Assembly (NCBI RefSeq): GCF_014203835.1
Contig: NZ_JACHJW010000001.1
Span: 558,001-622,000, forward strand
Direction: 5' to 3'
DNA: 64,000 bases
Origin: Micromonospora polyrhachis
GTDB taxonomy: Bacteria > Actinomycetota > Actinomycetes > Mycobacteriales > Micromonosporaceae
A model generated the notes under the pieces. The model worked only from the letters and a program-made list of their open reading frames with translations. It did no database searches and had not been told where the DNA came from. Below, piece after piece: positions 1-64,000 of this stretch (its first letter is position 1; each line of letters opens with the position of its first letter). The position numbers and the translations under genes were made by a program.

Positions 1-2
1 TG

Positions 3-785
3 TTCGACATGTACCAGCGGATCACCGGTGAGAACCCGTACGAGGTGCCGATGCGGATCTACCCCGCGGTGCACTACACGATGGGTGGCCTCTGGGTCGA
101 CTACGACCTCCAATCGACCATTCCGGGGCTGTACGTGGTCGGTGAGGCCAACTTCTCCGACCACGGTGCCAACCGGCTCGGTGCCTCCGCGCTGATGCAG
201 GGCCTGGCCGACGGCTACTTCGTGCTGCCGAACACCATCGCCGACTACCTCTCCGCCGGGCCGCTCCCGGCGATCGACGAGAACACCCCCGAGGTGGCAC
301 AGGCCCGGGCCGACGTGGAGGACCGGGTCGCCCGGCTGCTCGCCGTCGACGGCGACCGCACGGTCGACTCGTTCCACCGCGAGCTGGGCCGCATCATGTG
401 GGAACACTGCGGCATGGAGCGTACCGACGCCGGGCTGCGCAAGGCGCTGGACGAGATCCGCGCGCTGCGGGAGCAGTTCTGGCAGCGGGTCAAGGTGCCC
501 GGCACCGGCGAGGGCCTCAACCAGGCGCTGGAGAAGGCTGGCCGGGTGGCCGACTTCTTCGAGCTGGCCGAGCTGATGTGCATCGACGCGCTACACCGTA
601 CCGAGTCCTGCGGTGGTCACTTCCGGGGAGAGAGCCAGACCCCCGAGGGCGAGGCGCAGCGCGACGACGCCCACTTCAGCTATGTCGCCGCCTGGGAGTT
701 CACCGGTGCGGACCAGCCTCCCGTGCTGCACAAGGAAGACCTGGTCTTCGAATACGTCCACCCCACCCAGCGGAGCTACAAGTGA
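3..785 (+). CDS. sdhA: Succinate dehydrogenase flavoprotein subunit, C-terminal part (5' end outside window)
   Basis: The visible 260 residues are the C-terminal part of the FAD-bearing catalytic subunit of succinate dehydrogenase (fumarate reductase family), which oxidises succinate to fumarate at the cytoplasmic membrane. The block [20 protein letters not shown] is the classic FAD-contacting segment of the family, and the rest is the helical C-terminal domain ending near [11 protein letters not shown]. The reading frame is open to the window edge, so the FAD-binding N-terminus and the catalytic core begin upstream, where the cytochrome b subunit gene would also be expected. The stop codon overlaps the sdhB start by 4 nt (GTGA), so the two subunits are probably translationally coupled. 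Confidence 0.96.
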
Positions 786-1543
786 ACCTGACCCTTCGTA
801 TCTGGCGACAGGCCGGCCCCGAGGACCGGGGTCAGATGGTCACCTACCAGCTCGCGGACGTCTCCCCGGACATGTCGTTCCTGGAGATGCTCGACGTCCT
901 CAACGAGCGCCTGACCCTGGACGGCGATGAGCCGGTCGCCTTCGACCACGACTGCCGCGAGGGCATCTGTGGTGCCTGCAGCCTGGTCATCAACGGTGAG
1001 GCGCACGGCCCGGAACGGGCCACCACCGCCTGCCAACTGCACATGCGGCACTTCCGCGACGGCGAGACGATCGACATCGAGCCGTGGCGGGCCAAGGCGT
1101 TTCCCGTGATCAAGGACCTGGTCGTCGACCGGGAGGCGCTCGACCGGATCATCGCGGCCGGTGGCTATATCACCGCCCCGACCGGCAGCGCGCCGGAGGC
1201 ACACGCGCAGCCGGTGGCGAAGGCCAACGCAGACGCGGCGTTCGAGAACGCCGCCTGCATCGGCTGTGGTGCCTGTGTCGCCGCCTGCCCGAACGGCTCC
1301 GGCATGCTGTTCACCGCCGCCAAGGTCAGCCAGTTGGGTCTGCTGCCGCAGGGCCAGCCGGAGCGGTACACCCGGGTCATCGGCATGATGGCCGAACACG
1401 ACGCCTCCGGCTTCGGCGGCTGCACCAACATCGGCGAGTGCGCGGTCGCCTGCCCGAAGGAGATCCCGCTGACCAGCATCGGCCGGCTCAACCGGGACTT
1501 CATGAAGGCGACGGCCATCCGCAACGACACGCCGGGAACGTAG
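782..1543 (+). CDS. sdhB: Succinate dehydrogenase iron-sulfur subunit
   Basis: This 253-residue protein carries electrons from the flavoprotein to quinone. The N-terminal ferredoxin domain has the [2Fe-2S] cysteines at about residues 58, 63, 66 and 84. The C-terminal domain has a CxxCxxCxxxC [4Fe-4S] set at 159-169 ([12 protein letters not shown]) and a second cluster set at 214, 220 and 224 ([16 protein letters not shown]). The GTG start at 782 overlaps the sdhA stop, and the homology begins right at [10 protein letters not shown], so an upstream start is excluded. The extended linker and second cluster spacing resemble the two-subunit-plus-cytochrome b558 enzymes of Gram-positive bacteria. 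A hairpin follows the stop. Confidence 0.97.
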
Positions 1544-1593
1544 CCCGGCCCGATACCGTCCACATAGCTCCAAACTGGCCGTACCGGCCAGCC

Positions 1594-1634
1594 GATGGCC
1601 GATGGCCGCCCTTTCCAGGCGGACATCGGCCATC
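1594..1634 (+). terminator. Hairpin terminator after sdhB
   Basis: An 11-bp arm GATGGCCGATG (1594-1604) pairs with CATCGGCCATC (1624-1634), and an inner CCGCC/GGCGG pair extends the stem across one mismatch, with a 7-nt loop. It lies 50 nt after the sdhB stop and before the next promoter region, so it probably ends the sdh transcript. There is only a weak T tract (ATTTCG). Confidence 0.6.
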
Positions 1635-1705
1635 ATTTCGCCTAGCGTCATCCACGCAGCATGTTCACGGGGCACACCACCCCTTCCCGGAACGGGAGTG
1701 GCGCC

Positions 1706-2719
1706 TTGGCAACCAGCATCAACCGCAGGGCAGCGTTGGGCGTCGGAACGGCAGCGACTGCGGGCGTCGTGTTCGGCAGCACCTCGGCGGCCTCGGCGTC
1801 ACCAGACTCCCCACCCGAGCAGGAGGTCACCGAGACACCCGCACAGCGGGTACGGGCCGCCTACCGACAGGCAGCGAACCGGGCCGGCGGACGGTGGCGA
1901 ACCTACATCAGCGTCGCCGGTACGGCCGGTGGCGTTACGCCGGTGGTGGCGAAGGACCCGGACGAGCCGGTCCAGGCGTATAGCGTGAACAAGATCGCGG
2001 TCGCCGCCGCGGTGCTGGACAAGGTCGACCGGGGACTGATCACGCTCGACCAGCGGATCGACGTGACCTCGACGCTGGTCATCCCGGGTGGCGACGGCAT
2101 ATTCAGTCTCGACGGGGCCTACCCCAGCTCGGTAACGCTCGGCCACGGGCTCGCCGCGCTGCTGACCGTCTCGGACGACACCGCCGTCCGGATCTGTGGC
2201 CTGGTCTGCCCGACCCTGGAGATCAACCAGATCCTGACGGACAAGGGCTTCCCCCAAACCCAGGTCCAGCCCGGCTCCAGCCCCAACCGGTTCTTCCTCG
2301 GCACCACCACACCCCGGGAGACCCACGACCTGTTGCAGGCGCTGGTCAACGGCACCCTGGTGTCGCCGGCGTCGACCCACTTCCTACTGACCGCGCTGCG
2401 CTCCCCCATCGCGTTCACCGACGGCATCCGCCACAACATGTCGTCCGACGAACGGCTGCGGGTCGCCACCAAGGCCGGCTGGTACGCCGACGGCCGTAAC
2501 GAGGCGGGCCTCATCTTCAACCCTGCCGGCGCGGCGGTGCTGACCTACGCGATGTTCGCCGACGGGCAGGCCGAGCCGGACAACTACGGTGCCACCCACC
2601 CGGTCCGGCAGGCCACTGCCGCGATGGGACGCCGGTTCGTCGACGCCGTCACGGATCCTCCCGCATCGGTCAGCGTGCCGCGTCAGACACCGGCGTACCG
2701 GCCCAGCAACGGCGGCTGA
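1706..2719 (+). CDS. Secreted serine hydrolase of the class A beta-lactamase fold
   Basis: About 337 residues with a Tat-like signal peptide (INRRAALGVG followed by a hydrophobic stretch and ASA). The serine hydrolase motifs are in order: SVNK (SxxK) at about residue 93, SDDT in the SDN position at about 156, and KAG in the KTG position at about 256. This matches exported class A beta-lactamase-like proteins; whether it hydrolyses beta-lactams is not visible. I chose the TTG at 1706 because GGGAG lies 7 nt upstream and the signal peptide then begins properly; an in-frame ATG at 1661 has no ribosome binding site. The gene stands alone, after the sdh terminator. Confidence 0.82.
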   Translation: MATSINRRAALGVGTAATAGVVFGSTSAASASPDSPPEQEVTETPAQRVRAAYRQAANRAGGRWRTYISVAGTAGGVTPVVAKDPDEPVQAYSVNKIAVAAAVLDKVDRGLITLDQRIDVTSTLVIPGGDGIFSLDGAYPSSVTLGHGLAALLTVSDDTAVRICGLVCPTLEINQILTDKGFPQTQVQPGSSPNRFFLGTTTPRETHDLLQALVNGTLVSPASTHFLLTALRSPIAFTDGIRHNMSSDERLRVATKAGWYADGRNEAGLIFNPAGAAVLTYAMFADGQAEPDNYGATHPVRQATAAMGRRFVDAVTDPPASVSVPRQTPAYRPSNGG

Positions 2720-2808
2720 CCGGACGGTTGGCCGGTGTCGTACGCCGACGACGGCACCGGCCAGCCACCCGGTTGACTACCGTGGTCAGGACAGAAAGGT
2801 GGCGGGAC

Positions 2809-3948
2809 ATGCGCAGCGGCAGCGGCAGGGCAGGAAGGCGGCACCGCCGCACCCGCCGGCTGCTGGCCCTGGCCGTACTCGCCGCAGCCGCCTGGGCGGT
2901 GCGCGACGTCCCGGCCGCGCTCGGTGGCAAACCCCGCGGTCCCCGCGCAGCCCGGGTCCACCGCTCCCCGCAGTTCCGGGGCGGGACCTTCCAGAACCCG
3001 ATCACCACCCGGATCGTCCTGGCCGACACCGGGCGCAACACCCTGCGCGAACTCCTCTTCGCCGACCACCGCCGGCGTCCCGCCAGCACCGTGCCGATCC
3101 GTACCCCGACCACCACCGCCCCCACGTCGGCCAGTGCCAGCGAACTGAACATCCTCTGGTACGGCCACGCGAGCACCCTGATCGAGATCGAGGGGCGGCG
3201 GGTGCTGGTCGACCCGGTCTGGAGTGAGCGCTGCTCCCCGTCCCGGCTGGTTGGCCCGCGCCGCCTGCACCCACCGCCGGTACCTGTCGAGCAACTCCCC
3301 GGGGTCGACGCGATCCTGATCTCCCACGACCACTACGACCACCTCGACATGGCCACGGTGAAGACGTTGTGCCGTACCCAGTCCGCACCGTTCCTGGTGC
3401 CACTCGGCGTGGGCGCACACCTCGACCGGTGGGGCGTACCGGAACGGCGGATCATCGAGCTGGACTGGGAGGAGAGCGTCACCCTGGCCGGGCTGAGGTT
3501 GACCGCCACGGCGGCCCGACACTTCTCCGGCCGGGGCCTGGCCCGGGACCGTACGCTGTGGGGCTCCTGGGTGGTCGCCGGCCCGACCCGGCGGGTCTTC
3601 TACACCGGGGACTCCGGCTACTTCGAGGGTTACACCGCCATCGGTACGACCCACGGCCCGTTCGACGCGACGCTGATGCAGGTTGGTGCCTACGACCCGG
3701 CCTGGCCCAACGTCCACATGTTTCCCGAGGATGCCGTCTCCGCCCACCTCGACCTGCGGGGCGGCCTGCTCATCCCGGTGCACTGGGCCACCTTCGACCT
3801 CGCCGCGCACTCCTGGGCCGACCCGGTCGAGCGGCTGTGGCAGGAGGCGACGGCCCGCGACGTGCGGCTGGCCGTACCCCGACCGGGTGAACGGGTCGCG
3901 GTCGACGACCCGCCACCGGTCGACGGCTGGTGGCAGGCCGTCGCCTGA
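2809..3948 (+). CDS. Membrane-anchored metallo-beta-lactamase-fold hydrolase (NAPE-PLD/UlaG-like)
   Basis: A 379-residue protein with a basic N-terminus and one hydrophobic segment (LLALAVLAAAAWAV), then a metallo-beta-lactamase domain. The metal motif SHDHYDHLD (HxHxDH) is intact, and later metal ligands are likely at ARHFSGRG, YTGDSGYF and VHWATFD. The closest family type is the MBL-fold group that includes N-acyl-phosphatidylethanolamine phospholipase D, so a lipid or phosphodiester substrate is plausible but not shown. The ATG at 2809 is preceded by AAAGGTGGCGGG; an in-frame TTG at 2728 would add 27 unlikely residues. It converges with the glycerophosphodiester phosphodiesterase gene, ending 5 nt away. 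Confidence 0.85.
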   Translation: MRSGSGRAGRRHRRTRRLLALAVLAAAAWAVRDVPAALGGKPRGPRAARVHRSPQFRGGTFQNPITTRIVLADTGRNTLRELLFADHRRRPASTVPIRTPTTTAPTSASASELNILWYGHASTLIEIEGRRVLVDPVWSERCSPSRLVGPRRLHPPPVPVEQLPGVDAILISHDHYDHLDMATVKTLCRTQSAPFLVPLGVGAHLDRWGVPERRIIELDWEESVTLAGLRLTATAARHFSGRGLARDRTLWGSWVVAGPTRRVFYTGDSGYFEGYTAIGTTHGPFDATLMQVGAYDPAWPNVHMFPEDAVSAHLDLRGGLLIPVHWATFDLAAHSWADPVERLWQEATARDVRLAVPRPGERVAVDDPPPVDGWWQAVA

Positions 3949-3953
3949 CTGTC

Positions 3954-5012
3954 TCAGCGGTCCCGCAGACCGGCTACCCGGTCGATCCGGTTGGTCCAGA
4001 CGACGCCGGAGTAGCCCTCCGGAAGCCGGGACCACGCCTCGGCATCATCGAACCCTTCCGAGAAGTCGCCCGAGCCGGCCACGATCACGACCCGGGTGTC
4101 CGCCTCCCGCATCCGGTCGAGAAACCGGTGGGGCCAGCCCCAGAGATAGGGGACGTACGACTCCGGAATATGCAGCTGCCGATGCGCGCAGGACTCCGGC
4201 ACGTACCCGGTCCAGCCGAGGCCGACGTAGCTGAACAGGCAGTCCTTGATGATCGCCTTCGACATCACCCGAAGCTGGGGCAGCCGCGCCGACACGGCCG
4301 CGACCAGCTCGTCACCGCCGTACACGGTGAGCGTGGCCAGCCGCTGCGGTGGCAACGTGGCCAGGTACGCAGCCAGACGTTCCCCTTCGGCCGGATTCGC
4401 GTTCTTGGGGTGGATCAACAGTTCTCGGCCGGGGAAGGCAGCGATCACCTCTTCGATGGTGGGCATCAGGCCGCGCCCCTTGCCCCGCAGCGGAAAACTG
4501 GCACCCCCGTCGGCGGTGTACCGGTGACCCACGTCGAGGCGACGTAGCTCGGCCATGGTGTGGTCGCGTACCAGCCCGGTGCCGTTGGTGCGGCACTCCA
4601 GGGTGGCGTCGTGGAAGACCGCGAGCTGGTCATCCTTCGTCACCTGTACGTCGAACTCCACGATGTCCGCTCCCGCGTCGAAGGCGGCGCGCATCGAGTC
4701 GAGGGTGTTCTCCAGGTACGGGTGTTCCGGCGGGTGGATCCGCTCCGCCGTACAGGTGTCGTTGGTCATCCCCTCGAAGCCGAAGGTCTGCGCCAGCCCT
4801 CGGTGCGCCAGGAGCAACGGCCGCCGACCGTCCGTACCGGCCAGCCAGGAGCTGTTGTTGACGTAGACGAAGCCGGCCAGGACCAAGACGCTGACGAGCA
4901 GGATGTACCAGAAGCGCCTCCATCGGGAGATCGGCCGACGACGGACGGGGGTGGGTGGAACCACGTAACGGCGCTCCTCGCTGAGGATCGGATCGGGCGG
5001 GACCATCAGCAT
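3954..5012 (-). CDS. Membrane-anchored glycerophosphodiester phosphodiesterase
   Basis: About 352 residues. A transmembrane helix at roughly residues 35-51 is followed by a GDPD TIM barrel: LAHRGLAQ (catalytic HRG), ENTLDSMRAAF, and VEFDVQVTKDDQLAVFHD with the metal-binding acidic residues and second catalytic His. Members split glycerophosphodiesters into sn-glycerol 3-phosphate and an alcohol. The domain is probably outside the membrane, since the anchor is N-terminal. The open frame continues upstream to 5243, but the residues before 5012 are low-complexity; ATG 5012 or ATG 5006 are the likely starts, neither with a strong ribosome binding site. It sits next to another putative lipid hydrolase. 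Confidence 0.85.
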   Translation of the reverse strand: MLMVPPDPILSEERRYVVPPTPVRRRPISRWRRFWYILLVSVLVLAGFVYVNNSSWLAGTDGRRPLLLAHRGLAQTFGFEGMTNDTCTAERIHPPEHPYLENTLDSMRAAFDAGADIVEFDVQVTKDDQLAVFHDATLECRTNGTGLVRDHTMAELRRLDVGHRYTADGGASFPLRGKGRGLMPTIEEVIAAFPGRELLIHPKNANPAEGERLAAYLATLPPQRLATLTVYGGDELVAAVSARLPQLRVMSKAIIKDCLFSYVGLGWTGYVPESCAHRQLHIPESYVPYLWGWPHRFLDRMREADTRVVIVAGSGDFSEGFDDAEAWSRLPEGYSGVVWTNRIDRVAGLRDR

Positions 5013-5135
5013 CACCGGCGGAGCGTGGACGGCGGAACCGGCGAAGGACGTAGCCGCTCTACGTCTTTCGGGCAACCTGCCGCAGCAATCGAAGGCCATG
5101 GAATTTACCAAGTAGCGCGGATAGGATTTCGGCGC

Positions 5136-5960
5136 ATGGACGCCCTTGCATTGATCTCCACGTTGGCGACTGTGCTCGGCGTCGCGATCGCTGTTGCGGC
5201 TTGGCATTGGCCGCGACCGCCGATGCCGTGGAAAGATCCACAAACCGGTGCTCCGACAATCGTCGGCGACCAGCCGGTCGAGGTCCCCGGCATGAGTACG
5301 GTCCTCACCGCCGATCGCCGCCGCCTACACGTCTTCGCCTGGTGTTTCCTCCTGGTCTTCCCCGGCCCCATCCTGGCGCTCGGCTACGTAGCCGGTTTCC
5401 TCCTCCGCGAAGCGTCCTTCGACATCGGCATGTGGGTTCTGGCGATCACCGTGGGACTCACCTCCTACGTGGTCGTCAGACAGGCGATCCTGTTGACCCA
5501 GCCACTCGACCTGATGCTGGATCAGCACGGAATCGTCCTACGGATGGCCGGGCGTACGTGGGCGGTTCCGTGGCATCTCACCTGGCACGCAGCGGTCCGG
5601 TCACATTGGTTCATGCCCACACTGTTCCTATGGGTCAACGCACCACGCGCCTCGGGTCTCTTCCCAGACGAGGCGAGGGTGCGACGATTTCCGGGCTATC
5701 CGGGATACGTGAAGCGGCACAAGGCGATCGCGCTGGCACCCGCCGTGCTGTTCGTCGGGGGCAGCATGGCCGTCCTCGATGCCATTCGCAGACATGCCAG
5801 GTTCACCAGTCCGACTCTTCCCTCCGACGCGGACGAGCAACTCAAACGCGCGTTGACGGCACTCGCATGGGTAGCCGCCGTGGGGATCATCATCTTCCTC
5901 ATTCTCTACAAGCAGGACCAGGACCGGACATTTTTCGACGAGTTGTTCGACAGCTACTGA
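5136..5960 (+). CDS. Hypothetical multi-spanning membrane protein
   Basis: A 274-residue protein of no family I recognise. It starts with a hydrophobic helix (MDALALISTLATVLGVAIAV), has two further hydrophobic segments around residues 65-115 and two more in the C-terminal half (ALAPAVLFVGGSMAVL and VAAVGIIIFLILY), and ends in an acidic tail (FFDELFDSY). The central part is soluble and rich in Trp and His. ATG 5136 has a plausible ribosome binding site (GGATAGGA). GC content is lower than in the neighbours. It is divergent from the phosphodiesterase gene and stands alone. Confidence 0.6.
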   Translation: MDALALISTLATVLGVAIAVAAWHWPRPPMPWKDPQTGAPTIVGDQPVEVPGMSTVLTADRRRLHVFAWCFLLVFPGPILALGYVAGFLLREASFDIGMWVLAITVGLTSYVVVRQAILLTQPLDLMLDQHGIVLRMAGRTWAVPWHLTWHAAVRSHWFMPTLFLWVNAPRASGLFPDEARVRRFPGYPGYVKRHKAIALAPAVLFVGGSMAVLDAIRRHARFTSPTLPSDADEQLKRALTALAWVAAVGIIIFLILYKQDQDRTFFDELFDSY

Positions 5961-6079
5961 GCTATATGGTCGTGAGACCTTCCAAACCTCGAATCCGCCG
6001 GTTCACTGCCGCCAACGGCAAGCACCACTCATCCTCGGCGTCTGACTGCGCACCACGCTGAACGCACGGCGGACGGGAC

Positions 6080-6766
6080 TCAGCCCACGCCGGACAGGTC
6101 CCGGGCGAGCAGAGCTGCCTGTGTCCGGCTGGTCACCCCGAGTTTGGCCAGCACGCTGCTGACGTGGGTCTTCACCGTGCGCTCGGCGAGGTGGAGATCT
6201 CGGGCGATCTCCTGGTTGGCCAGTCCTCGGGCGAGGCGGTCGAGGATCTCGCGTTCCCGGGGGGTCAGCGAGGCGACCCGACCAGCCGGCGAGTCGAGCG
6301 GGTCGGTCTCCGACCCGGGCCGGTTTCCGGCCGCCCCGTTTCGTCGCCCCGGCCACAGCGCCTCCGCCGCTGAAGTGCTCAACGTGGTGACCCCACCGTG
6401 GACCCCCCGGACCGCCGAGGCCAACTCGTCACCGGTGGCGTCCTTGAGCACGAATCCGTCGGCCCCGGCGGCAAGTGCGCGCTGGATCTCTGCGGCTCGG
6501 CCGATCGTGGTCAGCATCAGCACCCGGGCCCGGACCTGTGGGAACTGGCGACGAAGCCGCTCCAGGGTCTGTACCCCGTCGGCTCCAGGCAGATAGAGGT
6601 CCAGCAGGACGACCTCGACGGCATCCGGCTGCCGGTCCACGAAATCGAGCAGGGCCGGGCCGTCCGGTAGGGCCGCGACCACGTCGATGTCCGACTGTGC
6701 GGCAAGGATGAGGGACAGCCCTTCCCGGACCAGTGCCTGGTCGTCCACGATGACGAGTCGAATCAC
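6080..6766 (-). CDS. NarL/LuxR-family two-component response regulator
   Basis: A 228-residue response regulator. The receiver domain has the acidic pair D8-D9, the phosphoacceptor D56 in VVLLDLYLPGADG and the conserved lysine in GFVLKD. The C-terminal LuxR helix-turn-helix is LTPREREILDRLARG followed by NQEIARDLHLAERTVKTH. The start is a GTG at 6766. It is divergent from the histidine kinase gene with 72 nt between them, an arrangement that suggests shared control; the pair is the probable partner set. The target genes cannot be read from the sequence. Confidence 0.94.
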   Translation of the reverse strand: MIRLVIVDDQALVREGLSLILAAQSDIDVVAALPDGPALLDFVDRQPDAVEVVLLDLYLPGADGVQTLERLRRQFPQVRARVLMLTTIGRAAEIQRALAAGADGFVLKDATGDELASAVRGVHGGVTTLSTSAAEALWPGRRNGAAGNRPGSETDPLDSPAGRVASLTPREREILDRLARGLANQEIARDLHLAERTVKTHVSSVLAKLGVTSRTQAALLARDLSGVG

Positions 6767-6838
6767 GGCCCGATGCTATGCCGGTGCGCCGGCGGGTCTT
6801 CGACATGCTGACGCGACAGCCGACCGGGGAGCGAAGAA

Positions 6839-8014
6839 TTGGCGACGAGACAGCAGGTGACCGGCTGGTTACGGACCCGCTGGCAACTGGTGGCAGACCT
6901 CGCTATGCAGGGCCTGCTGGTCGGTCTGTTCCTGGTCAGCGGGGCGGTACCGGAAACCGGTGGACTTCTCGGGGTGCTACTGGCCGCGGCCCAGATCCTC
7001 CCGCTGCTGGTCCGCCGCCAGGCCCCCGGTGCCGTGCTCGCCGTGGTGGCACTGGCCACCTCGGCACAGATGCTGCTCGGCATGTCCCGCACCGTCGGCT
7101 ATCTGCCCGCGCTGCTGGCCATCTACTCGGCGGCGGGCAGCCGATCGTCATCGGTGCGCTGGGGGGTGTGCACCGGAGCAACGGTGTCGGTGGCGGGGGC
7201 CAGCCTGCCCGGCCGGGGCCCGGTCGAGGGCTTCCTGCTGGCCGTGGTCGCGTTCACCCTGGCCTGGTTGGCCGGTGCCGAACGGGGGCAGCAGCTACGC
7301 CGACGTACCGCGCTGGTCGCCGAACGCACCCGACTGCGCCTGGAACAGCGGATCGCCGAGGAGAGCCGCGTCGCGGCCGAGGATCGGGAGCTGCTGGCCC
7401 GGCGGCTGCACGACACGCTCGCCCACACCCTCACCGTCATGGTGGTGCAGACCGAGGCGCTGCGGTGCACCGGCGAGTTGTCGCCCGCGCAACGGGACCG
7501 CGTCGACCGGGTGCTCGGCGCGGGACGGGCGGCTCTCACGGAGATCCGGCACGCCATCGCCGAACTGGACCGCCGGGCGACGTCAACCGTCGGTGACAAC
7601 CTGCCGGAACGACTCGACGAACTCCGGGCCGCCGGTCTCGACCTGCCGGTCGACGTACCGATGCTGCTGGCCGATCTGCCCGGTCGACTCCGGCCGGTGC
7701 TGCACCGGCTCATCGGCGAGGTGGCCACCAACGCGCTGCGGCACGACGGGCCGGGCAGCCGGCTGGAGATCACGGTACGCCCGGAGCCGGACCAGATCCG
7801 GGTGGCCACGGTGAGCCACCCCGCCACCCCGCCACGAAGCCCCACGCCGTCCGGAACCCAGGGGTACGGCCTGCGCAGTCTCGGCGCGGACGTCGCGCTC
7901 GCCGGCGGCGTGCTCAGTTACGGCCCGGTCCCCCGGAATGGCTGGCGGGTGGTCGCCACCTTCCCGGATGACGGTCACCGTTCCAGCACCACCAGCCCGA
8001 CTCCCGCCGCCTGA
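6839..8014 (+). CDS. Two-component sensor histidine kinase (HisKA_3 type)
   Basis: A 391-residue membrane kinase. Four to six hydrophobic segments fill residues 15-150, followed by a dimerisation domain with the phospho-accepting H191 in [17 protein letters not shown], characteristic of NarX/DesK-type kinases. The ATPase domain shows an N-box ([12 protein letters not shown]) and a C-terminal [11 protein letters not shown] box. The TTG start is supported by GGGGAG 6-7 nt upstream, with no better in-frame codon. It is divergent from the response regulator. The absence of a large extracellular loop suggests that it senses a membrane-borne signal. Confidence 0.92.
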
Positions 8015-8081
8015 TGCGACAAACGGGTCCGGCCCCCGGCAGAATGCAGGGCGGAACCAACCGAGAAGGCGGATCAGGATC

Positions 8082-10487
<2,406 letters not shown>

Positions 10488-10514
10488 GCCATCGGGACGG
10501 ACTACGGTCAGCGC

Positions 10515-10949
10515 ATGAGTGTCGACGAGCGGACGGCCTGGCGAACAGCTCACCGCCAGGCCGTCGAGCTTCGCACGGCGGCTGAGGAGCGGCGCAGGTC
10601 GGAGGAGACCGAGCGGGCTCGGAAACTCGTCGCCTGGTTCACCCGCGAGGCACAGCAGTGCGGTATTCGCCCCACCGTCCTGACCGCCGTCGGCTACAAC
10701 GGGCGCACCCGATACCGCACCGCTCTGACCGGCTGGTACGTGGATGTAGCCCACTCCCGGGCGGTCAGTGTGGCCGGGGACTACTACCTGCTCACCGTGG
10801 CCGGCGGGCTACGGGCCCGGCTACTCGGGGCGAGTATCCAGCCGCAGGATCCGCGACTGGTCGTCGGCGAGGGTGGCCGTGACGGGCAGTCGGTGCCCCT
10901 GCGTGACCTGCTTCAGCGGCGGCTGGCGGCAGGTGACGACTGGCCCTGA
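10515..10949 (+). CDS. Hypothetical protein
   Basis: A 144-residue soluble protein with no family I recognise. The N-terminal third is a highly charged amphipathic helix (RRRSEETERARKLVAWFTRE), and the remainder looks like a small beta-rich domain (GWYVDVAHSRAVSVAGDYYLL). No signal peptide or membrane segment is present. The gene follows tex by 27 nt in the same direction and may be cotranscribed with it. Its last 37 nt overlap the convergent DUF389 gene, and its stop codon lies in the first unit of a 21-bp tandem repeat, so the present C-terminus may be recent. Confidence 0.65.
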   Translation: MSVDERTAWRTAHRQAVELRTAAEERRRSEETERARKLVAWFTREAQQCGIRPTVLTAVGYNGRTRYRTALTGWYVDVAHSRAVSVAGDYYLLTVAGGLRARLLGASIQPQDPRLVVGEGGRDGQSVPLRDLLQRRLAAGDDWP

Positions 10950-12007
10950 CCCGGCATGGGTTGGCCCTGACCCGGTGCTGACTGACCCTGACCCGGCATA
11001 GGCTGGCCGGGTGGACGACCGGCCAGTGCATACCGGCCGATCCACCAGCCCGCGGCGTCGGGTCGGGTCGGGGACCGCCGTCGGGGTGGCGCGACACGTC
11101 GCCACCAGAAGCGCTGCACGAGCAGGGTCAGTACCCCGGCCATCACGATCGCGCAGACGTTGACCAGCAACTGGATGGCCGAGCCGAACGCCTCGTCGTA
11201 CACCGCGTAGGCGAGCGCGACCGCCACGTTCGCCGCAGCCGGCACCGTCGTGACGGAGATCAGGACCCCGACCAGCGGACCGGCGTTGTTCGACGTCAGC
11301 GACAGCATGCCGGCCACTCCGGCGAGCAACCCCACCACCCAGGACAGCGCGTCGGGTCGCCAGATGAAATCGGTCAGTGGCCGCTCGGCCAGCAGCATCG
11401 ACCGGTCGACCAGCCCGAAGGCGGTCAGCAACCAGGTGCTGAGCATGGTCACGGCCATCGCTACGAGGAAGCCGACCGTCAGCGTCGCCGCCGATCTGGC
11501 GACCACCGCCGAACGTCGGCGGACCACCGCCACGCAGAGCGCGGCCAGCGGCCCGAACTCGGGGCCGACCACCATCGCGCCGACGATCAGGATGGGCTGG
11601 TCGAGCAGGACCCCGATGCCCGCGAGAATGGTGGCCACCGTGATCAACAACAGGTACGTCACGGACAGGCGGGTCTGTTCCCCGGTCTTGTGCGCTATCT
11701 CGTCCCAGACCACCGCGTCCGCGCCGAGTCCCGGCGTGTCCGCCGTGGCCCGGTCCGCCTCCCGGGACAGGGTGATGTCCACCCCGTCGACCGAGACGGC
11801 TCCGGTCTCGTCGATGTCGAGCGCCTGGAGCGACCGCAGCACCTCGTCCGCGCCCTCCCGGGCGACGTCGCACAGGACCACGTCACCGGCGGGTTTCCGG
11901 GCAGCACCGGGCAGTACGGCGAGGTGGGTGACCGCCGGATCGGCGGTGAGCAGGTCGATCACCGCCGCAGCACGCTCGGTCGGCACGATGATCCGCAGGT
12001 GCAGCAT
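10913..12007 (-). CDS. DUF389 family membrane protein
   Basis: A 364-residue protein of the DUF389 family. The N-terminus is a small ACT-like soluble domain (MLHLRIIVPTERAAAVIDLL), followed by six or so hydrophobic helices beginning at LSVTYLLLITVATILAGIG; the motif ILIVGAMVVGPEFGPLAALC is typical of the family. Its function is unknown. ATG 12007 has the ribosome binding site GGAGAGGAACGGG. The C-terminal tail is a 7-residue repeat (GQPMPGQ, GQSAPGQ, GQPMPGQ) encoded by 21-bp DNA repeats and is likely disordered. The 3' end overlaps the convergent hypothetical gene by 37 nt. Confidence 0.88.
   Translation of the reverse strand: MLHLRIIVPTERAAAVIDLLTADPAVTHLAVLPGAARKPAGDVVLCDVAREGADEVLRSLQALDIDETGAVSVDGVDITLSREADRATADTPGLGADAVVWDEIAHKTGEQTRLSVTYLLLITVATILAGIGVLLDQPILIVGAMVVGPEFGPLAALCVAVVRRRSAVVARSAATLTVGFLVAMAVTMLSTWLLTAFGLVDRSMLLAERPLTDFIWRPDALSWVVGLLAGVAGMLSLTSNNAGPLVGVLISVTTVPAAANVAVALAYAVYDEAFGSAIQLLVNVCAIVMAGVLTLLVQRFWWRRVAPPRRRSPTRPDAAGWWIGRYALAGRPPGQPMPGQGQSAPGQGQPMPGQGQSSPAASRR
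10946..11008. repeat. Three 21-bp tandem repeats
   Basis: Units at 10946-10966, 10967-10987 and 10988-11008 all begin CTGACCCGG. On the minus strand they encode a Pro/Gly/Gln-rich heptapeptide repeat at the C-terminus of the DUF389 protein. The TGA stop of the convergent plus-strand gene falls inside the first unit. Confidence 0.9.
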
Positions 12008-12075
12008 CCGTTCCCGTTCCTCTCCTACTCCACCGAGCCTCCCCGGACCCCGGTCACTGTGGACCTGTGATCTGT

Positions 12076-12110
12076 GACCGGCGACCGGCGACCGGCGACC
12101 GGCGACCGGC
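12076..12110. repeat. Five tandem GACCGGC heptamers
   Basis: Five perfect copies of the 7-bp unit run head to tail, 7 bp before the stop codon of the deacetylase remnant. The unit length is not a multiple of a codon if read as protein. A second, unrelated heptamer array is found at 48221-48248. Confidence 0.9.
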
Positions 12111-12117
12111 GTGAACT

Positions 12118-12258
12118 CTACTGTGGCGCGACCGCCGACGGGTGCTCCCGTCCCTGCCCCGGGTCGGCCTCCGCCAGAAGTTCGGAGACCGTCACGAACT
12201 CGAATCCCTGGGCCCGCAGGCCATGGATCATCTGAGCCAGGCCATCGATGGCAACCGG
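12118..12258 (-). pseudogene. 3' remnant of a polysaccharide deacetylase gene
   Basis: Read on the minus strand, this stretch encodes IDGLAQMIHGLRAQGFEFVT followed by VSELLAEADPG and a TAG stop. That is the usual C-terminal end of NodB-type polysaccharide (chitooligosaccharide) deacetylases. Upstream of residue -46 the frame meets a TGA, and no deacetylase core (no metal-binding DxD or HxxxH) is found, so only the tail survives. It lies at the edge of the polysaccharide locus, which suggests a lost member of that locus or an earlier rearrangement. Identification is from pattern recognition of the tail only. Confidence 0.65.
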
Positions 12259-12481
12259 TCACCCGGGTACGGGACGGAAAACGGCGTTGGCTTCGCCAGT
12301 GCCGGACGTTTTTCCCGAGCACATTTCATAGATATTCCGCCCAATCAAGCAGGTTAACCACCTGAATACCGCTGTGTCCCGAGTATGACCAACACGACCT
12401 AAAAACACTGTTGTCCCATCCTCAATCTGATACAACCCTTTTGGTCGTTTAGTTGGCTCTAGCTCGGAGGCCCCACACCCG

Positions 12482-13615
12482 ATGACCAGCCGGATCTACC
12501 TTTCGCCTCCCGACGTCGGCCCCCTGGAAGACGCATACGTCCGCGCCGCCCTCCGCTCCGGCTGGGTCGCCCCGGTCGGCCCGGAACTCGACGCGTTCGA
12601 GCGCGAGATCGCCGACCGGGTGGGCACCGGGTACGCCGTCGGGGTGAGTTCGGGCACCGCCGCCCTGCACCTGGCCCTACTGAGCCTGGGCGTCGGGCCC
12701 GGTCAGGTGGTGGTCGTACCGACCCTGACCTTCGTGGCCACCGCCAACGCGGTCGGCTATGCCGGTGCCCGGCCGGTGCTCGTCGACGTCGACCCGGCGA
12801 CCGGCAACATCGACGTCGGACTGCTGGCCGAGTTGTTGGGTCGGCTCCGCCGCGCCGGGGAGCACATCGGTGCGGTCATGCCGGTGGACATGTTCGGCAC
12901 CTGCGCGGACTACGCCGCCCTCCTGCCCATCTGCGAGGCCGCCGGCATTCCGGTGGTGGAGGACGCGGCCCAGGCGCTCGGGGCCACCTACCAGGGGCGG
13001 CCGGCCGCCTCGTTCGGCCGGATCGCGGCACTGTCCTTCAACGGAAACAAGATCATCACCACTTCCGGCGGCGGCATGCTGGTCTCCGACGACGCGGGGC
13101 TCATCGACCGCTGCCGGCACCTGGCGACGCAGGCCCGCGAGCCGGTGGCGCACTACGAACACACCGAGGTCGGCTACAACTACCGGCTCAGCAACGTACT
13201 CGCCGCCCTCGGCCGGGCGCAGTTGCGCCGGCTGGAGGAAATGCTCGCGCGTCGCCGGTTCCTGCGCGAGCACTACGCGAAACTCTTCGCCGCCCTACCG
13301 GGCGTGCGCCTGCTCGCCGACGGTGACCCCGGCTCGAACTGCTGGCTCACCTCGATCATCGTCGACCCGGAGCAGGCCGGCTGGCGGGCCGACGAACTCG
13401 GCGACCACCTCGGCCGGCACGACATCGAGACCCGGCCGATGTGGAAACCCATGCACCAGCAGCCGGTCTTCGCCGGCACCGAGTCCGTCCTCACCGGGGC
13501 GGCGGATCTGCTGTTCGCCAACGGGCTCCAACTGCCCAGCGGTTCGGCGTTGACCGAGACGCAGATCCAGCGGGTGCTCGACACCATCGACGAGTTCCTG
13601 GCGGCCTACCGGTGA
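12482..13615 (+). CDS. DegT/DnrJ/EryC1/StrS-family aminotransferase, PglE-like
   Basis: A 377-residue PLP-dependent sugar aminotransferase. It has the SSGTAALHLAL phosphate-binding segment, VEDAAQALGA with the PLP ring-contacting Asp, and the Schiff-base lysine at about K190 in SFNGNKIITTSGGG. The C-terminal MWKPMHQQPVF block is typical of enzymes that aminate 4-keto-6-deoxy sugars, such as PglE and its relatives. It would convert a nucleotide-linked 4-keto-6-deoxy sugar to the 4-amino sugar. The ATG has a CGGAGG site upstream. It heads an eight-gene operon and its stop overlaps the next start by 4 nt. Confidence 0.92.
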   Translation: MTSRIYLSPPDVGPLEDAYVRAALRSGWVAPVGPELDAFEREIADRVGTGYAVGVSSGTAALHLALLSLGVGPGQVVVVPTLTFVATANAVGYAGARPVLVDVDPATGNIDVGLLAELLGRLRRAGEHIGAVMPVDMFGTCADYAALLPICEAAGIPVVEDAAQALGATYQGRPAASFGRIAALSFNGNKIITTSGGGMLVSDDAGLIDRCRHLATQAREPVAHYEHTEVGYNYRLSNVLAALGRAQLRRLEEMLARRRFLREHYAKLFAALPGVRLLADGDPGSNCWLTSIIVDPEQAGWRADELGDHLGRHDIETRPMWKPMHQQPVFAGTESVLTGAADLLFANGLQLPSGSALTETQIQRVLDTIDEFLAAYR

Positions 13616-14328
13616 GGCCCGCACCCCGCCGGTACGACCGGACCAAACGCGCCCTGGACATCGCCGTCGCCGCCGTACTCCTGGTGCTGACCTCCCCCCT
13701 GATGGCTGCCGTGGCGGTGGCGATCGCGGCGACCGACGGTCGGCCCGTGCTCTTCCGCCAACACCGCCCCGGGCGGCACGGCCGACTCTTCGAACTGGTC
13801 AAGTTCCGCAGCATGCGACCGGTGGACGCGGCGACCGGGCGGGCCGACGACGGCGATCGACTCACCCGGCTGGGCACCTGGCTGCGCGCCACCAGCCTGG
13901 ACGAACTACCGACGCTGTGGAACGTGCTGCGCGGCGACATGAGCCTGGTCGGGCCCCGCCCGCTGCTGGTGCGTTACCTGGACCGCTACACCCCGACCCA
14001 GGCCCGGCGGCACGAGGTCCGCCCCGGCATCACCGGACTGGCGCAGGTACGCGGCCGCAACGCGCTGAACTGGGAGGACAAGTTCAATCACGACGTGTGG
14101 TACGTCGACCACCGCAGTCTCCGGCTGGACCTGCGGATCCTCGTCGCGACCGCCGGCATCGTGCTGCGCCGCGACGGCATCTCAGCACACGGCAGCCCGA
14201 CCGCGCACGAGTTTCTCGGCAGCCCCGAACTGACCGTCCGGATCGACGCCGGCACCGGCCGCGCGGCGGCCCGGATGACCAGGGGCGTCGGCGGCACGAC
14301 ACAACAGACAGGCAGGTCGATGACATGA
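13612..14328 (+). CDS. Membrane phosphoglycosyl transferase (bacterial sugar transferase), PglC-like
   Basis: A 238-residue initiating enzyme of the small phosphoglycosyl transferase type, which moves a sugar-1-phosphate from a nucleotide sugar to undecaprenyl phosphate. One re-entrant hydrophobic segment (ALDIAVAAVLLVLTSPLMAA) is followed by LFELVKFRSMR, the SLDELPTLWNVLRGDMSLVG block carrying the catalytic Asp-Glu, and RPGITGLAQVRGRN. It lacks the large N-terminal domain of WbaP/WcaJ types, matching PglC. The GTG start overlaps the upstream stop (GTGA). The last ~40 residues (after HEFLGSPEL) are an extra tail. Confidence 0.92.
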   Translation: MRPAPRRYDRTKRALDIAVAAVLLVLTSPLMAAVAVAIAATDGRPVLFRQHRPGRHGRLFELVKFRSMRPVDAATGRADDGDRLTRLGTWLRATSLDELPTLWNVLRGDMSLVGPRPLLVRYLDRYTPTQARRHEVRPGITGLAQVRGRNALNWEDKFNHDVWYVDHRSLRLDLRILVATAGIVLRRDGISAHGSPTAHEFLGSPELTVRIDAGTGRAAARMTRGVGGTTQQTGRSMT

Positions 14329-14972
14329 GTCTGGACATCGCGATCGTGGGCTGCGGCGGACACGGCCGGGAACTGTTCGAAATCATCCGGGCGATCAACG
14401 AGGCGACGCCGACCGGACCACGGTGGCGGGTGATGGGTTTCGTCGACGACCGCCCCTCCGAGGTCAATCTCAAGCGGGTGCAACGGCTGGACGCGTCGTA
14501 CCTCGGGCCGATCGACTGGCTGCGTGAAGCCTGGCCCAGCACGCACGTCGTGATCGGCCTGGGCGACCCACGGATACGCCGTACCGTCGCGCAGCGGGTA
14601 GAGGCGTACGGGCTGCCGGTGCCGAGCCTGGTGCACCCGGCCGCGACCCTGGCACCCGACCTCGTCTCCGGTGAGGGGCTGGTGGCCTTCGCGGGCGCCC
14701 GGGTGACCACCAACGTGGCCTTCGGCCGGCACGTCCACCTGAACCAGAACGCCACCGTCGCGCACGACTGTGTGCTGGCCGACCACATCTCGGTCAACCC
14801 GCTGGCCGCCGTCTCCGGTGACTGCCGGGTGGAGAGCGGGGTACTGATCGGCACCACCGCCGCGGTGTTGCAGGGGCTGCACATCGGCGCGGACGCGACG
14901 GTGGGTGCCGGTGCCTGCGTCGTCCGGGACGTGCCCGCCGCGACCGTGGTGAAGGGGGTGCCGGCCAAGTGA
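14325..14972 (+). CDS. Sugar O/N-acyltransferase of the PglD/NeuD family
   Basis: A 215-residue protein with a Rossmann-like N-terminal domain (IAIVGCGGHGRELFEII, binding the UDP-sugar in PglD) and a left-handed beta-helix of hexapeptide repeats from about residue 105 on (VHPAATLAPDL through GADATVGAGACVVRDVPA). The HLNQNATVAHDCVLAD stretch contains the catalytic histidine region. PglD acetylates the amino group made by PglE. With the two preceding genes this gives the order aminotransferase, phosphoglycosyl transferase, acyltransferase. The ATG overlaps the upstream stop (ATGA). Confidence 0.92.
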   Translation: MSLDIAIVGCGGHGRELFEIIRAINEATPTGPRWRVMGFVDDRPSEVNLKRVQRLDASYLGPIDWLREAWPSTHVVIGLGDPRIRRTVAQRVEAYGLPVPSLVHPAATLAPDLVSGEGLVAFAGARVTTNVAFGRHVHLNQNATVAHDCVLADHISVNPLAAVSGDCRVESGVLIGTTAAVLQGLHIGADATVGAGACVVRDVPAATVVKGVPAK

Positions 14973-16243
14973 CCGGTGACCGTACCGCCGGAGGTCACCG
15001 GAAACTCCGGGTAGCCGTACTGTTGAAGACCAACGACGGGGGTCGCTGGATCCTCCCCCAGGTCGCCGAGCTGCGGCGACGTGGCCACGAGGTCGTCGTG
15101 GTCCTCCCCTCCGGGACGGGTCGGCTGACCGCCGAACTCACCGCCCGGGGTGTGCCGGTGCGTAACTCCCCCTTCGACTTCCGGCTCCGACCGACCCTCG
15201 GCACGCTGCGCGGGCTGTGGCGGCTACGCAGGCTCATCCGTGCGCTTCGGCCGGATGTCCTGAACTACCACCTGTACGCCTCGGCGCTCGCCGCCCGACT
15301 CAGCACGGTGGGCCTCGCGGTACGCCGCGCGCACATGGTCGCCGGGCCGCTCTACCTCGAATCCCCGGTGATCCGTCCGGTCGAGCGTCGACTGTGGCGG
15401 CTGGACCATGTGACCATCTGCGGCACCGACTACACGGCCCGGCTCTACGGCGAACTCGGCTGTCCGCCGGACCGCCGGCCGGTGGCCACCTGCGGGGTCG
15501 ACACCGACCACTTCGATCCGGTCCCGCCGAGCGGTACCGCCACCAGGCCGGTCCCGCCGAACGGTCCGCTCCCGCCCAGCGTTCCCCGACCTCGCGCGAC
15601 CGACCTACGGGCCAAGGCACGCGCCGAACTCGGCATCGCGCAGGACGCCTTCGTGGCCATCATGGTGGCGTACGTCTATCCACCGAAACGCCTGGCCTAC
15701 CAGGGCCGGGGCATCAAGGGCCACGACGTGCTGTTGACCGCCTGGCGCTCCTTCCAGGCCCGCACCCCCCGGGCGCACCTGCTCCTGGTCGGCGGCGGCT
15801 GGACCGAGAACGGGGAGACCCACCGGCAGGAACTGATCGACCGGTTCGGCGTACGCGACGACCCGAGTGTCACCTGGGTCGAGTCGGTACCCGACGTCCG
15901 GCCCTGCTACCAGGCCGCCGACGTGAGCATCAGCCCGTCCCTGTCGGAGGGGCACGGCGCCTCCGTCGAGGCGGGCTCGATGGGCGTCCCGAGCATCGTC
16001 AGCGACGCCGGTGGGCTGCCCGAGACCGTCGACGGCGCCTGCGGCTGGGTGGTTCCCCGGGGCGACGCGACCGCGCTGGCGGAAGCCCTGACCTCGGCCT
16101 ACCGGGAGTTCGAGGGCGGGAAGCTGGCGAACCGGGGTGACCTCGCGCGGCAGCGCGTCGTCCGGCTCTTCGACAACCGGGTGGCCGCCCAGCGGGTCGC
16201 CGACGTCATCGAGCAGATCGCGGACGGGGTACGCCGGCAATGA
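14969..16243 (+). CDS. Glycosyltransferase family 4-type protein
   Basis: A 424-residue cytoplasmic GT-B glycosyltransferase. The N-terminal domain begins KLRVAVLLKTNDGGRWILPQ, and the C-terminal nucleotide-sugar domain shows VAYVYPPKRLAYQGRGIKGH and the E-x7-E-like segment SPSLSEGHGASVEAGSMGVP. It probably adds the second or a later sugar to the lipid-linked unit. There is a proline-rich insert around residues 185-205 (VPPSGTATRPVPPNGPLPPS) between the two domains. The GTG start overlaps the upstream stop by 4 nt. Confidence 0.88.
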   Translation: MTGDRTAGGHRKLRVAVLLKTNDGGRWILPQVAELRRRGHEVVVVLPSGTGRLTAELTARGVPVRNSPFDFRLRPTLGTLRGLWRLRRLIRALRPDVLNYHLYASALAARLSTVGLAVRRAHMVAGPLYLESPVIRPVERRLWRLDHVTICGTDYTARLYGELGCPPDRRPVATCGVDTDHFDPVPPSGTATRPVPPNGPLPPSVPRPRATDLRAKARAELGIAQDAFVAIMVAYVYPPKRLAYQGRGIKGHDVLLTAWRSFQARTPRAHLLLVGGGWTENGETHRQELIDRFGVRDDPSVTWVESVPDVRPCYQAADVSISPSLSEGHGASVEAGSMGVPSIVSDAGGLPETVDGACGWVVPRGDATALAEALTSAYREFEGGKLANRGDLARQRVVRLFDNRVAAQRVADVIEQIADGVRRQ

Positions 16244-17445
16244 GGGTGGTAGTGACGGCCGAGACCCGGTTCGTCCAGACCCCCGATGGCACCGTGTGGA
16301 CCTCGACCGCACCGAGTTACCGGTTCTGGACCCGCTACCTGTCGGTCTTCGACACCGTCCGGGTGGTCGCCCGGGTACAGGCGGTCGCCGCCGTACCGGA
16401 GGGGGCCCACCAGGTCGACGGACCGGGGGTCGAGGTGTGGCCGGTGCCGTACTACCTGGGGCCCCGGCAGTACCTGTTGCGCCGGGCCGCCGTCGGCCGA
16501 GCCGTGACCGCCTCGGCCGACCCCGGGGACGCCGTCATCCTGCGGGTGCCCTCGGCCATCGGTTCACTGCTGGCCCAGACCCGGGACCGGCTGCACCTGC
16601 CGTACGCCCTGGAGGTGGTCGGCGACCCGTACGACGTGTTCGCCCCCGGCGTCGTACAGCACCCGCTGCGCCCCATGCTGCGGCACTGGTTCGCGACGAA
16701 GCTGCGCCGGCAGTGCCGCTCCGCGAGCGCCGTCGCCTACGTGACAGAGCGGTCGTTACAGGCCCGCTACCCGGCTACCCGAGTGGCACCGACCACCGCC
16801 TGCTCCAGCGTCGACCTGCCAGCGGAGGCGTTCCTGCCGCAGGCACGGTCCCCCGAACGGTGCACCCAGACCAACACCGTGATCTCGGTCGGTTCGCTGG
16901 ACCAGCTCTACAAGGGCGTCGACACGCTGATCGAAGCGCTCGCCTGGCTGATCGCGGCCGGGCTGCCGGTGCGGCTGGTGCACGTCGGCGACGGGCGGTT
17001 TCGCCACCAACTCGAACAGCTCGCCGTCCGGCTGGGCATGGCCGACCGAGTCGAGTTCACCGGCGCGCTGCCCGCCGGAGAGGCGATACGCCGGCAACTG
17101 GACGCCGCCGACCTGTTCGTCATGCCATCACGTACCGAAGGGCTGCCCCGCGCCCTCATCGAGGCCATGGCCCGCGCCCTGCCCGCCATCGGCACCACCG
17201 CCGGCGGCATCCCCGAACTCCTCCCCGCCACCGACCTCGTCCCCCCCGACGATCCCGCCACCCTCGCCGTCGCCATCTACAACATGCTCACCAACCCCCA
17301 CCGCATGGCCAGCGCCTCCATCCGGAACCTCTACCGCGCCCACGACTTCTCCGCCGACACCCTCACCCCTCGCCGAAACGCCTACTACCACGCCGTACGC
17401 GACGCCACGGAACGTCGGATGTCAGTGAGGAGTCAGGTTTGTTGA
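16240..17445 (+). CDS. Glycosyltransferase family 4-type protein
   Basis: A 401-residue GT-B glycosyltransferase. It begins MRVVVTAETRFVQTPDGTVW, a start seen in GT4 enzymes of exopolysaccharide clusters. The C-terminal half carries VISVGSLDQLYKGVDTLIEA, FTGALPAGEAI and the donor-binding FVMPSRTEGLPRALIEAMA with the conserved glutamates. No membrane segment is evident. The ATG overlaps the upstream stop (ATGA). Codon third positions are almost all C between about 17160 and 17410, a local compositional run. Confidence 0.9.
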   Translation: MRVVVTAETRFVQTPDGTVWTSTAPSYRFWTRYLSVFDTVRVVARVQAVAAVPEGAHQVDGPGVEVWPVPYYLGPRQYLLRRAAVGRAVTASADPGDAVILRVPSAIGSLLAQTRDRLHLPYALEVVGDPYDVFAPGVVQHPLRPMLRHWFATKLRRQCRSASAVAYVTERSLQARYPATRVAPTTACSSVDLPAEAFLPQARSPERCTQTNTVISVGSLDQLYKGVDTLIEALAWLIAAGLPVRLVHVGDGRFRHQLEQLAVRLGMADRVEFTGALPAGEAIRRQLDAADLFVMPSRTEGLPRALIEAMARALPAIGTTAGGIPELLPATDLVPPDDPATLAVAIYNMLTNPHRMASASIRNLYRAHDFSADTLTPRRNAYYHAVRDATERRMSVRSQVC

Positions 17446-18608
17446 GTTCGGTTCAGCGCAGGAGCACCATCGCGGCACCCCCGTCCCCACCGGCCCACCC
17501 ACATCCCGTCCGGGTCGCCCACGTCATCGGCAGCCTGGACCGGGGCGGAGCCGAGACCGTCTCCCTGGACATCTGTCGGGCGGTGCCGGCGACCGAGGTG
17601 GAGCAGACCTTCATCACGCTGGCCGGTCGGGAAGGGAGCCTGGCCGGGGAGTTCCGCGCCACCGGGGCGCTGATCCAGCAGTGTCCGCTGCGCCCGGTCA
17701 GTTCGTTCCCCGTCCGGCTGCTACGCCTGTTCCAGTCGCTACGGCCCGATGTCGTGGTCTCCCACATCAGCCTGGCCAGCGCGGTGGTGCTGCTGGCCGC
17801 TCGGATCGCCAAGATCCCGGTCCGGGTGGCCCGGCTGCAGAGCGCGGAAGATGGGCGGCGGACCACCCCGGCCCGGCGAGCCCGCCGTTGGCTGCTGCGT
17901 CACCTGCTCCGCCACACCGCGACCGACGTACTGGGGGTAACCGGGGCGGCACTCAACTTCGCCAGACCGCCGGCCGGGGACACCCGATACCGGGTGCTCT
18001 ACAACAGTGTGGCCACCGCCCGGGTGGCGGGCTGGGACCGACCGACCGCGCGCCGACACTGGAAGATCCCGGAGGACGCCCACGTCATAGTGCACATCGG
18101 GCGGGCCGCGCCGGAAAAGAACCGGCCGTTCCTGATCGACGTGCACGCCGCGGTGCGGGAACTCTGGCCGGACACCGTGCTGCTCTCCGTCGGCCCCGGC
18201 GGGACCGACGACCTCACCTCGGCCCGGCCGGAGATCGTGGACGATCCGCTGGTGCTGCTCGCCGGCGAGGCCGAGGAGATCGCCTCGGTGCTGGCCGCCG
18301 CCGACGTGCTGCTGCTGCCCTCCCGATGGGAGGGGCTACCCGGGGTGATCCTGGAGGCCCTCGCCGCCGGGGTTCCGGTCGTCGCCACGGATCTGCCCTG
18401 TCTGCGGGAACTCTCCACCCAGGTACGCGGAATCACCCTGCTGCCGTTGGCCGAGGGCCCGCTGCGCTGGGCCGACGCCACGATGTGCCAGGCCCAGACG
18501 AGTTCCCTCCGGCGGCAGGAGATCCGGCAGAGCCTGCGCTCCTCCCCGTTCCTCCTCGACCACGCGGTACGGCAGTGGCGGACCCTGTGGCAGGCTGGTC
18601 AGCGGTGA
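17439..18608 (+). CDS. Glycosyltransferase family 4-type protein
   Basis: A glycosyltransferase of about 389 residues. After a short Ser/Pro-rich leader it reads VRVAHVIGSLDRGGAETVSL, the canonical GT4 beginning, and later HIGRAAPEKNRPFLIDVHA and LLLPSRWEGLPGVILEALAA. The start is one of two adjacent TTG codons (17439 or 17442) preceded by GAGGAG; 17442 would give a 4-nt overlap like the rest of the operon. The open frame extends far upstream but lies inside the previous gene and is not used. Confidence 0.9.
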   Translation: MLSSVQRRSTIAAPPSPPAHPHPVRVAHVIGSLDRGGAETVSLDICRAVPATEVEQTFITLAGREGSLAGEFRATGALIQQCPLRPVSSFPVRLLRLFQSLRPDVVVSHISLASAVVLLAARIAKIPVRVARLQSAEDGRRTTPARRARRWLLRHLLRHTATDVLGVTGAALNFARPPAGDTRYRVLYNSVATARVAGWDRPTARRHWKIPEDAHVIVHIGRAAPEKNRPFLIDVHAAVRELWPDTVLLSVGPGGTDDLTSARPEIVDDPLVLLAGEAEEIASVLAAADVLLLPSRWEGLPGVILEALAAGVPVVATDLPCLRELSTQVRGITLLPLAEGPLRWADATMCQAQTSSLRRQEIRQSLRSSPFLLDHAVRQWRTLWQAGQR

Positions 18609-19924
18609 CCTCGGGCCGGCGCTCCGCCCTGGCCTTCCTGACTGGAAACAGCCTCGCCCAGGCCGCCAGCTACGCGTCGAGCGCAATGCTGTCCACCACA
18701 CTGCTCGGCCCACACGGCCGGGGACTGATGGTGCTGGGGGTCTCCATCGCCAGCGTCACCCCGCTACTGGCCGGCATGGGCACCGGCTCCGAACTGCGCG
18801 CACGACTACCCAACGTGGGGAACGGGGCGGCTCGGCAACGGCTGCTCTCGTCGTACACCTGGTGGTCGGTGCTGGCGGTGGGCGGGGCCGGCGGCCTGGC
18901 GGTGCTGGTCACCGCCGGTTCGGCACCCCTGATCGACCCGGGGCTCGCCGACCCTGCCTTCCTGCTCGCCGTGCTGGTGGTGGCGGCGGGCTACACCGCC
19001 CTGACGCAGTTCCCCGACGCCTGGTACGCCGCCGGACTCTTCCGGACCGGTAGCGCGTGGGCGGCGGCGGTCGCGTCCGGGGGGCTGCTCGGCATGCTCG
19101 TCGGGGCGCTGCTGGAGCGCACCGCCTGGATGCTGCTGCTGGCTCAGGGCACCGGGATGGTGGCGGTCGCCGTCCTCCAGGCGACCCGGCTGCGCGCCGC
19201 CGGTCTCCTGCCGGTACGTGGCCCCGGCCGGTGGGAGTTGTCCCAGCTGCTCCGGGCCGGCATTCGGGCACTCGGCCTCACCGTGGGGCTGGCCCTGACC
19301 CTGCGGGCCGACCGCTACCTGCTCGGTGCGGTGGCCGGTGCAGCGGCCGTCGGCGTCTACTCACTGGCCGCCACGCTGAGCGAGGCGCCCCGCGTGATCC
19401 CCACCGCACTGGGCCAACTCGTCAACCGGGACGTCGCCCTGGGCGCGGATCTCGCCCGGGTCCAACACTCCCGGCGGTTGGCGCTCCTGGCGTCGACCGC
19501 GATGAGTCTGTTGGTGGCGGCAGGCGGTTGGTGGCTGATCGTGCCCGTCTTCGGTGCCGAGTTCGCCGAGGCGCGGCCGCTGCTGCTGGTACTGCTGGTG
19601 GCCGAGATCGTCTTCGCGCCGTACGCGGTGGCGAGCCGAGGTCTGCTGGGTGGGGGCTGGATGGGCACGGCCGGCACGCTCGGCCTGCTGGGTAGCGTCG
19701 CCGCCACCACGATCTACGGGCTGGCCATCCCGGTCTGGGGCACGTACGGGGCGGCCCTGGCCTCGGTGACGGTCTACGGCGGACTGTCCTGGGCCTCGTG
19801 GGCGTTGCTCCGACACCGTCTGGATCGTTCCCCCATCCGGACCCCGAACACGGCGGGTGTGCTGGTAGCCCCTACCGGGACCGACGGCCGCCAGCCCGGA
19901 GGACGGCACCGATGGAGCACCTGA
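18605..19924 (+). CDS. Wzx-like lipid-linked oligosaccharide flippase
   Basis: A 439-residue integral membrane protein with about twelve hydrophobic helices, beginning AFLTGNSLAQAASYASSAML, which fits the MOP/PST superfamily of polysaccharide exporters. In such clusters it would move the undecaprenyl-linked repeat unit to the outer face of the membrane. Charged residues typical of Wzx pores are seen in TLRADRYLLGAVAG. The C-terminal 30 residues are hydrophilic. The GTG start overlaps the upstream stop by 4 nt, and the gene itself overlaps the next start by 13 nt. Confidence 0.85.
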   Translation: MTSGRRSALAFLTGNSLAQAASYASSAMLSTTLLGPHGRGLMVLGVSIASVTPLLAGMGTGSELRARLPNVGNGAARQRLLSSYTWWSVLAVGGAGGLAVLVTAGSAPLIDPGLADPAFLLAVLVVAAGYTALTQFPDAWYAAGLFRTGSAWAAAVASGGLLGMLVGALLERTAWMLLLAQGTGMVAVAVLQATRLRAAGLLPVRGPGRWELSQLLRAGIRALGLTVGLALTLRADRYLLGAVAGAAAVGVYSLAATLSEAPRVIPTALGQLVNRDVALGADLARVQHSRRLALLASTAMSLLVAAGGWWLIVPVFGAEFAEARPLLLVLLVAEIVFAPYAVASRGLLGGGWMGTAGTLGLLGSVAATTIYGLAIPVWGTYGAALASVTVYGGLSWASWALLRHRLDRSPIRTPNTAGVLVAPTGTDGRQPGGRHRWST

Positions 19925-21600
19925 CCAGCCCCGGTAGCAGTGCTCCGGCGGCCCGGGAGAAGGCGGTCACCCGGGAGAAGGCGGTCGCCCGGGAGAAGGC
20001 GGTCGCCCGAGAGGAAGCGGTCGCTCGGGCCCAAAGGAAACCGGTGACTCCGATCCGGGGGGAATCAGGCACTCGCCCCCGGAAGAAACGTCGCCATCGA
20101 CTCGCTGGCCTCGACGGGTCGGTGGGGTGGACCGGCAGGATCCGGGCGGTGGGGCTGGCCGTCGCCGTCGTGCTCTTCACCGTGGTCGCGGTGAAGGCCG
20201 ATGCGCTCGGCTCCTCCCCCCGGCTAGCTGCCGGTGTCGCCACCACCGTCGCTTGTCTCGGCATCGCCGTCCTGACGCTGTCCCTTCCGGGTCGGCGGAT
20301 CACCCTCGGCTCGGTCTACTTTCTGGTCTTCGCCCTGTTCCACACCGGACTGTGCCCGTACATCGCCTTCGGTCAGGTGCCGAGGCTGCTGGTCGAGGCA
20401 TCCCCGGTGAACTCCGCCTGGTATCACAGCCCGATGCTCGCGCCCGCGTTGACCGCGGTCATCCTCGGGATGCTCGCCCTCCTGATCGGCTACCTCGGGA
20501 TCGTCTCCCTCGTGGGATGGCGGCACACCATCGTCGCGCGGTCCGGCGTCACGGACCGCGCCGGCCAGCCCGGCCTGGAAATCGTCGGATTCAGCATGAT
20601 CACGACCGGGGTGCTGCTCTGGTTCGTGTTCGCCGCCACCCAGGACTCGACCTTCTTCCTGACACAGAGCTACGAGTCCTTCCGTACGGCGACCGTCGGC
20701 CAGCCGATCCCCTACCTCTACCTGCTCATCGGACTGGGCATGGGCCTACTGGGACTCAGCCAGTGGACCCGCCTGCACCGGTGGGGTCTCGTGATCTTCG
20801 CCAGCTTCGCCCTCTCCGCCGGCATCATCGGCATCCGCAACATGGTGTTCATCCCGCTGGCCGCCTGGCTGGTGGCGGCCGGTAGTCGGCGGACGATCCG
20901 ACTCCGGCCATGGCTGGTGCCGGCGCTGCTGGTGGGACTCACGGTGGGATCACTCGCCCGTCAGGTCCGACAGACCGGGCTCTCCGCGACTCAGAGAGAC
21001 AGTGTCACCATCAATCCGCTGGACGGTGTTGCGGAGCTCGGCACGACCCTGCGCACCATGGTCGTCACCCACCAGTGGCACGCCGAGTGGAACGAACCCT
21101 TCGTCGGCTGGGGCACCTACTGGGCACCGCTGGAGCGGATCGTGGTCGGCCGGCTGTTCGGGGAGACTGTCACCACCACCTCGGCGGACATCCGGGTCTT
21201 CTCAGCGACGATCCTGGACCGGGTCGGTGCGATCGGCGGCTCGCCCGCCGCAGAGGCGTACCGAGCCGCCGGGCTCGTCGGCGTGGTAACCGTGATGTTG
21301 CTGATCGGGGCACTGATCGCATGGATCGACCTCCGTCCGGCCGACTCGATCCTGGGCTCGGCAACCGGGATGATCGGCTACATCCTGCTGGTCTGGATCC
21401 GCAACGACTTCACCCCCGTCGTCGTACAGACGCTTGCCTGTTTCACCACGGTCGCCCTGGTGGCGTTGGTCAACCGGTACCGGGCGGCCTCGTCCGCGCG
21501 GGCATCCTCGCCTCCGCCAGCGACTCTCGCGGCCCGGCATCAGGTGCCGGCAGCGGCACCGTTCTCCGTCGAACGCAAGGAGATCCGCCCGCTCACCTGA
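19912..21600 (+). CDS. Wzy-like O-antigen/exopolysaccharide polymerase
   Basis: A 562-residue protein. A hydrophilic N-terminal region of about 75 residues is followed by ten or more hydrophobic helices and a large loop around residues 360-440 (RQVRQTGLSATQRD to VVGRLFGETVTTTSADIRV), the layout of Wzy polymerases, which are poorly conserved in sequence. The N-terminal region contains four copies of a REKAVx hexapeptide, encoded by 18-bp DNA repeats, predicted to form a charged helix in the cytoplasm. It is the last gene of the plus-strand operon and converges with the FkbM methyltransferase gene 93 nt away. The polymerase call rests on topology and context. Confidence 0.75.
   Translation: MEHLTSPGSSAPAAREKAVTREKAVAREKAVAREEAVARAQRKPVTPIRGESGTRPRKKRRHRLAGLDGSVGWTGRIRAVGLAVAVVLFTVVAVKADALGSSPRLAAGVATTVACLGIAVLTLSLPGRRITLGSVYFLVFALFHTGLCPYIAFGQVPRLLVEASPVNSAWYHSPMLAPALTAVILGMLALLIGYLGIVSLVGWRHTIVARSGVTDRAGQPGLEIVGFSMITTGVLLWFVFAATQDSTFFLTQSYESFRTATVGQPIPYLYLLIGLGMGLLGLSQWTRLHRWGLVIFASFALSAGIIGIRNMVFIPLAAWLVAAGSRRTIRLRPWLVPALLVGLTVGSLARQVRQTGLSATQRDSVTINPLDGVAELGTTLRTMVVTHQWHAEWNEPFVGWGTYWAPLERIVVGRLFGETVTTTSADIRVFSATILDRVGAIGGSPAAEAYRAAGLVGVVTVMLLIGALIAWIDLRPADSILGSATGMIGYILLVWIRNDFTPVVVQTLACFTTVALVALVNRYRAASSARASSPPPATLAARHQVPAAAPFSVERKEIRPLT
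19954..20025 (+). repeat. Four in-frame 18-bp repeats in the polymerase N-terminus
   Basis: Units start at 19954, 19972, 19990 and 20008 and encode REKAVT, REKAVA, REKAVA and REEAVA. The first three are nearly identical DNA, and the fourth has diverged by several bases. Copy number changes would keep the reading frame. Confidence 0.92.
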
Positions 21601-21693
21601 CGGGAGGTCCGCGCGGTCGGGGAGTGGTTGGCAGATCTCGCCGCCGGATGGACCGAGCGGTGTCCTCTCCCAGGAGTGCTGCCCAGGTGCCGC

Positions 21694-22593
21694 CTACCGG
21701 CCCGGGCGAGAGGCGTAGACGTAGTAACGGACCCAGGGCCGGCTGTCGTGTGGCCGGGTACGGACAGTGAAGCCAGCATCGCGCAGCAACGCGGTGACCG
21801 AGCCGAAGGTACGACGCCAGTCCCGCTCGGAGCCACGCCAGTCCGCTGACTCGTCATCGGAGTGCGTCGGCCTCGCCGACGCTCGCGCCAGCATCGCCCG
21901 TTCGGCGAGGAAGTCGTGACAGGAGACCGCCAGGTGGTCCACCGACTTGAGCGCGTCGAAGGACCCCTCTAGTACGGCCAACTCGGCACCTTCGATGTTC
22001 ATCTTCAGCAGATCGACGTGGTCGATGCCGAGCGATTCCATGATCTCGTCCAGGCGCCGGCCGGCGACCGCGACGCCGTTGGTCGAGTCGTTGGTCAGGC
22101 CGTTGCCGATGTGCCGGACCGGGTCGTCCTCCAGATAGACCGGTCCGGCGGTACCGACGACGGCGCACTCCACCGGCGTCACGTTGCGCAGACGGTTCAG
22201 CTCTACCGTGCGACGCAGGCACTCGAACGTCGTCGGGTGGGCCTCGATGCTCACCACCCGGCCGTGCTCCCCCACCAGCCGGGAGAAGAGCCGGACCTCG
22301 CCGCCCACCCCGGCCCCCACGTCGACGACGGTGTCCCCGGGGTGCGGCTGGTAGTCGTAGAGGAAGACGTCCTGGGCCGCCTGGTCCTGCACTTCGGGCG
22401 AGAGACCACCGAGCCTGGTGTTGACCAGCACGCCCTGCGGATACCGGTGGATCCACTGACCATCGTCGTAGCGGACCGAACACCGGGACCGGGATCGGGC
22501 CGAAAGGTACACCGAACCCAGGTGTGCCACGGCGTGCGGGGACAACCGGCCGTCCAGCGCGTGCAGCAGTCGGTTCTTGAGCGTCGTCGTCAT
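21694..22593 (-). CDS. FkbM-family methyltransferase
   Basis: A 299-residue SAM-dependent methyltransferase. The SAM-binding glycine motif is TVVDVGAGVGGEVRLFSRLV, followed by VVSIEAHPTTFECLRRTVEL and DHVDLLKMNIEGAELAVLEG, all hallmarks of the FkbM family. In polysaccharide loci these enzymes usually O-methylate a sugar. The ATG at 22593 has GAGGGG upstream. It is the last gene of the minus-strand operon and follows the LegB-like gene by 10 nt. Confidence 0.9.
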   Translation of the reverse strand: MTTTLKNRLLHALDGRLSPHAVAHLGSVYLSARSRSRCSVRYDDGQWIHRYPQGVLVNTRLGGLSPEVQDQAAQDVFLYDYQPHPGDTVVDVGAGVGGEVRLFSRLVGEHGRVVSIEAHPTTFECLRRTVELNRLRNVTPVECAVVGTAGPVYLEDDPVRHIGNGLTNDSTNGVAVAGRRLDEIMESLGIDHVDLLKMNIEGAELAVLEGSFDALKSVDHLAVSCHDFLAERAMLARASARPTHSDDESADWRGSERDWRRTFGSVTALLRDAGFTVRTRPHDSRPWVRYYVYASRPGR

Positions 22594-22603
22594 GGTCGTC
22601 CCC

Positions 22604-23662
22604 TCACACGGCCCGGTCGGCGCGGTATCGGCTCAGGTTGCCCGGATCGAGGAACCACTCGACCGTCGTCTTGAGCCCGTCGTCCAGCGACGAGAGTGGC
22701 TGCCAGCCGGTGTGTCGGCGCAACCGGGTGCTGTCGCCGAGGAGCCGTTCGACCTCGGAGTTGCTCGGACGCAACCGCTGCTCGGTCACCACGATCTCCG
22801 GCGTGACGCCGAAGATTCCGGCGATCCGCCGGACCAGCTCACCCACCGAGGTCTCCTGGCCGGTGGCGGCCTGGAACACCTGGCCGAGGACGGCCTCGGC
22901 CGGGGCGGTGCCAGCGGCGATGAAGGCCGCCGCCGTATCCGCCACGAAGAGCAGGTCCCGGGTGGGTTTGGTGGCCCCCAACTCGATCCGGCCGGTGCCA
23001 GCGGCGAGCTGACTGATGATCGTGGGGATCACCGCCCGGGTCGACTGCCGGGGTCCGTAGGTGTTGAACGGGCGCAGGGTGACCACCGGCAGCCCGAAGC
23101 TCAGGTGGTAGCTCTCGGCGAGCTTGTCCGCGCCGATCTTGGAAGCCGAGTACGGCGACTGTCCGCGCAGCCGGTGCGCCTCCGTCATCGGTACGGTGAC
23201 GGCGGTGCCATAGACCTCGCTGGTGGAGGTGACCACGACGCGCGGTGTGCCCACCGTCCGGGCGCTCTCCAGCACGTTGAGGGTGCCGACGACGTTGGTC
23301 TCCACGTACGACTGTGGCGCCAGGTACGAGTACGGAATGCCGACCAGCGCGGCCAGGTGATAGACCACGGAGGCGTCCTCGACGAGTCGCTGGACCGTCC
23401 CCCGGTCCCGGATGTCACCGGAGTGCACGTCGATGGCGGCGAGCTGGTCGGCGGAGAAGGTGTCCAGCCAACCGTGTGTGCCGCGTCCGGTGTAGTGGAC
23501 CAGTGCCTTGACCCGGTGCCCCCGGGCGAGGAGCGCCTCGACCAGGTGGGATCCGATGAAGCCCCCGGCCCCGGTCACCGCCACCACGTCCGGCTTCACC
23601 GGTGCGTCTCCACCGACCATCGCCGCGCCGATCCGCAGCTCACTCCTCGCGCCGTTGTTCAT
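22604..23662 (-). CDS. NAD-dependent nucleotide-sugar 4,6-dehydratase, LegB-like
   Basis: An extended SDR of about 352 residues with TGAGGFIGSHLVEALLARGH for NAD binding, the catalytic TSTSEVYGTA and YSASK motifs, and the segments PYSYLAPQSYVETNVVGTLN and RPFNTYGPRQSTRAVIPTII, which match the LegB group (dehydratases of the legionaminic acid and bacillosamine pathways) better than RmlB or Gmd. It would produce a 4-keto-6-deoxy amino sugar, the substrate needed by the PglE-like aminotransferase of the facing operon. The ATG at 23662 has AGAGGACGAG upstream; an earlier ATG (23677) has no ribosome binding site. Confidence 0.87.
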   Translation of the reverse strand: MNNGARSELRIGAAMVGGDAPVKPDVVAVTGAGGFIGSHLVEALLARGHRVKALVHYTGRGTHGWLDTFSADQLAAIDVHSGDIRDRGTVQRLVEDASVVYHLAALVGIPYSYLAPQSYVETNVVGTLNVLESARTVGTPRVVVTSTSEVYGTAVTVPMTEAHRLRGQSPYSASKIGADKLAESYHLSFGLPVVTLRPFNTYGPRQSTRAVIPTIISQLAAGTGRIELGATKPTRDLLFVADTAAAFIAAGTAPAEAVLGQVFQAATGQETSVGELVRRIAGIFGVTPEIVVTEQRLRPSNSEVERLLGDSTRLRRHTGWQPLSSLDDGLKTTVEWFLDPGNLSRYRADRAV

Positions 23663-23680
23663 CTCGTCCTCTCTCATCGG

Positions 23681-24679
23681 TCACGTGCGGGTGTCTCGCG
23701 GTGCCCGGGACGATCCGTCGGGCTGTCCCGGCTGGGGCGGTCTCCGTCCCGGACCGGGAGTCGGGCGCGGGCTCGGTGCGCCAGGCCGGTCGGTCCGGAT
23801 GTCGCCCCCGGACCAGAGCGCCTTCACCGAGTCCGCGAGGTCGTGGGCGGGGACCCAGCCGAGCGCCGAGGCGGCCCGCCGGATGTCGCCGCACATCCAG
23901 TCCACCGCCGCCGAACGCTCCGGCGCACGACCGTCCTCCCGGATCTCGCCGGTGAATCCGGCCGTCTCGGCGAGCAGTCGTACCGCCGTCCGGGCGGGGA
24001 CGGCCCGACCACTGGCGATGTTGTAGATCCGGTCGGGCACCGTGGGAACGGCGAGCACGGCGGCCACCGCGCTCGCCACGTCCCGGGCGTCGACGAAGTC
24101 CCGGTACGCGCCGAGCGCTCCCATCGAGATGTACGCCGTCTGCTGGCTCGTTGCCCGGCGCAGTAGGTTCACCGCCCGGCCGAGCACGTTCGCCTCGGGC
24201 AGCCCCGGGCCGATCGGGTTGAACACCCGCAGCACCACGCCGTCGACGCGACCGGCGCCGGTGGCGAGTTCGAGCAGCCGGGTGGCGGCGAGCTGGCTCA
24301 CGCCGTACTCCCCGACCGGTATCGCCGGGTCGTGTTCGTTGACGGCGTGGCCGGGCGGCACCGGGCCGTACTCGGCCGCCGAGCCGAGCCGGACGAGCCG
24401 GGCGGCCGGCGCGTGTGCCGCGACCGCGTCGACGAGCCGGGCGGTCACGAGGGTGTTGGCCCGGATCAGGTCCGCGCCGCCGCCGGTCACGCCGCCGGCG
24501 CAGTTGACCACCGCGTCCGGGCGTACGGTGCACAGCAGGCTGGCCAGTTCGTCGTCCGTACAGTGGGTCAGGTCGCACTCGGCGCGGGTCGGGCAGGTGA
24601 GTTCGACCTCCGGGGCAAGGGCCCGGCGTACGTGTCCGCCGAGGAAGCCGTACGCCCCGAACAAGAGCACCCTGGTCAT
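23681..24679 (-). CDS. NAD-dependent epimerase/dehydratase (extended SDR)
   Basis: A 332-residue extended SDR with a short-loop Rossmann motif ([18 protein letters not shown]), an [10 protein letters not shown] segment and [11 protein letters not shown]. The active site tyrosine lies in [10 protein letters not shown], so the usual YxxxK reads YxxxQ, an unusual replacement of the catalytic lysine. [20 protein letters not shown] resembles GDP-6-deoxy-4-keto sugar reductases. The last 40 residues are Pro/Arg-rich and beyond the fold. The start ATG overlaps the nucleotidyltransferase stop by 4 nt. It probably modifies a nucleotide sugar for the surface polymer. Confidence 0.85.
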
Positions 24680-25404
24680 ACCGGCTCCGGGATCGGCGTG
24701 GGCAGCAGGATCGGCTTGAGCGACTCGAACCGGCGGTTCGCCTCGTCGTAGTCCTCGGGACGGCCGATGTCCAGCCAGTAGCCGTCGAAGTCGTAGCTGG
24801 CCGGCGGGTTTCCCTGGTCGAGTAGGTCGAGCACCAGGTGGTCGAAGCCGAACACCAACCCCTCCGGGTAGGCGGCGACGGTCTTCGCGGAGAGCCCGTA
24901 GACCCCCATGCTGACCCGGTAGTCGAGCGTGGGCTTCTCCTGGAACTCGACGATCCGCTCGTTCTCGACCGCCAACACCCCAAAATCGATCTTCACGTTG
25001 CGCTGAAAGGTGGCCACTGTCATCGGGGCACCGGATTCGGCGTGGGTGTGGAGCAGGTCGGCGTAGTTCAGGTCGGTGAGAATGTCGCCGTTCATCACGA
25101 GGAAGTGCTCGGGCAACCGGTCCCGCATTCCGAAGAGCGGGCCGATGGTCGACAGCGGTACGTGCTCCTCCAGGTAGTCGACGCGCAGTCCGAACCGCGC
25201 GCCGTCACCGACGAAGGCCCGGATCAGCGAGCCCAGGTGGTTGATGGCCAGCGTGACGTGGGTGAACCCATGGGCTGCCAACTGGTGCAGGACGATCTCC
25301 AGGATCGCGTAGCTGTCCCCGATGGGCACCAACGGTTTCGGCAGCGTGCTGGTGTACGGACGCAGCCGTACCCCCTTGCCGCCGGCCATGATGACCACGT
25401 GCAT
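24676..25404 (-). CDS. Sugar-1-phosphate nucleotidyltransferase
   Basis: A 242-residue NTP-transferase with the signature [20 protein letters not shown], the metal-binding [15 protein letters not shown] and the C-terminal [14 protein letters not shown]. It activates a sugar 1-phosphate to an NDP-sugar. The sequence looks closest to guanylyl- or uridylyltransferases of the HddC/WcbM/RmlA type; the nucleotide cannot be settled by eye. It lacks the left-handed beta-helix of GlmU. ATG 25404 has a strong AGGAGGACGAG site. It is the second gene of the minus-strand operon. Confidence 0.88.
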
Positions 25405-25491
25405 CTCGTCCTCCTGTCTGCTGCCGGAGCGGGATCGGATGGCACTGCCCGACCCGTGGTCGGGTCTGCTGTCCGAGCGGGTTCGGGCGGG

Positions 25492-26451
25492 TCACCGGGC
25501 CGGTGTGCTCTCCTGCGCCGCGAGGTGGGCTTCCAGCCACCGCACGGTGGCCCGCAGCCCGTCGGTCAGGGACGCGGCCTTCACCCCGGGGAAGAGTTCG
25601 GACAGCAGTTGGTTGTCGGCTGCGGAGTGCCGGATGTCGCCGGCGCGGGGCGGGGTGTTCCGCCGGTCGATGGGGCGCTCCAGGATCTGCTCCAGCTCTG
25701 CCACCACGGTGTGCAGGGTGGTGCGGGTGCCGAAGGCCAGGTTCACCGGTTGCGGGTGCTGCACCCGGCGACGTAGACCGTCCAGCAGCACCTCGCACAC
25801 CGTCTCCACGTAGGTGAAGTCGCGGGTCTGCCGCCCGTCGCCGTGGAAGGCGACCGGTTCTCCCCGGAGCGCCGCGTACACGAACTTCGGGATGACCGCG
25901 GCGTACGGGTGGTCGTGCCGCTGCCCCGGGCCGTACACGTTGAAGAACCGGAACGCGAGGGTGGGCAGCCCGTACGACGACTGGTAGGCCAGGGCGTACG
26001 CCTCGGTGGCCAGCTTACTGGCGGCGTACGGGCTCATCGGCCGGGTCCAGGCCAGCTCGTCCTTGGGCAGGGCGGGGTTGGCGCCGTACACCGAGGACGA
26101 CGACGCGACCACGACGTGGTCGAGCCGGTGGCGACGGGCGGCCTCCAGCACGCAGAGCGTGCCGGTGGCATTGGCCTGGTGGAACGCGACCGGCTCCCGG
26201 ATGGACCGGGGCACGCTGGGCAGCGCGGCGAGGTGCACCACGGCGTCCCGCCCGGCCATTGCCCGGTCCAGCGCGTCGTCGTCGAGGATGGAGCCGGTCA
26301 CGACGTCGACGTCGAGGCCGGTCAGGTTGGCAATGCTGCCGGTGGACAGGTCGTCGATGACCCGTACGTCGGTGATCGACGGGTCTTCCAGGGCGGCCCG
26401 GGTCAGATTGGCACCGATGAACCCGGCGCCGCCGGTGACCAACAGTCGCAT
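25492..26451 (-). CDS. NAD-dependent epimerase/dehydratase, GalE-like
   Basis: A 319-residue extended SDR. It starts MRLLVTGGAGFIGANLTRAA, has VIDDLSTGSIANL for cofactor contact, VVASSSSVYGANP and the catalytic YAASKLATEAYAL, and RFFNVYGPGQRHDHPYAAVI. This fits UDP-hexose 4-epimerases and related enzymes (GalE/WbpP group). It would supply an epimerised NDP-sugar for the polysaccharide. It heads the minus-strand operon, with 87 nt before the nucleotidyltransferase start, and the ribosome binding site is AAGGGG. Confidence 0.9.
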   Translation of the reverse strand: MRLLVTGGAGFIGANLTRAALEDPSITDVRVIDDLSTGSIANLTGLDVDVVTGSILDDDALDRAMAGRDAVVHLAALPSVPRSIREPVAFHQANATGTLCVLEAARRHRLDHVVVASSSSVYGANPALPKDELAWTRPMSPYAASKLATEAYALAYQSSYGLPTLAFRFFNVYGPGQRHDHPYAAVIPKFVYAALRGEPVAFHGDGRQTRDFTYVETVCEVLLDGLRRRVQHPQPVNLAFGTRTTLHTVVAELEQILERPIDRRNTPPRAGDIRHSAADNQLLSELFPGVKAASLTDGLRATVRWLEAHLAAQESTPAR

Positions 26452-26774
26452 GTGTTCGATACCCCTTACTCCGGCATGGTTGCGGACGACCGCTCGGGCG
26501 GTCGCGCGCAGGGCTTGGCGTCGTGTCCGGTTGCGACACTTCGGTCAACGACAGGATAACCGTCAAGTCACGCAAAGAAGATGAGTCGGACTAAAAAGCA
26601 CCAAAACACGTGCCGGACGTCAGGAAAGGACCGCTGCTACACCGAAAAGCGATCGGAAGGGCCCTCCCCTCCCCCATACGTAACGGGCGACGAGAACCGG
26701 ACGACCCGCTCATTGACGGATCCGATCTGGCACAGGAAGCTCGGGCACAGACGTTCATCAATCAAGGGGGCGCG
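26452..26774. promoter_or_regulatory. Divergent intergenic region between polysaccharide operon and carboxypeptidase gene
   Basis: This 323-nt gap separates the SDR gene (minus) and the carboxypeptidase gene (plus), so it must hold both promoters. The middle (about 26530-26640) is AT-richer, with GACTAAAAAGCACCAAAAC and GATAACCGTCAAGTCACGC. I cannot assign -35/-10 boxes or an operator with confidence. No ORF of interest is seen. Confidence 0.45.
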
Positions 26775-29700
26775 ATGAGGAGAACCGGGCTGGCCATCGC
26801 CAGCGTGTTCACTCTGGTCGGCGCGATGGCGCTGACCGCACCGGCCGGCGCGCGACCACCGTCCGAACCGGGCGGCCGCGACGGCCTGGAGGTGTACGTC
26901 GGCTCGCTGAACCCGAAACAACTCGACGAGTTGCGCGGTGTCGGCGTCGACCTGACCGGGGCGACCGGTGCCCGGGACGCCGCCGGGAACACCGAGGTCG
27001 AGGCGGTGCTCAGCGGGTCGCAGGCTGCCAAGCTGGCCGAGCGGGGCGTCAAACTGACCGTCAAGAAGGTACGCGGCAAGGACGCCTCACGGACGTTACG
27101 GGAGCAGTCGGCCACCGGCTGGTCGGCGTTCCGGTCGTACAGCGAGCCGGGCGGCATCCGCGACGAGCTGACGGCGACGGCGGCCCGGTTCCCGAAGCTG
27201 GCCAAGCTGCAGAGCATCGGCACCACCACCCAGGGCAAGCCGATCCTCGCGGTCAAGGTCACCAAGAACGCCACCCGGGTCAGGGACGGCCAGCGCCCCG
27301 CGGTGCTCTACGCCAGCAGCCAGCACGCCCGGGAGTGGATCACGCCGGAGATGACCCGCCGGCTGCTGGACCACGTGCTGGACAGCTACGGCACCGACCC
27401 GGCGATCACCCGGCTGGTCGACACCACCGAGCTGTGGTTCGTCCCGGTGCTCAACCCCGACGGCTACGACTTCACCTTCACCGACGGCAACCGGTTGTGG
27501 CGCAAGAACCTGCGGGACAACAACGGTGACGGGCGGATCACCAACGGCGACGGCGTCGACCTGAACCGCAACTTCGACTACCAGTGGGGTTACGACAACG
27601 AGGGTTCCTCACCGGACCCGGCCAGCGAGACCTACCGGGGACCGGGTCCGAACTCGGAACCGGAGACGAAGGCGCTGGACAAGCTGCTGCGCCGAGTCGG
27701 CTTCGAGTTCTTCATCAACTACCACTCGGCCGCCGAACTCCTGCTCTACGGTGTCGGCTGGCAGGTCAGCACCCCGACCCCGGACGACGCGATCTACCAG
27801 GCGATGGTCGGTGACGACGCCAACCCGGCCATCCCCGGCTACGACCCGGATCTCTCCGCCGAGCTGTACACCACCAACGGTGACACCGACTCGTACGCCA
27901 CCGTCCGGTACGGCACGCTCGGCTTCACCCCGGAGATGTCCACCTGCGAGTCGGCCTCGGCCTCGGACCCCAACGACCAGTGGCACCCGGAGGACTGCGT
28001 CAGCGGTTTCATCTTCCCCGACGACGAGAAGCTGATCTCCGCCGAGGTGGCCAAGAACATCCCGTTCGCGCTGTCGGTGGCGAAGTCGGCGGCCGACCCG
28101 GCGAACCCGGTGTCGGTGGTCGGCCGTAGCACCCCCGACTTCGTGGTGGACGCCTTCGACGTCTCCTACGGCTCGACCCAGCAGGTCGCCACGATCGCGC
28201 GTAAGTCGTTGAAGAACGTACGGATGCACTACACGATCAACGGCGGCCGTCCGAAGGCCGTCTCGGTCAAGCAGTGGCGCGGTGGCGAACGGTACGGCGA
28301 CACGCACAGCGACTACTACGCCGAGTTGCGCGGCAAGGTCACCGGTGCCCGACCGGGTGACCGGGTCGAGGTGTGGTTCACCGGCACCAAGGCACGGTCG
28401 GGGGTGGTGGCAAGCGACCACTTCACCTACCGGGTGCACGACGACATCGGCGGTGAGGTGCTGGTGCTCGCCGTCGAGGACGTCACCGGGTTGAGCCCGG
28501 CGCAGACCGGCACCACCGCGAAGTACGCCGACGAGATCACCGCCGCCCTGACCGCCGCCCGGCGGACCAGCGACGTCTACGACTTCGACGCGATGGGCCG
28601 AAAGGCACCGCACCCGCTCGGCGTGCTGTCGCACTACCGGGCGGTGGTCTGGGAGACCGGCGACGACACCATCCTGCGCGCCCCCGGTCAGGTGCCCGGC
28701 ACCACGGCCAAGGCGGCACTGGATGTCGAACTGGCCGTCCGGGACTACCTCAACGAGGGCGGCAAACTCCTGGTCAGCGGCAAGAACGCGCTCCTCGCGC
28801 AGGCATCGGACGGCAGTTACACCTACCATCCGGACGCGCCGCCGGAATGCACCTCCGCCGACGACCCGGCCTGTCTGCCGATCCTCAACGACTTCCAGCA
28901 GTACTACCTGGGCGCGTACACCTATGTCAGCGGCGGCGGCACCGGGCCGGACGGTACGGCGTACCCGGTGCGCGGCGAGACCGGAAGATTCGACGGCTTC
29001 ACCGGCACGCTGAACGCCCCCGGGTCGGCTGGCAACCAGGACCACACCGCGTCGTTCCTGACCACCTCCGGGTTCCTGCCAACGGACCAGTTCCCGCAGT
29101 TCACCAGCACCCCGGCACTGGGCTGGGTACGCCCAGGCGCGGCACCGTTCGACCCGCGCACCGGTGACTGGTACCTGTTCAGCGGGCAGTCCGACCAGTC
29201 GTACAAGCGGTTGTCCCGGACCGTGGATCTGACCGGGGCGACCAGCGGCCAGTTGCAGTTCGCGGCGTCGTACGACATCGAACGCAACTGGGACTTCATG
29301 ATCGTCGAGGCGCGCGAGGCGGGCACCGACAACTGGACGACGTTGCCGGACGCCAATGGCCACACCGGCACCGTGACCGGGGAGAGCTGCCGTTCGGGTT
29401 GGGTCGACCGGCTACACCCGTTCCTCGCCCACTACCAGGGCCCGGACTGCTCCCCCACCGGCACCACGGGTTCGTGGCACGCGGCCACCGGCCCGTCGAA
29501 CGGCTGGCAGGACTGGTCGGTGGACCTGTCGACGTACGCCGGCAAGCAGGTCGAGGTCTCCGTCACGTACGTGACGGACTGGAGCACCCAGGGCCTGGGG
29601 CTCTTCCTCGACGACGTACGGGTGGTCGTGGGCGGCACGACGGTGGCGGAGACCTCGTTCGAGACCGATCTGGGTGGCTGGACGGTGGCCGGACCGCCGG

Positions 29701-29888
29701 CCGGCTCCCCGACCGGTGCCAACGACTGGTCGCGCAGCCAGCAGGCGTTCGAGGAGGGGGCGGCGGTGCTCACCCCGGACACCGTCTATCTGGGTTTCGG
29801 TCTGGAGGGTCTGGCCCCGGCGGCCCGCGACGACCTGGTCGCCCGGTCGATGCGGCACCTGCTGGGCACCGGCCGGAATCGGCCCTAA
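26775..29888 (+). CDS. Secreted M14-family zinc carboxypeptidase with C-terminal accessory domains
   Basis: A 1037-residue exported protein. A signal peptide (about residues 1-26, ending PAGA) and a propeptide-like region are followed by an M14 metallocarboxypeptidase domain at about residues 120-440: zinc ligands in SSQHAREWITPEM (HxxE) and INYHSAAELL, and the catalytic Glu in LGFTPEMST. The second half has a domain that looks like the MAM/jelly-roll region of immune inhibitor A metalloproteases (GQLQFAASYDIERNWDFMIV). It would remove C-terminal residues from extracellular proteins. ATG 26775 has AAGGGGG upstream; the open frame continues to 26610 without a signal peptide. Confidence 0.9.
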   Translation: MRRTGLAIASVFTLVGAMALTAPAGARPPSEPGGRDGLEVYVGSLNPKQLDELRGVGVDLTGATGARDAAGNTEVEAVLSGSQAAKLAERGVKLTVKKVRGKDASRTLREQSATGWSAFRSYSEPGGIRDELTATAARFPKLAKLQSIGTTTQGKPILAVKVTKNATRVRDGQRPAVLYASSQHAREWITPEMTRRLLDHVLDSYGTDPAITRLVDTTELWFVPVLNPDGYDFTFTDGNRLWRKNLRDNNGDGRITNGDGVDLNRNFDYQWGYDNEGSSPDPASETYRGPGPNSEPETKALDKLLRRVGFEFFINYHSAAELLLYGVGWQVSTPTPDDAIYQAMVGDDANPAIPGYDPDLSAELYTTNGDTDSYATVRYGTLGFTPEMSTCESASASDPNDQWHPEDCVSGFIFPDDEKLISAEVAKNIPFALSVAKSAADPANPVSVVGRSTPDFVVDAFDVSYGSTQQVATIARKSLKNVRMHYTINGGRPKAVSVKQWRGGERYGDTHSDYYAELRGKVTGARPGDRVEVWFTGTKARSGVVASDHFTYRVHDDIGGEVLVLAVEDVTGLSPAQTGTTAKYADEITAALTAARRTSDVYDFDAMGRKAPHPLGVLSHYRAVVWETGDDTILRAPGQVPGTTAKAALDVELAVRDYLNEGGKLLVSGKNALLAQASDGSYTYHPDAPPECTSADDPACLPILNDFQQYYLGAYTYVSGGGTGPDGTAYPVRGETGRFDGFTGTLNAPGSAGNQDHTASFLTTSGFLPTDQFPQFTSTPALGWVRPGAAPFDPRTGDWYLFSGQSDQSYKRLSRTVDLTGATSGQLQFAASYDIERNWDFMIVEAREAGTDNWTTLPDANGHTGTVTGESCRSGWVDRLHPFLAHYQGPDCSPTGTTGSWHAATGPSNGWQDWSVDLSTYAGKQVEVSVTYVTDWSTQGLGLFLDDVRVVVGGTTVAETSFETDLGGWTVAGPPAGSPTGANDWSRSQQAFEEGAAVLTPDTVYLGFGLEGLAPAARDDLVARSMRHLLGTGRNRP

Positions 29889-29956
29889 CGAGAGAGCAAG
29901 CGGGACCGGGCCTGGCGGGAAAGCCAGCGAGCGGCCCTAGTGGGGAGAAACGAACG

Positions 29957-29992
29957 GCGGGGCGGTCGGCACACCACAGCCGACCGCCCCGC
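29957..29992 (+). terminator. Strong hairpin terminator after the carboxypeptidase gene
   Basis: A perfect 14-bp stem, GCGGGGCGGTCGGC (29957-29970) with its reverse complement at 29979-29992, and an 8-nt loop. It lies about 70 nt after the stop of the carboxypeptidase gene and just before the acetyltransferase gene. Confidence 0.85.
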
Positions 29993-30049
29993 ACCAGAAA
30001 AACAGGAGTCGCCCCCCAGTAGCATCGCCGGAGACCCTGGGGAGGATCC

Positions 30050-30538
30050 ATGACCGTCGTGCTGCGCCCGATGACCGAGCAGGAATTCGCCGAACGGAAC
30101 ACCGTACTGGTCGACCGGTATGCCGACAACCTACGGGAATCGGGCCGGGTGTCGGCCGCGGAGGCCCACGACGAGTCGGTACGGCAGAACAGTGGCTTCC
30201 TGCCGCAGGGCCTCGACACCCCAGGGATGCTGCTCTTCATGGCCGAGGCCGATGACCAGCCCGTCGGCTGGCTCTGGGTCGGCCCCACCATCAAAGCGGA
30301 CCTTCCCGAGCAGGCCTGGATCTACAACATCGAGGTCGACGAGGAACACCGAGGCAAGGGGTACGGCCGGGCCATGCTCAAGGCGGTCGAGCGCGAACTC
30401 GGCAACCATGGCTACACCAAGCTCGGCCTGAACGTCTTCGGTAGCAACACCGTGGCGATCCGCCTCTACGAGAGCCTTGGCTTCGAAGTCACCGCACAGC
30501 AGATGGCCAAGCCACTCACCCCGACCAGCGCAGCCTGA
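30050..30538 (+). CDS. GNAT-family N-acetyltransferase
   Basis: A 162-residue GNAT protein. The acetyl-CoA pyrophosphate loop is VDEEHRGKGYGRAML (R-G-K-G-Y-G), preceded by the beta4 strand AWIYNIEV and followed by LGLNVFGSNTVAIRLYESLG, the typical motif B. The substrate is unknown. The ATG has GGGAGGATCC directly upstream, and the gene is bracketed by the upstream terminator and the converging phosphoglucomutase gene 35 nt away, so it is a single-gene unit. Confidence 0.92.
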   Translation: MTVVLRPMTEQEFAERNTVLVDRYADNLRESGRVSAAEAHDESVRQNSGFLPQGLDTPGMLLFMAEADDQPVGWLWVGPTIKADLPEQAWIYNIEVDEEHRGKGYGRAMLKAVERELGNHGYTKLGLNVFGSNTVAIRLYESLGFEVTAQQMAKPLTPTSAA

Positions 30539-30573
30539 GGCCGGGCACGATTCCGAGGAGACGCGAGACCTCG

Positions 30574-32220
30574 TCACGTGCCCTGGAGCACCACGGTCAC
30601 CAGATCACGGGCCTCCTGCTGGATCCGGGCCAGGTGCTCCGGCCCCCGGAACGACTCAGCGTAGATCTTGTAGACGTCCTCGGTACCCGACGGCCGGGCG
30701 GCGAACCAGCCCGAGTCGGTGCACACCTTCAGGCCACCGACCGACGCACCGTTACCGGGTGCCGAGGTCAGCTTGGCGGTGATCGGCTCGCCCGCCAGAC
30801 TCGTGGCGGTGACCTGGTCCGGGGACAACTTGCCCAGCGCCGCCTTCTCCTCCCGGCTGGCCGGGGCGTCCACCCGGGCGTACACCGGCTCGCCGAACCG
30901 CGCGACGAGGTCGGCGTAGTGCTCGCTCGGCGACCGGCCGGTGGTGGCGATGATCTCGGCGGCGAGCAGGCAGAGCAGCAGCCCGTCCTTGTCGGTGGTC
31001 CAGGTGGTGCCGTCCTGCCGCAGGAAGGATGCCCCAGCGCTCTCCTCGCCGCCGAAGCCGATCGTCCCGTCCAGCAGGCCGGGGACGAACCACTTGAAGC
31101 CCACCGGCACCTCGACCAGGGTGCGACCGAGGTCGGCGGCCACCCGGTCGATCATCGACGACGACACGAGCGTCTTGCCCACCGCTGCCTCAGGTGACCA
31201 GGTCGGCCGGTTGCGGTAGAGGTAGGAGATCGCCACCGCCAGGTAGTGGTTGGGGTTCATCAGGCCGGTGTCCGGGGTGACGATGCCGTGCCGGTCGGCG
31301 TCCGCGTCGTTGCCGGTCGCCACCTGGTAGTCGGAGCGGGCGGCAATCAGCGACGCCATCGCGTTCGGCGACGAGCAGTCCATCCGGATCTTCCCGTCCG
31401 AGTCCAGGGTCATGAACCGCCAGGTCGGGTCGACCGTCGGGTTGACCACGGTCAGGTCCAGCCCGTGCCGCTGGGCGATCTCCCCCCAGTAGGCCACGCT
31501 CGCGCCGCCCAACGGGTCGGCACCGATGCGCACTCCCGCCGACCGGATCGCCCCGAGGTCCACCACGGAGGGCAGGTCGTCGACATAGCCGGCGAGGAAG
31601 TCGTACCGGCCGGTGGTGTCGGCGGTCCGGGCCCGGGTGTACGGGATCCGGCGTACCCCGGTCAGGCCGGCGGTCAGCAGCTCGTTGGCCCGGTCCTGGA
31701 TCCACCGGGTCACGTCGGTGTCGGCTGGTCCACCGTTGGTGGGGTTGTACTTGAACCCGCCGTCGGCGGGCGGGTTGTGCGACGGGGTGATCACCACCCC
31801 GTCGGCGAGTCCGTCGCCGCGGCCCCGGTTGTGGGTCAGGATCGCGTGGGACACCGCCGGGGTCGGGGTGTAGCCGTCCCGGCTGTCGACCAGCACGGTC
31901 ACCCCGTTGGCCGCCAGCACCTCCAGCGTGGTGACCATCGCCGGCTCCGACAACGCGTGGGTGTCCCGGGCCAGGAACAGTGGTCCGTCAACCCCATTGG
32001 CCTGGCGATAGTCGCAGAGGGCCTGGGTGACGGCGAGGATGTGGTGCTCGTTGAAGGCACCACGCAGGCTCGACCCGCGATGCCCGGAGGTGCCGAAGGA
32101 GACCTGCTGTGCCGGGTCCGTCGGATCGGGATGCTCGGTGTAGTAGGCGGTGACGAGGTGTGGCACGTCGACCAGGTCCTGCGGCTCGGCGGGTTGACCG
32201 GCACGGGCGTGGATCGACAT
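30574..32220 (-). CDS. pgm: Phosphoglucomutase (alpha-D-glucose phosphate-specific)
   Basis: A 548-residue phosphohexomutase that interconverts glucose 1-phosphate and glucose 6-phosphate. It has [20 protein letters not shown] near residue 45, the phosphoserine loop [19 protein letters not shown], metal-binding [11 protein letters not shown] and the sugar-binding [12 protein letters not shown]. The ATG at 32220 is preceded by a near-perfect TAGGAGG site; the open frame upstream is spurious. It probably supplies glucose 1-phosphate for nucleotide sugars, including those of the polysaccharide locus, although it is not in that operon. Confidence 0.96.
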
Positions 32221-32366
32221 CGACAGCCTCCTACAGCGGGTTGGTCGCCCTCGTTCGTGGTGCGGGGCTCGTTGATCGATAATGCCCCAGCTCGCCGTTG
32301 CCCGAACCTGGATCGACGGACACACCGGTCGGCCGGGTGGCTACCCGGTGCGTAGAATTCGCGGGC

Positions 32367-32984
32367 GTGCAGCTGGAACCGCGTGACGATGACGACCGAA
32401 TCCGGGTGTCCGACCGGGAACGAGAGCACATCATCGAGTTGCTCGGGACTGCTACCGGCGAGGGCCGGCTGACCCTGGACGAGTACGAGGATCGGGTCAC
32501 CCTGGCGCATGCGGCGCGTACCCGGGGTGAACTGGCCCGGCTCACCCACGACCTGCCGGTCACCGCCACCGGCCCCGCCGTCGTCCAGCCCACCAGCCTC
32601 AGCCCGGTGGAGCCCGTGGAGAAGTTGACGGCCGTCTTCGGGGAGGAGACCCGCAAGGGCCGCTGGCGGGTGCCGGGGCTGTTGCGGACCCTGTCGGTCT
32701 TCGGCTCCTGCCGGGTCGACCTGCACGAGGCGGAACTCCAGCAGCCGGTGACGGTGATCGAGGCGACCACGGTCTTCGGTGATCTGACCGTGGTCGTACC
32801 GGAGGGAACCGACGTCCGGCTCACCGGCAGCGCGATCTTCGGTTCGAAGACGTCCAAGATGCGGGAGCCGGTCCGGCCGGGCGCACCCGTGGTCGAGGTA
32901 CGCACCCGGGTGGTCTTCGGTGAGGTGACCGTCCGTCCGCCGCGAAAGCCCTGGCTGAAACAGCTCCTCAACGACATCAGCTAG
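32367..32984 (+). CDS. DUF1707 domain protein with LiaF-like C-terminus
   Basis: A 205-residue protein. The N-terminal DUF1707 (SHOCT-like) domain is recognised by RVSDREREHIIELLGTATGE followed by GRLTLDEYEDRVTLAHAART. The C-terminal half has the repeated VFG motif (LTAVFGEETRKG, TTVFGDLTVVVPEG, RVVFGEVTVRPP) of the cell-wall-active LiaF/YvqF beta-helix region. There is no membrane segment. The GTG start at 32367 is a judgement; an upstream in-frame codon exists at 32298. It is divergent from pgm and ends in a 4-nt overlap with the convergent phosphatase gene. Confidence 0.82.
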   Translation: MQLEPRDDDDRIRVSDREREHIIELLGTATGEGRLTLDEYEDRVTLAHAARTRGELARLTHDLPVTATGPAVVQPTSLSPVEPVEKLTAVFGEETRKGRWRVPGLLRTLSVFGSCRVDLHEAELQQPVTVIEATTVFGDLTVVVPEGTDVRLTGSAIFGSKTSKMREPVRPGAPVVEVRTRVVFGEVTVRPPRKPWLKQLLNDIS

Positions 32985-34051
32985 ACGAGGTCCGCCTCCC
33001 GGAGCAGATGCCAGAGGCCGGCACCGTCGGGCGCGGAGAGGACCTTCTGCCCCTCCGGCCCGGTGGAGCGGGCACCGCCTCCCGGCGCCGGCAGATGCCC
33101 CGCCAGCACGGCCTGGGTGGGTGAGAGCCGCCGGATCGCCACGGCGGCGACGTTCTCCGGGTGGGCGGCGGCGAACTCCGCGTAGATCTCCGGGTCGTGC
33201 TGGCCATCGTCACCGACCAGCAGCCACCGGACGTCCGGAAACTCCTCGGCCAGCCGGAGCAGCATGGCACGCTTGTGCGCCCGGCCGCTGCGGAACCACC
33301 GGTCGGCGGTCGGCCCCCAGTCGGTGAGCAGTAGCGGTCCCGCCGGGTAGAGGTGCCGGGACAGGAACCTGGTCAACGCGGGGGCGACGTTGAAGGCCCC
33401 GGTGGAGAGGTAGAGGACCGGCGCACCCGGGTACGCGTTGACCAGCCGCTCGTAGAGCACCGCCATTCCCGGTACGGCCGCCCGGGCGTGCTCGTCGAGC
33501 ACGAAGGTGTTCCACGCGGCGAGCAGTGGTCGGGGCAGCGTGGTGACCATGACCGTGTCGTCGATGTCCGACAGGATGCCGAAGCGTACCGCCGGGTCGA
33601 CGATCCGCACCGGGGCCTCGACCGGCTCCGCGTCCGGGCTGGTCAATCGGACTGTTCCCCAGCCGGGTGGCAGGTCGGCGGGCACCACGACGTCGACGAA
33701 GCCGCTGCGGTCGGCGTGCGTCTCGTGTCGGCCGTCACCGGCCTCGATGATCACCGTCGCCCCCTTGGCGGGGATGGTGGCGAAGCTACGCCAGCCGCGT
33801 AGTTTGGCGGGCCGATGGCGGGGGCGCTCCAGCCTGCCGAGCAGCACCCGGCCCATCACCCGTACCCAACCGGGCGCACCGTACCCGGGATAGGCGATCA
33901 TCGTCACGTCCCAGCCCCGCCGCCGCAGTCTGCGGGCAAGGAAGTGATGGATCGCGTCCTCGATCCGCGCCGCCCGGTGGAGTTGGGGTATGGCCACCTC
34001 ATTGGGGGAAGTTGGGGACACGGCTGCAACCCTGCCATACGCCGCCGACAC
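32981..34051 (-). CDS. App1-type phosphatidate phosphatase domain protein (DUF2183)
   Basis: A 356-residue protein of the App1 family, related to yeast phosphatidate phosphatase App1. The HAD-like catalytic motif is ILSDIDDTVMVTTLPRPLLA (DxDxT), with VLYLSTGAFNVAP as motif II and LLVGDDGQHDPEIYAEFAA as motif IV. A beta-rich domain precedes it (TVIIEAGDGRHETHADRSGF). The likely substrate is a phospholipid phosphate. The start is the GTG at 34051 with GGAGTAAGG upstream; GTG 33997 is an alternative. It is divergent from the membrane glycosyltransferase, sharing the region around 34052-34161. Confidence 0.87.
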   Translation of the reverse strand: MSAAYGRVAAVSPTSPNEVAIPQLHRAARIEDAIHHFLARRLRRRGWDVTMIAYPGYGAPGWVRVMGRVLLGRLERPRHRPAKLRGWRSFATIPAKGATVIIEAGDGRHETHADRSGFVDVVVPADLPPGWGTVRLTSPDAEPVEAPVRIVDPAVRFGILSDIDDTVMVTTLPRPLLAAWNTFVLDEHARAAVPGMAVLYERLVNAYPGAPVLYLSTGAFNVAPALTRFLSRHLYPAGPLLLTDWGPTADRWFRSGRAHKRAMLLRLAEEFPDVRWLLVGDDGQHDPEIYAEFAAAHPENVAAVAIRRLSPTQAVLAGHLPAPGGGARSTGPEGQKVLSAPDGAGLWHLLREADLV

Positions 34052-34161
34052 GCCTTACTCCGCCAGCCCATCCCCACAGCGCGGACATCAACCCAGAACA
34101 CGGACATTCTGCCCGCGTATCGTGCGAGACTCCCGACAGGACGACGACGGGGGCGTTGGTC

Positions 34162-35760
34162 GTGTCGGTGACGGCGCAACACGGCAGGCGGCGGGCCCGG
34201 CTCCGGCTCGACCGACCGGCCCGGGTGGCGCTCGCCCTCGGCCTGGCCGGTCTCGGTTACCGACTGGCCCTGCTACTGCTCACCGTCCCCGGCTCGAACA
34301 GCGACGAAGCCACCTTCGGCCTGGTCGCCATGCACATCGCCGCTGGCCGGGGCTGGCCGGTCTTCCTGTACGGCCAGCACTACATGGGGACGTTCGAGTC
34401 CTACCTCGCCGCGCCGCTGTTCCTGTTCTTCGAGCCGAGTTGGCCGCTGCTCCGGGTCCCGCTGCTCTTCCTCTACGCGGCCTTCGTCCTGCTGATGTAC
34501 CTGCTCACCCGACGGCTCTACTCCCCCTGGCTGGCCACCTTCACGGTCGGCCTGCTCGCCCTCGGTTCCGAGCGGGTGGTCCGGGACCAACTCACCACCG
34601 TCGGCGGACGACCAGAGGTCAAGCCCGCCGTCGTACTGCTCCTGCTGCTCGCGGTGGCCCTCGGGCAGCACCGGTCACGCCACCGCCGGCTGACCTGCGC
34701 CGTCTTCGGACTCGTCGCCGGGCTCGCCCTGTGGAACGACTGGCTGGTGCTGCCGTACCTCGCCGTGGTCGGGGTGGTGCTGCTGGTCGGGTGTTGGCGG
34801 GACCTGCTCGGCTGGTCCGGTCTGCTGCTGCTCGGCGGCTTCCTGATCGGCCTGCTTCCGTTGATCGTGGACAACCTGACCGCCCCGCCAGGACAGGACT
34901 CGCTCTCCGTACTCCGGCAGCTCAGCGACGGTGAGAGCGAACCGGCGACACCATCGGAGCGGCTGCGGGGCGCGATCCTGACCGGCCTGCCCCTGGCCAC
35001 CGGGCTGTGCCCGTCGACCGGGTGCGCCCCGTGGCAGGCCTGGTGGGGGCCGCTCTACCTGGCGTTGCTGCTCGGCGCGGCCGTACTGGCGGTGGTCGGC
35101 CTGCGGCGCGCGGGCGGCGACCGGATCCGCTACCTGGCACAGCTCGCCCTGCTGCTCGGTGCGGCCCTGACCGTGCTCAGCTATGCCCGCAACACCCTGG
35201 CCGCCACCGCACCGCTGGCGACCGCCCGCTACCTGTCGGTGCTCCAGATCTCGCTGCCGGCGGTGCTGTGGCCACTCTGGCTACTCGCCCGTCGGACCTG
35301 GCGGCGCGGACTTGCGCAACCGGTCGGGGCGATGGCCACCCTGGTCCTGGCCTGGGTCACCGCACTGATGATCTACGCCACGGCGGTGTTCATCGGCGAC
35401 TTGGACACGATCCGGGGCGAGGAACGGGATGCGCGGGAGTTGGCCACTGTCATGCGGCGTGCCGGTATCCGCCACACCTACGGCGAATACTGGACCTGCA
35501 ACCGGCTCATCTTCAACACCCGGGAGCAGATCGTCTGCTCGGTGCTCGGCGAGGACCTGCGCCCCGGCCAGAACCGTCATCCCCCGTACCCGGAGCAGGT
35601 CGACGCGGCCCCCGCGCCGGCGTACGTCTTCGAGTCCGGCGGCCCCGCCGACACCGCGTTCCGGGCGTACCTGGAGCGGATCGCCGTCCCGGCACGGGTG
35701 ACCGAGGTGGCCGACTACCGGATCTACCAGCCCGCGGCGACCGTACGCCCGCCCGGCTGA
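34162..35760 (+). CDS. GT-C-type membrane glycosyltransferase (family 39-like)
   Basis: A protein of about 532 residues with ten or more hydrophobic helices. The first periplasmic loop, TVPGSNSDEATFGLVAMHIA, carries the acidic Asp-Glu pair that marks polyprenyl-phosphate-dependent GT-C enzymes, and GQHYMGTFESYLAAPLF follows. The C-terminal soluble part contains IRHTYGEYWTCNRLIFNTRE. It would transfer a sugar from a polyprenyl-linked donor to an unknown acceptor outside the membrane. The start is uncertain: TTG 34156, GTG 34162 and GTG 34168 are all in frame, and the frame is open to 34012. Confidence 0.75.
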   Translation: MSVTAQHGRRRARLRLDRPARVALALGLAGLGYRLALLLLTVPGSNSDEATFGLVAMHIAAGRGWPVFLYGQHYMGTFESYLAAPLFLFFEPSWPLLRVPLLFLYAAFVLLMYLLTRRLYSPWLATFTVGLLALGSERVVRDQLTTVGGRPEVKPAVVLLLLLAVALGQHRSRHRRLTCAVFGLVAGLALWNDWLVLPYLAVVGVVLLVGCWRDLLGWSGLLLLGGFLIGLLPLIVDNLTAPPGQDSLSVLRQLSDGESEPATPSERLRGAILTGLPLATGLCPSTGCAPWQAWWGPLYLALLLGAAVLAVVGLRRAGGDRIRYLAQLALLLGAALTVLSYARNTLAATAPLATARYLSVLQISLPAVLWPLWLLARRTWRRGLAQPVGAMATLVLAWVTALMIYATAVFIGDLDTIRGEERDARELATVMRRAGIRHTYGEYWTCNRLIFNTREQIVCSVLGEDLRPGQNRHPPYPEQVDAAPAPAYVFESGGPADTAFRAYLERIAVPARVTEVADYRIYQPAATVRPPG

Positions 35761-35763
35761 CGA

Positions 35764-36750
35764 CTATCGGTGCCGCTGTTGGGTCAGGATGGTGGCACCG
35801 AGCGGGTGCAGGCTGTGCAGCACGGAGCCCCCGAGTCGGCGCGTGGTGATCAGACCGGCCTCCCGGAGCACGGTGGCGTGTTCGCTGGCGGTGGCCGGGG
35901 ACACCCCGACCCGGCGGGCCAGCTCGGTCGTGGTGCACCCGGCGTCGATCGCCTCCAGTACCGCCGCCCGGGTCCGCCCCAACAGCGCGACCAACGCCTT
36001 GCGGTCCGACGGGGCGGCCGGGCCAGCCACGCCGAGCCCGACGGCGTCGCGTTCGATCGGATAGACCAGGACCGGCGGAAGGTCCGGATCCCGCAGCAAG
36101 GTGGGCTGCTGCCAGCAGAAGTACGACGGCAGCAGGTGCAACCCTCGCCCGTCGAGGTGGATGTCCCGGTTGGCGGTGAAGCCGTGCAGTTCCAGCACGG
36201 GGGGTCGCCATCGGATGTCGGGGTGGATCACGCCCATCAGCCCTTCGAAGCCCGTGGCCGCGAGCAGGCGGGCATGGGCGGTCCGCTCGGCGTCGACGCC
36301 GGCCCGGATCCGGGTCCAGTACGGGGCGATGGCTACCTGGTGGTAGCGGCGGGTGGCATCGGTAAGCACACCGAGACTGGCCGCCCGGCCGTCAGCGAGT
36401 TCCCGCATCCAACTCGTCACCTGCTGGTATCCGGCAAGCTGCCCCAGGTCGGCGCGGAGCCGGGCGCGCGGTGTGGCGGCCAACGCGTCCAGCCCGGCTT
36501 CCAGGTTGCTGTCGCCGATCGATGGGGTCAGGAAGTCCGGCGAATAGCCGTACGCCGGGGCCAACTCGAACAATGGTCGCATCGACCGGGACAGCCGTTG
36601 CCGGGTCTGGTCCCGCCAGTAGCGGAAGATCGGCGAGCGCGTCCGGATCTGCAACACGTGCAGGCTGAGCAGGATCTCCCACATCGGGCTTGGTTCAGCC
36701 GCTATCCGAAACCGAGCAAGATCAAGGTCGGTGAAGAATATTCGTATCAT
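35764..36750 (-). CDS. ArsR-like winged-helix regulator with N-terminal DUF5937-like domain
   Basis: A 328-residue transcription regulator. The C-terminal 75 residues form an ArsR-like winged helix (LGRTRAAVLEAIDAGCTTTE, then LARRVGVSPATASEHATVLR and AGLITTRRLGGSVLHSLHPL). The long N-terminal region begins MIRIFFTDLDLARFRIAAEP and is typical of actinobacterial DUF5937 proteins, in which it is thought to be the sensory part. No metal-binding cysteines are seen at the helix. ATG 36750 has GGGGAG upstream. It is divergent from the small secreted protein gene, whose upstream region has a palindrome. Confidence 0.85.
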   Translation of the reverse strand: MIRIFFTDLDLARFRIAAEPSPMWEILLSLHVLQIRTRSPIFRYWRDQTRQRLSRSMRPLFELAPAYGYSPDFLTPSIGDSNLEAGLDALAATPRARLRADLGQLAGYQQVTSWMRELADGRAASLGVLTDATRRYHQVAIAPYWTRIRAGVDAERTAHARLLAATGFEGLMGVIHPDIRWRPPVLELHGFTANRDIHLDGRGLHLLPSYFCWQQPTLLRDPDLPPVLVYPIERDAVGLGVAGPAAPSDRKALVALLGRTRAAVLEAIDAGCTTTELARRVGVSPATASEHATVLREAGLITTRRLGGSVLHSLHPLGATILTQQRHR

Positions 36751-36840
36751 GCTGACTCCCCGTGTTCGCCAACATCCCCACAAACACTGCTGGGCCGCGC
36801 GCAACCCCGGCAACCAATTAACCTGACACATTTCCGTCAC

Positions 36841-36852
36841 TCAATTAATTGA
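36841..36852. promoter_or_regulatory. 12-bp palindrome TCAATTAATTGA in a divergent promoter region
   Basis: A perfect AT-only-core palindrome sits 90 nt upstream of the regulator start and 125 nt upstream of the secreted-protein start. A partial copy (CCAATTAACCTGACAC) lies at about 36814. In 70+% GC DNA this is conspicuous, so it could be an operator for the ArsR-like regulator or a promoter element. Confidence 0.45.
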
Positions 36853-36976
36853 TCACGTTGTCTAGTCGGGGTTTCGAGCACCGCCGAAACCCGTGGCGAC
36901 GGTCTTTTCCCGGAGGCGATTCTGTTTGGTGTACGGCACGACAACCAGGTCGGCCGACGATCCAAGGGGGAAAGAC

Positions 36977-37390
36977 ATGCGCTCCCTGACCAAGGCAGCC
37001 ACGATGCTGCTCGGAGCCGCGGCAACGCTGGCAGTGCTCCCAGTGAGCCCGGCCAGCGCCGACAACGGGAACAACCAGCCCGGGTGCAGCCGGGGGGAGA
37101 TCTGCTTCTGGTGGGACACCGGGACCCGCTTCCAGAAGCAGTTCTGGTACACCGGCAACCACGGCGGCAACAACTTCATGGACGGCACCTCGGTCTCCCG
37201 CCTCCCCGTCCAGGACAACGCCCGTGACGTGACCAACCGCGACACGGACTGCCAGGTCCGGGTGGGCAACCTCGGCAACGGGCTCTGGACCTGGGTGTAC
37301 ATCCCGAACGACGGGAAGCGGTACTTCCTGAGCTTGGTCAACAACCGCAACGACCGACACGAGCGCGTGGGTGCCCCCGGCTGCGTCTGA
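36977..37390 (+). CDS. Small secreted protein, peptidase inhibitor family I36-like
   Basis: A 137-residue exported protein. The signal peptide is MRSLTKAATMLLGAAATLAV with a likely cut after SPASA. The mature part is rich in Asn, Gly and Trp, has four cysteines and contains CSRGEICFWWDTGTRFQKQF, the beta/gamma-crystallin-like pattern of Streptomyces I36 (SMI-type) inhibitors and related spore-associated proteins. Metalloprotease inhibition is a family possibility, not shown here. AAGGGGGAAAGAC precedes the ATG. It lies upstream of a lipoprotein gene by 74 nt. Confidence 0.8.
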   Translation: MRSLTKAATMLLGAAATLAVLPVSPASADNGNNQPGCSRGEICFWWDTGTRFQKQFWYTGNHGGNNFMDGTSVSRLPVQDNARDVTNRDTDCQVRVGNLGNGLWTWVYIPNDGKRYFLSLVNNRNDRHERVGAPGCV

Positions 37391-37464
37391 TCACGCTCAT
37401 CACACCGGGTGGGGCAACGGCTCGGGGCGTCGCCCCACCCGGGAGCGGAAAGGAGAACCGTTCC

Positions 37465-38400
37465 ATGACCCGGATTCCGGTCCGTTTGCCGGGCGTCCTC
37501 GGCACTGTCGGCGCGGTCGTGCTGAGCCTCGTCGGCGCGGTGGCGCTCACCGCCGGCTGCGCCCCGGACCGCCGCCCCACCACTGGCCGTTACCTCGACG
37601 TTCCCGCCGATCGCATCGCCGTGGAGGTGTTCCGGACCGACAAACTCGTCATGCTGGAACGCACCCAGGGCCGGCTACGTGCCGGCTGCCTGGCGAAGCG
37701 TGGGTTCCACCAGTTGAGCAAGCTCGACAATCCGGAGCAGCCCGACCCGTTCGCCGACCTTAACGTCACCGCCCCTGATTTCGCCGCCCGCAGCGAGGAC
37801 GACGCTCGACGATTCGGGTTCGGCTGGAACGAACCGGCGCAGTCGGCGCACATCATCAGCTCCGACCCCGCCTTCGACCACGCCTTCGACCAGTGCGGGA
37901 ACAGGGCTGCGCAGACGATCGACCCGGAGTTCCCCCGGTTACGCAGCCGGGCGTACGACCTGATCAACAAGATCAACGTCGAGACGGCCCGGGCCAGCCT
38001 GGACGGACCGGCGGCGGCGGACTTCGACCGGATGACGGCCCCGCTGCTCGACTGTCTCGACCGGCACGGCTTCCACGGTGCCAGCGGCCAGCGGCGCAGC
38101 CTCGACTCGTACGGCGTCGGCCGGCCAACCGGTCGACTCACCGGCCCGGAGCCGGCCCCACCCCGCAAGATCCCGGGCACCGTGGAGGTCCTCCCGCCGG
38201 TTCCCGAACGCACCTATCTGCCGACGCCGCAGGAGAGCGCGCTCGCGGTCGTCACCGTCCGGTGCGCCCGTGAGATCGGGTACGGCGACAGCTATGTGGC
38301 CCACCGCCTCGGTGTGCTACGCACCCTGCTCACCACGTACGAGTCCGAGATCCACGAGGTGACCTCACGGATCGAGGAGATGTTCGCCCGTCTCCGCTGA
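37465..38400 (+). CDS. Hypothetical lipoprotein
   Basis: A 311-residue exported protein with a lipobox (ALTAGC) at about residue 32 after a hydrophobic signal peptide. The mature part has no domain I recognise. It contains three or four further cysteines (GCLAKRGF, DQCGNRA, LLDCLDRHG, VRCAREIGYG) that may pair, and a Pro-rich linker at about residues 225-255. The spacing CxxxxGF and CLDRHGF resembles actinobacterial lipoproteins of unknown role. AAAGGAGAA precedes the ATG. The 3' end overlaps the convergent DUF1772 gene by 36 nt and is followed by the hairpin at 38417. Confidence 0.72.
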   Translation: MTRIPVRLPGVLGTVGAVVLSLVGAVALTAGCAPDRRPTTGRYLDVPADRIAVEVFRTDKLVMLERTQGRLRAGCLAKRGFHQLSKLDNPEQPDPFADLNVTAPDFAARSEDDARRFGFGWNEPAQSAHIISSDPAFDHAFDQCGNRAAQTIDPEFPRLRSRAYDLINKINVETARASLDGPAAADFDRMTAPLLDCLDRHGFHGASGQRRSLDSYGVGRPTGRLTGPEPAPPRKIPGTVEVLPPVPERTYLPTPQESALAVVTVRCAREIGYGDSYVAHRLGVLRTLLTTYESEIHEVTSRIEEMFARLR

Positions 38401-38949
38401 CCTCCGCTGCTGTGCAAGGAAGGGCCCCTTCTTATCGCTTTCTGCCTCGGAAGGGGCCCTTCCTGACCGCAGGGCGGGGTGGGGGCGGTCGATCACCTGG
38501 ACGGTGAGCATCGCGGCGAAGGCCACCAGCACCAGCACGGTTCGTACGTAGTGCAGCCGCCACCACCGGTCCCACAGTTCCGTCCAGTCGAGGGGCGGGG
38601 CGTCGGGCGACCAGGTGTTCACGACATGGTTGATCGGCTCCATCTGGGCGACGATGAGCACGACGGTGGCCGCCACCAGCAGCGCGGCACCCCCGGTCAG
38701 CCCGAACACCCACCACCCCCGGCGGTACGACAGCACACCGGCCACCAGGAGCAGCGCCAGACAGGTGAGCAACAGCGGAGGCATCGTGCGGGGGTAGTCG
38801 GTGTTGAGGGCCTGCCAGTAGCGGATGTAGGCGGGGGCGGGCAGCTCGCGCAGCGAGGGTGCGAGCAGGAAGCAGAACATCCCGCCGGTGAAGAGGCCGA
38901 GCAGCAGCGTCCCACCCGCCCGTACGATCTGCAACAGATTCCTGGGCAT
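38365..38949 (-). CDS. DUF1772 (anthrone oxygenase-like) membrane protein
   Basis: A 194-residue membrane protein with four hydrophobic helices and the DUF1772 pattern (LLGLFTGGMFCFLLAPSLRE, YWQALNTDYPRTMPP, WDRWWRLHYVRTVLVLVAFA). Its biochemical role is unknown. ATG 38949 has GGAGGTGGACAA upstream. The last 35 or so residues (from RSGRAPSEAESD) are read through the hairpin repeat at 38417-38464 and into the end of the convergent lipoprotein gene, so the original C-terminus probably ended near VIDRPHPAL and was altered by insertion of the repeat. Confidence 0.8.
   Translation of the reverse strand: MPRNLLQIVRAGGTLLLGLFTGGMFCFLLAPSLRELPAPAYIRYWQALNTDYPRTMPPLLLTCLALLLVAGVLSYRRGWWVFGLTGGAALLVAATVVLIVAQMEPINHVVNTWSPDAPPLDWTELWDRWWRLHYVRTVLVLVAFAAMLTVQVIDRPHPALRSGRAPSEAESDKKGPFLAQQRRSAETGEHLLDP
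38417..38464. terminator. Micromonospora-type hairpin repeat, probable bidirectional terminator
   Basis: Arms AGGAAGGGCCCCTT (38417-38430) and AAGGGGCCCTTCCT (38451-38464) pair perfectly over 14 bp around a 20-nt loop. This AAGGAAGGGGCC-type hairpin is one I recall as common in intergenic DNA of Micromonospora. It lies between two converging genes and inside the 3' end of the DUF1772 frame. Dispersal can only be verified genome-wide. Confidence 0.75.
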
Positions 38950-39192
38950 TTGTCCACCTCCGCCGCGGAAGGCACCACACCATCACCGGCAATCGTGGCA
39001 TTTGAATATTTTTCAGGCAATAGCGGTTTGCAGTCGAAATTCCAGGAACAGCAGTGGACAGCGGCCACGGTAGGGCTGGCACTACCTACCTTTCGGGGGC
39101 TTTCAGGATTACTCACCGCAACGAAAACCCGAAAACTTGGGTACGACAGCGCGCCGTCCGGCGTCGCGCGAGCCCAAGCATCTGGGGGAAGA

Positions 39193-40221
39193 ATGGCGGT
39201 CGCCCTGGCAGCCAAGCCCGAGGTACGACAAGCGAGCGACTACTCGCAGCTACTGCGTCGGATCAATGCCGCGCGCCTGCTGGATCGCCGTCCGGGTTAC
39301 TACACCGCGCGGCTCAGCCTGGTCGGCGGCCTGTTCGTCGGCGGCTGGGTGGCCTTCTTCCTGGTCGGCGACTCCTGGTGGCAACTGCTGGTGGCGGTGG
39401 CGCTCGCGGTGCTCTTCGCCCAGATCGCGCTCGTCGCGCACGACCTGGCACACCGGCAGGTGTTCCGGGGTCGCGGGGCCAGCGGCGTCGCCGGACGCAT
39501 CGCCGGCAACCTGGCGATCGGGATGAGCTACGGCTGGTGGATGGACAAGCACACCCGCCACCACGCCAACCCCAACCACGAGGAACTGGACCCGGACGTC
39601 GCACCGGACATCCTGGTGTGGTCGACGGATCAGGCCCGAGCCAGTAGGGGACTCCCCCGGTTCATCGGGCGGTGGCAGGCGTACCTGTTCTTCCCGCTGT
39701 TGACACTGGAGGGGTTCAACCTGCACGTCTCCAGCGTCCGGGCGCTGCTCCGCCCGGGGATGAAGGGGCGCGGACTGGAGACGGCGCTACTGTTCGCCCA
39801 CTTCGTCGGCTACCTGGCCGCCCTGTTCCTGGTGCTCTCGCCGGGCAAGGCGCTGGCATTCCTCTTCGTACACCAGGCGCTCTTCGGGGTCTACCTCGGC
39901 TGCACGTTCGCACCGAACCACAAGGGCATGCCCACCATGAAGGAGGGGGACAACCTGGACTACCTGCGCCGTCAGGTGTTGACCTCCCGCAACGTGCGCG
40001 GCGGCTGGCTGGTGGACGCGGCGCTGGGTGGGCTCAACTACCAGATCGAACACCACCTCTTCCCGAACATGCCGACCCCGCACCTGCGGCGGGCGCAGCC
40101 GATCGTCCGTAAGTTCTGCGCCGAGCGCGGCATCCCGTACGAGGAGACCGGGCTGGTCTCCTCGTACCGTCGGGCGTTGTCCCACCTGCACGCTGTCGGC
40201 GCACCGTTGCGGCGCGGGTGA
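39193..40221 (+). CDS. Membrane fatty acid desaturase
   Basis: A 342-residue desaturase with the three histidine boxes of the di-iron membrane family: HDLAHRQ, HTRHHANPNHEELDPD and NYQIEHHLFPNMP. Two pairs of hydrophobic helices separate them, as usual. The pattern resembles acyl-lipid delta-type desaturases of actinobacteria, which introduce a cis double bond in membrane lipids. ATG 39193 has GGGGGAAGA upstream; the open frame to 38479 is spurious. It is divergent from the DUF1772 gene across an AT-richer 243-nt promoter region. Confidence 0.93.
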   Translation: MAVALAAKPEVRQASDYSQLLRRINAARLLDRRPGYYTARLSLVGGLFVGGWVAFFLVGDSWWQLLVAVALAVLFAQIALVAHDLAHRQVFRGRGASGVAGRIAGNLAIGMSYGWWMDKHTRHHANPNHEELDPDVAPDILVWSTDQARASRGLPRFIGRWQAYLFFPLLTLEGFNLHVSSVRALLRPGMKGRGLETALLFAHFVGYLAALFLVLSPGKALAFLFVHQALFGVYLGCTFAPNHKGMPTMKEGDNLDYLRRQVLTSRNVRGGWLVDAALGGLNYQIEHHLFPNMPTPHLRRAQPIVRKFCAERGIPYEETGLVSSYRRALSHLHAVGAPLRRG

Positions 40222-40237
40222 GCGAGGCAGGGCTGAG

Positions 40238-41422
40238 TTAGGAGACGGTCACCTCCTGGTTCGGTCGCGGCTTGGCCCGGCGCACCGCCTGGGCCAGCCC
40301 GGCCACGACGAACGCCAGCGCGACCAGCAGGGCACTGACCCAGAGCGGGGACCGGTAGCCAAGTCCTGCGCTGATGGTGGCCCCACCCACCAGGGGGCCG
40401 ATGGCCGCGCCCACGTTGAGGGCGGCGGTCGCGAACGAGCCGCCCAGTGCTGGCGCATCGGTGGCCGCATACAGCACCTGCGTGATCAGCGTGGCCCCGA
40501 CGGCGAACGACAGCGCCCCCTGGACGAAGACGAGCACGAGGGCCGCGTACGCATTGTCCGCGGCCAACGTGAACCCGAGCCAGCCGGCGAGTAGCGCGGC
40601 ACCGCCGAAGAGTAGGACCCGCGTTGGCCGAGTGTCCGACGTCCGACCAGCCACGGTGACCCCCACGAACGACCCCAGGCCGAAGAGCGCCAGCAGCACC
40701 GGCACCCACGCCTGGTCATAGCCGCTGACCTCGGTGACCACCGGGGCCAGGTAGGTGAAGGTGCAGAAGGTTGCCCCGTTCACCAGCGCGGCCAGAAGCA
40801 GGGTCACGAGCAGCCGGGGACGCCGCAGTGTGCGCAGCTCCTGTCGGGCCCCGGGTGCCGCCACATCCGGCGCGACGGCCGGGACCGACCGCAGGATCGC
40901 GAGGACGGTCGGTAGCGAGACGACCGCCACCGCCCAGAAGGCGGTACGCCAAGTCCACAGTTGACCGAGCACGGCACCGGCGGGCACCCCGACGATGCAG
41001 GCGAGGGTGGTACCACCGAGCAGCACGGCGGCGGCCCGGCCCTTGGCGTTCGGCCCGACCATGCTGGTCGCCGTCGCCGTCGCCAACGCCACGGCCAGGA
41101 ACCCGGCGGTGGCCAGTGCTCCGACAACCCGGGTGACCAGCAGAACGCCGAAGCTGGTGGTAAGCGCCCCGACGACGTGCACCACGATGAAGGCAATCAG
41201 GAAGACGAGCAACGCTCGTCGTCTCGGCCAGCGCAGACTGAGGATGGCCATCAGCGGCGCGCCGATGACCATTCCTACGGCGAAGGCCGACGTCAGCGTT
41301 CCCGCAGCCGGCACGCTGACCCGGAGGTCGCCGGCGATGTCCGGGGTCAGGCCGGAGAGCATGAACTCGGAGGTTCCCTGGGCGAAGACCGCCAGTCCGA
41401 GCAGGTAGATGGCAAAAGGCAC
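40238..41422 (-). CDS. MFS exporter, Cmx/CmrA chloramphenicol-type
   Basis: A 394-residue major facilitator protein with twelve hydrophobic helices. The beginning VPFAIYLLGLAVFAQGTSEF and the motif SAFAVGMVIGAPLMAILSLR followed by WPRRRALL are typical of the Cmx/CmrA drug efflux family. It probably exports chloramphenicol-like or other small molecules; the substrate needs testing. The GTG at 41422 has GGAG 8 nt upstream and aligns with the family start. It converges with the desaturase gene, 16 nt apart. Confidence 0.88.
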   Translation of the reverse strand: MPFAIYLLGLAVFAQGTSEFMLSGLTPDIAGDLRVSVPAAGTLTSAFAVGMVIGAPLMAILSLRWPRRRALLVFLIAFIVVHVVGALTTSFGVLLVTRVVGALATAGFLAVALATATATSMVGPNAKGRAAAVLLGGTTLACIVGVPAGAVLGQLWTWRTAFWAVAVVSLPTVLAILRSVPAVAPDVAAPGARQELRTLRRPRLLVTLLLAALVNGATFCTFTYLAPVVTEVSGYDQAWVPVLLALFGLGSFVGVTVAGRTSDTRPTRVLLFGGAALLAGWLGFTLAADNAYAALVLVFVQGALSFAVGATLITQVLYAATDAPALGGSFATAALNVGAAIGPLVGGATISAGLGYRSPLWVSALLVALAFVVAGLAQAVRRAKPRPNQEVTVS

Positions 41423-41808
41423 GACAAACTCCACGCGTCGTGAGTGGATGGACAGGACGCGCGGGGACACCGCTGGTCGCCGCCGGGTTGTTTCCGGCTA
41501 CGGCCAGACGCGGCCGAAGCACTCCGCCGGCCGGGCGTACGGGAGATCACCGCGCGAGGGATACCGGGAGATGCCACGTCGTGGTGGTGCCAGGCGGCAC
41601 CGGTGGGTCATCCCCGGGAAGATCAACCGGTACGACAGCGATTCGATGGCGGGTACGCGAAGCAGCGCGCGGTCAGCCGCGAGAGTGCGTCAGCGCGAGG
41701 TCACAGCACGGCCAGCCACCGAAGAACCGGTGGCTGGCGTCTGGACGCTTCCGGGCTGGACACGAGGCGAACCCTAGTTGCCGCCCGAACGCGCCGTCAA
41801 CCATGCCG
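41423..41808. other. Intergenic region, no gene recognised
   Basis: A 386-nt stretch between the exporter start and the WYL regulator stop, both on the minus strand. Short frames exist on both strands, but none has a ribosome binding site or family signature. It contains the exporter promoter and, near the right end, the hairpin at 41711-41738. Confidence 0.5.
41711..41738 (-). terminator. Hairpin terminator after the WYL regulator gene
   Basis: GCCAGCCACC (41711-41720) pairs perfectly with GGTGGCTGGC (41729-41738), and one more inner G-C pair leaves a 6-nt loop. It lies 70 nt past the regulator stop on the minus strand. Confidence 0.6.
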
Positions 41809-42774
41809 TCAACCGTCTCGGTCACCGTGGTCGAGCAGACGAGTGCCGAAGTCCCGGAGCGCGGCACGGAAGGCGAGCGGTTCCTCGATGGCGAAGTCGA
41901 CGTCCAGGAAGGCCAGCGGTAACAGCAGCCACTGCCAGGTGTCGAGCTTCAGAACGACCCTGGTCCGCTGGTCGCTGCGGGCCTCGAACTCGGCCTCCTG
42001 GTACCTGAAGGCGTCGACGACGGTGGGCAGGGCCGCGGCCACGGTAATGACCACCCGGGTGCGCTCCCGGTCGAGCCCCTGTCGGAGGTAGTCGAGCGCG
42101 GTGTCGGCGGGCAGGGGTCGGGACGGGTAGCTGCTCGTGGTGACCTGGAGGCCGGTGATCCGGTCGATCCGGAAGACCCGCCAGTCGTCCCGGCCGGCGT
42201 CCCAGGCGAGCAGATACCAACGCAGCTGGTGGTGGACGTGCCGGTAGGGCTCGACCCGGCGGGCGGTGACCGAGCCGTCCTTCCCGAGGTAGTCGAAGGT
42301 GATGACGTGACGCTGCTGGATTGCCTCCGCCAGGGTGTCCAGGAGGTCGGCGTCGACGCTCGGGGCCGGGGCGGTACCGGTCTCCAGGCTTGCCCGTAGT
42401 TGGGCGGCCCGGTGCCGCAGTCGCTTCGGAAGAAACTGGTCCACCTTGCCGTACGCCCGGGTGGCCGCCTCGTCCACGCTGCCCTCGGTGGCGCTACCGG
42501 TGGCGGCGAGGGTGGCCAGCCCGAGCAGGGTGGCGATCGCCTCGCCGTCGTCGAGCGCGAGCGGCGGCATGGCGGTGCCCGCGGTGAGGCGGTAGTGCCC
42601 GCCGGGGCCAGGCTGGGTCCGTACCGGGTAGCCGTAGGCACGGAGCCGGTCGACGTCGCGACGCAGGGTCCGGGGGCTGACGCCGAGCCGGGCGACGAGT
42701 TCGTCGCCGCTGAACGCCCGCCCGGTCTGGAGCGTGGCCAGCAGGGCGAGGATGCGCTGGGTGACGTCCGCCAT
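41809..42774 (-). CDS. WYL-domain transcription regulator (DeoR-type helix-turn-helix)
   Basis: A 321-residue regulator. The N-terminal winged helix is ILALLATLQTGRAFSGDELV, followed by ARLGVSPRTLRRDVDRLRAY. The central WYL domain carries HHQLRWYLLAWDAGRDDWRV and FRIDRITGLQV, and a WCX extension follows at the C-terminus (QWLLLPLAFLDVDFA). WYL proteins bind nucleotide or nucleic acid ligands and often control DNA damage or defence genes. It is divergent from the UvrA-like gene with 61 nt between the starts, so it may control it and itself. Confidence 0.92.
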   Translation of the reverse strand: MADVTQRILALLATLQTGRAFSGDELVARLGVSPRTLRRDVDRLRAYGYPVRTQPGPGGHYRLTAGTAMPPLALDDGEAIATLLGLATLAATGSATEGSVDEAATRAYGKVDQFLPKRLRHRAAQLRASLETGTAPAPSVDADLLDTLAEAIQQRHVITFDYLGKDGSVTARRVEPYRHVHHQLRWYLLAWDAGRDDWRVFRIDRITGLQVTTSSYPSRPLPADTALDYLRQGLDRERTRVVITVAAALPTVVDAFRYQEAEFEARSDQRTRVVLKLDTWQWLLLPLAFLDVDFAIEEPLAFRAALRDFGTRLLDHGDRDG

Positions 42775-42835
42775 GGCCCTAGTCTCGCCGTAGTCGTGGT
42801 CAGGATCTGGCCACATCTACGCATAACGTCGACGG

Positions 42836-45067
42836 ATGTCCGAACACACGATTCGCGTCCGGGGTGCCCGGACCAACAACCTGAAGTGCCTGGACCTGGA
42901 GATCCCGCGCGGCCAACTGGTCGTCTTCGTCGGGGTGTCCGGGTCGGGTAAGTCGTCGCTGGTGTTCGACACCATCGCGGCCGAGGCCGGACATCAGCTC
43001 AACGAGACCTTCCCGCCGTTCGTCCGCAACCGGCTACCGAAGTGGACCCGCCCCGACACGGAGGAGATCACCGGGCTGTCGCCGGTGGTGGTGATCGACC
43101 AACGCCGGATCGGTGGTAACGCCCGCTCCACCGTCGGCACGATCACCGACACCTGGACCTACCTGCGGCTGCTCTTCTCACGCCTCAGCTCACCGCACGT
43201 GGGCGAGTCGAACCACTTCTCCTTCAACGACCCCGCCGGCATGTGCCCCACCTGCTCCGGCCTCGGCGAGGTCGTGGTGAGCGCGGTCGACCGGTTTCTG
43301 GACCTGGACCGGTCGCTCGCCCAGGGCGCGGTCCTGCTGCCCGGGTTCGGCAACGGTGGCTACTGGTACTCCCAGTACGCCGACATCGGCAGCTTCGACG
43401 TGGACACCCCGCTGCGGGACTGGACGGAAGCGGAGCGCGCGGCACTGCTGCACGGCGGCGAGCAGGCGGCGCGGCTCGGCATCAAGCCCCCGAAGGACTA
43501 CGAGGGCATCGTCGAACGGTTCGAACGGATCTACCTGCACACGACCGACAATCTCTCCGATCGCAAGCGGGAGGTGATCGCCCGGTTCACCCGCTCCGAC
43601 GTCTGCCCGGACTGTCACGGCGACCGGCTCAACAAGGCCAGCCGTACCGCCACCGTCGCGGGCCACACCATCGGCGAGCTGGCCCGGATGGAGATCACCG
43701 AACTCGTCGAGATGGTGGAGCGGGTGAGCGACCGCTCGGTCGCGCCGGTCGTGGCCGCCCTCACCGACCGGCTGCGGGCCATGGTCACCATCGGGTTGGG
43801 CTACCTCCATCTGGGCCGGGCCACCACCAGCCTCTCCGGCGGGGAGTCGCAGCGCATCAAGACCGTCAAGCATCTCGGGAGCAGTCTCATCGAGATGCTC
43901 TACGTCTTCGACGAACCCACCGTCGGTCTCCATCCACACGACGTCGTCGCCATGACCACCCTGCTGCGGCAACTGCGCGACAAGGGCAACACCGTCCTGG
44001 TCGTCGAGCACGACCCGGCCGTCATGGCGATCGCCGACCAGATCGTCGAGGTCGGCCCGGACGCGGGTACGGGCGGCGGAGAACTGGTCTTCCAGGGCAC
44101 CTTCGACGAGCTTCAGCAAACGCGTACGGCGACCGCCACCGCCCTCGGCCGACGCACGCCGATCAACACCAGCCCTCGTACGCCCACCGGCGCGATCACC
44201 GTGGCCGACGCCACCCGCAACAACCTGCGGGATCTGACCGTCGACATCCCCACCGGAGTCCTCACCGTCCTCACTGGGGTGGCCGGGTCGGGCAAGTCCA
44301 GCCTCGCGGCGGAGCTGGTCGCCCAACACGACGCGGTCGTGATCGACCAGCGTCCGGTCAGCACCAACCGCCGGTCGACGCCGGTCACCTACACCGGGAT
44401 CGCCGCACCCATCCGTAGGCTCTTCGCCCGGCACAGCGGCCTGCCGGCCAGTCGGTTCAGCGCCAACTCGGAGGGGGCGTGCCCGGACTGTAGGGGGTTG
44501 GGTGTCGTCTACACGGACCTCGCCTTCATGGACGGCCAGGAGACCGCCTGCGAGACCTGTCGGGGGCGGCGGTTCATCAATGACATACTCCGGCACAAGG
44601 TCAACGGACTGTCCATCGCCGACATCGACGATCTGACCATCACCGACGCCACCTCACAGCTGCCCGACCGGCAGATCCGCGAGGGCCTGCGGGATCTGGA
44701 GCGGGCCGGACTCGGCTATCTACGCCTCGGCCAGCCACTCACCACGCTCTCCGGCGGCGAGTGCCAGCGCGTCAAGATCGCAAAGGAACTGCACGACGCC
44801 GCCGAACCTACCCGGTACGTCCTCGACGAGCCCACCACCGGCCTGCACCTGCGTGACATCACCGGTCTGCTCGACATCCTCGACCAGCTCCTCGACAAGC
44901 GGCACACCGTCGTCGTGATCGAACACAATCTCGACGTCATCCGGCACGCGGACTGGCTCATCGACCTCGGACCGGGCCCCGGTCGGCACGGCGGTCAGCT
45001 CCTCTACCAGGGGCCGGTCGGCCAGATCCACGGCACGCCCACCGCCGCCGCCCTGCACGGCGAGTAG
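42836..45067 (+). CDS. UvrA-like ABC ATPase, short resistance-type paralogue
   Basis: A 743-residue tandem ABC ATPase of the UvrA family. Walker A motifs are VGVSGSGKSSLVFDT near residue 35 and TGVAGSGKSSLAAEL near 480; signatures LSGGESQRIKTVKHLG and LSGGECQRVKIAKELH; zinc-finger pieces CPTCSGLGEV, CPDCHGDRLNK and CPDCRGLGVVY with CETCRGRRF. True UvrA is about 940-1000 residues; this protein lacks the UvrB-binding and much of the insertion region, like DrrC-type drug resistance paralogues. It may clear intercalating drugs from DNA rather than feed excision repair. It is divergent from the WYL regulator. Confidence 0.9.
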   Translation: MSEHTIRVRGARTNNLKCLDLEIPRGQLVVFVGVSGSGKSSLVFDTIAAEAGHQLNETFPPFVRNRLPKWTRPDTEEITGLSPVVVIDQRRIGGNARSTVGTITDTWTYLRLLFSRLSSPHVGESNHFSFNDPAGMCPTCSGLGEVVVSAVDRFLDLDRSLAQGAVLLPGFGNGGYWYSQYADIGSFDVDTPLRDWTEAERAALLHGGEQAARLGIKPPKDYEGIVERFERIYLHTTDNLSDRKREVIARFTRSDVCPDCHGDRLNKASRTATVAGHTIGELARMEITELVEMVERVSDRSVAPVVAALTDRLRAMVTIGLGYLHLGRATTSLSGGESQRIKTVKHLGSSLIEMLYVFDEPTVGLHPHDVVAMTTLLRQLRDKGNTVLVVEHDPAVMAIADQIVEVGPDAGTGGGELVFQGTFDELQQTRTATATALGRRTPINTSPRTPTGAITVADATRNNLRDLTVDIPTGVLTVLTGVAGSGKSSLAAELVAQHDAVVIDQRPVSTNRRSTPVTYTGIAAPIRRLFARHSGLPASRFSANSEGACPDCRGLGVVYTDLAFMDGQETACETCRGRRFINDILRHKVNGLSIADIDDLTITDATSQLPDRQIREGLRDLERAGLGYLRLGQPLTTLSGGECQRVKIAKELHDAAEPTRYVLDEPTTGLHLRDITGLLDILDQLLDKRHTVVVIEHNLDVIRHADWLIDLGPGPGRHGGQLLYQGPVGQIHGTPTAAALHGE

Positions 45068-45112
45068 GCGGTCGGATCAATCACCATCCCCGGCCCGGCC
45101 AGTCCCCGGTCC

Positions 45113-45799
45113 TCACGGCTGGCGCTCGTCGGGTCGTACGGGATAGCCGATCTGGGCGAGGTCCTCGGCGAGATCGGCTATCGACAGCTCGGGATTGAGC
45201 CGACGGACAACATCGTTCGTCAGCGGACGTAGGGCGTGGATGTCAGCGGTGGCCGCGCCATCGAGACGCTGTTCGTAGTAGTCCTCGGCGAACCTCCGAT
45301 ACGCCAGCGGTGTCGCATCCGTGAGGACCGCGAAAAGCCGATGCGCGCCGTCCGGGTCCGGACCCGCCGGAAACTCGATCTCCCCGGTGTGCCAGCGATC
45401 GTCGGTGCGCTGCCGCCACAGGCACACCGTCGCCGCCAACCCACCCTCGAAGCTGAATGCCGGCTCGCTCATGCAGTCGGCGAACACCTCAGGCACCGAG
45501 TCGGCGACGCCGGGCCACACCTCGCCGAACTCCGAGAACGCCGGGCTCATCGGCGACTCGTGATCGAAGCCCCGGATGAACGCACCGGCTGCCAAGAACA
45601 CGATCGAGTATTCGTCGCCGGAGCCGTTGCGCATCGACGCCATCTCCTCGCCGTGGGCCCAACGGGAGTCGAAGGAGTAGTACCGAGACTCCCACTGCGG
45701 ACTCAGGATCGCGTCGAGTACGGCCAGCGCCCGGCACCGGTCCCGAAGCACGGCGATGTCCGGCAGGGCTCGCGCCACCTCGTGCACAGTCACCGCCAC
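45113..45799 (-). CDS. Hypothetical protein, conserved-looking actinobacterial family
   Basis: A soluble protein of about 228 residues with no signal peptide. It contains SPQWESRYYSFDSRWAHGEE, MASMRNGSGDEYSIVFLAAG and AFIRGFDHESPMSPAF, a pattern I recall from unnamed actinobacterial proteins sometimes found near polymorphic toxin genes, though no toxin gene is seen here. The start is uncertain: GTG 45799, 45793 or 45787 are possible and the frame is open into the hydrolase gene. It converges with the UvrA-like gene, 45 nt apart. Confidence 0.68.
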   Translation of the reverse strand: MAVTVHEVARALPDIAVLRDRCRALAVLDAILSPQWESRYYSFDSRWAHGEEMASMRNGSGDEYSIVFLAAGAFIRGFDHESPMSPAFSEFGEVWPGVADSVPEVFADCMSEPAFSFEGGLAATVCLWRQRTDDRWHTGEIEFPAGPDPDGAHRLFAVLTDATPLAYRRFAEDYYEQRLDGAATADIHALRPLTNDVVRRLNPELSIADLAEDLAQIGYPVRPDERQP

Positions 45800-45881
45800 A
45801 TCCAACCCGATCCGGATCGGCCGACGCGTGCGGGCGGCGAGACGACCAGCCCCCACTCTGTGCTGCAACGCACCCCAAAAA

Positions 45882-45905
45882 TCCCTATCGCGTTCCCGAT
45901 AGGGA
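45882..45905. promoter_or_regulatory. Inverted repeat TCCCTATCG-N6-CGATAGGGA upstream of the hydrolase gene
   Basis: A perfect 9-bp inverted repeat with a 6-nt spacer ends 16 nt before the ATG at 45922, next to the ribosome binding site AAGGTACAGAC. The position suggests an operator for a dimeric (TetR or MarR-like) repressor. On the minus strand the repeat is followed by TTTTT, so it could also act as a terminator for antisense transcripts. Confidence 0.55.
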
Positions 45906-45921
45906 AGATTAAGGTACAGAC

Positions 45922-46764
45922 ATGAGTAACCTGTCGATCTACAAGTCCGAGGCCGGTGAGCGCGAGATCCAGCGGGCCTACCGGGAGGCGTTGGACAGCT
46001 GGCCGGTCCCGGCCGCACACGTGCGGGTGCCGACCCGCGAGGGCGAGACATTCGTCGTCGTCTCCGGGCCGGCGGGCGCACCACCGCTCCTGCTGCTCCA
46101 CGGCTCAGGCGCGAACACGGCGATGTGGCAGGGCGACGTCGCCGCCTGGTCGCGGCACTTCCGCGTCCACGCCCTCGACCTCATCGGCGAGCCGGGCCTG
46201 AGCGCACCGTCCCGCCCACCACTGGGCTCCGAGGCGTACGCACGGTGGCTGGACGACGTGCTGGCCGGCCTGGGAATCACGGAGATCACCATCGTCGGTA
46301 CCTCGCTCGGCGGCTGGATGGCACTGGACTACGCCACCCGCCGGCCGGAGCGGATCACCCGCCTGGCCCTGCTCTGCCCGGGTGGCGTGGGTCGGCAGAA
46401 GATGGGCTGGCTGGCCAAGGCCCTGCTCCTGCGCCCGTTCGGCGCTTGGGGGATGCGCCGGTCGGCCGGAGCCGTGGCCGGCCTGTCCGCACCGCAGTTC
46501 CGAGCCGCCCTCGACGCCGTGACGCTGACCTTCACCCACTTCACACCCCGCACCGAGCGGCTGCCGATCTTCTCCGACGAGGCACTGGGCCGGTTGAGGA
46601 TGCCCGTACTGGTGATGGTCGGGGACCGGGACGCCATGTTCGACTCGGCGGAGACCGCCCGACGCGTACGCCGCTGCGTCCCACACGCGACCGTGGAACT
46701 CCTGCCCGGGGTCGGGCACGCCATCCTCGACCAGACCGAATCCGTCCTGAGGTTCCTGCGCTGA
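45922..46764 (+). CDS. Alpha/beta hydrolase
   Basis: A 280-residue alpha/beta hydrolase. Oxyanion segment LLHGSGANTAMWQGD, nucleophile elbow IVGTSLGGWMALDYA, acid in VMVGDRDAMFDSAETA and catalytic His in LLPGVGHAILDQTE complete the triad. The cap region (residues 155-205) is short. No signal peptide is present, so it acts in the cytoplasm; the substrate is unknown. Its promoter region has a striking inverted repeat, suggesting repressor control. It converges with the membrane protein gene at 46798. Confidence 0.92.
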   Translation: MSNLSIYKSEAGEREIQRAYREALDSWPVPAAHVRVPTREGETFVVVSGPAGAPPLLLLHGSGANTAMWQGDVAAWSRHFRVHALDLIGEPGLSAPSRPPLGSEAYARWLDDVLAGLGITEITIVGTSLGGWMALDYATRRPERITRLALLCPGGVGRQKMGWLAKALLLRPFGAWGMRRSAGAVAGLSAPQFRAALDAVTLTFTHFTPRTERLPIFSDEALGRLRMPVLVMVGDRDAMFDSAETARRVRRCVPHATVELLPGVGHAILDQTESVLRFLR

Positions 46765-46797
46765 GCCGTCGACACAGCTCCGACCACCCGCGCCGCC

Positions 46798-47913
46798 TCA
46801 GATCGGGCCCCGCCGTTGGGGTGGCTTCGGCAGCCGCACAAATTCGGTGGCCGAACAACCCTTCTGACTCATCTTTCCGATGCAGCCCCATCCCGTACCC
46901 GGAACGCGCTCGAAATACTGGACGGGCTGCAGCGGGATGGCCTCGGTGGTGAACACGCCGGTACCGCTCGGGATACGTTGCTCGTGGGAGCCGGTCGTGT
47001 CGGTGTACGAGGCGACGATGTGCCACTCGCAAGTGTGGGTGGACACCTCGGGTTGAATACGGAACGCCATGTTCGATTGACCGTTGCCCAACTCGACGAC
47101 GTTGCGGCGGAAGTACAGCTCGCCCTGCGACTCGCCCTCATCAAGAATGTACGGGCCGTACGGCTTGTCGGTCGGCCCACCGGTCAGGTCCCACAGCAGG
47201 CCCTGCCGGGGCCCGGAACCGGCCGGGGGGATGTTGACGACGGTCTGCGCGGTGGGTGCGCGGCACGAATCCTTGACCGCAGTCATGTTGTTGATCGTGA
47301 GTCCGGCAACGCGATCGCTGTTCAGGTTCAGGTCGAATGTCTGGGCCTCACCGCGGTTTTCGGGGCCATGCTCGTCTGACCCCACAGGGCCAGTCGGATG
47401 CTCGACGACTCGGCCGCCGAGCGGCTTCAAGAACTCCCACACCTGTGGGGCATTGCCGTTCATGGCGGTGAGGGTGGCCTGCTCGTCTTCGGTCAGCGGG
47501 CGGTCAAGCAGGATGGCGACGGCCTCCGGGATGTACTGATCGTGGTCGAGGGGGGTGACGGTGGACACGAACGCAGGGCGCTCGCGATCGACTGTCTCCT
47601 CAGCCTGCCTGTTCGAGCGCGCTCGGTCGGTGGCCGTCAACCAGTCCAGGAGAAGGTTGGCTTGGTAAGCGAGCAGCACGCTGACGACGACGGCGGCAAC
47701 GGCGACGGTCGCGTACGCCGCACGTTGCTTCGGCGAGAGCCCGCGAAACCCCGGCAGGCGTTCATCGGCCAGGACAGCCCAGACCCTCGGCCGGGGCGAC
47801 TGCTCAGGCGGCAGTGCGGCAGGGGACGCTGACGACTGCTCGGGCATCCGCTCAGGCGACTGCTCAGGCGGGGGCGCGGAGGACGGAGTAGTCATTCTCG
47901 GATTGTCACTCAT
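46798..47913 (-). CDS. Hypothetical single-pass membrane protein
   Basis: A 371-residue protein. A Pro/Ser/Glu-rich cytoplasmic N-terminus with PEQSP repeats (residues 10-45) is followed by one hydrophobic helix (AAYATVAVAAVVVSVLLAYQ) and a large extracytoplasmic beta-rich domain with four cysteines (DSCRAPTAQT, THTCEWHIVAS, GWGCIGKMSQKGCSA). No family is recognised. The ATG at 47913 has AAGGG upstream and overlaps the stop of the aac(3)-like fragment by 4 nt (ATGA). It is on the same strand as that fragment and probably cotranscribed. Confidence 0.7.
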   Translation of the reverse strand: MSDNPRMTTPSSAPPPEQSPERMPEQSSASPAALPPEQSPRPRVWAVLADERLPGFRGLSPKQRAAYATVAVAAVVVSVLLAYQANLLLDWLTATDRARSNRQAEETVDRERPAFVSTVTPLDHDQYIPEAVAILLDRPLTEDEQATLTAMNGNAPQVWEFLKPLGGRVVEHPTGPVGSDEHGPENRGEAQTFDLNLNSDRVAGLTINNMTAVKDSCRAPTAQTVVNIPPAGSGPRQGLLWDLTGGPTDKPYGPYILDEGESQGELYFRRNVVELGNGQSNMAFRIQPEVSTHTCEWHIVASYTDTTGSHEQRIPSGTGVFTTEAIPLQPVQYFERVPGTGWGCIGKMSQKGCSATEFVRLPKPPQRRGPI

Positions 47914-48161
47914 GGATACCACGCCCTTGGGGTACGGCCGGGCCCAGCGGCACCCCGCGAGGGAAAGGTAGCGTCCCCGACCGTGTCCCGCAGCGCGTCG
48001 ACGATCGTCTGCAGACCATCGGCGACATAGCCCAATGCTGACATCCGGGTGTGGAACATGACGATGTCGCCCTCGGCCAAGCCCAACCCGACCAGATCGT
48101 GGATGAGTCTGTCCCGGGTGACCGGACCGGCAGAGCGCTTGAGAAGTTCCAGCTCATCCAT
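47910..48161 (-). pseudogene. Truncated aminoglycoside 3-N-acetyltransferase (AAC(3))-like gene, N-terminal fragment
   Basis: An open frame of 83 residues. The first 65 (RDRLIHDLVGLGLAEGDIVM followed by FHTRMSALGYVADGLQTIVD and ALRDTVGDAT) match the beginning of AAC(3)/FrbF-type acetyltransferases, normally about 260-280 residues. The homology stops abruptly and 18 unrelated residues run to a TGA. The acetyl-CoA-binding and catalytic parts are absent, so it cannot be an active enzyme. The stop overlaps the start of the next gene. A heptamer array lies 60 bp upstream. Confidence 0.75.
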
Positions 48162-48220
48162 GATCGGAGGGTATGTACCGCGCGATGGCTGGCCTGACGC
48201 ATTTGAAACAGCTCCACAGG

Positions 48221-48248
48221 GGGCATCGGGCATCGGGCATCGGGCATC
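48221..48248. repeat. Four tandem GGGCATC heptamers
   Basis: Four perfect head-to-tail copies lie between the aac(3)-like fragment and the HAD-domain gene, in non-coding DNA. Confidence 0.88.
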
Positions 48249-48276
48249 GGATCGTTGACACCTGCGTCGCAGAGCC

Positions 48277-48804
48277 TCAAGCAGCAGAATCCCCCTGCCC
48301 AATCCAGCTACGGACCGCCGAGAAGTCCGCTTCGGTCAGTCCCAAGTACGGGTCGACACGGTGCAACAACGCCCGCCCCGGATGGTGCGCTGCGACCCAC
48401 CGCCGATCGACGTCCGCCAGTTCGTCGTCCAACCAGACGAATGGACGTCCCGCCGCCCACTCAACGAGGACGAGGGTCTTCCAGTGCAGACCGTGTTTCG
48501 GCTCCTCATCGTCGCCCGGCCAATCGACGACGGGCAGGCGTGGAAGCCCGAGCCGGGGCGAGATGACTTCGTTCGCCTCCGCCATCCAGGTCGTCGCCCA
48601 GACCAGTTGGCCGCCCAACGCCAGCAGCCTGCGTCCGACATCCGGGTCGAGCCGGTCGAGCAGAGGATTGCCGGTGTCGTTCAGTGGCTGCAGGACGGCA
48701 CCGCCCAAATCAGGGTCCCGGCCACCTGGCCGGGCTTTGAACGGGATCAGCGGCCCGTCCACATCCACGTAGATCAAGGGGTGGTTGGCAAGCCCGGGGG
48801 TCAC
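48277..48804 (-). CDS. HAD-like domain protein
   Basis: A 175-residue protein. The first motif is LIYVDVDGPLIPFKARPGG (DxDG, the HAD nucleophile loop in a shortened form), followed by LVWATTWMAEANEVI (motif II) and RPFVWLDDELADVDRRWVAA (motif IV). This matches the actinobacterial HAD domain group that is also found in RNA-repair proteins. A phosphatase role is likely; the substrate is unknown. The start is the GTG at 48804, without a clear ribosome binding site. It may be cotranscribed with the truncated aac(3) gene. Confidence 0.78.
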   Translation of the reverse strand: MTPGLANHPLIYVDVDGPLIPFKARPGGRDPDLGGAVLQPLNDTGNPLLDRLDPDVGRRLLALGGQLVWATTWMAEANEVISPRLGLPRLPVVDWPGDDEEPKHGLHWKTLVLVEWAAGRPFVWLDDELADVDRRWVAAHHPGRALLHRVDPYLGLTEADFSAVRSWIGQGDSAA

Positions 48805-48882
48805 GGTTGAACGGTACGGTGGGCAGGGGATGGCCTGCTCGATGCGCCTGAACGCACGCGTAGCAGTCGGGTCGGCGCAGCC

Positions 48883-49629
48883 TCACATCCGGGATCTCAG
48901 CACGTCGACCTCACAGCCCGGCGCGAAGGGGTCGAAGCCGTGCTCGATCAGCCAGCGAACTGCCAGCAGGCTCCGGAGCGACCACCACGCGTGGATCACG
49001 TCGAGGTCGATGTCGGTGCCATAGCCGGCGATGACGTCGTCGAGGCGCTCCTCGTGTCCGAGAGTGAAGGTGGCGAGGTCGTACAGGGCATCACCCTGGC
49101 CCGCCTCGGACCAGTCGATGATGCCGGTGACATCGTCGCCGTCGACGAAGACGTGCGCGATCTGCAGGTCGCCGTGTGTGAACGCCGGAGTCCACGGCCG
49201 GAGCGCGGCCTCGGCGACCTCGCGGTTGCGGGTGACCAGGTCAGCGGGCAGGACACCGTTCGCCACAAGCAACTCGCACTCGTCGTCGAGTTCCGCCGCC
49301 ACCGCGACGATGCTCCGCCCGGCCCGGCCTGGTAGGGGCGGCAGCGGCGCTTCGTGCAGCTTCCGGATGGTGGCACCCGCCGCGGCCCACGCCGCCGGCG
49401 ACCCGGTCGACGGCCCGCCGAGGCGCCCAAGCGTCGTCCCCGGGAGTGCGGCGATCGCGAGTACGGGCGGCTTGCGCCACAGGATCTCCGGGGTCGGGAC
49501 CGGCGCAAGGGACATCGCCTCGACCTCGACGTCGATGCGCGCCTGATCGGCGTCCACCTTCAAGAACACGTCACCGATACGCAGAGTCGCGCGCTCGGAA
49601 TGGGCGACGACGACTCTGACCTCATCCAC
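48883..49629 (-). CDS. Aminoglycoside phosphotransferase-fold kinase (APH family)
   Basis: A 248-residue APH-fold protein. The N-lobe is short and begins ERATLRIGDVFLKVDADQAR with the ATP-binding lysine. The catalytic loop is TPAFTHGDLQIAHVFVDGDD, in which the Asn that normally follows as HGDxxxxN is a His, a variant I have seen in this subgroup. The metal-binding Asp lies in IIDWSEAGQGDALYDLATF. The substrate may be an antibiotic or a small metabolite. The ATG is at 49629. It is separated from the HAD-domain gene by about 80 nt. Confidence 0.85.
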   Translation of the reverse strand: MDEVRVVVAHSERATLRIGDVFLKVDADQARIDVEVEAMSLAPVPTPEILWRKPPVLAIAALPGTTLGRLGGPSTGSPAAWAAAGATIRKLHEAPLPPLPGRAGRSIVAVAAELDDECELLVANGVLPADLVTRNREVAEAALRPWTPAFTHGDLQIAHVFVDGDDVTGIIDWSEAGQGDALYDLATFTLGHEERLDDVIAGYGTDIDLDVIHAWWSLRSLLAVRWLIEHGFDPFAPGCEVDVLRSRM

Positions 49630-49980
49630 GGGCGACCAGTATTCCGGGGATGATCGCCGACGTCGCCAGTTTTATGACGACCTCCGGCCGGCTACAGCGA
49701 ACTTCGGCCCTTCACTCGTAGACGCAGGCTGCCCGGAGGGTGTCCGCCACCAGGGACCATGGTGGGCTGCTCAGGCAGCTCTCGGCCTTGGTTGCGTGCC
49801 CAGCCGTCCATCCTGCCGATCCAGGAGGACATGCTTCGAGGTGGCGGGGCAGATCGACGTTCTCCCAGCAATCCGGAGGTGCAGCCGATTCTTCGGCAGG
49901 GGCAGCCCTCCCATCCGCTTTGGCGGGCGGAGTTGGGTGCGCCCCCACGCGATGGCGTGAGGGCGCATCGAAGGCCGGGC
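49630..49980. other. Intergenic region, no gene recognised
   Basis: About 350 nt between the phosphotransferase start and the DUF397 stop. Minus-strand frames run through it (for example one ending at 49712), but they have no family signature and share the stretch with competing frames on both strands. The region must contain the phosphotransferase promoter. Confidence 0.45.
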
Positions 49981-50172
49981 TCAGTCGCGGGTGGCCAGGT
50001 CCGTGACGAAGGCCCGCCAGGCGACCGGACCGAAGACCAGCACCGGGCCCGACCGGTCCTTGCTGTCCCGTACGCCGACCAGGCCCGGCAGGTTGTCGGC
50101 CACCTCCACGCAGGCCCCACCACTGCCGTTGCTCCGCGTGCTCTTGCGCCACCGTGCGCCGATCAGGTCCAT
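49981..50172 (-). CDS. DUF397 domain protein
   Basis: A 63-residue protein with the full DUF397 pattern: WRKSTRSNGSGGACVEVAD and VGVRDSKDRSGPVLVFGPVA and WRAFVTDL. Such small proteins are encoded next to XRE-DUF5753 regulators in Streptomyces and relatives (WhiJ-type loci), where they are thought to modulate the regulator. The gene overlaps the end of the upstream XRE gene by 10 nt, so the two are probably made from one transcript. Confidence 0.92.
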   Translation of the reverse strand: MDLIGARWRKSTRSNGSGGACVEVADNLPGLVGVRDSKDRSGPVLVFGPVAWRAFVTDLATRD

Positions 50173-50966
50173 GTCTCCGCCACCTCTGTCATCAACTCAA
50201 GGGACTGCTGGTGTGACAGGGCCAGGCTCCGGATGGTCTCCCACAGTTGGAGCGCCAGTTGCACATCGTCCCGGCGGTCGAAGGTCTGACCGTGGAGCTG
50301 ACCCTCCACATAGACGGTATCCTCCCCGACCGGCGAGGTGGCGATCACGAACGGCCCGTTGAGCCCGGGATAGACCCCGGCCGACAACGGCGCGACGTGG
50401 ATGCGCACCCGGGGCAGCGACTCGCCGAGCTTGACCAGGTGACGCAACTGCTCGCGCATCACCTCTGCCCCGCCGACGCGACGTCGCAGCACGAACTCGT
50501 CGACGACCACGGTGAGCACCGGTGGCTTCGCCCGGGTGAGGATCTCCTGCCGTTCCATCCGCGTCGCCACCTGCTGCTCGACCTCCTCGTCGGAGAGCAG
50601 CCCGACCCCGGAGAGGATGGTGCGCATGTAGGCCTCGGTCTGCAACAGCCCCGGCACGAACAGCGACTCGAACCAGCGGAGCGCCAGGGCCTCCTGCTCG
50701 ATGCCGACCCACTCCCGGAACCAGGGCACCACGCTGTCCCGGCTGAGCCGCCGCTGGATCCGGGCGAAGACACCGTTGGTGCCGAGCACCAGGTCACAAC
50801 GGCGCGCGAAGTCGGGACTGGGGCGGCGGTCCCCCGTCTCCACCTTCGCCACCATGCCGCTCGAATAGTTGATGGCCTCGGCGAGTTGGATCTGCGACAT
50901 TCCGGCAGCCCCACGGGCAACCTTCAATTCTTCACCGAACAGTTCGAGCATGGGCGACTTGTTCAC
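50163..50966 (-). CDS. XRE-family regulator with DUF5753 domain
   Basis: A 267-residue transcription regulator. The N-terminal helix-turn-helix is GMSQIQLAEAINYSSGMVAK followed by VETGDRRP; the rest is the DUF5753 ligand-binding-like domain (ALRWFESLFVPGLLQTEAYM, ERQEILTRAKPPVLTVVVDE). These proteins pair with DUF397 proteins and affect development or secondary metabolism in Streptomyces. The GTG start at 50966 has GGAGG 7 nt upstream; an upstream in-frame codon at 51011 is less likely. It overlaps the DUF397 gene by 10 nt. Confidence 0.93.
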   Translation of the reverse strand: MNKSPMLELFGEELKVARGAAGMSQIQLAEAINYSSGMVAKVETGDRRPSPDFARRCDLVLGTNGVFARIQRRLSRDSVVPWFREWVGIEQEALALRWFESLFVPGLLQTEAYMRTILSGVGLLSDEEVEQQVATRMERQEILTRAKPPVLTVVVDEFVLRRRVGGAEVMREQLRHLVKLGESLPRVRIHVAPLSAGVYPGLNGPFVIATSPVGEDTVYVEGQLHGQTFDRRDDVQLALQLWETIRSLALSHQQSLELMTEVAETWT

Positions 50967-51378
50967 GGACAACCTCCGGACAACTGGGAGACCGACGCTA
51001 GGGATCCACAAACGCGCTGGTGGCGACGTCTACACATCGGACAGTAGTACCGCGGACACCGAAATGCACCCAGCAGTCACCCGGGCTGCCAATATTGGCG
51101 GGCGGTCCGTAAAGGTGATCTCTAATTGCGGTTTGGAACCGGCATCGGCCCACTACGCACGCTTAACCAATTATGGAATCGGGAGCGGAGATACGGGCCC
51201 GCACGATCGGGTCCGACACCTCTGACGAATCCCGTCCGAAGTCCTCGTCGCCCTGATCGACCACGGCAGCAGAAGTGACGGCTGGCTACCCCGACCGGGT
51301 GAACCTCGTCTCGTCGGGAACTTCCCCGCCGCTCGGGCCGACCAACAGGCAGCACGTCCCTGAGGAACGGAGAGCATC
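50967..51378. promoter_or_regulatory. Divergent intergenic region upstream of the copper operon
   Basis: About 410 nt between the XRE gene (minus) and the PCu(A)C gene (plus). It holds both promoters. A moderately AT-richer part lies at about 51085-51185. No reading frame on either strand has a ribosome binding site and family signature, and I could not identify a copper-regulator box. Confidence 0.4.
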
Positions 51379-51936
51379 GTGTCGCACCTGGTCACCCGCC
51401 GGGCAGCCGCCCGTACGACCCTGGCGATGGTCGCCGCCCTGGCGGTCACCGGCGTCGCCGGGTGCGCCGCGACCGACCCGCCGCCGAACGCTCAGCCCAG
51501 CGCAAGCGGCTCTACGGGCACGCCGACCGGTGGCGTCACCGTCCGGGACCCGTGGGCGAAGGCCGCCGACACCGGCATGACCGCCGTCTTCGGCACCCTG
51601 GTCAACGACGGTCCGACGGACATCACGATCACCGGTGCCACCTCCCCGCTCTCCCCGATCGAACTACACGAGATGGCCATGGAGGCCGGAAAGATGGTCA
51701 TGCGGCAGAAGACCGGCGGGCTCACCATCAAGGCGAAGAGCAGCCACCCGCTGGAGCCCGGCGGCGACCACCTCATGCTGATGAAGCTCGCCAAGCCGAT
51801 CAAGGCCGGTGACGAGGTGAGCCTCACCCTCACCCTGGCCGACGGCAGCAGCATCCCGGTCACGGCCGTCGCCAAGCCGTTCGCCGGCGCGCAGGAGAGC
51901 TACGCCCCCGACACGCACGGCGGCCACCCGGCATGA
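51379..51936 (+). CDS. Periplasmic-type copper chaperone PCu(A)C lipoprotein
   Basis: A 185-residue exported lipoprotein (signal peptide with lipobox GVAGC at about residue 28). The PCu(A)C domain is recognised from IELHEMAMEAGKMVMRQKTG and LEPGGDHLMLMKLAKPIKAG, which contain the His/Met Cu(I) ligands (HxM...M...HxM). It is the Streptomyces ECuC-type chaperone that passes copper to cytochrome oxidase and other cuproproteins. The GTG has GGAG upstream. It is the first gene of a copper operon and overlaps the DyP gene by 4 nt. Confidence 0.93.
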   Translation: MSHLVTRRAAARTTLAMVAALAVTGVAGCAATDPPPNAQPSASGSTGTPTGGVTVRDPWAKAADTGMTAVFGTLVNDGPTDITITGATSPLSPIELHEMAMEAGKMVMRQKTGGLTIKAKSSHPLEPGGDHLMLMKLAKPIKAGDEVSLTLTLADGSSIPVTAVAKPFAGAQESYAPDTHGGHPA

Positions 51937-53213
51937 CCGACCAGCGGGAAACCGGCACGACCGACCAGCGGGAAACCGCCACGACCGACCAGCGGGAAAC
52001 CCGCCGGCTGAGCCGCCGCCACCTGCTCACCAGCGGAACCGTCGCCGGTGGGGCCGTCCTCGGCGGCGCGATCGGCGCGACGCTCACCCGGGACCCGGGG
52101 CAGCCGGCACCGACCCCGGTCGCCGCAGACACCACCATCGGTACGGCGATCGAGCCGTTCCACGGTCCTCGACAGGCCGGAATCGCCACCCCGCCCCAGG
52201 CGCACGCCTCGTTCGTCGCGTTCACCCTGCACCAGGCGACGGACCGGGCGGCCCTGGTCCGGCTGATGCGGCTGCTCACCGACGACGCCGCCCGACTGAC
52301 CCAGGGGCAACCCGCCCTGGCCGACACCGAACGGGAACTGGCCCTGCTGCCGGCCCGACTCACCGTCACCTTCGGCTTCGGTCCCGGGTTCTACCGTGCC
52401 GCCGGGCTCGACGACCGCCGGCCGGCATCGGTTGCCGACCTACCGCCGTTCAGCATCGACCGACTGCAACCCCGCTGGTCCGGCGGAGACCTGCTGATCC
52501 AGATCTGTGCCGACGACGCGGTCACCGTGGCCCACGCCCAACGGATGCTGGTCAAGGACGCCCGCCCGTTCGGCACCGTCCGCTGGACCCAGCTCGGTTT
52601 CCGGCGCAGCCGGGGCGTACAGGGGGAGACAGCCACCCAGCACAACCTGCTCGGACAGTTGGACGGCACCACCAACCCGAAGCCCGGAACCACCGCGTTC
52701 GAGCAGGCGGTCTGGGTGCCCGACGGTCCGGCCTGGCAACGGGATGGCACCACCCTGGTCATCCGGCGGATCACCACCGAACTGGAGACCTGGGACCTGC
52801 TGGGTCGTACCGACAAGGAACAGGCGCTCGGCCGACGGCTCGACACCGGTGCCCCGCTCACCGGTCAGGCCGAGCACGATCCGCCGGACTTCACCGCGAC
52901 CGACGAGCACGGATTCACCGTGATCCCCGACTTCTCCCACGTCGCACGGGCCCACGTCACCAACGACCGGCTACGGATCCTGCGCCGGACGTACAACTAC
53001 GACGGGGTGCCGGACGCCGATGGTCGGCCGGACAGTGGCCTGATCTTCGCGTCGTACCAGGCCGACGTCGACCGGCAGTTCCTGCCGATCCAACGCCGGT
53101 TGGCGGAACGGGACCTGCTCAACGAGTGGACAACCCCGATCGGCTCGGCCGTCTTCGCCATCCCACCCGGGTGCGCCCCGGGCGGCTGGGTGGGTGAACA
53201 ACTCCTCGCCTGA
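51933..53213 (+). CDS. Tat-exported DyP-type haem peroxidase
   Basis: A 426-residue DyP peroxidase. A Tat signal (RRLSRRHLLTSGTVAGGAVL) is preceded by a repetitive 20-residue leader. The haem-binding region has GQLDGTTNPKPGT (GxxDG with the catalytic Asp), the proximal His in FSHVARAHVTNDR and the distal Arg in RILRRTYNYDG. It resembles DtpA of Streptomyces lividans, which works with the ECuC/Sco copper pathway, and EfeB. ATG 51933 overlaps the chaperone stop (ATGA). The leader is an 8-residue repeat x3 encoded by 24-bp DNA repeats. Confidence 0.92.
   Translation: MTDQRETGTTDQRETATTDQRETRRLSRRHLLTSGTVAGGAVLGGAIGATLTRDPGQPAPTPVAADTTIGTAIEPFHGPRQAGIATPPQAHASFVAFTLHQATDRAALVRLMRLLTDDAARLTQGQPALADTERELALLPARLTVTFGFGPGFYRAAGLDDRRPASVADLPPFSIDRLQPRWSGGDLLIQICADDAVTVAHAQRMLVKDARPFGTVRWTQLGFRRSRGVQGETATQHNLLGQLDGTTNPKPGTTAFEQAVWVPDGPAWQRDGTTLVIRRITTELETWDLLGRTDKEQALGRRLDTGAPLTGQAEHDPPDFTATDEHGFTVIPDFSHVARAHVTNDRLRILRRTYNYDGVPDADGRPDSGLIFASYQADVDRQFLPIQRRLAERDLLNEWTTPIGSAVFAIPPGCAPGGWVGEQLLA
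51936..52007 (+). repeat. Three in-frame 24-bp repeats before the Tat signal
   Basis: Units at 51936, 51960 and 51984 encode TDQRETGT, TDQRETAT and TDQRETRR. The DNA copies differ by a few bases. They lie ahead of the twin-arginine motif and lengthen the N-region of the signal peptide. Confidence 0.92.
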
Positions 53214-53315
53214 GCCGCCGCGGGCCGCCACCGGACCAGCCCGCATCCGGATCAGGATGCCATCCGGACCAGCCCACCACCGACCTGCCCGCCATCTGAT
53301 TCGGAGTCACCGCAG

Positions 53316-53951
53316 ATGCAAACCCCATCGCCACTGCCCGTACGGCTGCGTCGAACGGCCGGTGCCGTGCTGGTCGCCGTACTTGTCGCGCTGGTTCCCG
53401 CCGGTCCGGCCGCCGCGCACAACCGGCTGCGCTCGGCGACCCCGGAGCGGGACGCCACGCTCACCGCCCCGCCCACCGAGGTGGTGCTCGAATTCGCGGA
53501 ACCGCTGAACCCGACCTACACCACGATCGTGGTCACCGACGCCGCCCGGCAACGGGTGGCCACCAGCGAACCGGTGGTCGCCGGCACCCGGGGGACGGTG
53601 ACCTTCACCGAGCCACTGACCGACGGCGGCTACACCGTCGCCTACCGGGTGGTCTCCGCCGACGGGCATCCGGTGCAGGGCTCCTACCCGTTCACCGTCG
53701 GCTCGGGACCGGCAAGCGTGACGACACCGTCGGCTGCCTCCCCGGCCGCGTCGACCGGTGACGCCACCAGTACCGCCGGTTCCGACCGCGCTGCCAGCGC
53801 CGACCGCACTGCCAGCTCCGGCGGCGGGGTCAGCGGCGGCGGGGTCAGCGCTTGGACGATCGCGGCCGGCACAGCCGCCCTGGCCGCCCTGCTCGCCCTG
53901 CTCGCCGGCACCGGTCTCCTGCTGTGGCGTCGACGCGCCGTGCGCCGATGA
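53316..53951 (+). CDS. CopC-family copper resistance protein
   Basis: A 211-residue exported protein. After the signal peptide (cut near PAAA/HNRL) the mature chain begins with the Cu(II)-binding His in AHNRLRSATPERDATL. The CopC beta-barrel follows (TEVVLEFAEPLNPTYTTIVV, TVAYRVVSADGHPVQGSYPF with the second His), then a Ser/Ala/Gly-rich linker and a C-terminal transmembrane helix (AAGTAALAALLALLAGTGLL). It is thus membrane-tethered. The ATG lies 102 nt after the DyP gene, so it may have its own promoter, and its stop overlaps the CopD gene by 4 nt. Confidence 0.93.
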   Translation: MQTPSPLPVRLRRTAGAVLVAVLVALVPAGPAAAHNRLRSATPERDATLTAPPTEVVLEFAEPLNPTYTTIVVTDAARQRVATSEPVVAGTRGTVTFTEPLTDGGYTVAYRVVSADGHPVQGSYPFTVGSGPASVTTPSAASPAASTGDATSTAGSDRAASADRTASSGGGVSGGGVSAWTIAAGTAALAALLALLAGTGLLLWRRRAVRR

Positions 53952-56014
53952 CCCGGCCCGCTCCCCCGCCGAACCGGGTCGCGCGCCCCTGGGCGTCCGC
54001 CGTCGGAGGTCTGGCCGGTGCCGTCGTGGCCGCGACCGCACTGCTCTGGTACGGCGGCGGGGTACGCCGGGACGCCCTCCCCGGCCTGCCCGACCCCGGG
54101 ATCGTCACCACCTGGGCGTTGCCGGCGGCCCGGCTCGGCACCCAGGTCTGCGCGGTGGCGACCGTCGGGCTGCTACTCGCGGCGGTCCTGCTTTCCCCCC
54201 GGGAGGCGGGCGGCCTGTCGGCGATCGGCTACCGGCGACTCCGGGCCGCCGGCTGGACCGCGCTGGCCTGGTGCCTGTCGGCCCTGCTCACCCTCGGCTA
54301 CACCCTCTCCGACCTGATCGGCCAGCCGATCAGCGAGGCGGTCACCCTGCGTGCGCTGACCAACTTCGCGCTCTCGGTCAACCTCGGCCAGGCGCTCGCC
54401 CTCTCCGCCGTCTTCGCCGCCGCGGTCTTCGTGACCTGCCGGGTCAGCCTGCGCCCGACCGGGGCCACCGTCGCACTGGGCCTGGCGGTCCTCGCCGTCG
54501 TACCGCCGATCTTCACCGGTCACACCACCGGGGCCGGTAACCACCAACTCGCCGTCTCCAGCCTGCTGCTGCACGTCGTACCGGTGACCCTCTGGGCGGG
54601 TGGGCTGCTGGCCCTCGCGATGACCGGCTGGCGGGGCACCGGCAGCGGCAGCGGCACGACGCACCTGGCCACCGCCGTACGCCGCTTCTCGGTACTGGCG
54701 ACGGTGTGCCTGGTCGCGGTCGCCGGCTCCGGTCTGCTCTCCGCCCTGGCCCGGCTGCCCGGGGGCCTCGCCGACCTGACCACCAGCCGGTACGGCCAGC
54801 TCGTCCTGGTCAAGACCGGACTGCTCGCCGTGCTGGCGATCGTCGGCGGATGGCAACGGTTCCGGGCGCTGCCGGCCCTGCGCGACGGCGATCGTCGCCG
54901 CTTCGCCCGGGTCACCGCCGTGGAGATCGGGCTCTTCGGCCTCGCCATCGGCGCGGCGGTCGCCCTGGCCCGCACCCCCACCCCGGAGGGCGAACTCGTC
55001 GAGGAGGACCTGGCCACCACGTTGCTCGGCTTCCCGATGCCGGGGCCGATGAGCGTCGGTACGCTGCTCGGCGACTGGCTGCCCGACCCGCTGTTCATCG
55101 TCGCGACGCTGGGAGCCGCTGGCCTCTACCTCGCCGGGGTGTGGCGACTGCACCGGCGCGGAGACCGCTGGCCGGCGGCCTGCACCTTCGCCTTCCTCGG
55201 CGGCTGCGCGATCATACTGGTGGCGACCTCCAGCGGACTGGCCCGCTACGGGCCGGTGCTCTTCTCCGTACACATGGTGCAGCACCTCCTGGTCGCGATG
55301 CTGGCACCGATCCTGCTGGCCCTCTCCGGACCGGTCACCCTCGCCCTACGCACGTTCCACAAGGCCGAGGACCCGGCCTGGCCGGGGCCGCGCGAATGGG
55401 TGCAGGGTGCGCTACGGCTGCGGATCGGGAAGGTGCTGGCGCATCCGGCGGTCGCCCTGGCCCAGTACGTCGCCGCCATGTACCTGATGTACTTCACCGG
55501 GCTGTACGAGTTCGCCCTGCGTTCGCACGCCGCCCACCTGGCGATGATGCTGCACTTCCTCGGGGCCGGCTATCTGTTCTTCTGGGTCGTCATCGGCGTC
55601 GACCCCGCTCCTCGACCACGACCCGCGCCACCGCTGCGGATGGTGCTGGTGCTGTTGGCGATGGTCCTGCACGCCTTCCTCGGCGTCGCCATCATGCAGG
55701 CCACCACCCTGCTGGCCGCCGACTGGTTCACCGCGCTGCCCCGGGACTGGGGCCCCAGTCCGCTGGACGACCAGCGGACCGCGGGCGGCATCGCCTGGTC
55801 GTTCGGGGAGATCCCCACCCTGTTCGTGGTCGGCGCGCTCCTGGTGCAGTGGATGCGTGCGGACGAGCGGGAACAGCGGCGACTGGACCGGGCGGCCGAC
55901 CGGGCCGACGCCGAAGGGCGGGAGGAGGAGGCGCTGGCCGCGTACAACGCCATGCTCGCCCGGCTGGCCGAACGCGACTCCGCTGCCGGCGAGGTGAAAC
56001 GGTCGGCTCGGTAG
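53948..56014 (+). CDS. CopD-CtaG fusion, copper import and cytochrome oxidase assembly protein
   Basis: A 688-residue membrane protein with about sixteen hydrophobic helices. The first half is CopD-like (IFTGHTTGAGNHQLAVSSLL, SRYGQLVLVKTGLLAVLAIV); the second half, from about residue 370, is a CtaG (caa3_CtaG) domain with SVHMVQHLLVAMLAPILLAL, FTGLYEFALRSHAAHLAMML and MHFLGAGYLF with conserved histidines. Such fusions are common in actinobacteria. It probably moves copper inward and supports copper delivery to cytochrome c oxidase. The C-terminal 45 residues are charged and cytoplasmic. ATG overlaps the CopC stop (ATGA). Confidence 0.93.
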   Translation: MTRPAPPPNRVARPWASAVGGLAGAVVAATALLWYGGGVRRDALPGLPDPGIVTTWALPAARLGTQVCAVATVGLLLAAVLLSPREAGGLSAIGYRRLRAAGWTALAWCLSALLTLGYTLSDLIGQPISEAVTLRALTNFALSVNLGQALALSAVFAAAVFVTCRVSLRPTGATVALGLAVLAVVPPIFTGHTTGAGNHQLAVSSLLLHVVPVTLWAGGLLALAMTGWRGTGSGSGTTHLATAVRRFSVLATVCLVAVAGSGLLSALARLPGGLADLTTSRYGQLVLVKTGLLAVLAIVGGWQRFRALPALRDGDRRRFARVTAVEIGLFGLAIGAAVALARTPTPEGELVEEDLATTLLGFPMPGPMSVGTLLGDWLPDPLFIVATLGAAGLYLAGVWRLHRRGDRWPAACTFAFLGGCAIILVATSSGLARYGPVLFSVHMVQHLLVAMLAPILLALSGPVTLALRTFHKAEDPAWPGPREWVQGALRLRIGKVLAHPAVALAQYVAAMYLMYFTGLYEFALRSHAAHLAMMLHFLGAGYLFFWVVIGVDPAPRPRPAPPLRMVLVLLAMVLHAFLGVAIMQATTLLAADWFTALPRDWGPSPLDDQRTAGGIAWSFGEIPTLFVVGALLVQWMRADEREQRRLDRAADRADAEGREEEALAAYNAMLARLAERDSAAGEVKRSAR

Positions 56015-56072
56015 CTCGGCGTACGGTCGGCTCGGTAGAGCGCTGGTGGGCCGTCGTCGTGACCGCTTCCGT

Positions 56073-56981
56073 CTACCCCAGTCGCTCCAGCGCTTCCCTG
56101 AGCTTGACCAACTCTTTCGAGGCGGTGACGTCCCTGGTCTCGAGAACGTCGGTCACGAGGGCGAGATTCTCCCGGTGGCACGGCTTCTCATCCTCGTAGG
56201 GCGGGCTGATGATCCATTCGCCGGTGTCGTCCGGGTAGATGTGCTGGTTGTCACCGGTGTCCACCACGGCCACCGGGCCGAACCTGAGCCGTTGGTCACC
56301 GTCGTGCACCAGTTCGATCTCCACCAGACCGATCCAGGGATTGATGGCGACCCGAGGGCCGACGGTGAGGGCGATCCGCTCGTGCTTGTTGGCGGGGACC
56401 TCGTAACGGACCTCCTTCTCCAAGGTGTAGGGGGTGGGAGGCGGCTCGTCGGGCACGACGAAGTCGTAGTACGCACCGATGCTCAATGGCCCGCCTCCCG
56501 CCCGGCACCCTTGCAGCTGCTGCGACTCGCGGAAGGTCACGATCACCTTGGTCACCAGCGACGCGCCGCTGGCGAGGTTGCCGATCGTCACGTCGATCTT
56601 GGGTCCGTGGAAGTCCTGCTCCGGGACGGTGGGCGGCTCCTCATCCGGCCCGGTGACCTCGCTGGCGTCCTGCGACCAGCCGTCGAGATCGTCGGTGATG
56701 TAGGCGGAGAGCCCGACGAGCTGTAGACCGGGCCGCAACGTCGGCCCCTCCTTGGCCACCCTGTTGGCCTGGTGCTGTAGCGACAGGCCGATGATCGCGA
56801 GCGGCAGCCCGCAGACTGCCACCACCAGCCCGATGAGCGTGAGCCATTCGGCTGCGGCGAACCTGCGGGTGTGGCCGGTGACGAACCTGACCAGCGGGAT
56901 GCGACTTGTCCATGCTCGCGATGTGGGACGGGAAGCCACCGTACGGGGAGCCTCCCGCCACGGTGATCGCTGGTTACGCAT
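56073..56981 (-). CDS. Hypothetical membrane protein
   Basis: A 302-residue protein. A basic N-terminus (residues 1-40) leads into one hydrophobic helix (LTLIGLVVAVCGLPLAIIGL), then a soluble beta-rich domain. No family is recognised. The segment RVAINPWIGLVEIELVHDGD is the most conserved-looking. A small acidic C-terminal helix (ASKELVKLREALERLG) ends it. ATG 56981 has GGAGGGG directly upstream. It converges with the copper operon, 58 nt apart, and stands alone. Confidence 0.68.
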   Translation of the reverse strand: MRNQRSPWREAPRTVASRPTSRAWTSRIPLVRFVTGHTRRFAAAEWLTLIGLVVAVCGLPLAIIGLSLQHQANRVAKEGPTLRPGLQLVGLSAYITDDLDGWSQDASEVTGPDEEPPTVPEQDFHGPKIDVTIGNLASGASLVTKVIVTFRESQQLQGCRAGGGPLSIGAYYDFVVPDEPPPTPYTLEKEVRYEVPANKHERIALTVGPRVAINPWIGLVEIELVHDGDQRLRFGPVAVVDTGDNQHIYPDDTGEWIISPPYEDEKPCHRENLALVTDVLETRDVTASKELVKLREALERLG

Positions 56982-57101
56982 CCACCCCTCCGATAGATCT
57001 CATTCATTGACCTTCCATCCTGGAACCTAGCTTCCGGATGCCAGTTGGAAAGTCGACAGACGAGAATCCAATCCGGTGCCGCGTCTCCCGGACGTGGCGG
57101 C

Positions 57102-58058
57102 TTACCGGGTCGCCATCGGGCCACCGGGCCACCGGGCCACGCTTGTCTCGCGTTTGATTCGCGACAGTTTGTCTGGATTGCGCACGATGTACAGTCCGTT
57201 GATCCGTCCCTCGTGGACTCGCACCGCCACCACGTTGTCGATCTCGTCGTCGAGCCTGATGATCAGAGCTGGACCACCGTTGATCTGCGCCGGCTCGACC
57301 GACATCCGGCCTGCGACCTTGGGCAGTCCCCCAGCCAGCAGGCGGGCCACCCGGTCGGGCCCGACGATCGGTCGCACCACGGCCTGCACGACGCCACCAC
57401 CATCCGCGAGGAGAACGACGTCCGGCGCGAGGGTGTCGAGCAGATCCTGCAGGTCGCCCGTCTCGACCGCCCGCTGGAACGCCTCAAGCGCACGGTGGGC
57501 TTCGGCTGTGGAGACGACGCCACGCGGCCGGCGGGTGGCGACATGTGCCCGTGCCCGGTGCAGAATCTGCCGGACCGCCGCCGGGCTCTTGTCGACGGCT
57601 TCGGCGATCTCGTCGTACTCCAGCTCGAACACCTCGCGCAGCACGAAGACCGCCCGTTCGGTCGGGGTCAGGGTCTCCAGCACCAGCAGCATCGCCATCG
57701 AGACGCTGTCGGCCAACTCGACGTCCTCGGCCACATCGGGCGCGGTGAGTAGCGGCTCGGGTAGCCAGGGGCCGACGTAGGACTCCTTGCGCCGGCCGAG
57801 CGTACGCAGCCGGCTCAGTGCCTGGCGAGCGGTGATCCGGACCAGGTAGGCACGCCGGTCCCGGACCACACCGAGATCGACTTTCGCCCATCGCAGCCAG
57901 GTCTCCTGGAGGACGTCCTCGGCGTCGGTGGCCGAGCCGAGCATCTCGTAGGCGACGGTGAACAGCAGGTTGCGATGGGCGATGAACACCTCGGTGGCGA
58001 GGTCCATGTGGCCACCATGGGCGAGTGGCTTGGCGGTGTCCACTGATCTCTCGTCCAT
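57102..58058 (-). CDS. ECF41-type RNA polymerase sigma factor with SnoaL-like C-terminal domain
   Basis: A 318-residue ECF sigma factor. Sigma region 2 is IAHRNLLFTVAYEMLGSATD followed by AEDVLQETWLRW, and region 4 is LTPTERAVFVLREVFELEYD followed by EIAEAVDKSPAAVRQILHRA. The C-terminal 120 residues form a SnoaL-like domain with the DGGG motif and NPDKL near the end, both hallmarks of the ECF41 group, in which this domain acts as a built-in regulator in place of an anti-sigma factor. ATG 58058 has GGGAG upstream. It is divergent from a carboxymuconolactone decarboxylase-family gene, the classic ECF41 target, with a motif-perfect promoter. Confidence 0.94.
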   Translation of the reverse strand: MDERSVDTAKPLAHGGHMDLATEVFIAHRNLLFTVAYEMLGSATDAEDVLQETWLRWAKVDLGVVRDRRAYLVRITARQALSRLRTLGRRKESYVGPWLPEPLLTAPDVAEDVELADSVSMAMLLVLETLTPTERAVFVLREVFELEYDEIAEAVDKSPAAVRQILHRARAHVATRRPRGVVSTAEAHRALEAFQRAVETGDLQDLLDTLAPDVVLLADGGGVVQAVVRPIVGPDRVARLLAGGLPKVAGRMSVEPAQINGGPALIIRLDDEIDNVVAVRVHEGRINGLYIVRNPDKLSRIKRETSVARWPGGPMATR

Positions 58059-58101
58059 GGTCGGCTCCCGCTCGTTCGCTCTCGGCTGTGCTCCCCCACG
58101 A

Positions 58102-58128
58102 GACGCCGGTTTCCGTTTCCCTGTGACA
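58102..58128 (-). promoter_or_regulatory. ECF41-type promoter driving the sigma factor gene
   Basis: Read on the minus strand, TGTCACA (58128-58122), 16 nt, then CGTC (58105-58102). This equals the consensus TGTCACA-N16-CGTC known for ECF41 sigma factors, and lies 44 nt upstream of the sigma factor start. The factor therefore probably activates its own gene. Confidence 0.8.
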
Positions 58129-58162
58129 TCCGGAGAGGGTGGCTTGGGCCACATCGCCGCCC

Positions 58163-58189
58163 TGTCACAAGGCTCGGGTCGTCGACATC
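58163..58189 (+). promoter_or_regulatory. ECF41-type promoter driving the decarboxylase-family gene
   Basis: TGTCACA (58163-58169), 16 nt, then CATC (58186-58189), one mismatch in the -10 box against CGTC. It lies 52 nt upstream of the ATG at 58241. With the minus-strand copy it gives a divergent pair of ECF41 promoters. Confidence 0.7.
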
Positions 58190-58240
58190 TTGTGTTCGTC
58201 CAGTGCAAGAGCACGCCGCGCCACGAGTGAGGACGCAGCC

Positions 58241-58726
58241 ATGGAAGCCCGCTTCAACCTGTTCGACAGTCCGACGGCCGCAAAGGTCACCAAGCGGTTC
58301 TACAGCATTTCCCAGGTTATGGAGCAGTCGACGCTACCGAAGTCCACCCAGGAACTGGTGAGCCTGCGGGCCAGCCAGATCAACGGCTGCGGTTGGTGCG
58401 TCGACATCCACGTCAAGGACGCCACGGCCGCCGGCGAGACCGCGCTCCGGCTCAACCTGGTCGCCGTCTGGCGCGAGACCACCGTGTTCACCGAGGCCGA
58501 GCGGGCTGCACTGGCATTCACCGAGGAAGGCACCCGGCTCGCCGACGCCTACCACGGTGTGTCCGACGAGACCTGGACCGAGGTGCGCAAGCACTACGAC
58601 GACGACCAGACCGGTGCGCTCATCTGTCTGGTCGCCCTGATCAACGCGGCCAACCGACTCGCCGTGATCACCCAGCAGAAGGGCGGATCCTACGAGCCGG
58701 GCATGTTCGCCAAGGTGGTGAGCTGA
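58241..58726 (+). CDS. Carboxymuconolactone decarboxylase (AhpD-like) family protein
   Basis: A 161-residue protein of the CMD/AhpD family. The redox motif is QINGCGWCVDIHVKDA (CxxC with the downstream His), in the usual position after LVSLRASQ. Such proteins act as peroxidase-partner or decarboxylase-like enzymes and are the typical regulon member of ECF41 sigma factors. ATG 58241 has GTGAGGACG upstream and lies 52 nt after the ECF41-type promoter. A long perfect palindrome follows its stop codon. Confidence 0.94.
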   Translation: MEARFNLFDSPTAAKVTKRFYSISQVMEQSTLPKSTQELVSLRASQINGCGWCVDIHVKDATAAGETALRLNLVAVWRETTVFTEAERAALAFTEEGTRLADAYHGVSDETWTEVRKHYDDDQTGALICLVALINAANRLAVITQQKGGSYEPGMFAKVVS

Positions 58727-58735
58727 TCGGCGGCT

Positions 58736-58773
58736 GGTTCAGGCCCGGATCCCTGCGGATCCGGGCCTGAACC
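58736..58773. terminator. 17-bp perfect-stem bidirectional terminator
   Basis: GGTTCAGGCCCGGATCC (58736-58752) pairs perfectly with GGATCCGGGCCTGAACC (58757-58773) around a 4-nt loop (CTGC). It lies between the converging decarboxylase-family gene and the gamma-lyase gene and should end transcription from both sides. Confidence 0.85.
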
Positions 58774-58806
58774 GGAATCGGCGCGTGTCCTGTCGGGGTC
58801 CGCCGG

Positions 58807-59979
58807 TCAGCCGAGCGCCTGGGCCAGGTCGGCCCGCAGGTCGTCGGGGTCCTCCAGACCGATGGAGAGCCGGACGATGTCGGCTCCCGGTCGGGCCGAC
58901 TCGGCGACCGGGCGGTGGGTCAACGCCGCCGGATGCTGGATCAGGGAGTCGACCCCGCCGAGGGAGACCGCGTGGGTGAACAGTTCGACCCGGTTGGTGA
59001 CCTGCACGGCGTGCGGGTAACCATCGGTGAGCTGGATGGCCAGCATTGCCCCGCAGCCCCGCATCTGCCGACCGACCAGACCGGTCGGATCGCAGTCGGG
59101 AGCACCCGGGTAGAAGACCCGGCGTACGGCGGGATGGGTCTGCAACCAGGCCACCAGCTTCTCGGCGGAACTCTGCTGGGCGCGTACCCGGACGGGCAGC
59201 GTGGTCAGGCCCCGGTGCAGCAGATAGCCGGCGAGCGGGTGCATGAGCGCCCCGGTCACCGCCCGGACCTGACGCAGGGCGGCGGCCCATGCGGCGCTAC
59301 CCGCGACGACACCACCGACCACGTCACCGTGCCCGCCGAGATACTTCGTGGCGCTGTGCAGCACCAGGCTCGCCCCGTGCGCGGCGGGATTCTGTAGGAC
59401 CGGGGTGGCGAAGGTGTTGTCCACCAGGACCGGTCGGCCGGCGGCGGCCTCGACGACCGCGCCGATGTCCACCAGCTCCAGGGTGGGATTCGCCGGGGTC
59501 TCCACCAGCACCAGGCAGGTGTCGGGTCGGACCTCCGTCGCCACCCGCGCCGCAGTGCAGTACGTGACCTCGGCACCGAGCAGCCCGGAGGCGAGCAGGT
59601 GGTCGGTGCCGCCGTAGAGCGGACGGACCGCCACGACGTGGTTCCCGCCAGTCTCCGTCTTGGCGGCGAGTAGGGTCGCGGTCATCGCGGCCATGCCGGA
59701 GGAGAACGCCACTGCCTCCTCGGTGCCCTCCAGTTGGGCCAGGGCCGCCTCGAACCGGGCCACCGTCGGATTCCACAGTCGGGCGTAGACGTGTCCGCCG
59801 CCGTCGACCGGGTGCCCACCGCCGGCCATCGACTCGTACGACGCGCCGCCCAACTCGATGTCCGGCAGTGGACTGGTCGAGGAGAGGTCCAGGGGCGGCA
59901 CATGCACCCCCAGGTCGGACAGGTCCGCTCGACCGGCGTGCACTGCCAACGAGTCGAATGAAAGATTCGCGCTGCTCAC
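58807..59979 (-). CDS. PLP-dependent gamma-lyase (methionine/cystathionine type)
   Basis: A 390-residue Cys/Met metabolism PLP enzyme. It has [38 protein letters not shown], the PLP Asp in [14 protein letters not shown] and the Schiff-base lysine in [17 protein letters not shown], and ends with [17 protein letters not shown]. This fits methionine gamma-lyase or cystathionine gamma-lyase; the absence of cysteine near the YGG active tyrosine (PLYGGTDH) leans neither way. The start GTG 59979 lacks a good ribosome binding site. It is divergent from the Lrp regulator, as is common for methionine gamma-lyase genes. Confidence 0.9.
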
Positions 59980-60075
59980 GGCACGATGGTGCAAGACGCT
60001 GCAATACAGAGCAATGATCGGGAAAGATTCCTCGGCACAACCAACTAGATTGGCAGAATCATGGAGGTGATGTCG

Positions 60076-60720
60076 GTGCCACGAATGGCCAGACCGAGGA
60101 ATCCACAACCCGCCCGGGCCGGGGATCCACCGTCCTCTCGGGCCGGGAACCCGCAGCCCACCCGAACCGCCGGGCTGGACGACCTGGACCTCGCCATCCT
60201 CACCGAACTGGCAGACGACGGGCGTCTCACCAACGCCGCGTTGGCCGCCCGGGTGGGAATCGCCGAGTCAACCTGCATCCACCGGGTCCGGGCGTTACGC
60301 GACAGCGGTGTCATCGCCGGCTTCCACGCCCAGCTCAGCCTGCCCGCCCTCGGCTATCCACTCCAGGCCGTCATCCGGGTACGCCTGGGCAGCCACAACC
60401 GGGAGCACGTCCGCAGCTTCCACGCCACCCTCACCGACATCCCCGGTGTCCTCACCGCGTTCCACGTCGCTGGCGCGGACGACTATCTGGTGCACGTGGC
60501 GGTCGAGTCCCCGGAGGCGCTACGCGACCTCGTCCTGGAGCACATCACCGTCCATCCGGCCGTACGCCAGGCAGAGACCCACCTCGTCTTCGAGGTGCTG
60601 GCCGGTCGGGGTGTCCTGCCCCCGCCCGCCCCCGGGACTCGTCGGCCGCCGCCCGCGTCCCGGCCCGGGCCCCCGCCCGCTGCGGTACCAGCGGACCGGA
60701 CGAAGGGGCCGACCAAGTGA
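60076..60720 (+). CDS. Lrp/AsnC-family transcription regulator
   Basis: A 214-residue regulator. The helix-turn-helix is LTNAALAARVGIAESTCIHR followed by VRALRDSGVI, and the effector-binding RAM domain follows (VLTAFHVAGADDYLVHVAVE). GGAGGTG at 60063-60069 lies 6 nt before GTG 60076, so I chose that start over ATG 60061 or 60070. The N-terminal 30 residues contain imperfect Pro/Arg repeats (NPQPARAGDPP, NPQPTRTAG) before the fold. It is divergent from the gamma-lyase gene and overlaps the asparaginase gene by 4 nt, so it may regulate both. Confidence 0.92.
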   Translation: MPRMARPRNPQPARAGDPPSSRAGNPQPTRTAGLDDLDLAILTELADDGRLTNAALAARVGIAESTCIHRVRALRDSGVIAGFHAQLSLPALGYPLQAVIRVRLGSHNREHVRSFHATLTDIPGVLTAFHVAGADDYLVHVAVESPEALRDLVLEHITVHPAVRQAETHLVFEVLAGRGVLPPPAPGTRRPPPASRPGPPPAAVPADRTKGPTK

Positions 60721-61700
60721 GCGTCGCGCTGTTCACCCTCGGTGGCACGATCGCGATGACCGGCAGCAGCGGTGGGGTGGTCAGCCGGCTGACCGGTGCC
60801 GAACTCACCACGGCCGTACCCGGGCTCGCCGACTTGGGCGTGCCGCTCGACGTACGGGACACGCAGGCCGTACCCAGTGCGAACCTGACCTTCCGGCAGG
60901 TGCTCGACGTGGTCGGCGCCGCCTCGCGGGCGGTAACCCACGGCGCTGTCGGCGTCATCGTCACCCAGGGCACCGACACGTTGGAGGAGACCGCGTTCCT
61001 CGCCGACCTCGTCTGGCCACATGAGGCACCGCTGGTCTTCACCGGGGCGATGCGCAACCCGACGCTCGCCGGGCCGGACGGGCCGGCGAACCTGCTGGCG
61101 GCGGTACGGGTCGCCACGTCGTCGGCGGCTCGGGACCTGGGAACGCTGGTCGTCTTCAACGACGAGGTCCATGCCGCGCGGTGGGTACGCAAGACCCACA
61201 GCACCAGTACGGCGGCCTTCGCCTCGCCGAACGCCGGACCGATCGGCCACGTCATCGAAGGACAGGTACGCATTCTGGCCCGGCCCGTCCGGCGGGGGCC
61301 GCTGCCGATCCCAGCCGATCCCGCACGACTCGACGCCGCCCGGGTGGCTCTCTACTGCGCCACGCTCGACGACGACGGCCTACTGCTCGACGGGCTCGCG
61401 GAGACACACCGTGGCGTCGTCTACGCCGGATACGGAGTCGGCCATGCGCCGTCCACCCTCGCCCCGGTGCTCGGTGCCCTCGCCGAACGCATTCCGGTGG
61501 TGTTGACGTCCCGTACCGGCAGCGGATCCGTACTACGGCACACCTACGGAGCAGTTGGTTCGGAGACGGACCTGCTGCGGCGTGGACTGATCAACGGCGG
61601 GCTGCTCGATCCGTACAAGGCACGCGCACTCCTTCGGCTACTGGTCACGGCCGGCGCCCGGCGCGACGACATCGTCGAGGAGTTCGCCAACCACGGTTGA
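60717..61700 (+). CDS. L-asparaginase
   Basis: A 327-residue asparaginase that converts asparagine to aspartate and ammonia. The two catalytic threonines lie in ALFTLGGTIAMTGSSGG near the start and VIVTQGTDTLEETAFLADLV near residue 85; the conserved lysine region is DEVHAARWVRKTHSTSTAAF. No signal peptide is seen, so it is cytoplasmic. The GTG start overlaps the Lrp regulator stop (GTGA), giving a coupled two-gene unit. Confidence 0.94.
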   Translation: MSVALFTLGGTIAMTGSSGGVVSRLTGAELTTAVPGLADLGVPLDVRDTQAVPSANLTFRQVLDVVGAASRAVTHGAVGVIVTQGTDTLEETAFLADLVWPHEAPLVFTGAMRNPTLAGPDGPANLLAAVRVATSSAARDLGTLVVFNDEVHAARWVRKTHSTSTAAFASPNAGPIGHVIEGQVRILARPVRRGPLPIPADPARLDAARVALYCATLDDDGLLLDGLAETHRGVVYAGYGVGHAPSTLAPVLGALAERIPVVLTSRTGSGSVLRHTYGAVGSETDLLRRGLINGGLLDPYKARALLRLLVTAGARRDDIVEEFANHG

Positions 61701-61842
61701 CCGCAGCATTGGACACGCCGGGCCCTGCACCTCGGCGTACGCCGGGGATTTCCTGGTCGAAGTCTCCGGCTTGAGCCGATCTTAAACATCTTGTTCACAA
61801 CATTCAGTTGACAACGGAGAGTAGAGAGGATTGACTAGCGCA

Positions 61843-62286
61843 ATGACGGATGCCTCGCAGACAGACAACTTGTTCGCTCCGCCGGACGCCAGCCGCGCCC
61901 GCGCGCACCGCGACTTCGCCGCACTGCACCGCATCACCGAGCGACACGCCGCAACGGAGAGTCAGCGGCGCAGGTGGAGTCACGAAAGCGTCCTCGACCC
62001 GTACGAGGCGGTCTGCCTGGTGACCTCGCTCGCGGCCGGAGCCGCCCTGCCCGAGCGGGACGAGGCACCACTGGACGAAACCGATCTGGTCGCTGCGCTG
62101 ACCCTGATCCCACGGGTGCGGGCCGACCTCGACACGCTAGAAGCCGGACTGCTCGACCTGTCCCGCAGTCGCGGACTCACCTGGCAGAACATCGCCTTCG
62201 GCCTCGGCCTAGGCACCGCCCAGGCGGCGCGGCAGCGCCACGAGCGCCTGACCGAGCGCACCCGGTCCGGCGCTACGGACAACTAG
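61843..62286 (+). CDS. Hypothetical DNA-binding-like protein
   Basis: A 147-residue soluble protein. The C-terminal part, LLDLSRSRGLTWQNIAFGLG followed by LGTAQAARQRHERL, has the look of a helix-turn-helix of the type found in small actinobacterial proteins that resemble sigma region 4. The N-terminal half is helical and charged (SRARAHRDFAALHRITERHA). No named family. A TTG at 61831 and an ATG at 61843 are in frame; AGAGAGGA lies just before. It stands alone, before the converging ABC exporter genes. Confidence 0.68.
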   Translation: MTDASQTDNLFAPPDASRARAHRDFAALHRITERHAATESQRRRWSHESVLDPYEAVCLVTSLAAGAALPERDEAPLDETDLVAALTLIPRVRADLDTLEAGLLDLSRSRGLTWQNIAFGLGLGTAQAARQRHERLTERTRSGATDN

Positions 62287-62344
62287 CGGCCGACTGCTCC
62301 TCACCGAGCACGCGGCGGGCGAGGCGAGGCGCTGACTAACGGAA

Positions 62345-62376
62345 TGTGTGGCTATTCAGCAAGGAATAGCCACACA
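62345..62376. terminator. 13-bp perfect-stem terminator between convergent genes
   Basis: TGTGTGGCTATTC (62345-62357) pairs perfectly with GAATAGCCACACA (62364-62376), with a 6-nt loop. It lies 58 nt after the plus-strand gene stop and 12 nt before the minus-strand permease stop, so it probably serves both. Confidence 0.8.
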
Positions 62377-62388
62377 ACCGGGACAGGT

Positions 62389-63183
62389 CTACTGCCAACG
62401 GAAGAACCGGCTGGCTGCCGCGCCGGCGACCACGGTGACCCCAGCCAGCGCCACGACCTGCCCAGCGCTGGGCGTACCACCGGACCAGGATGCGCTGAGG
62501 GCGTCCAGTGCGGCACCGAAGGGCAGGTGTCCGCCGATCTCAGCCAGCCATCCTGGCAGGTTCTGTCGTGGGCCGAAGCCGCCACCCAGCGCCATGACCG
62601 CGAAGAACGACGTCAGCCCGATGGCGACGGCCGCGTTGACACTGGGCGCGAGCGCGGAGATCAGCAAGCCGATCGCGTACATCGCGGCGGCGGTGAGAGC
62701 GAGCGCGCCGAGCGCACCGGCAGGGTTGCGCGGCGGCACGACACCGAACATGAGCCGGGCCACCACCAGGGCGAAGACGATGCCGACCAAGGCCTGAGCG
62801 AGGCTGACCACCACCTGGGCGGCGAGGACCATCCACGGTCGGGCCGGCGTCACCGCGAGCCGCCGCAGCACCCCGTAGGTCCGGTACGCCGCCAGGAACG
62901 ACGGCATGTTGACTATGCCCAGCATCGCCACGACCAGCACCAGGACCATTGGTACGACGTACGCGTCCAGCGCCGGCAGTCCACCGAACTGGGGCACCCC
63001 CTCGCGGTCCGACCCGAGGCCGTTCATCAACATGATCAGCACGGGCAGCCCGAACGGCACGACCAGTCCGGCGGTGTCCCGCCAGGTCAGCCGGGCCTCG
63101 GTGAGCACCATCTGTGCCCAGGCGTGCCGCCCGAGCCGACGCGGAACGGGCCGCGCCGAGACGGCAGCGGAGACCTCGCTCAT
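62389..63183 (-). CDS. ABC-2 type exporter permease
   Basis: A 264-residue integral membrane protein with six hydrophobic helices, of the ABC-2 permease family (DrrB-like). It begins with a soluble N-terminus (MVLTEARLTWRDTAGLVVPF), and contains MPSFLAAYRTYGVLRRLAVT and PARPWMVLAAQVVVSLAQAL, the conserved cytoplasmic coupling segment. It pairs with the ATPase gene upstream, overlapping it by 4 nt (ATGA). The exporter may carry a drug or lipid; the substrate cannot be told. Confidence 0.9.
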   Translation of the reverse strand: MSEVSAAVSARPVPRRLGRHAWAQMVLTEARLTWRDTAGLVVPFGLPVLIMLMNGLGSDREGVPQFGGLPALDAYVVPMVLVLVVAMLGIVNMPSFLAAYRTYGVLRRLAVTPARPWMVLAAQVVVSLAQALVGIVFALVVARLMFGVVPPRNPAGALGALALTAAAMYAIGLLISALAPSVNAAVAIGLTSFFAVMALGGGFGPRQNLPGWLAEIGGHLPFGAALDALSASWSGGTPSAGQVVALAGVTVVAGAAASRFFRWQ

Positions 63184-64000
63184 CGCTTGTCCTCCGGAGT
63201 GGAGTCGTCAGCCGGGCTCAACGCCCGGCCGGTCAGGGCAAGGAAAGCATCGTCGAGTTGCGCCTGGCGCAGCCGGGTCTCGGTGACGACCACACCTACG
63301 TCGATCAACGCGGAGGTGACCGCGTACAGCAGGTTTCCGGTGCCGGAGACCATGACCTCGGCACCGTCGACGACCACTCCGGTCACCTCGGGCAGCGCGG
63401 CCAGTACGGCGTGGTCGAACGGCTGGGCCACCCGGAACGTGAGCTGCTGGTCGACCGAGGCGTGGGTGATCAGACCGGCCGGTGTGTCCAGGGCGACGAT
63501 CCGACCGCGATCGATGACCGCGATCCGGTCGCAGAGCCGTTCCGCCTCCTCCATCAGGTGCGTGACGAGCAGTACGGTAACCCCGGACTCGCGGATCTCC
63601 TCGATCAACTGCCAGGTGTCACGTCGTGCCCTCGGGTCCAGGCCGGTGGTGAGTTCGTCCAGGACCGCGATGAGGGGCTTACCGACCAGGGCCAGTGCGA
63701 TCGCCAGTCGCTGCTGTTGGCCCCCGGAAAGGTCACCGAACGCACTGCGCCGCTTGCCGTCGAGGCCCAGGTCGGCCAGCAGCCGGTCCGGGTCGGCACC
63801 CTCGCTGTAGAACGAGCGGTAGAGCTTCACCGCCTCCCCCACCCGAAGCTTCTCGGGCAGCATCCCCTGCTGCAACTGCACCCCCACGAGTTGCCGAAGG
63901 CGGTTGCGGTCCCGGCGCGGATCCAGCCCGAGAACGCTGATCCGGCCGGCATCCGGGGTACGAAGCCCGATCAGACACTCGATCGTGGTGGTCTTACCCG
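63180..64000 (-). CDS. ABC exporter ATP-binding protein (5' end outside window)
   Basis: About 273 residues are visible. The Walker A end (GKTTTIECLIGL) begins at the window edge, so the N-terminus lies beyond position 64000. The Q-loop (VGVQLQQGMLPEKL), the signature FGDLSGGQQQRLAIALALVG, Walker B with DELTTGLDPRARRDTW (Glu after the Asp) and the H-loop VTHLMEEAERL are all intact, as in DrrA-type ATPases. The C-terminal 80 residues form the accessory domain of this group. It energises the permease encoded just downstream. Confidence 0.93.
   Translation of the reverse strand, partial: GKTTTIECLIGLRTPDAGRISVLGLDPRRDRNRLRQLVGVQLQQGMLPEKLRVGEAVKLYRSFYSEGADPDRLLADLGLDGKRRSAFGDLSGGQQQRLAIALALVGKPLIAVLDELTTGLDPRARRDTWQLIEEIRESGVTVLLVTHLMEEAERLCDRIAVIDRGRIVALDTPAGLITHASVDQQLTFRVAQPFDHAVLAALPEVTGVVVDGAEVMVSGTGNLLYAVTSALIDVGVVVTETRLRQAQLDDAFLALTGRALSPADDSTPEDKR

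Follow-up and report, generated by a model that had tools for sequence, protein, structure and literature searches.

The question raised by this locus of Micromonospora polyrhachis is whether one bacillosamine-type sugar pathway is divided between two facing gene sets, or whether the two sets serve different sugars. An earlier, sequence-only reading of the window (by which we mean the whole 64,000-nucleotide stretch analysed) favoured the former, and its five named genes (PglE-, PglC-, PglD- and LegB-like genes and a nucleotidyltransferase) were recovered at or near their proposed positions; all are uninterrupted frames, and profile searches score them very strongly, far above chance.

Two converging gene sets

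The proposed convergence also held, with the plus set ending at 21600 and the minus set at 21694. The plus set comprises an aminotransferase (AT), a phosphoglycosyl transferase (PGT), an acetyltransferase (AcT), three GT4 glycosyltransferases, a Wzx-like gene and a Wzy gene, whereas the minus set carries two short-chain dehydrogenases/reductases (SDRs), the nucleotidyltransferase, LegB and an FkbM methyltransferase, and reaches 26451 on account of a third SDR (25492-26451).

12482-13615, plus: PglE-clade sugar aminotransferase (AT); DegT/DnrJ 328 bits, TIGR04181 350 bits (below the cut-off of 420)
13612-14328, plus: small monotopic phosphoglycosyl transferase, PglC-like (PGT); Bac_transf 211 bits, PglC 193 bits, 50% identity
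14325-14972, plus: PglD/NeuD-type sugar acetyltransferase (AcT); TIGR03570 (NeuD/PglB/VioB) 187.5 bits, above the cut-off of 160.8, scored on a longer frame containing 14325-14972
14969-16243, plus: GT4 glycosyltransferase (GTa); Glyco_trans_1_4 86.5 bits
16240-17445, plus: GT4 glycosyltransferase (GTb); Glyco_trans_1_4 106.6 bits
17442-18608, plus: GT4 glycosyltransferase (GTc); Glyco_trans_1_4 76.8 bits
18605-19924, plus: Wzx-like flippase; Polysacc_synt 21.1 bits (below the cut-off of 28.2), homologues in related loci
19921-21600, plus: Wzy-like polymerase; PF14296 40.9 bits (cut-off 26.6)
21694-22593, minus: FkbM-family methyltransferase; TIGR01444 86.5 bits, over the cut-off
22604-23677, minus: LegB-type NDP-HexNAc 4,6-dehydratase; TIGR04180 418 bits (below the cut-off of 475)
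23681-24679, minus: SDR1, resembling GDP-6-deoxy-mannose reductases, with Gln in place of the catalytic Lys (YxxxQ); structure 6x3b 76 bits
24676-25404, minus: sugar-1-phosphate nucleotidyltransferase; NTP_transferase 122.5 bits
25492-26451, minus: SDR2, epimerase-like; Epimerase 195 bits, best models RmlB 155 and TviC 149.5, all far below cut-off

The three GT4s, the Wzx-like and Wzy genes, the second and third SDRs and the methyltransferase had no place in the earlier reading. Homologues of the Wzx-like gene occur at 42-68% in the related loci L033, L083, L087, L093 and L204.

The priming trio and its usual dehydratase

For the AT, the second-best profile after the LegC-family TIGR04181 is PseC (248 bits), both lying under their curated cut-offs, and the best solved structures are 1o61 and 4ztc, the former of which we take to be PglE. 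Because perosamine synthase follows PglE closely in these structure scores (237 vs 245 bits), the assignment to the PglE type is carried by a tree and a motif. In the tree, which like that of LegB is a quick search with SH-aLRT support only, the AT groups with PglE 1o61 (SH-aLRT 99), and 31 of the 36 NeuB-linked aminotransferases form another group apart from this clade. The YEH motif is present in the window AT, in genome G095 and in 27/29 family orthologues sharing 60% identity or more, but in none of the 36 NeuB-linked enzymes. A second PglE-like motif, RP(L/M)WK(P/A)MH, is found in the window AT but in 0/29 close family orthologues, and thus says nothing about the type of the AT.

The PGT frame can begin at the GTG at 13612, giving 238 aa whose best structural match is PglC (8g1n/8e37, 96 of 193 aligned residues identical) at 193 bits, against 129 for WbaP. 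On these scores and the frame length, a long galactose- or glucose-type PGT was rejected; a grouping with galactose-primed enzymes is what the earlier reading had named as telling against its own proposal. The translation shows a DE dyad and PRP, which PMC10653937 presents as motifs of small monotopic PGTs. The best structure for the AcT is 4m98, a pilin glycosylation protein. All three genes are intact and under purifying selection (dN/dS 0.25-0.28 in the comparison with genome G057; Tex 0.24), and together they look like a bacillosamine-type priming module, of the kind that usually sets this rare sugar at the base of a surface polysaccharide.

Comparison with known systems makes clear what the trio lacks. 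Campylobacter PglF-PglE-PglD-PglC shares with it a PglE-group AT, a PglD-family AcT and the PglC-like PGT, whereas the window has no PglF and carries Wzx/Wzy-route genes and GT4s alongside. Similarly, the Bacillus subtilis EpsC-EpsN-EpsM-EpsL system unites an aminotransferase, an acetyltransferase and a small, PglC-like PGT within a single polysaccharide operon; according to PMC10653937, EpsL primes exopolysaccharide with UDP-diNAcBac in this Gram-positive, and EpsC is the PglF counterpart (54% similarity). Three members of such a set are recognizable here by their features, but the PglF-type dehydratase (PF02719, about 600 aa) is not, and no candidate other than LegB turned up for its place.

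The earlier reading regarded such priming as unusual for an actinomycete, which fits the phylum, where the module occurs in 13/396 sampled genomes of Actinomycetota, but not the family: whatever LegB does, the predicted bacillosamine-type priming genes are shown to be ordinary in Micromonosporaceae (64/150). A weak literature search, on which we base no claim of absence, returned no paper on bacillosamine in actinobacteria. Within the 150 family genomes, AT and a PglF-type dehydratase coincide in 61, with AT only in 3, PglF only in 11 and neither in 75 (by genus, and counted by eye, 11/2/7/24), and they lie within 30 kb of each other in 50 of the 64 AT genomes. LegB, in contrast, is found in 6/64 AT genomes and 5/86 others (p 0.53). 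In this family, AT tracks the PglF type, not LegB. The clade of the window LegB occurs in four genomes, two of which (G095 and G115) also have PglF.

LegB and its neighbors

That LegB is not an RmlB or Gmd, the other outcome that would have told against the joint pathway, is clear from the profile search (418 bits for TIGR04180 vs 164.5 and 86, respectively), and it carries the motifs TSTSEVYG and YSASK. It falls in an actinobacterial clade of 25 rows without NeuB-linked members (SH-aLRT 99, quick tree). Four columns set apart the four LegB sequences of the locus type found in the window, with no clear meaning.

The case for LegB as the dehydratase of the bacillosamine route is one of exclusion. 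The genome, a single contig 99.84% complete, has no genome-wide PF02719 match above 70 bits or at 1e-20 (best 69.5 bits), and no PglF match at 1e-50. Three AT genomes lack PglF. In two of them (G021 and G088) the PF02719 family is represented by an FnlA-like enzyme, leaving that of the window alone among the 64 without a match of the PglF, FnlA or PseB type, so that no candidate for step one was found besides LegB. The draft assembly of Micromonospora noduli shows a closely similar pair of converging sets that includes LegB, with no PglF match; at 1e-20, PF02719 hits nothing there but a true PseB, whose neighbor is a PseC-like aminotransferase.

On the other hand, LegB belongs to a separately conserved, exchangeable unit, for which we know of no name, formed by LegB, the nucleotidyltransferase and SDR1. 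The three are adjacent in the window, and they recur in 9/10 other family loci whose sequence stretch contains no AT (L032 lies close to a contig end, and L029 spans only 8.7 kb). Among 80 LegB loci of named genomes, 17 have the trio, again lacking an AT (although L172, one of the 17, has a weak AT match of 29% at a distance of 7 kb), and 70 have a nucleotidyltransferase match; M. noduli adds an 18th trio, with its AT further off. The unit also occurs in Streptomyces and its relatives, within Pel-like operons that share with the window one LegB clade and a similar nucleotidyltransferase (56-79% identical in loci of that clade). The window unit differs in adjoining Wzx/Wzy genes, in the Gln of SDR1 and in that none of its glycosyltransferases attains the 100 bits of the PelF cut-off (the best scores 34). 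The unit appears common to Pel-like and Wzx/Wzy-type loci. In relatives, the place of LegB is taken by a UXS-like SDR together with a nucleotide-sugar dehydrogenase, which would fit a LegB that works on a sugar of the repeat unit rather than on the primer.

The nucleotidyltransferase gives mixed signals, with profile matches to the Rv3264c-type GDP-mannose model (120 bits, cut-off 440) and MurU (102), and structural matches to UDP-Glc (97.5 bits) and GDP-Man (88.6 bits) pyrophosphorylases. Its position beside LegB in 11/11 family loci, the window included, suggests a dedicated, perhaps GDP, nucleotide; UDP-GlcNAc as a starting point needs no extra nucleotidyltransferase (GlmU). In the UDP-QuiNAc route (Pdeg/Preq of Bacillus cereus), a 4,6-dehydratase and a 4-ketoreductase act on UDP-GlcNAc. 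SDR1 is similar to reductases of GDP-6-deoxy sugars, as is its homologue with the Lys, but the window SDR1 reads YxxxQ, and the catalytic Lys is lost in 10/10 sequences at this locus type against 0/25 elsewhere; Q/H is found also at loci without LegB. This loss may mean that a canonical reductase no longer competes for the LegB product, and that the trio fails to finish a product of its own. SDR2 was discarded as a hidden dehydratase, for it reads SSSSVYG where LegB has STSEVYG, a site that presumably matters for the dehydratase role.

One route or two

We see an even chance that the AT-PGT-AcT trio primes a surface polysaccharide made by the Wzx/Wzy route, with LegB giving the 4-keto sugar in the stead of PglF. 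LegB, from its exchangeable cassette, would supply an NDP-4-keto-6-deoxy-HexNAc, presumably UDP-linked, which in most relatives would come from a PglF-type dehydratase, and would hand it over to the AT for amination at C4; the AcT would acetylate this amine, and the PGT would transfer the resulting phosphosugar to polyprenyl phosphate. The lipid-linked glycan would then be lengthened by the GT4s and exported and polymerized by Wzx and Wzy, presumably for the cell surface. Of the joint pathway originally proposed, the priming trio stands and LegB is kept by exclusion, but the nucleotidyltransferase is not needed and LegB, which forms its own unit elsewhere, brings a possible mismatch between GDP and the UDP-sugars that PMC10653937 and PMC12550135 give as substrates of small PGTs.

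That mismatch feeds a serious alternative, somewhat short of probable in our judgement, where LegB and the nucleotidyltransferase, with SDR1 or SDR2, make an NDP-6-deoxy-amino sugar for the repeat unit, probably GDP-linked, while the trio uses an unrecognised dehydratase or the PGT another UDP-sugar. The trio loci without AT, the replacement of LegB in relatives and its indifference to the presence of AT all agree with this, as does the use of GDP-GlcNAc by Campylobacter LegB described in PMC7439481, where a UDP-linked pathway in B. subtilis was rescued by this legB in part or not at all. It must nevertheless contend with the absence of any other PF02719 HexNAc dehydratase in a nearly complete genome, with the selection still acting on the trio and with an SDR1 whose loss of the Lys may leave the unit unfit to finish its product. 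What decides whether the pathway closes is the UDP- or GDP-linkage of the LegB product.

An entirely GDP-linked route, from GDP-GlcN or GDP-GlcNAc made by the nucleotidyltransferase through LegB, AT and AcT to GDP-linked diacetylbacillosamine, used by a glycosyltransferase or, unusually, the PGT, would explain the constant company of LegB and nucleotidyltransferase, and has a precedent in the GDP path to legionaminate of C. jejuni (PMC7725333 and PMC7439481). We hold it improbable, given a PGT 50% identical to the PglC that uses UDP-diNAcBac, an AT in the PglE group, and a nucleotidyltransferase that also accompanies the dehydrogenase and UXS-like SDR, families that act mostly on UDP-sugars. 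The CMP-legionaminate route itself, which in Campylobacter likewise sets LegB beside a sugar nucleotidyltransferase (PMC7439481 and PMC7725333) and would account for the LegB and LegC-family matches, was rejected as most improbable: NeuB (PF03102) has no match at 0.001 genome-wide, the AT lies outside the main NeuB-linked group, and the clade of LegB has no NeuB-linked rows.

Returning to LegB as the stand-in for PglF, a more specific version is possible though doubtful: a LegB from a GDP cassette would have replaced PglF in M. polyrhachis and M. noduli, feeding a PglE-type AT, either because LegB switched to UDP-GlcNAc or because the whole route makes GDP-linked bacillosamine accepted by the PglC-like PGT, with the Lys loss of SDR1 freeing the 4-keto intermediate. 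If LegB does stand in for PglF, nature would have exchanged the enzyme that opens a bacillosamine route for one of another SDR subfamily, whose known member has a different nucleotide preference, and the two genomes make this directly testable.

Two facing gene sets

The source genome of Micromonospora polyrhachis is 7.15 Mb long, on a single contig (completeness 99.84%), and bases 558001-622000 make up the window. Its polysaccharide genes are arranged in two converging sets:

12482-13615, plus: AT, PglE-clade aminotransferase
13612-14328, plus: PGT, PglC-like phosphoglycosyl transferase
14325-14972, plus: AcT, PglD/NeuD acetyltransferase
after AcT, ending at 18608, plus: three GT4s
18605-19924, plus: Wzx-like gene (sub-threshold Pfam match and position in related loci)
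19921-21600, plus: Wzy-like gene
22593-21694, minus: FkbM methyltransferase
23677-22604, minus: LegB, 4,6-dehydratase
24679-23681, minus: SDR1
25404-24676, minus: NTase, sugar-1-phosphate nucleotidyltransferase
26451-25492, minus: SDR2

Of these, AT, PGT, AcT, LegB and NTase had been named by the sequence-only reading, and that observation stands. Every neighbouring pair of the plus set overlaps by four bases, and gene spacing suggests that each set is a single transcript. The flanks are Tex/DUF389 (7938-12322) on one side and, on the other, a gene for an M14 carboxypeptidase that carries an InhA-like MAM domain (26610-29888). Among 32 AT loci of relatives, 15 have Tex or DUF389 close to AT, with gene content differing between loci. 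A phosphoglucomutase/phosphomannomutase family gene (30574-32325), about 5 kb from NTase, could be the supplier of sugar-1-phosphate.

The plus-strand trio and its usual partner

Family membership, tree position and co-occurrence make it quite probable that AT, PGT and AcT form a bacillosamine-type priming module. The solved structures closest to AT are 1o61 and 4ztc, both of C. jejuni PglE, and, since a perosamine synthase trails them by only about 7 bits, a tree was built (83 rows, quick search, SH-aLRT support only). In this tree the aminotransferases of the host's family form 34 rows (support 98) joined to PglE (99), while 31 of 36 from NeuB-linked loci fall in a separate 37-row group (support 92); three of the other five sit in a small near-basal group, the fourth next to perosamine synthase and the fifth next to 7b0m, itself a neighbour of the PglE group. 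The long PglE branch (1.57) renders its exact placement less certain. A YEH motif ahead of GYNYR is found in the window AT and in that of the family genome G095; among family orthologues, 27 of the 29 sharing at least 60% identity have it, as do 2 of 3 at 50-59%. It is absent from the other aminotransferases compared: 36 from NeuB-linked loci, 7 further ones from outside the family and 3 distant ones from within it. A second PglE-like motif proved uninformative as a marker. PGT aligns with Campylobacter PglC across almost its full length at 50% identity, which by itself is no proof of the sugar, since, according to PMC10653937, the proven diNAcBac enzyme EpsL of B. subtilis shares 58-60% identity with PglCs and 41% with a UDP-FucNAc enzyme. 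AcT scores above the TIGR03570 cut-off.

Among 150 genomes of the family, the window's own included, 66 matched AT at 1e-60, of which two (best 223 and 243 bits) were dropped and 64, all of at least 375 bits, were kept. A PglF-type query, the protein of one relative (L084), matched in 72 of the 150 at 1e-50, a few partially. Both genes occur in 61 genomes, AT only in 3, PglF only in 11 and neither in 75 (Fisher p 1e-26, kinship uncorrected); counted by genus, the figures are 11, 2, 7 and 24 (p 2e-4). Of the 64 AT genomes, 50 have the two genes no more than 30 kb apart, and 32 no more than 10 kb. LegB exceeds 410 bits in 11 of the 150, the next score being far lower (224 bits), and across these genomes shows no association with AT (6/64 with AT vs 5/86 without). 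In a phylum sample of 396 genomes, AT (1e-90) was found in 13, LegB (1e-100) in 21, and both only in the window's own genome; the idea that such priming is unusual in an actinomycete thus holds at the level of the phylum (13/396) and fails within the family (64/150).

LegB as a possible substitute dehydratase or part of a separate cassette

That LegB replaces PglF and so completes the priming module is about an even bet, the case in favour being one of exclusion and layout. AT genomes with no PglF match are the window's own, G021 and G088, the last of lower completeness (86%). The latter two carry an FnlA-like PF02719 enzyme (410-419 bits against a cut-off of 730); the window's genome holds no PF02719 enzyme passing 1e-20 (best 69.5 bits), which favours the replacement. 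So does the draft genome of Micromonospora noduli, reached via LegB, with DUF389, AT, PGT, GT, AcT, three GTs, Wzy and Wzx on one side and SDR1, SDR2, LegB, NTase and an M14 peptidase facing them: the window layout apart from an added GT, a reversed Wzy, a relocated SDR2 and no FkbM match. At 1e-20, M. noduli yields only one PF02719 match, a true PseB (496.5 bits against a cut-off of 407.75), and the aminotransferase next to it scores best with the PseC model (370 bits, below the cut-off of 423.5). Moreover, the priming module is not decaying, as dN/dS of AT, PGT and AcT against the relative G057 (0.25-0.28) is similar to that of Tex (0.24; pairwise sketch). The window-type LegB clade comprises the window, M. 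noduli, G095 and G115, whose LegB contig stops short of AT; 2 of these 4 genomes have no PglF match vs 2 of 61 other AT genomes (p 0.017, from very few cases that all share a clade, M. noduli being outside the random sample). As PglF was sought in the window's genome and not found, the locus is not assigned to PglFEDC, the Campylobacter bacillosamine priming system, although it may well work like it.

Against the replacement, each of the ten other family loci retrieved carries LegB, NTase and SDR1 as a group, and AT is within the stretch in only one, that of G095. In addition, PMC7439481 gives GDP-GlcNAc as the substrate of C. jejuni LegB and reports a UDP-linked pathway in B. subtilis restored fully by pglF and partly or not by legB. 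If the route here is UDP-linked, NTase, previously counted as a pathway step, falls outside the AT chain. A further objection comes from relatives with the window's locus type (e.g. G057, G047), where a dehydrogenase and an SDR take LegB's place, with SDR1 and NTase. The nucleotide-sugar dehydrogenase (G044 copy) scores 294 bits with TIGR03026 (cut-off 190), and the solved structure closest to the SDR is UDP-glucuronate decarboxylase (138 bits). This swap looks like the pattern of an exchangeable repeat-unit sugar cassette. SDR1 and/or NTase accompany a UXS-like SDR in LegB's position at L062, L063, L071, L075, L082, L087 and L205, with a nucleotide-sugar dehydrogenase where checked.

Relatives of the LegB cassette and the SDR1 active site

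In a LegB tree (91 rows, quick search), the window-type clade forms one set (support 100) on a long stem (0.68), M. noduli being the nearest named relative of the window. It is nested in a 25-row set (support 99), 24 actinobacterial or of the family and one a Chloroflexi assembly, with no NeuB-linked rows; six more SDR1 trios (LegB, NTase and SDR1 at L026, L029, L030, L121, L171 and L172) lie outside it. Named genomes gave 566 LegB loci, and in the best 80 of these, counts being lower bounds since several stretches are short, at least 18 have the SDR1 trio and at least 45 NeuB; 9 have an aminotransferase but lack NeuB, and 8 have neither. A nucleotidyltransferase is matched in 70, including 39 of the 45 with NeuB. 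At the two loci profiled, L024 (a family genome) and L106 (Streptomyces), a PelF scoring 167 and 178 bits, respectively, against a cut-off of 100 accompanies the trio, together with a Spherulin4 protein and a gene that weakly matches Agd3, and by these profiles the trio sits in a predicted Pel-like operon. Homologues of these Pel-like genes occur in 14-18 of 18 other such loci at 1e-15. The related loci are L103-L116, L120 and L133, and such homologues recur in Streptomyces, Kitasatospora and others.

The best structure for SDR1 and for its Lys-bearing homologue is GDP-6-deoxy-mannose reductase. After removal of matches below 70 bits or short, and of positions where LegB, SDR2 or AT was the stronger match, the alignment shows the Lys of the catalytic YxxxK motif retained in all 25 trios elsewhere, and Gln (6) or His (4) instead in 10 of 10 at the window's locus type (window 23681-24679, L032, L033, L062, L063, L075, L082, L083, L087 and L102; L032 is counted here though its contig ends before AT). 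The change is not tied to LegB, because it is also present where LegB is missing, and it casts doubt on whether the window's SDR1 can reduce LegB's product in the normal way.

Elsewhere in the window's genome (contig C1, 3141175 and 4662011), two more Bac_transf genes with long frames (563 and 499 aa) are perhaps long-type PGTs. In G095, on the far side of Tex and some 12 kb away from the AT-PGT pair, lies a second PGT-AcT pair (L206, 2068-3400).
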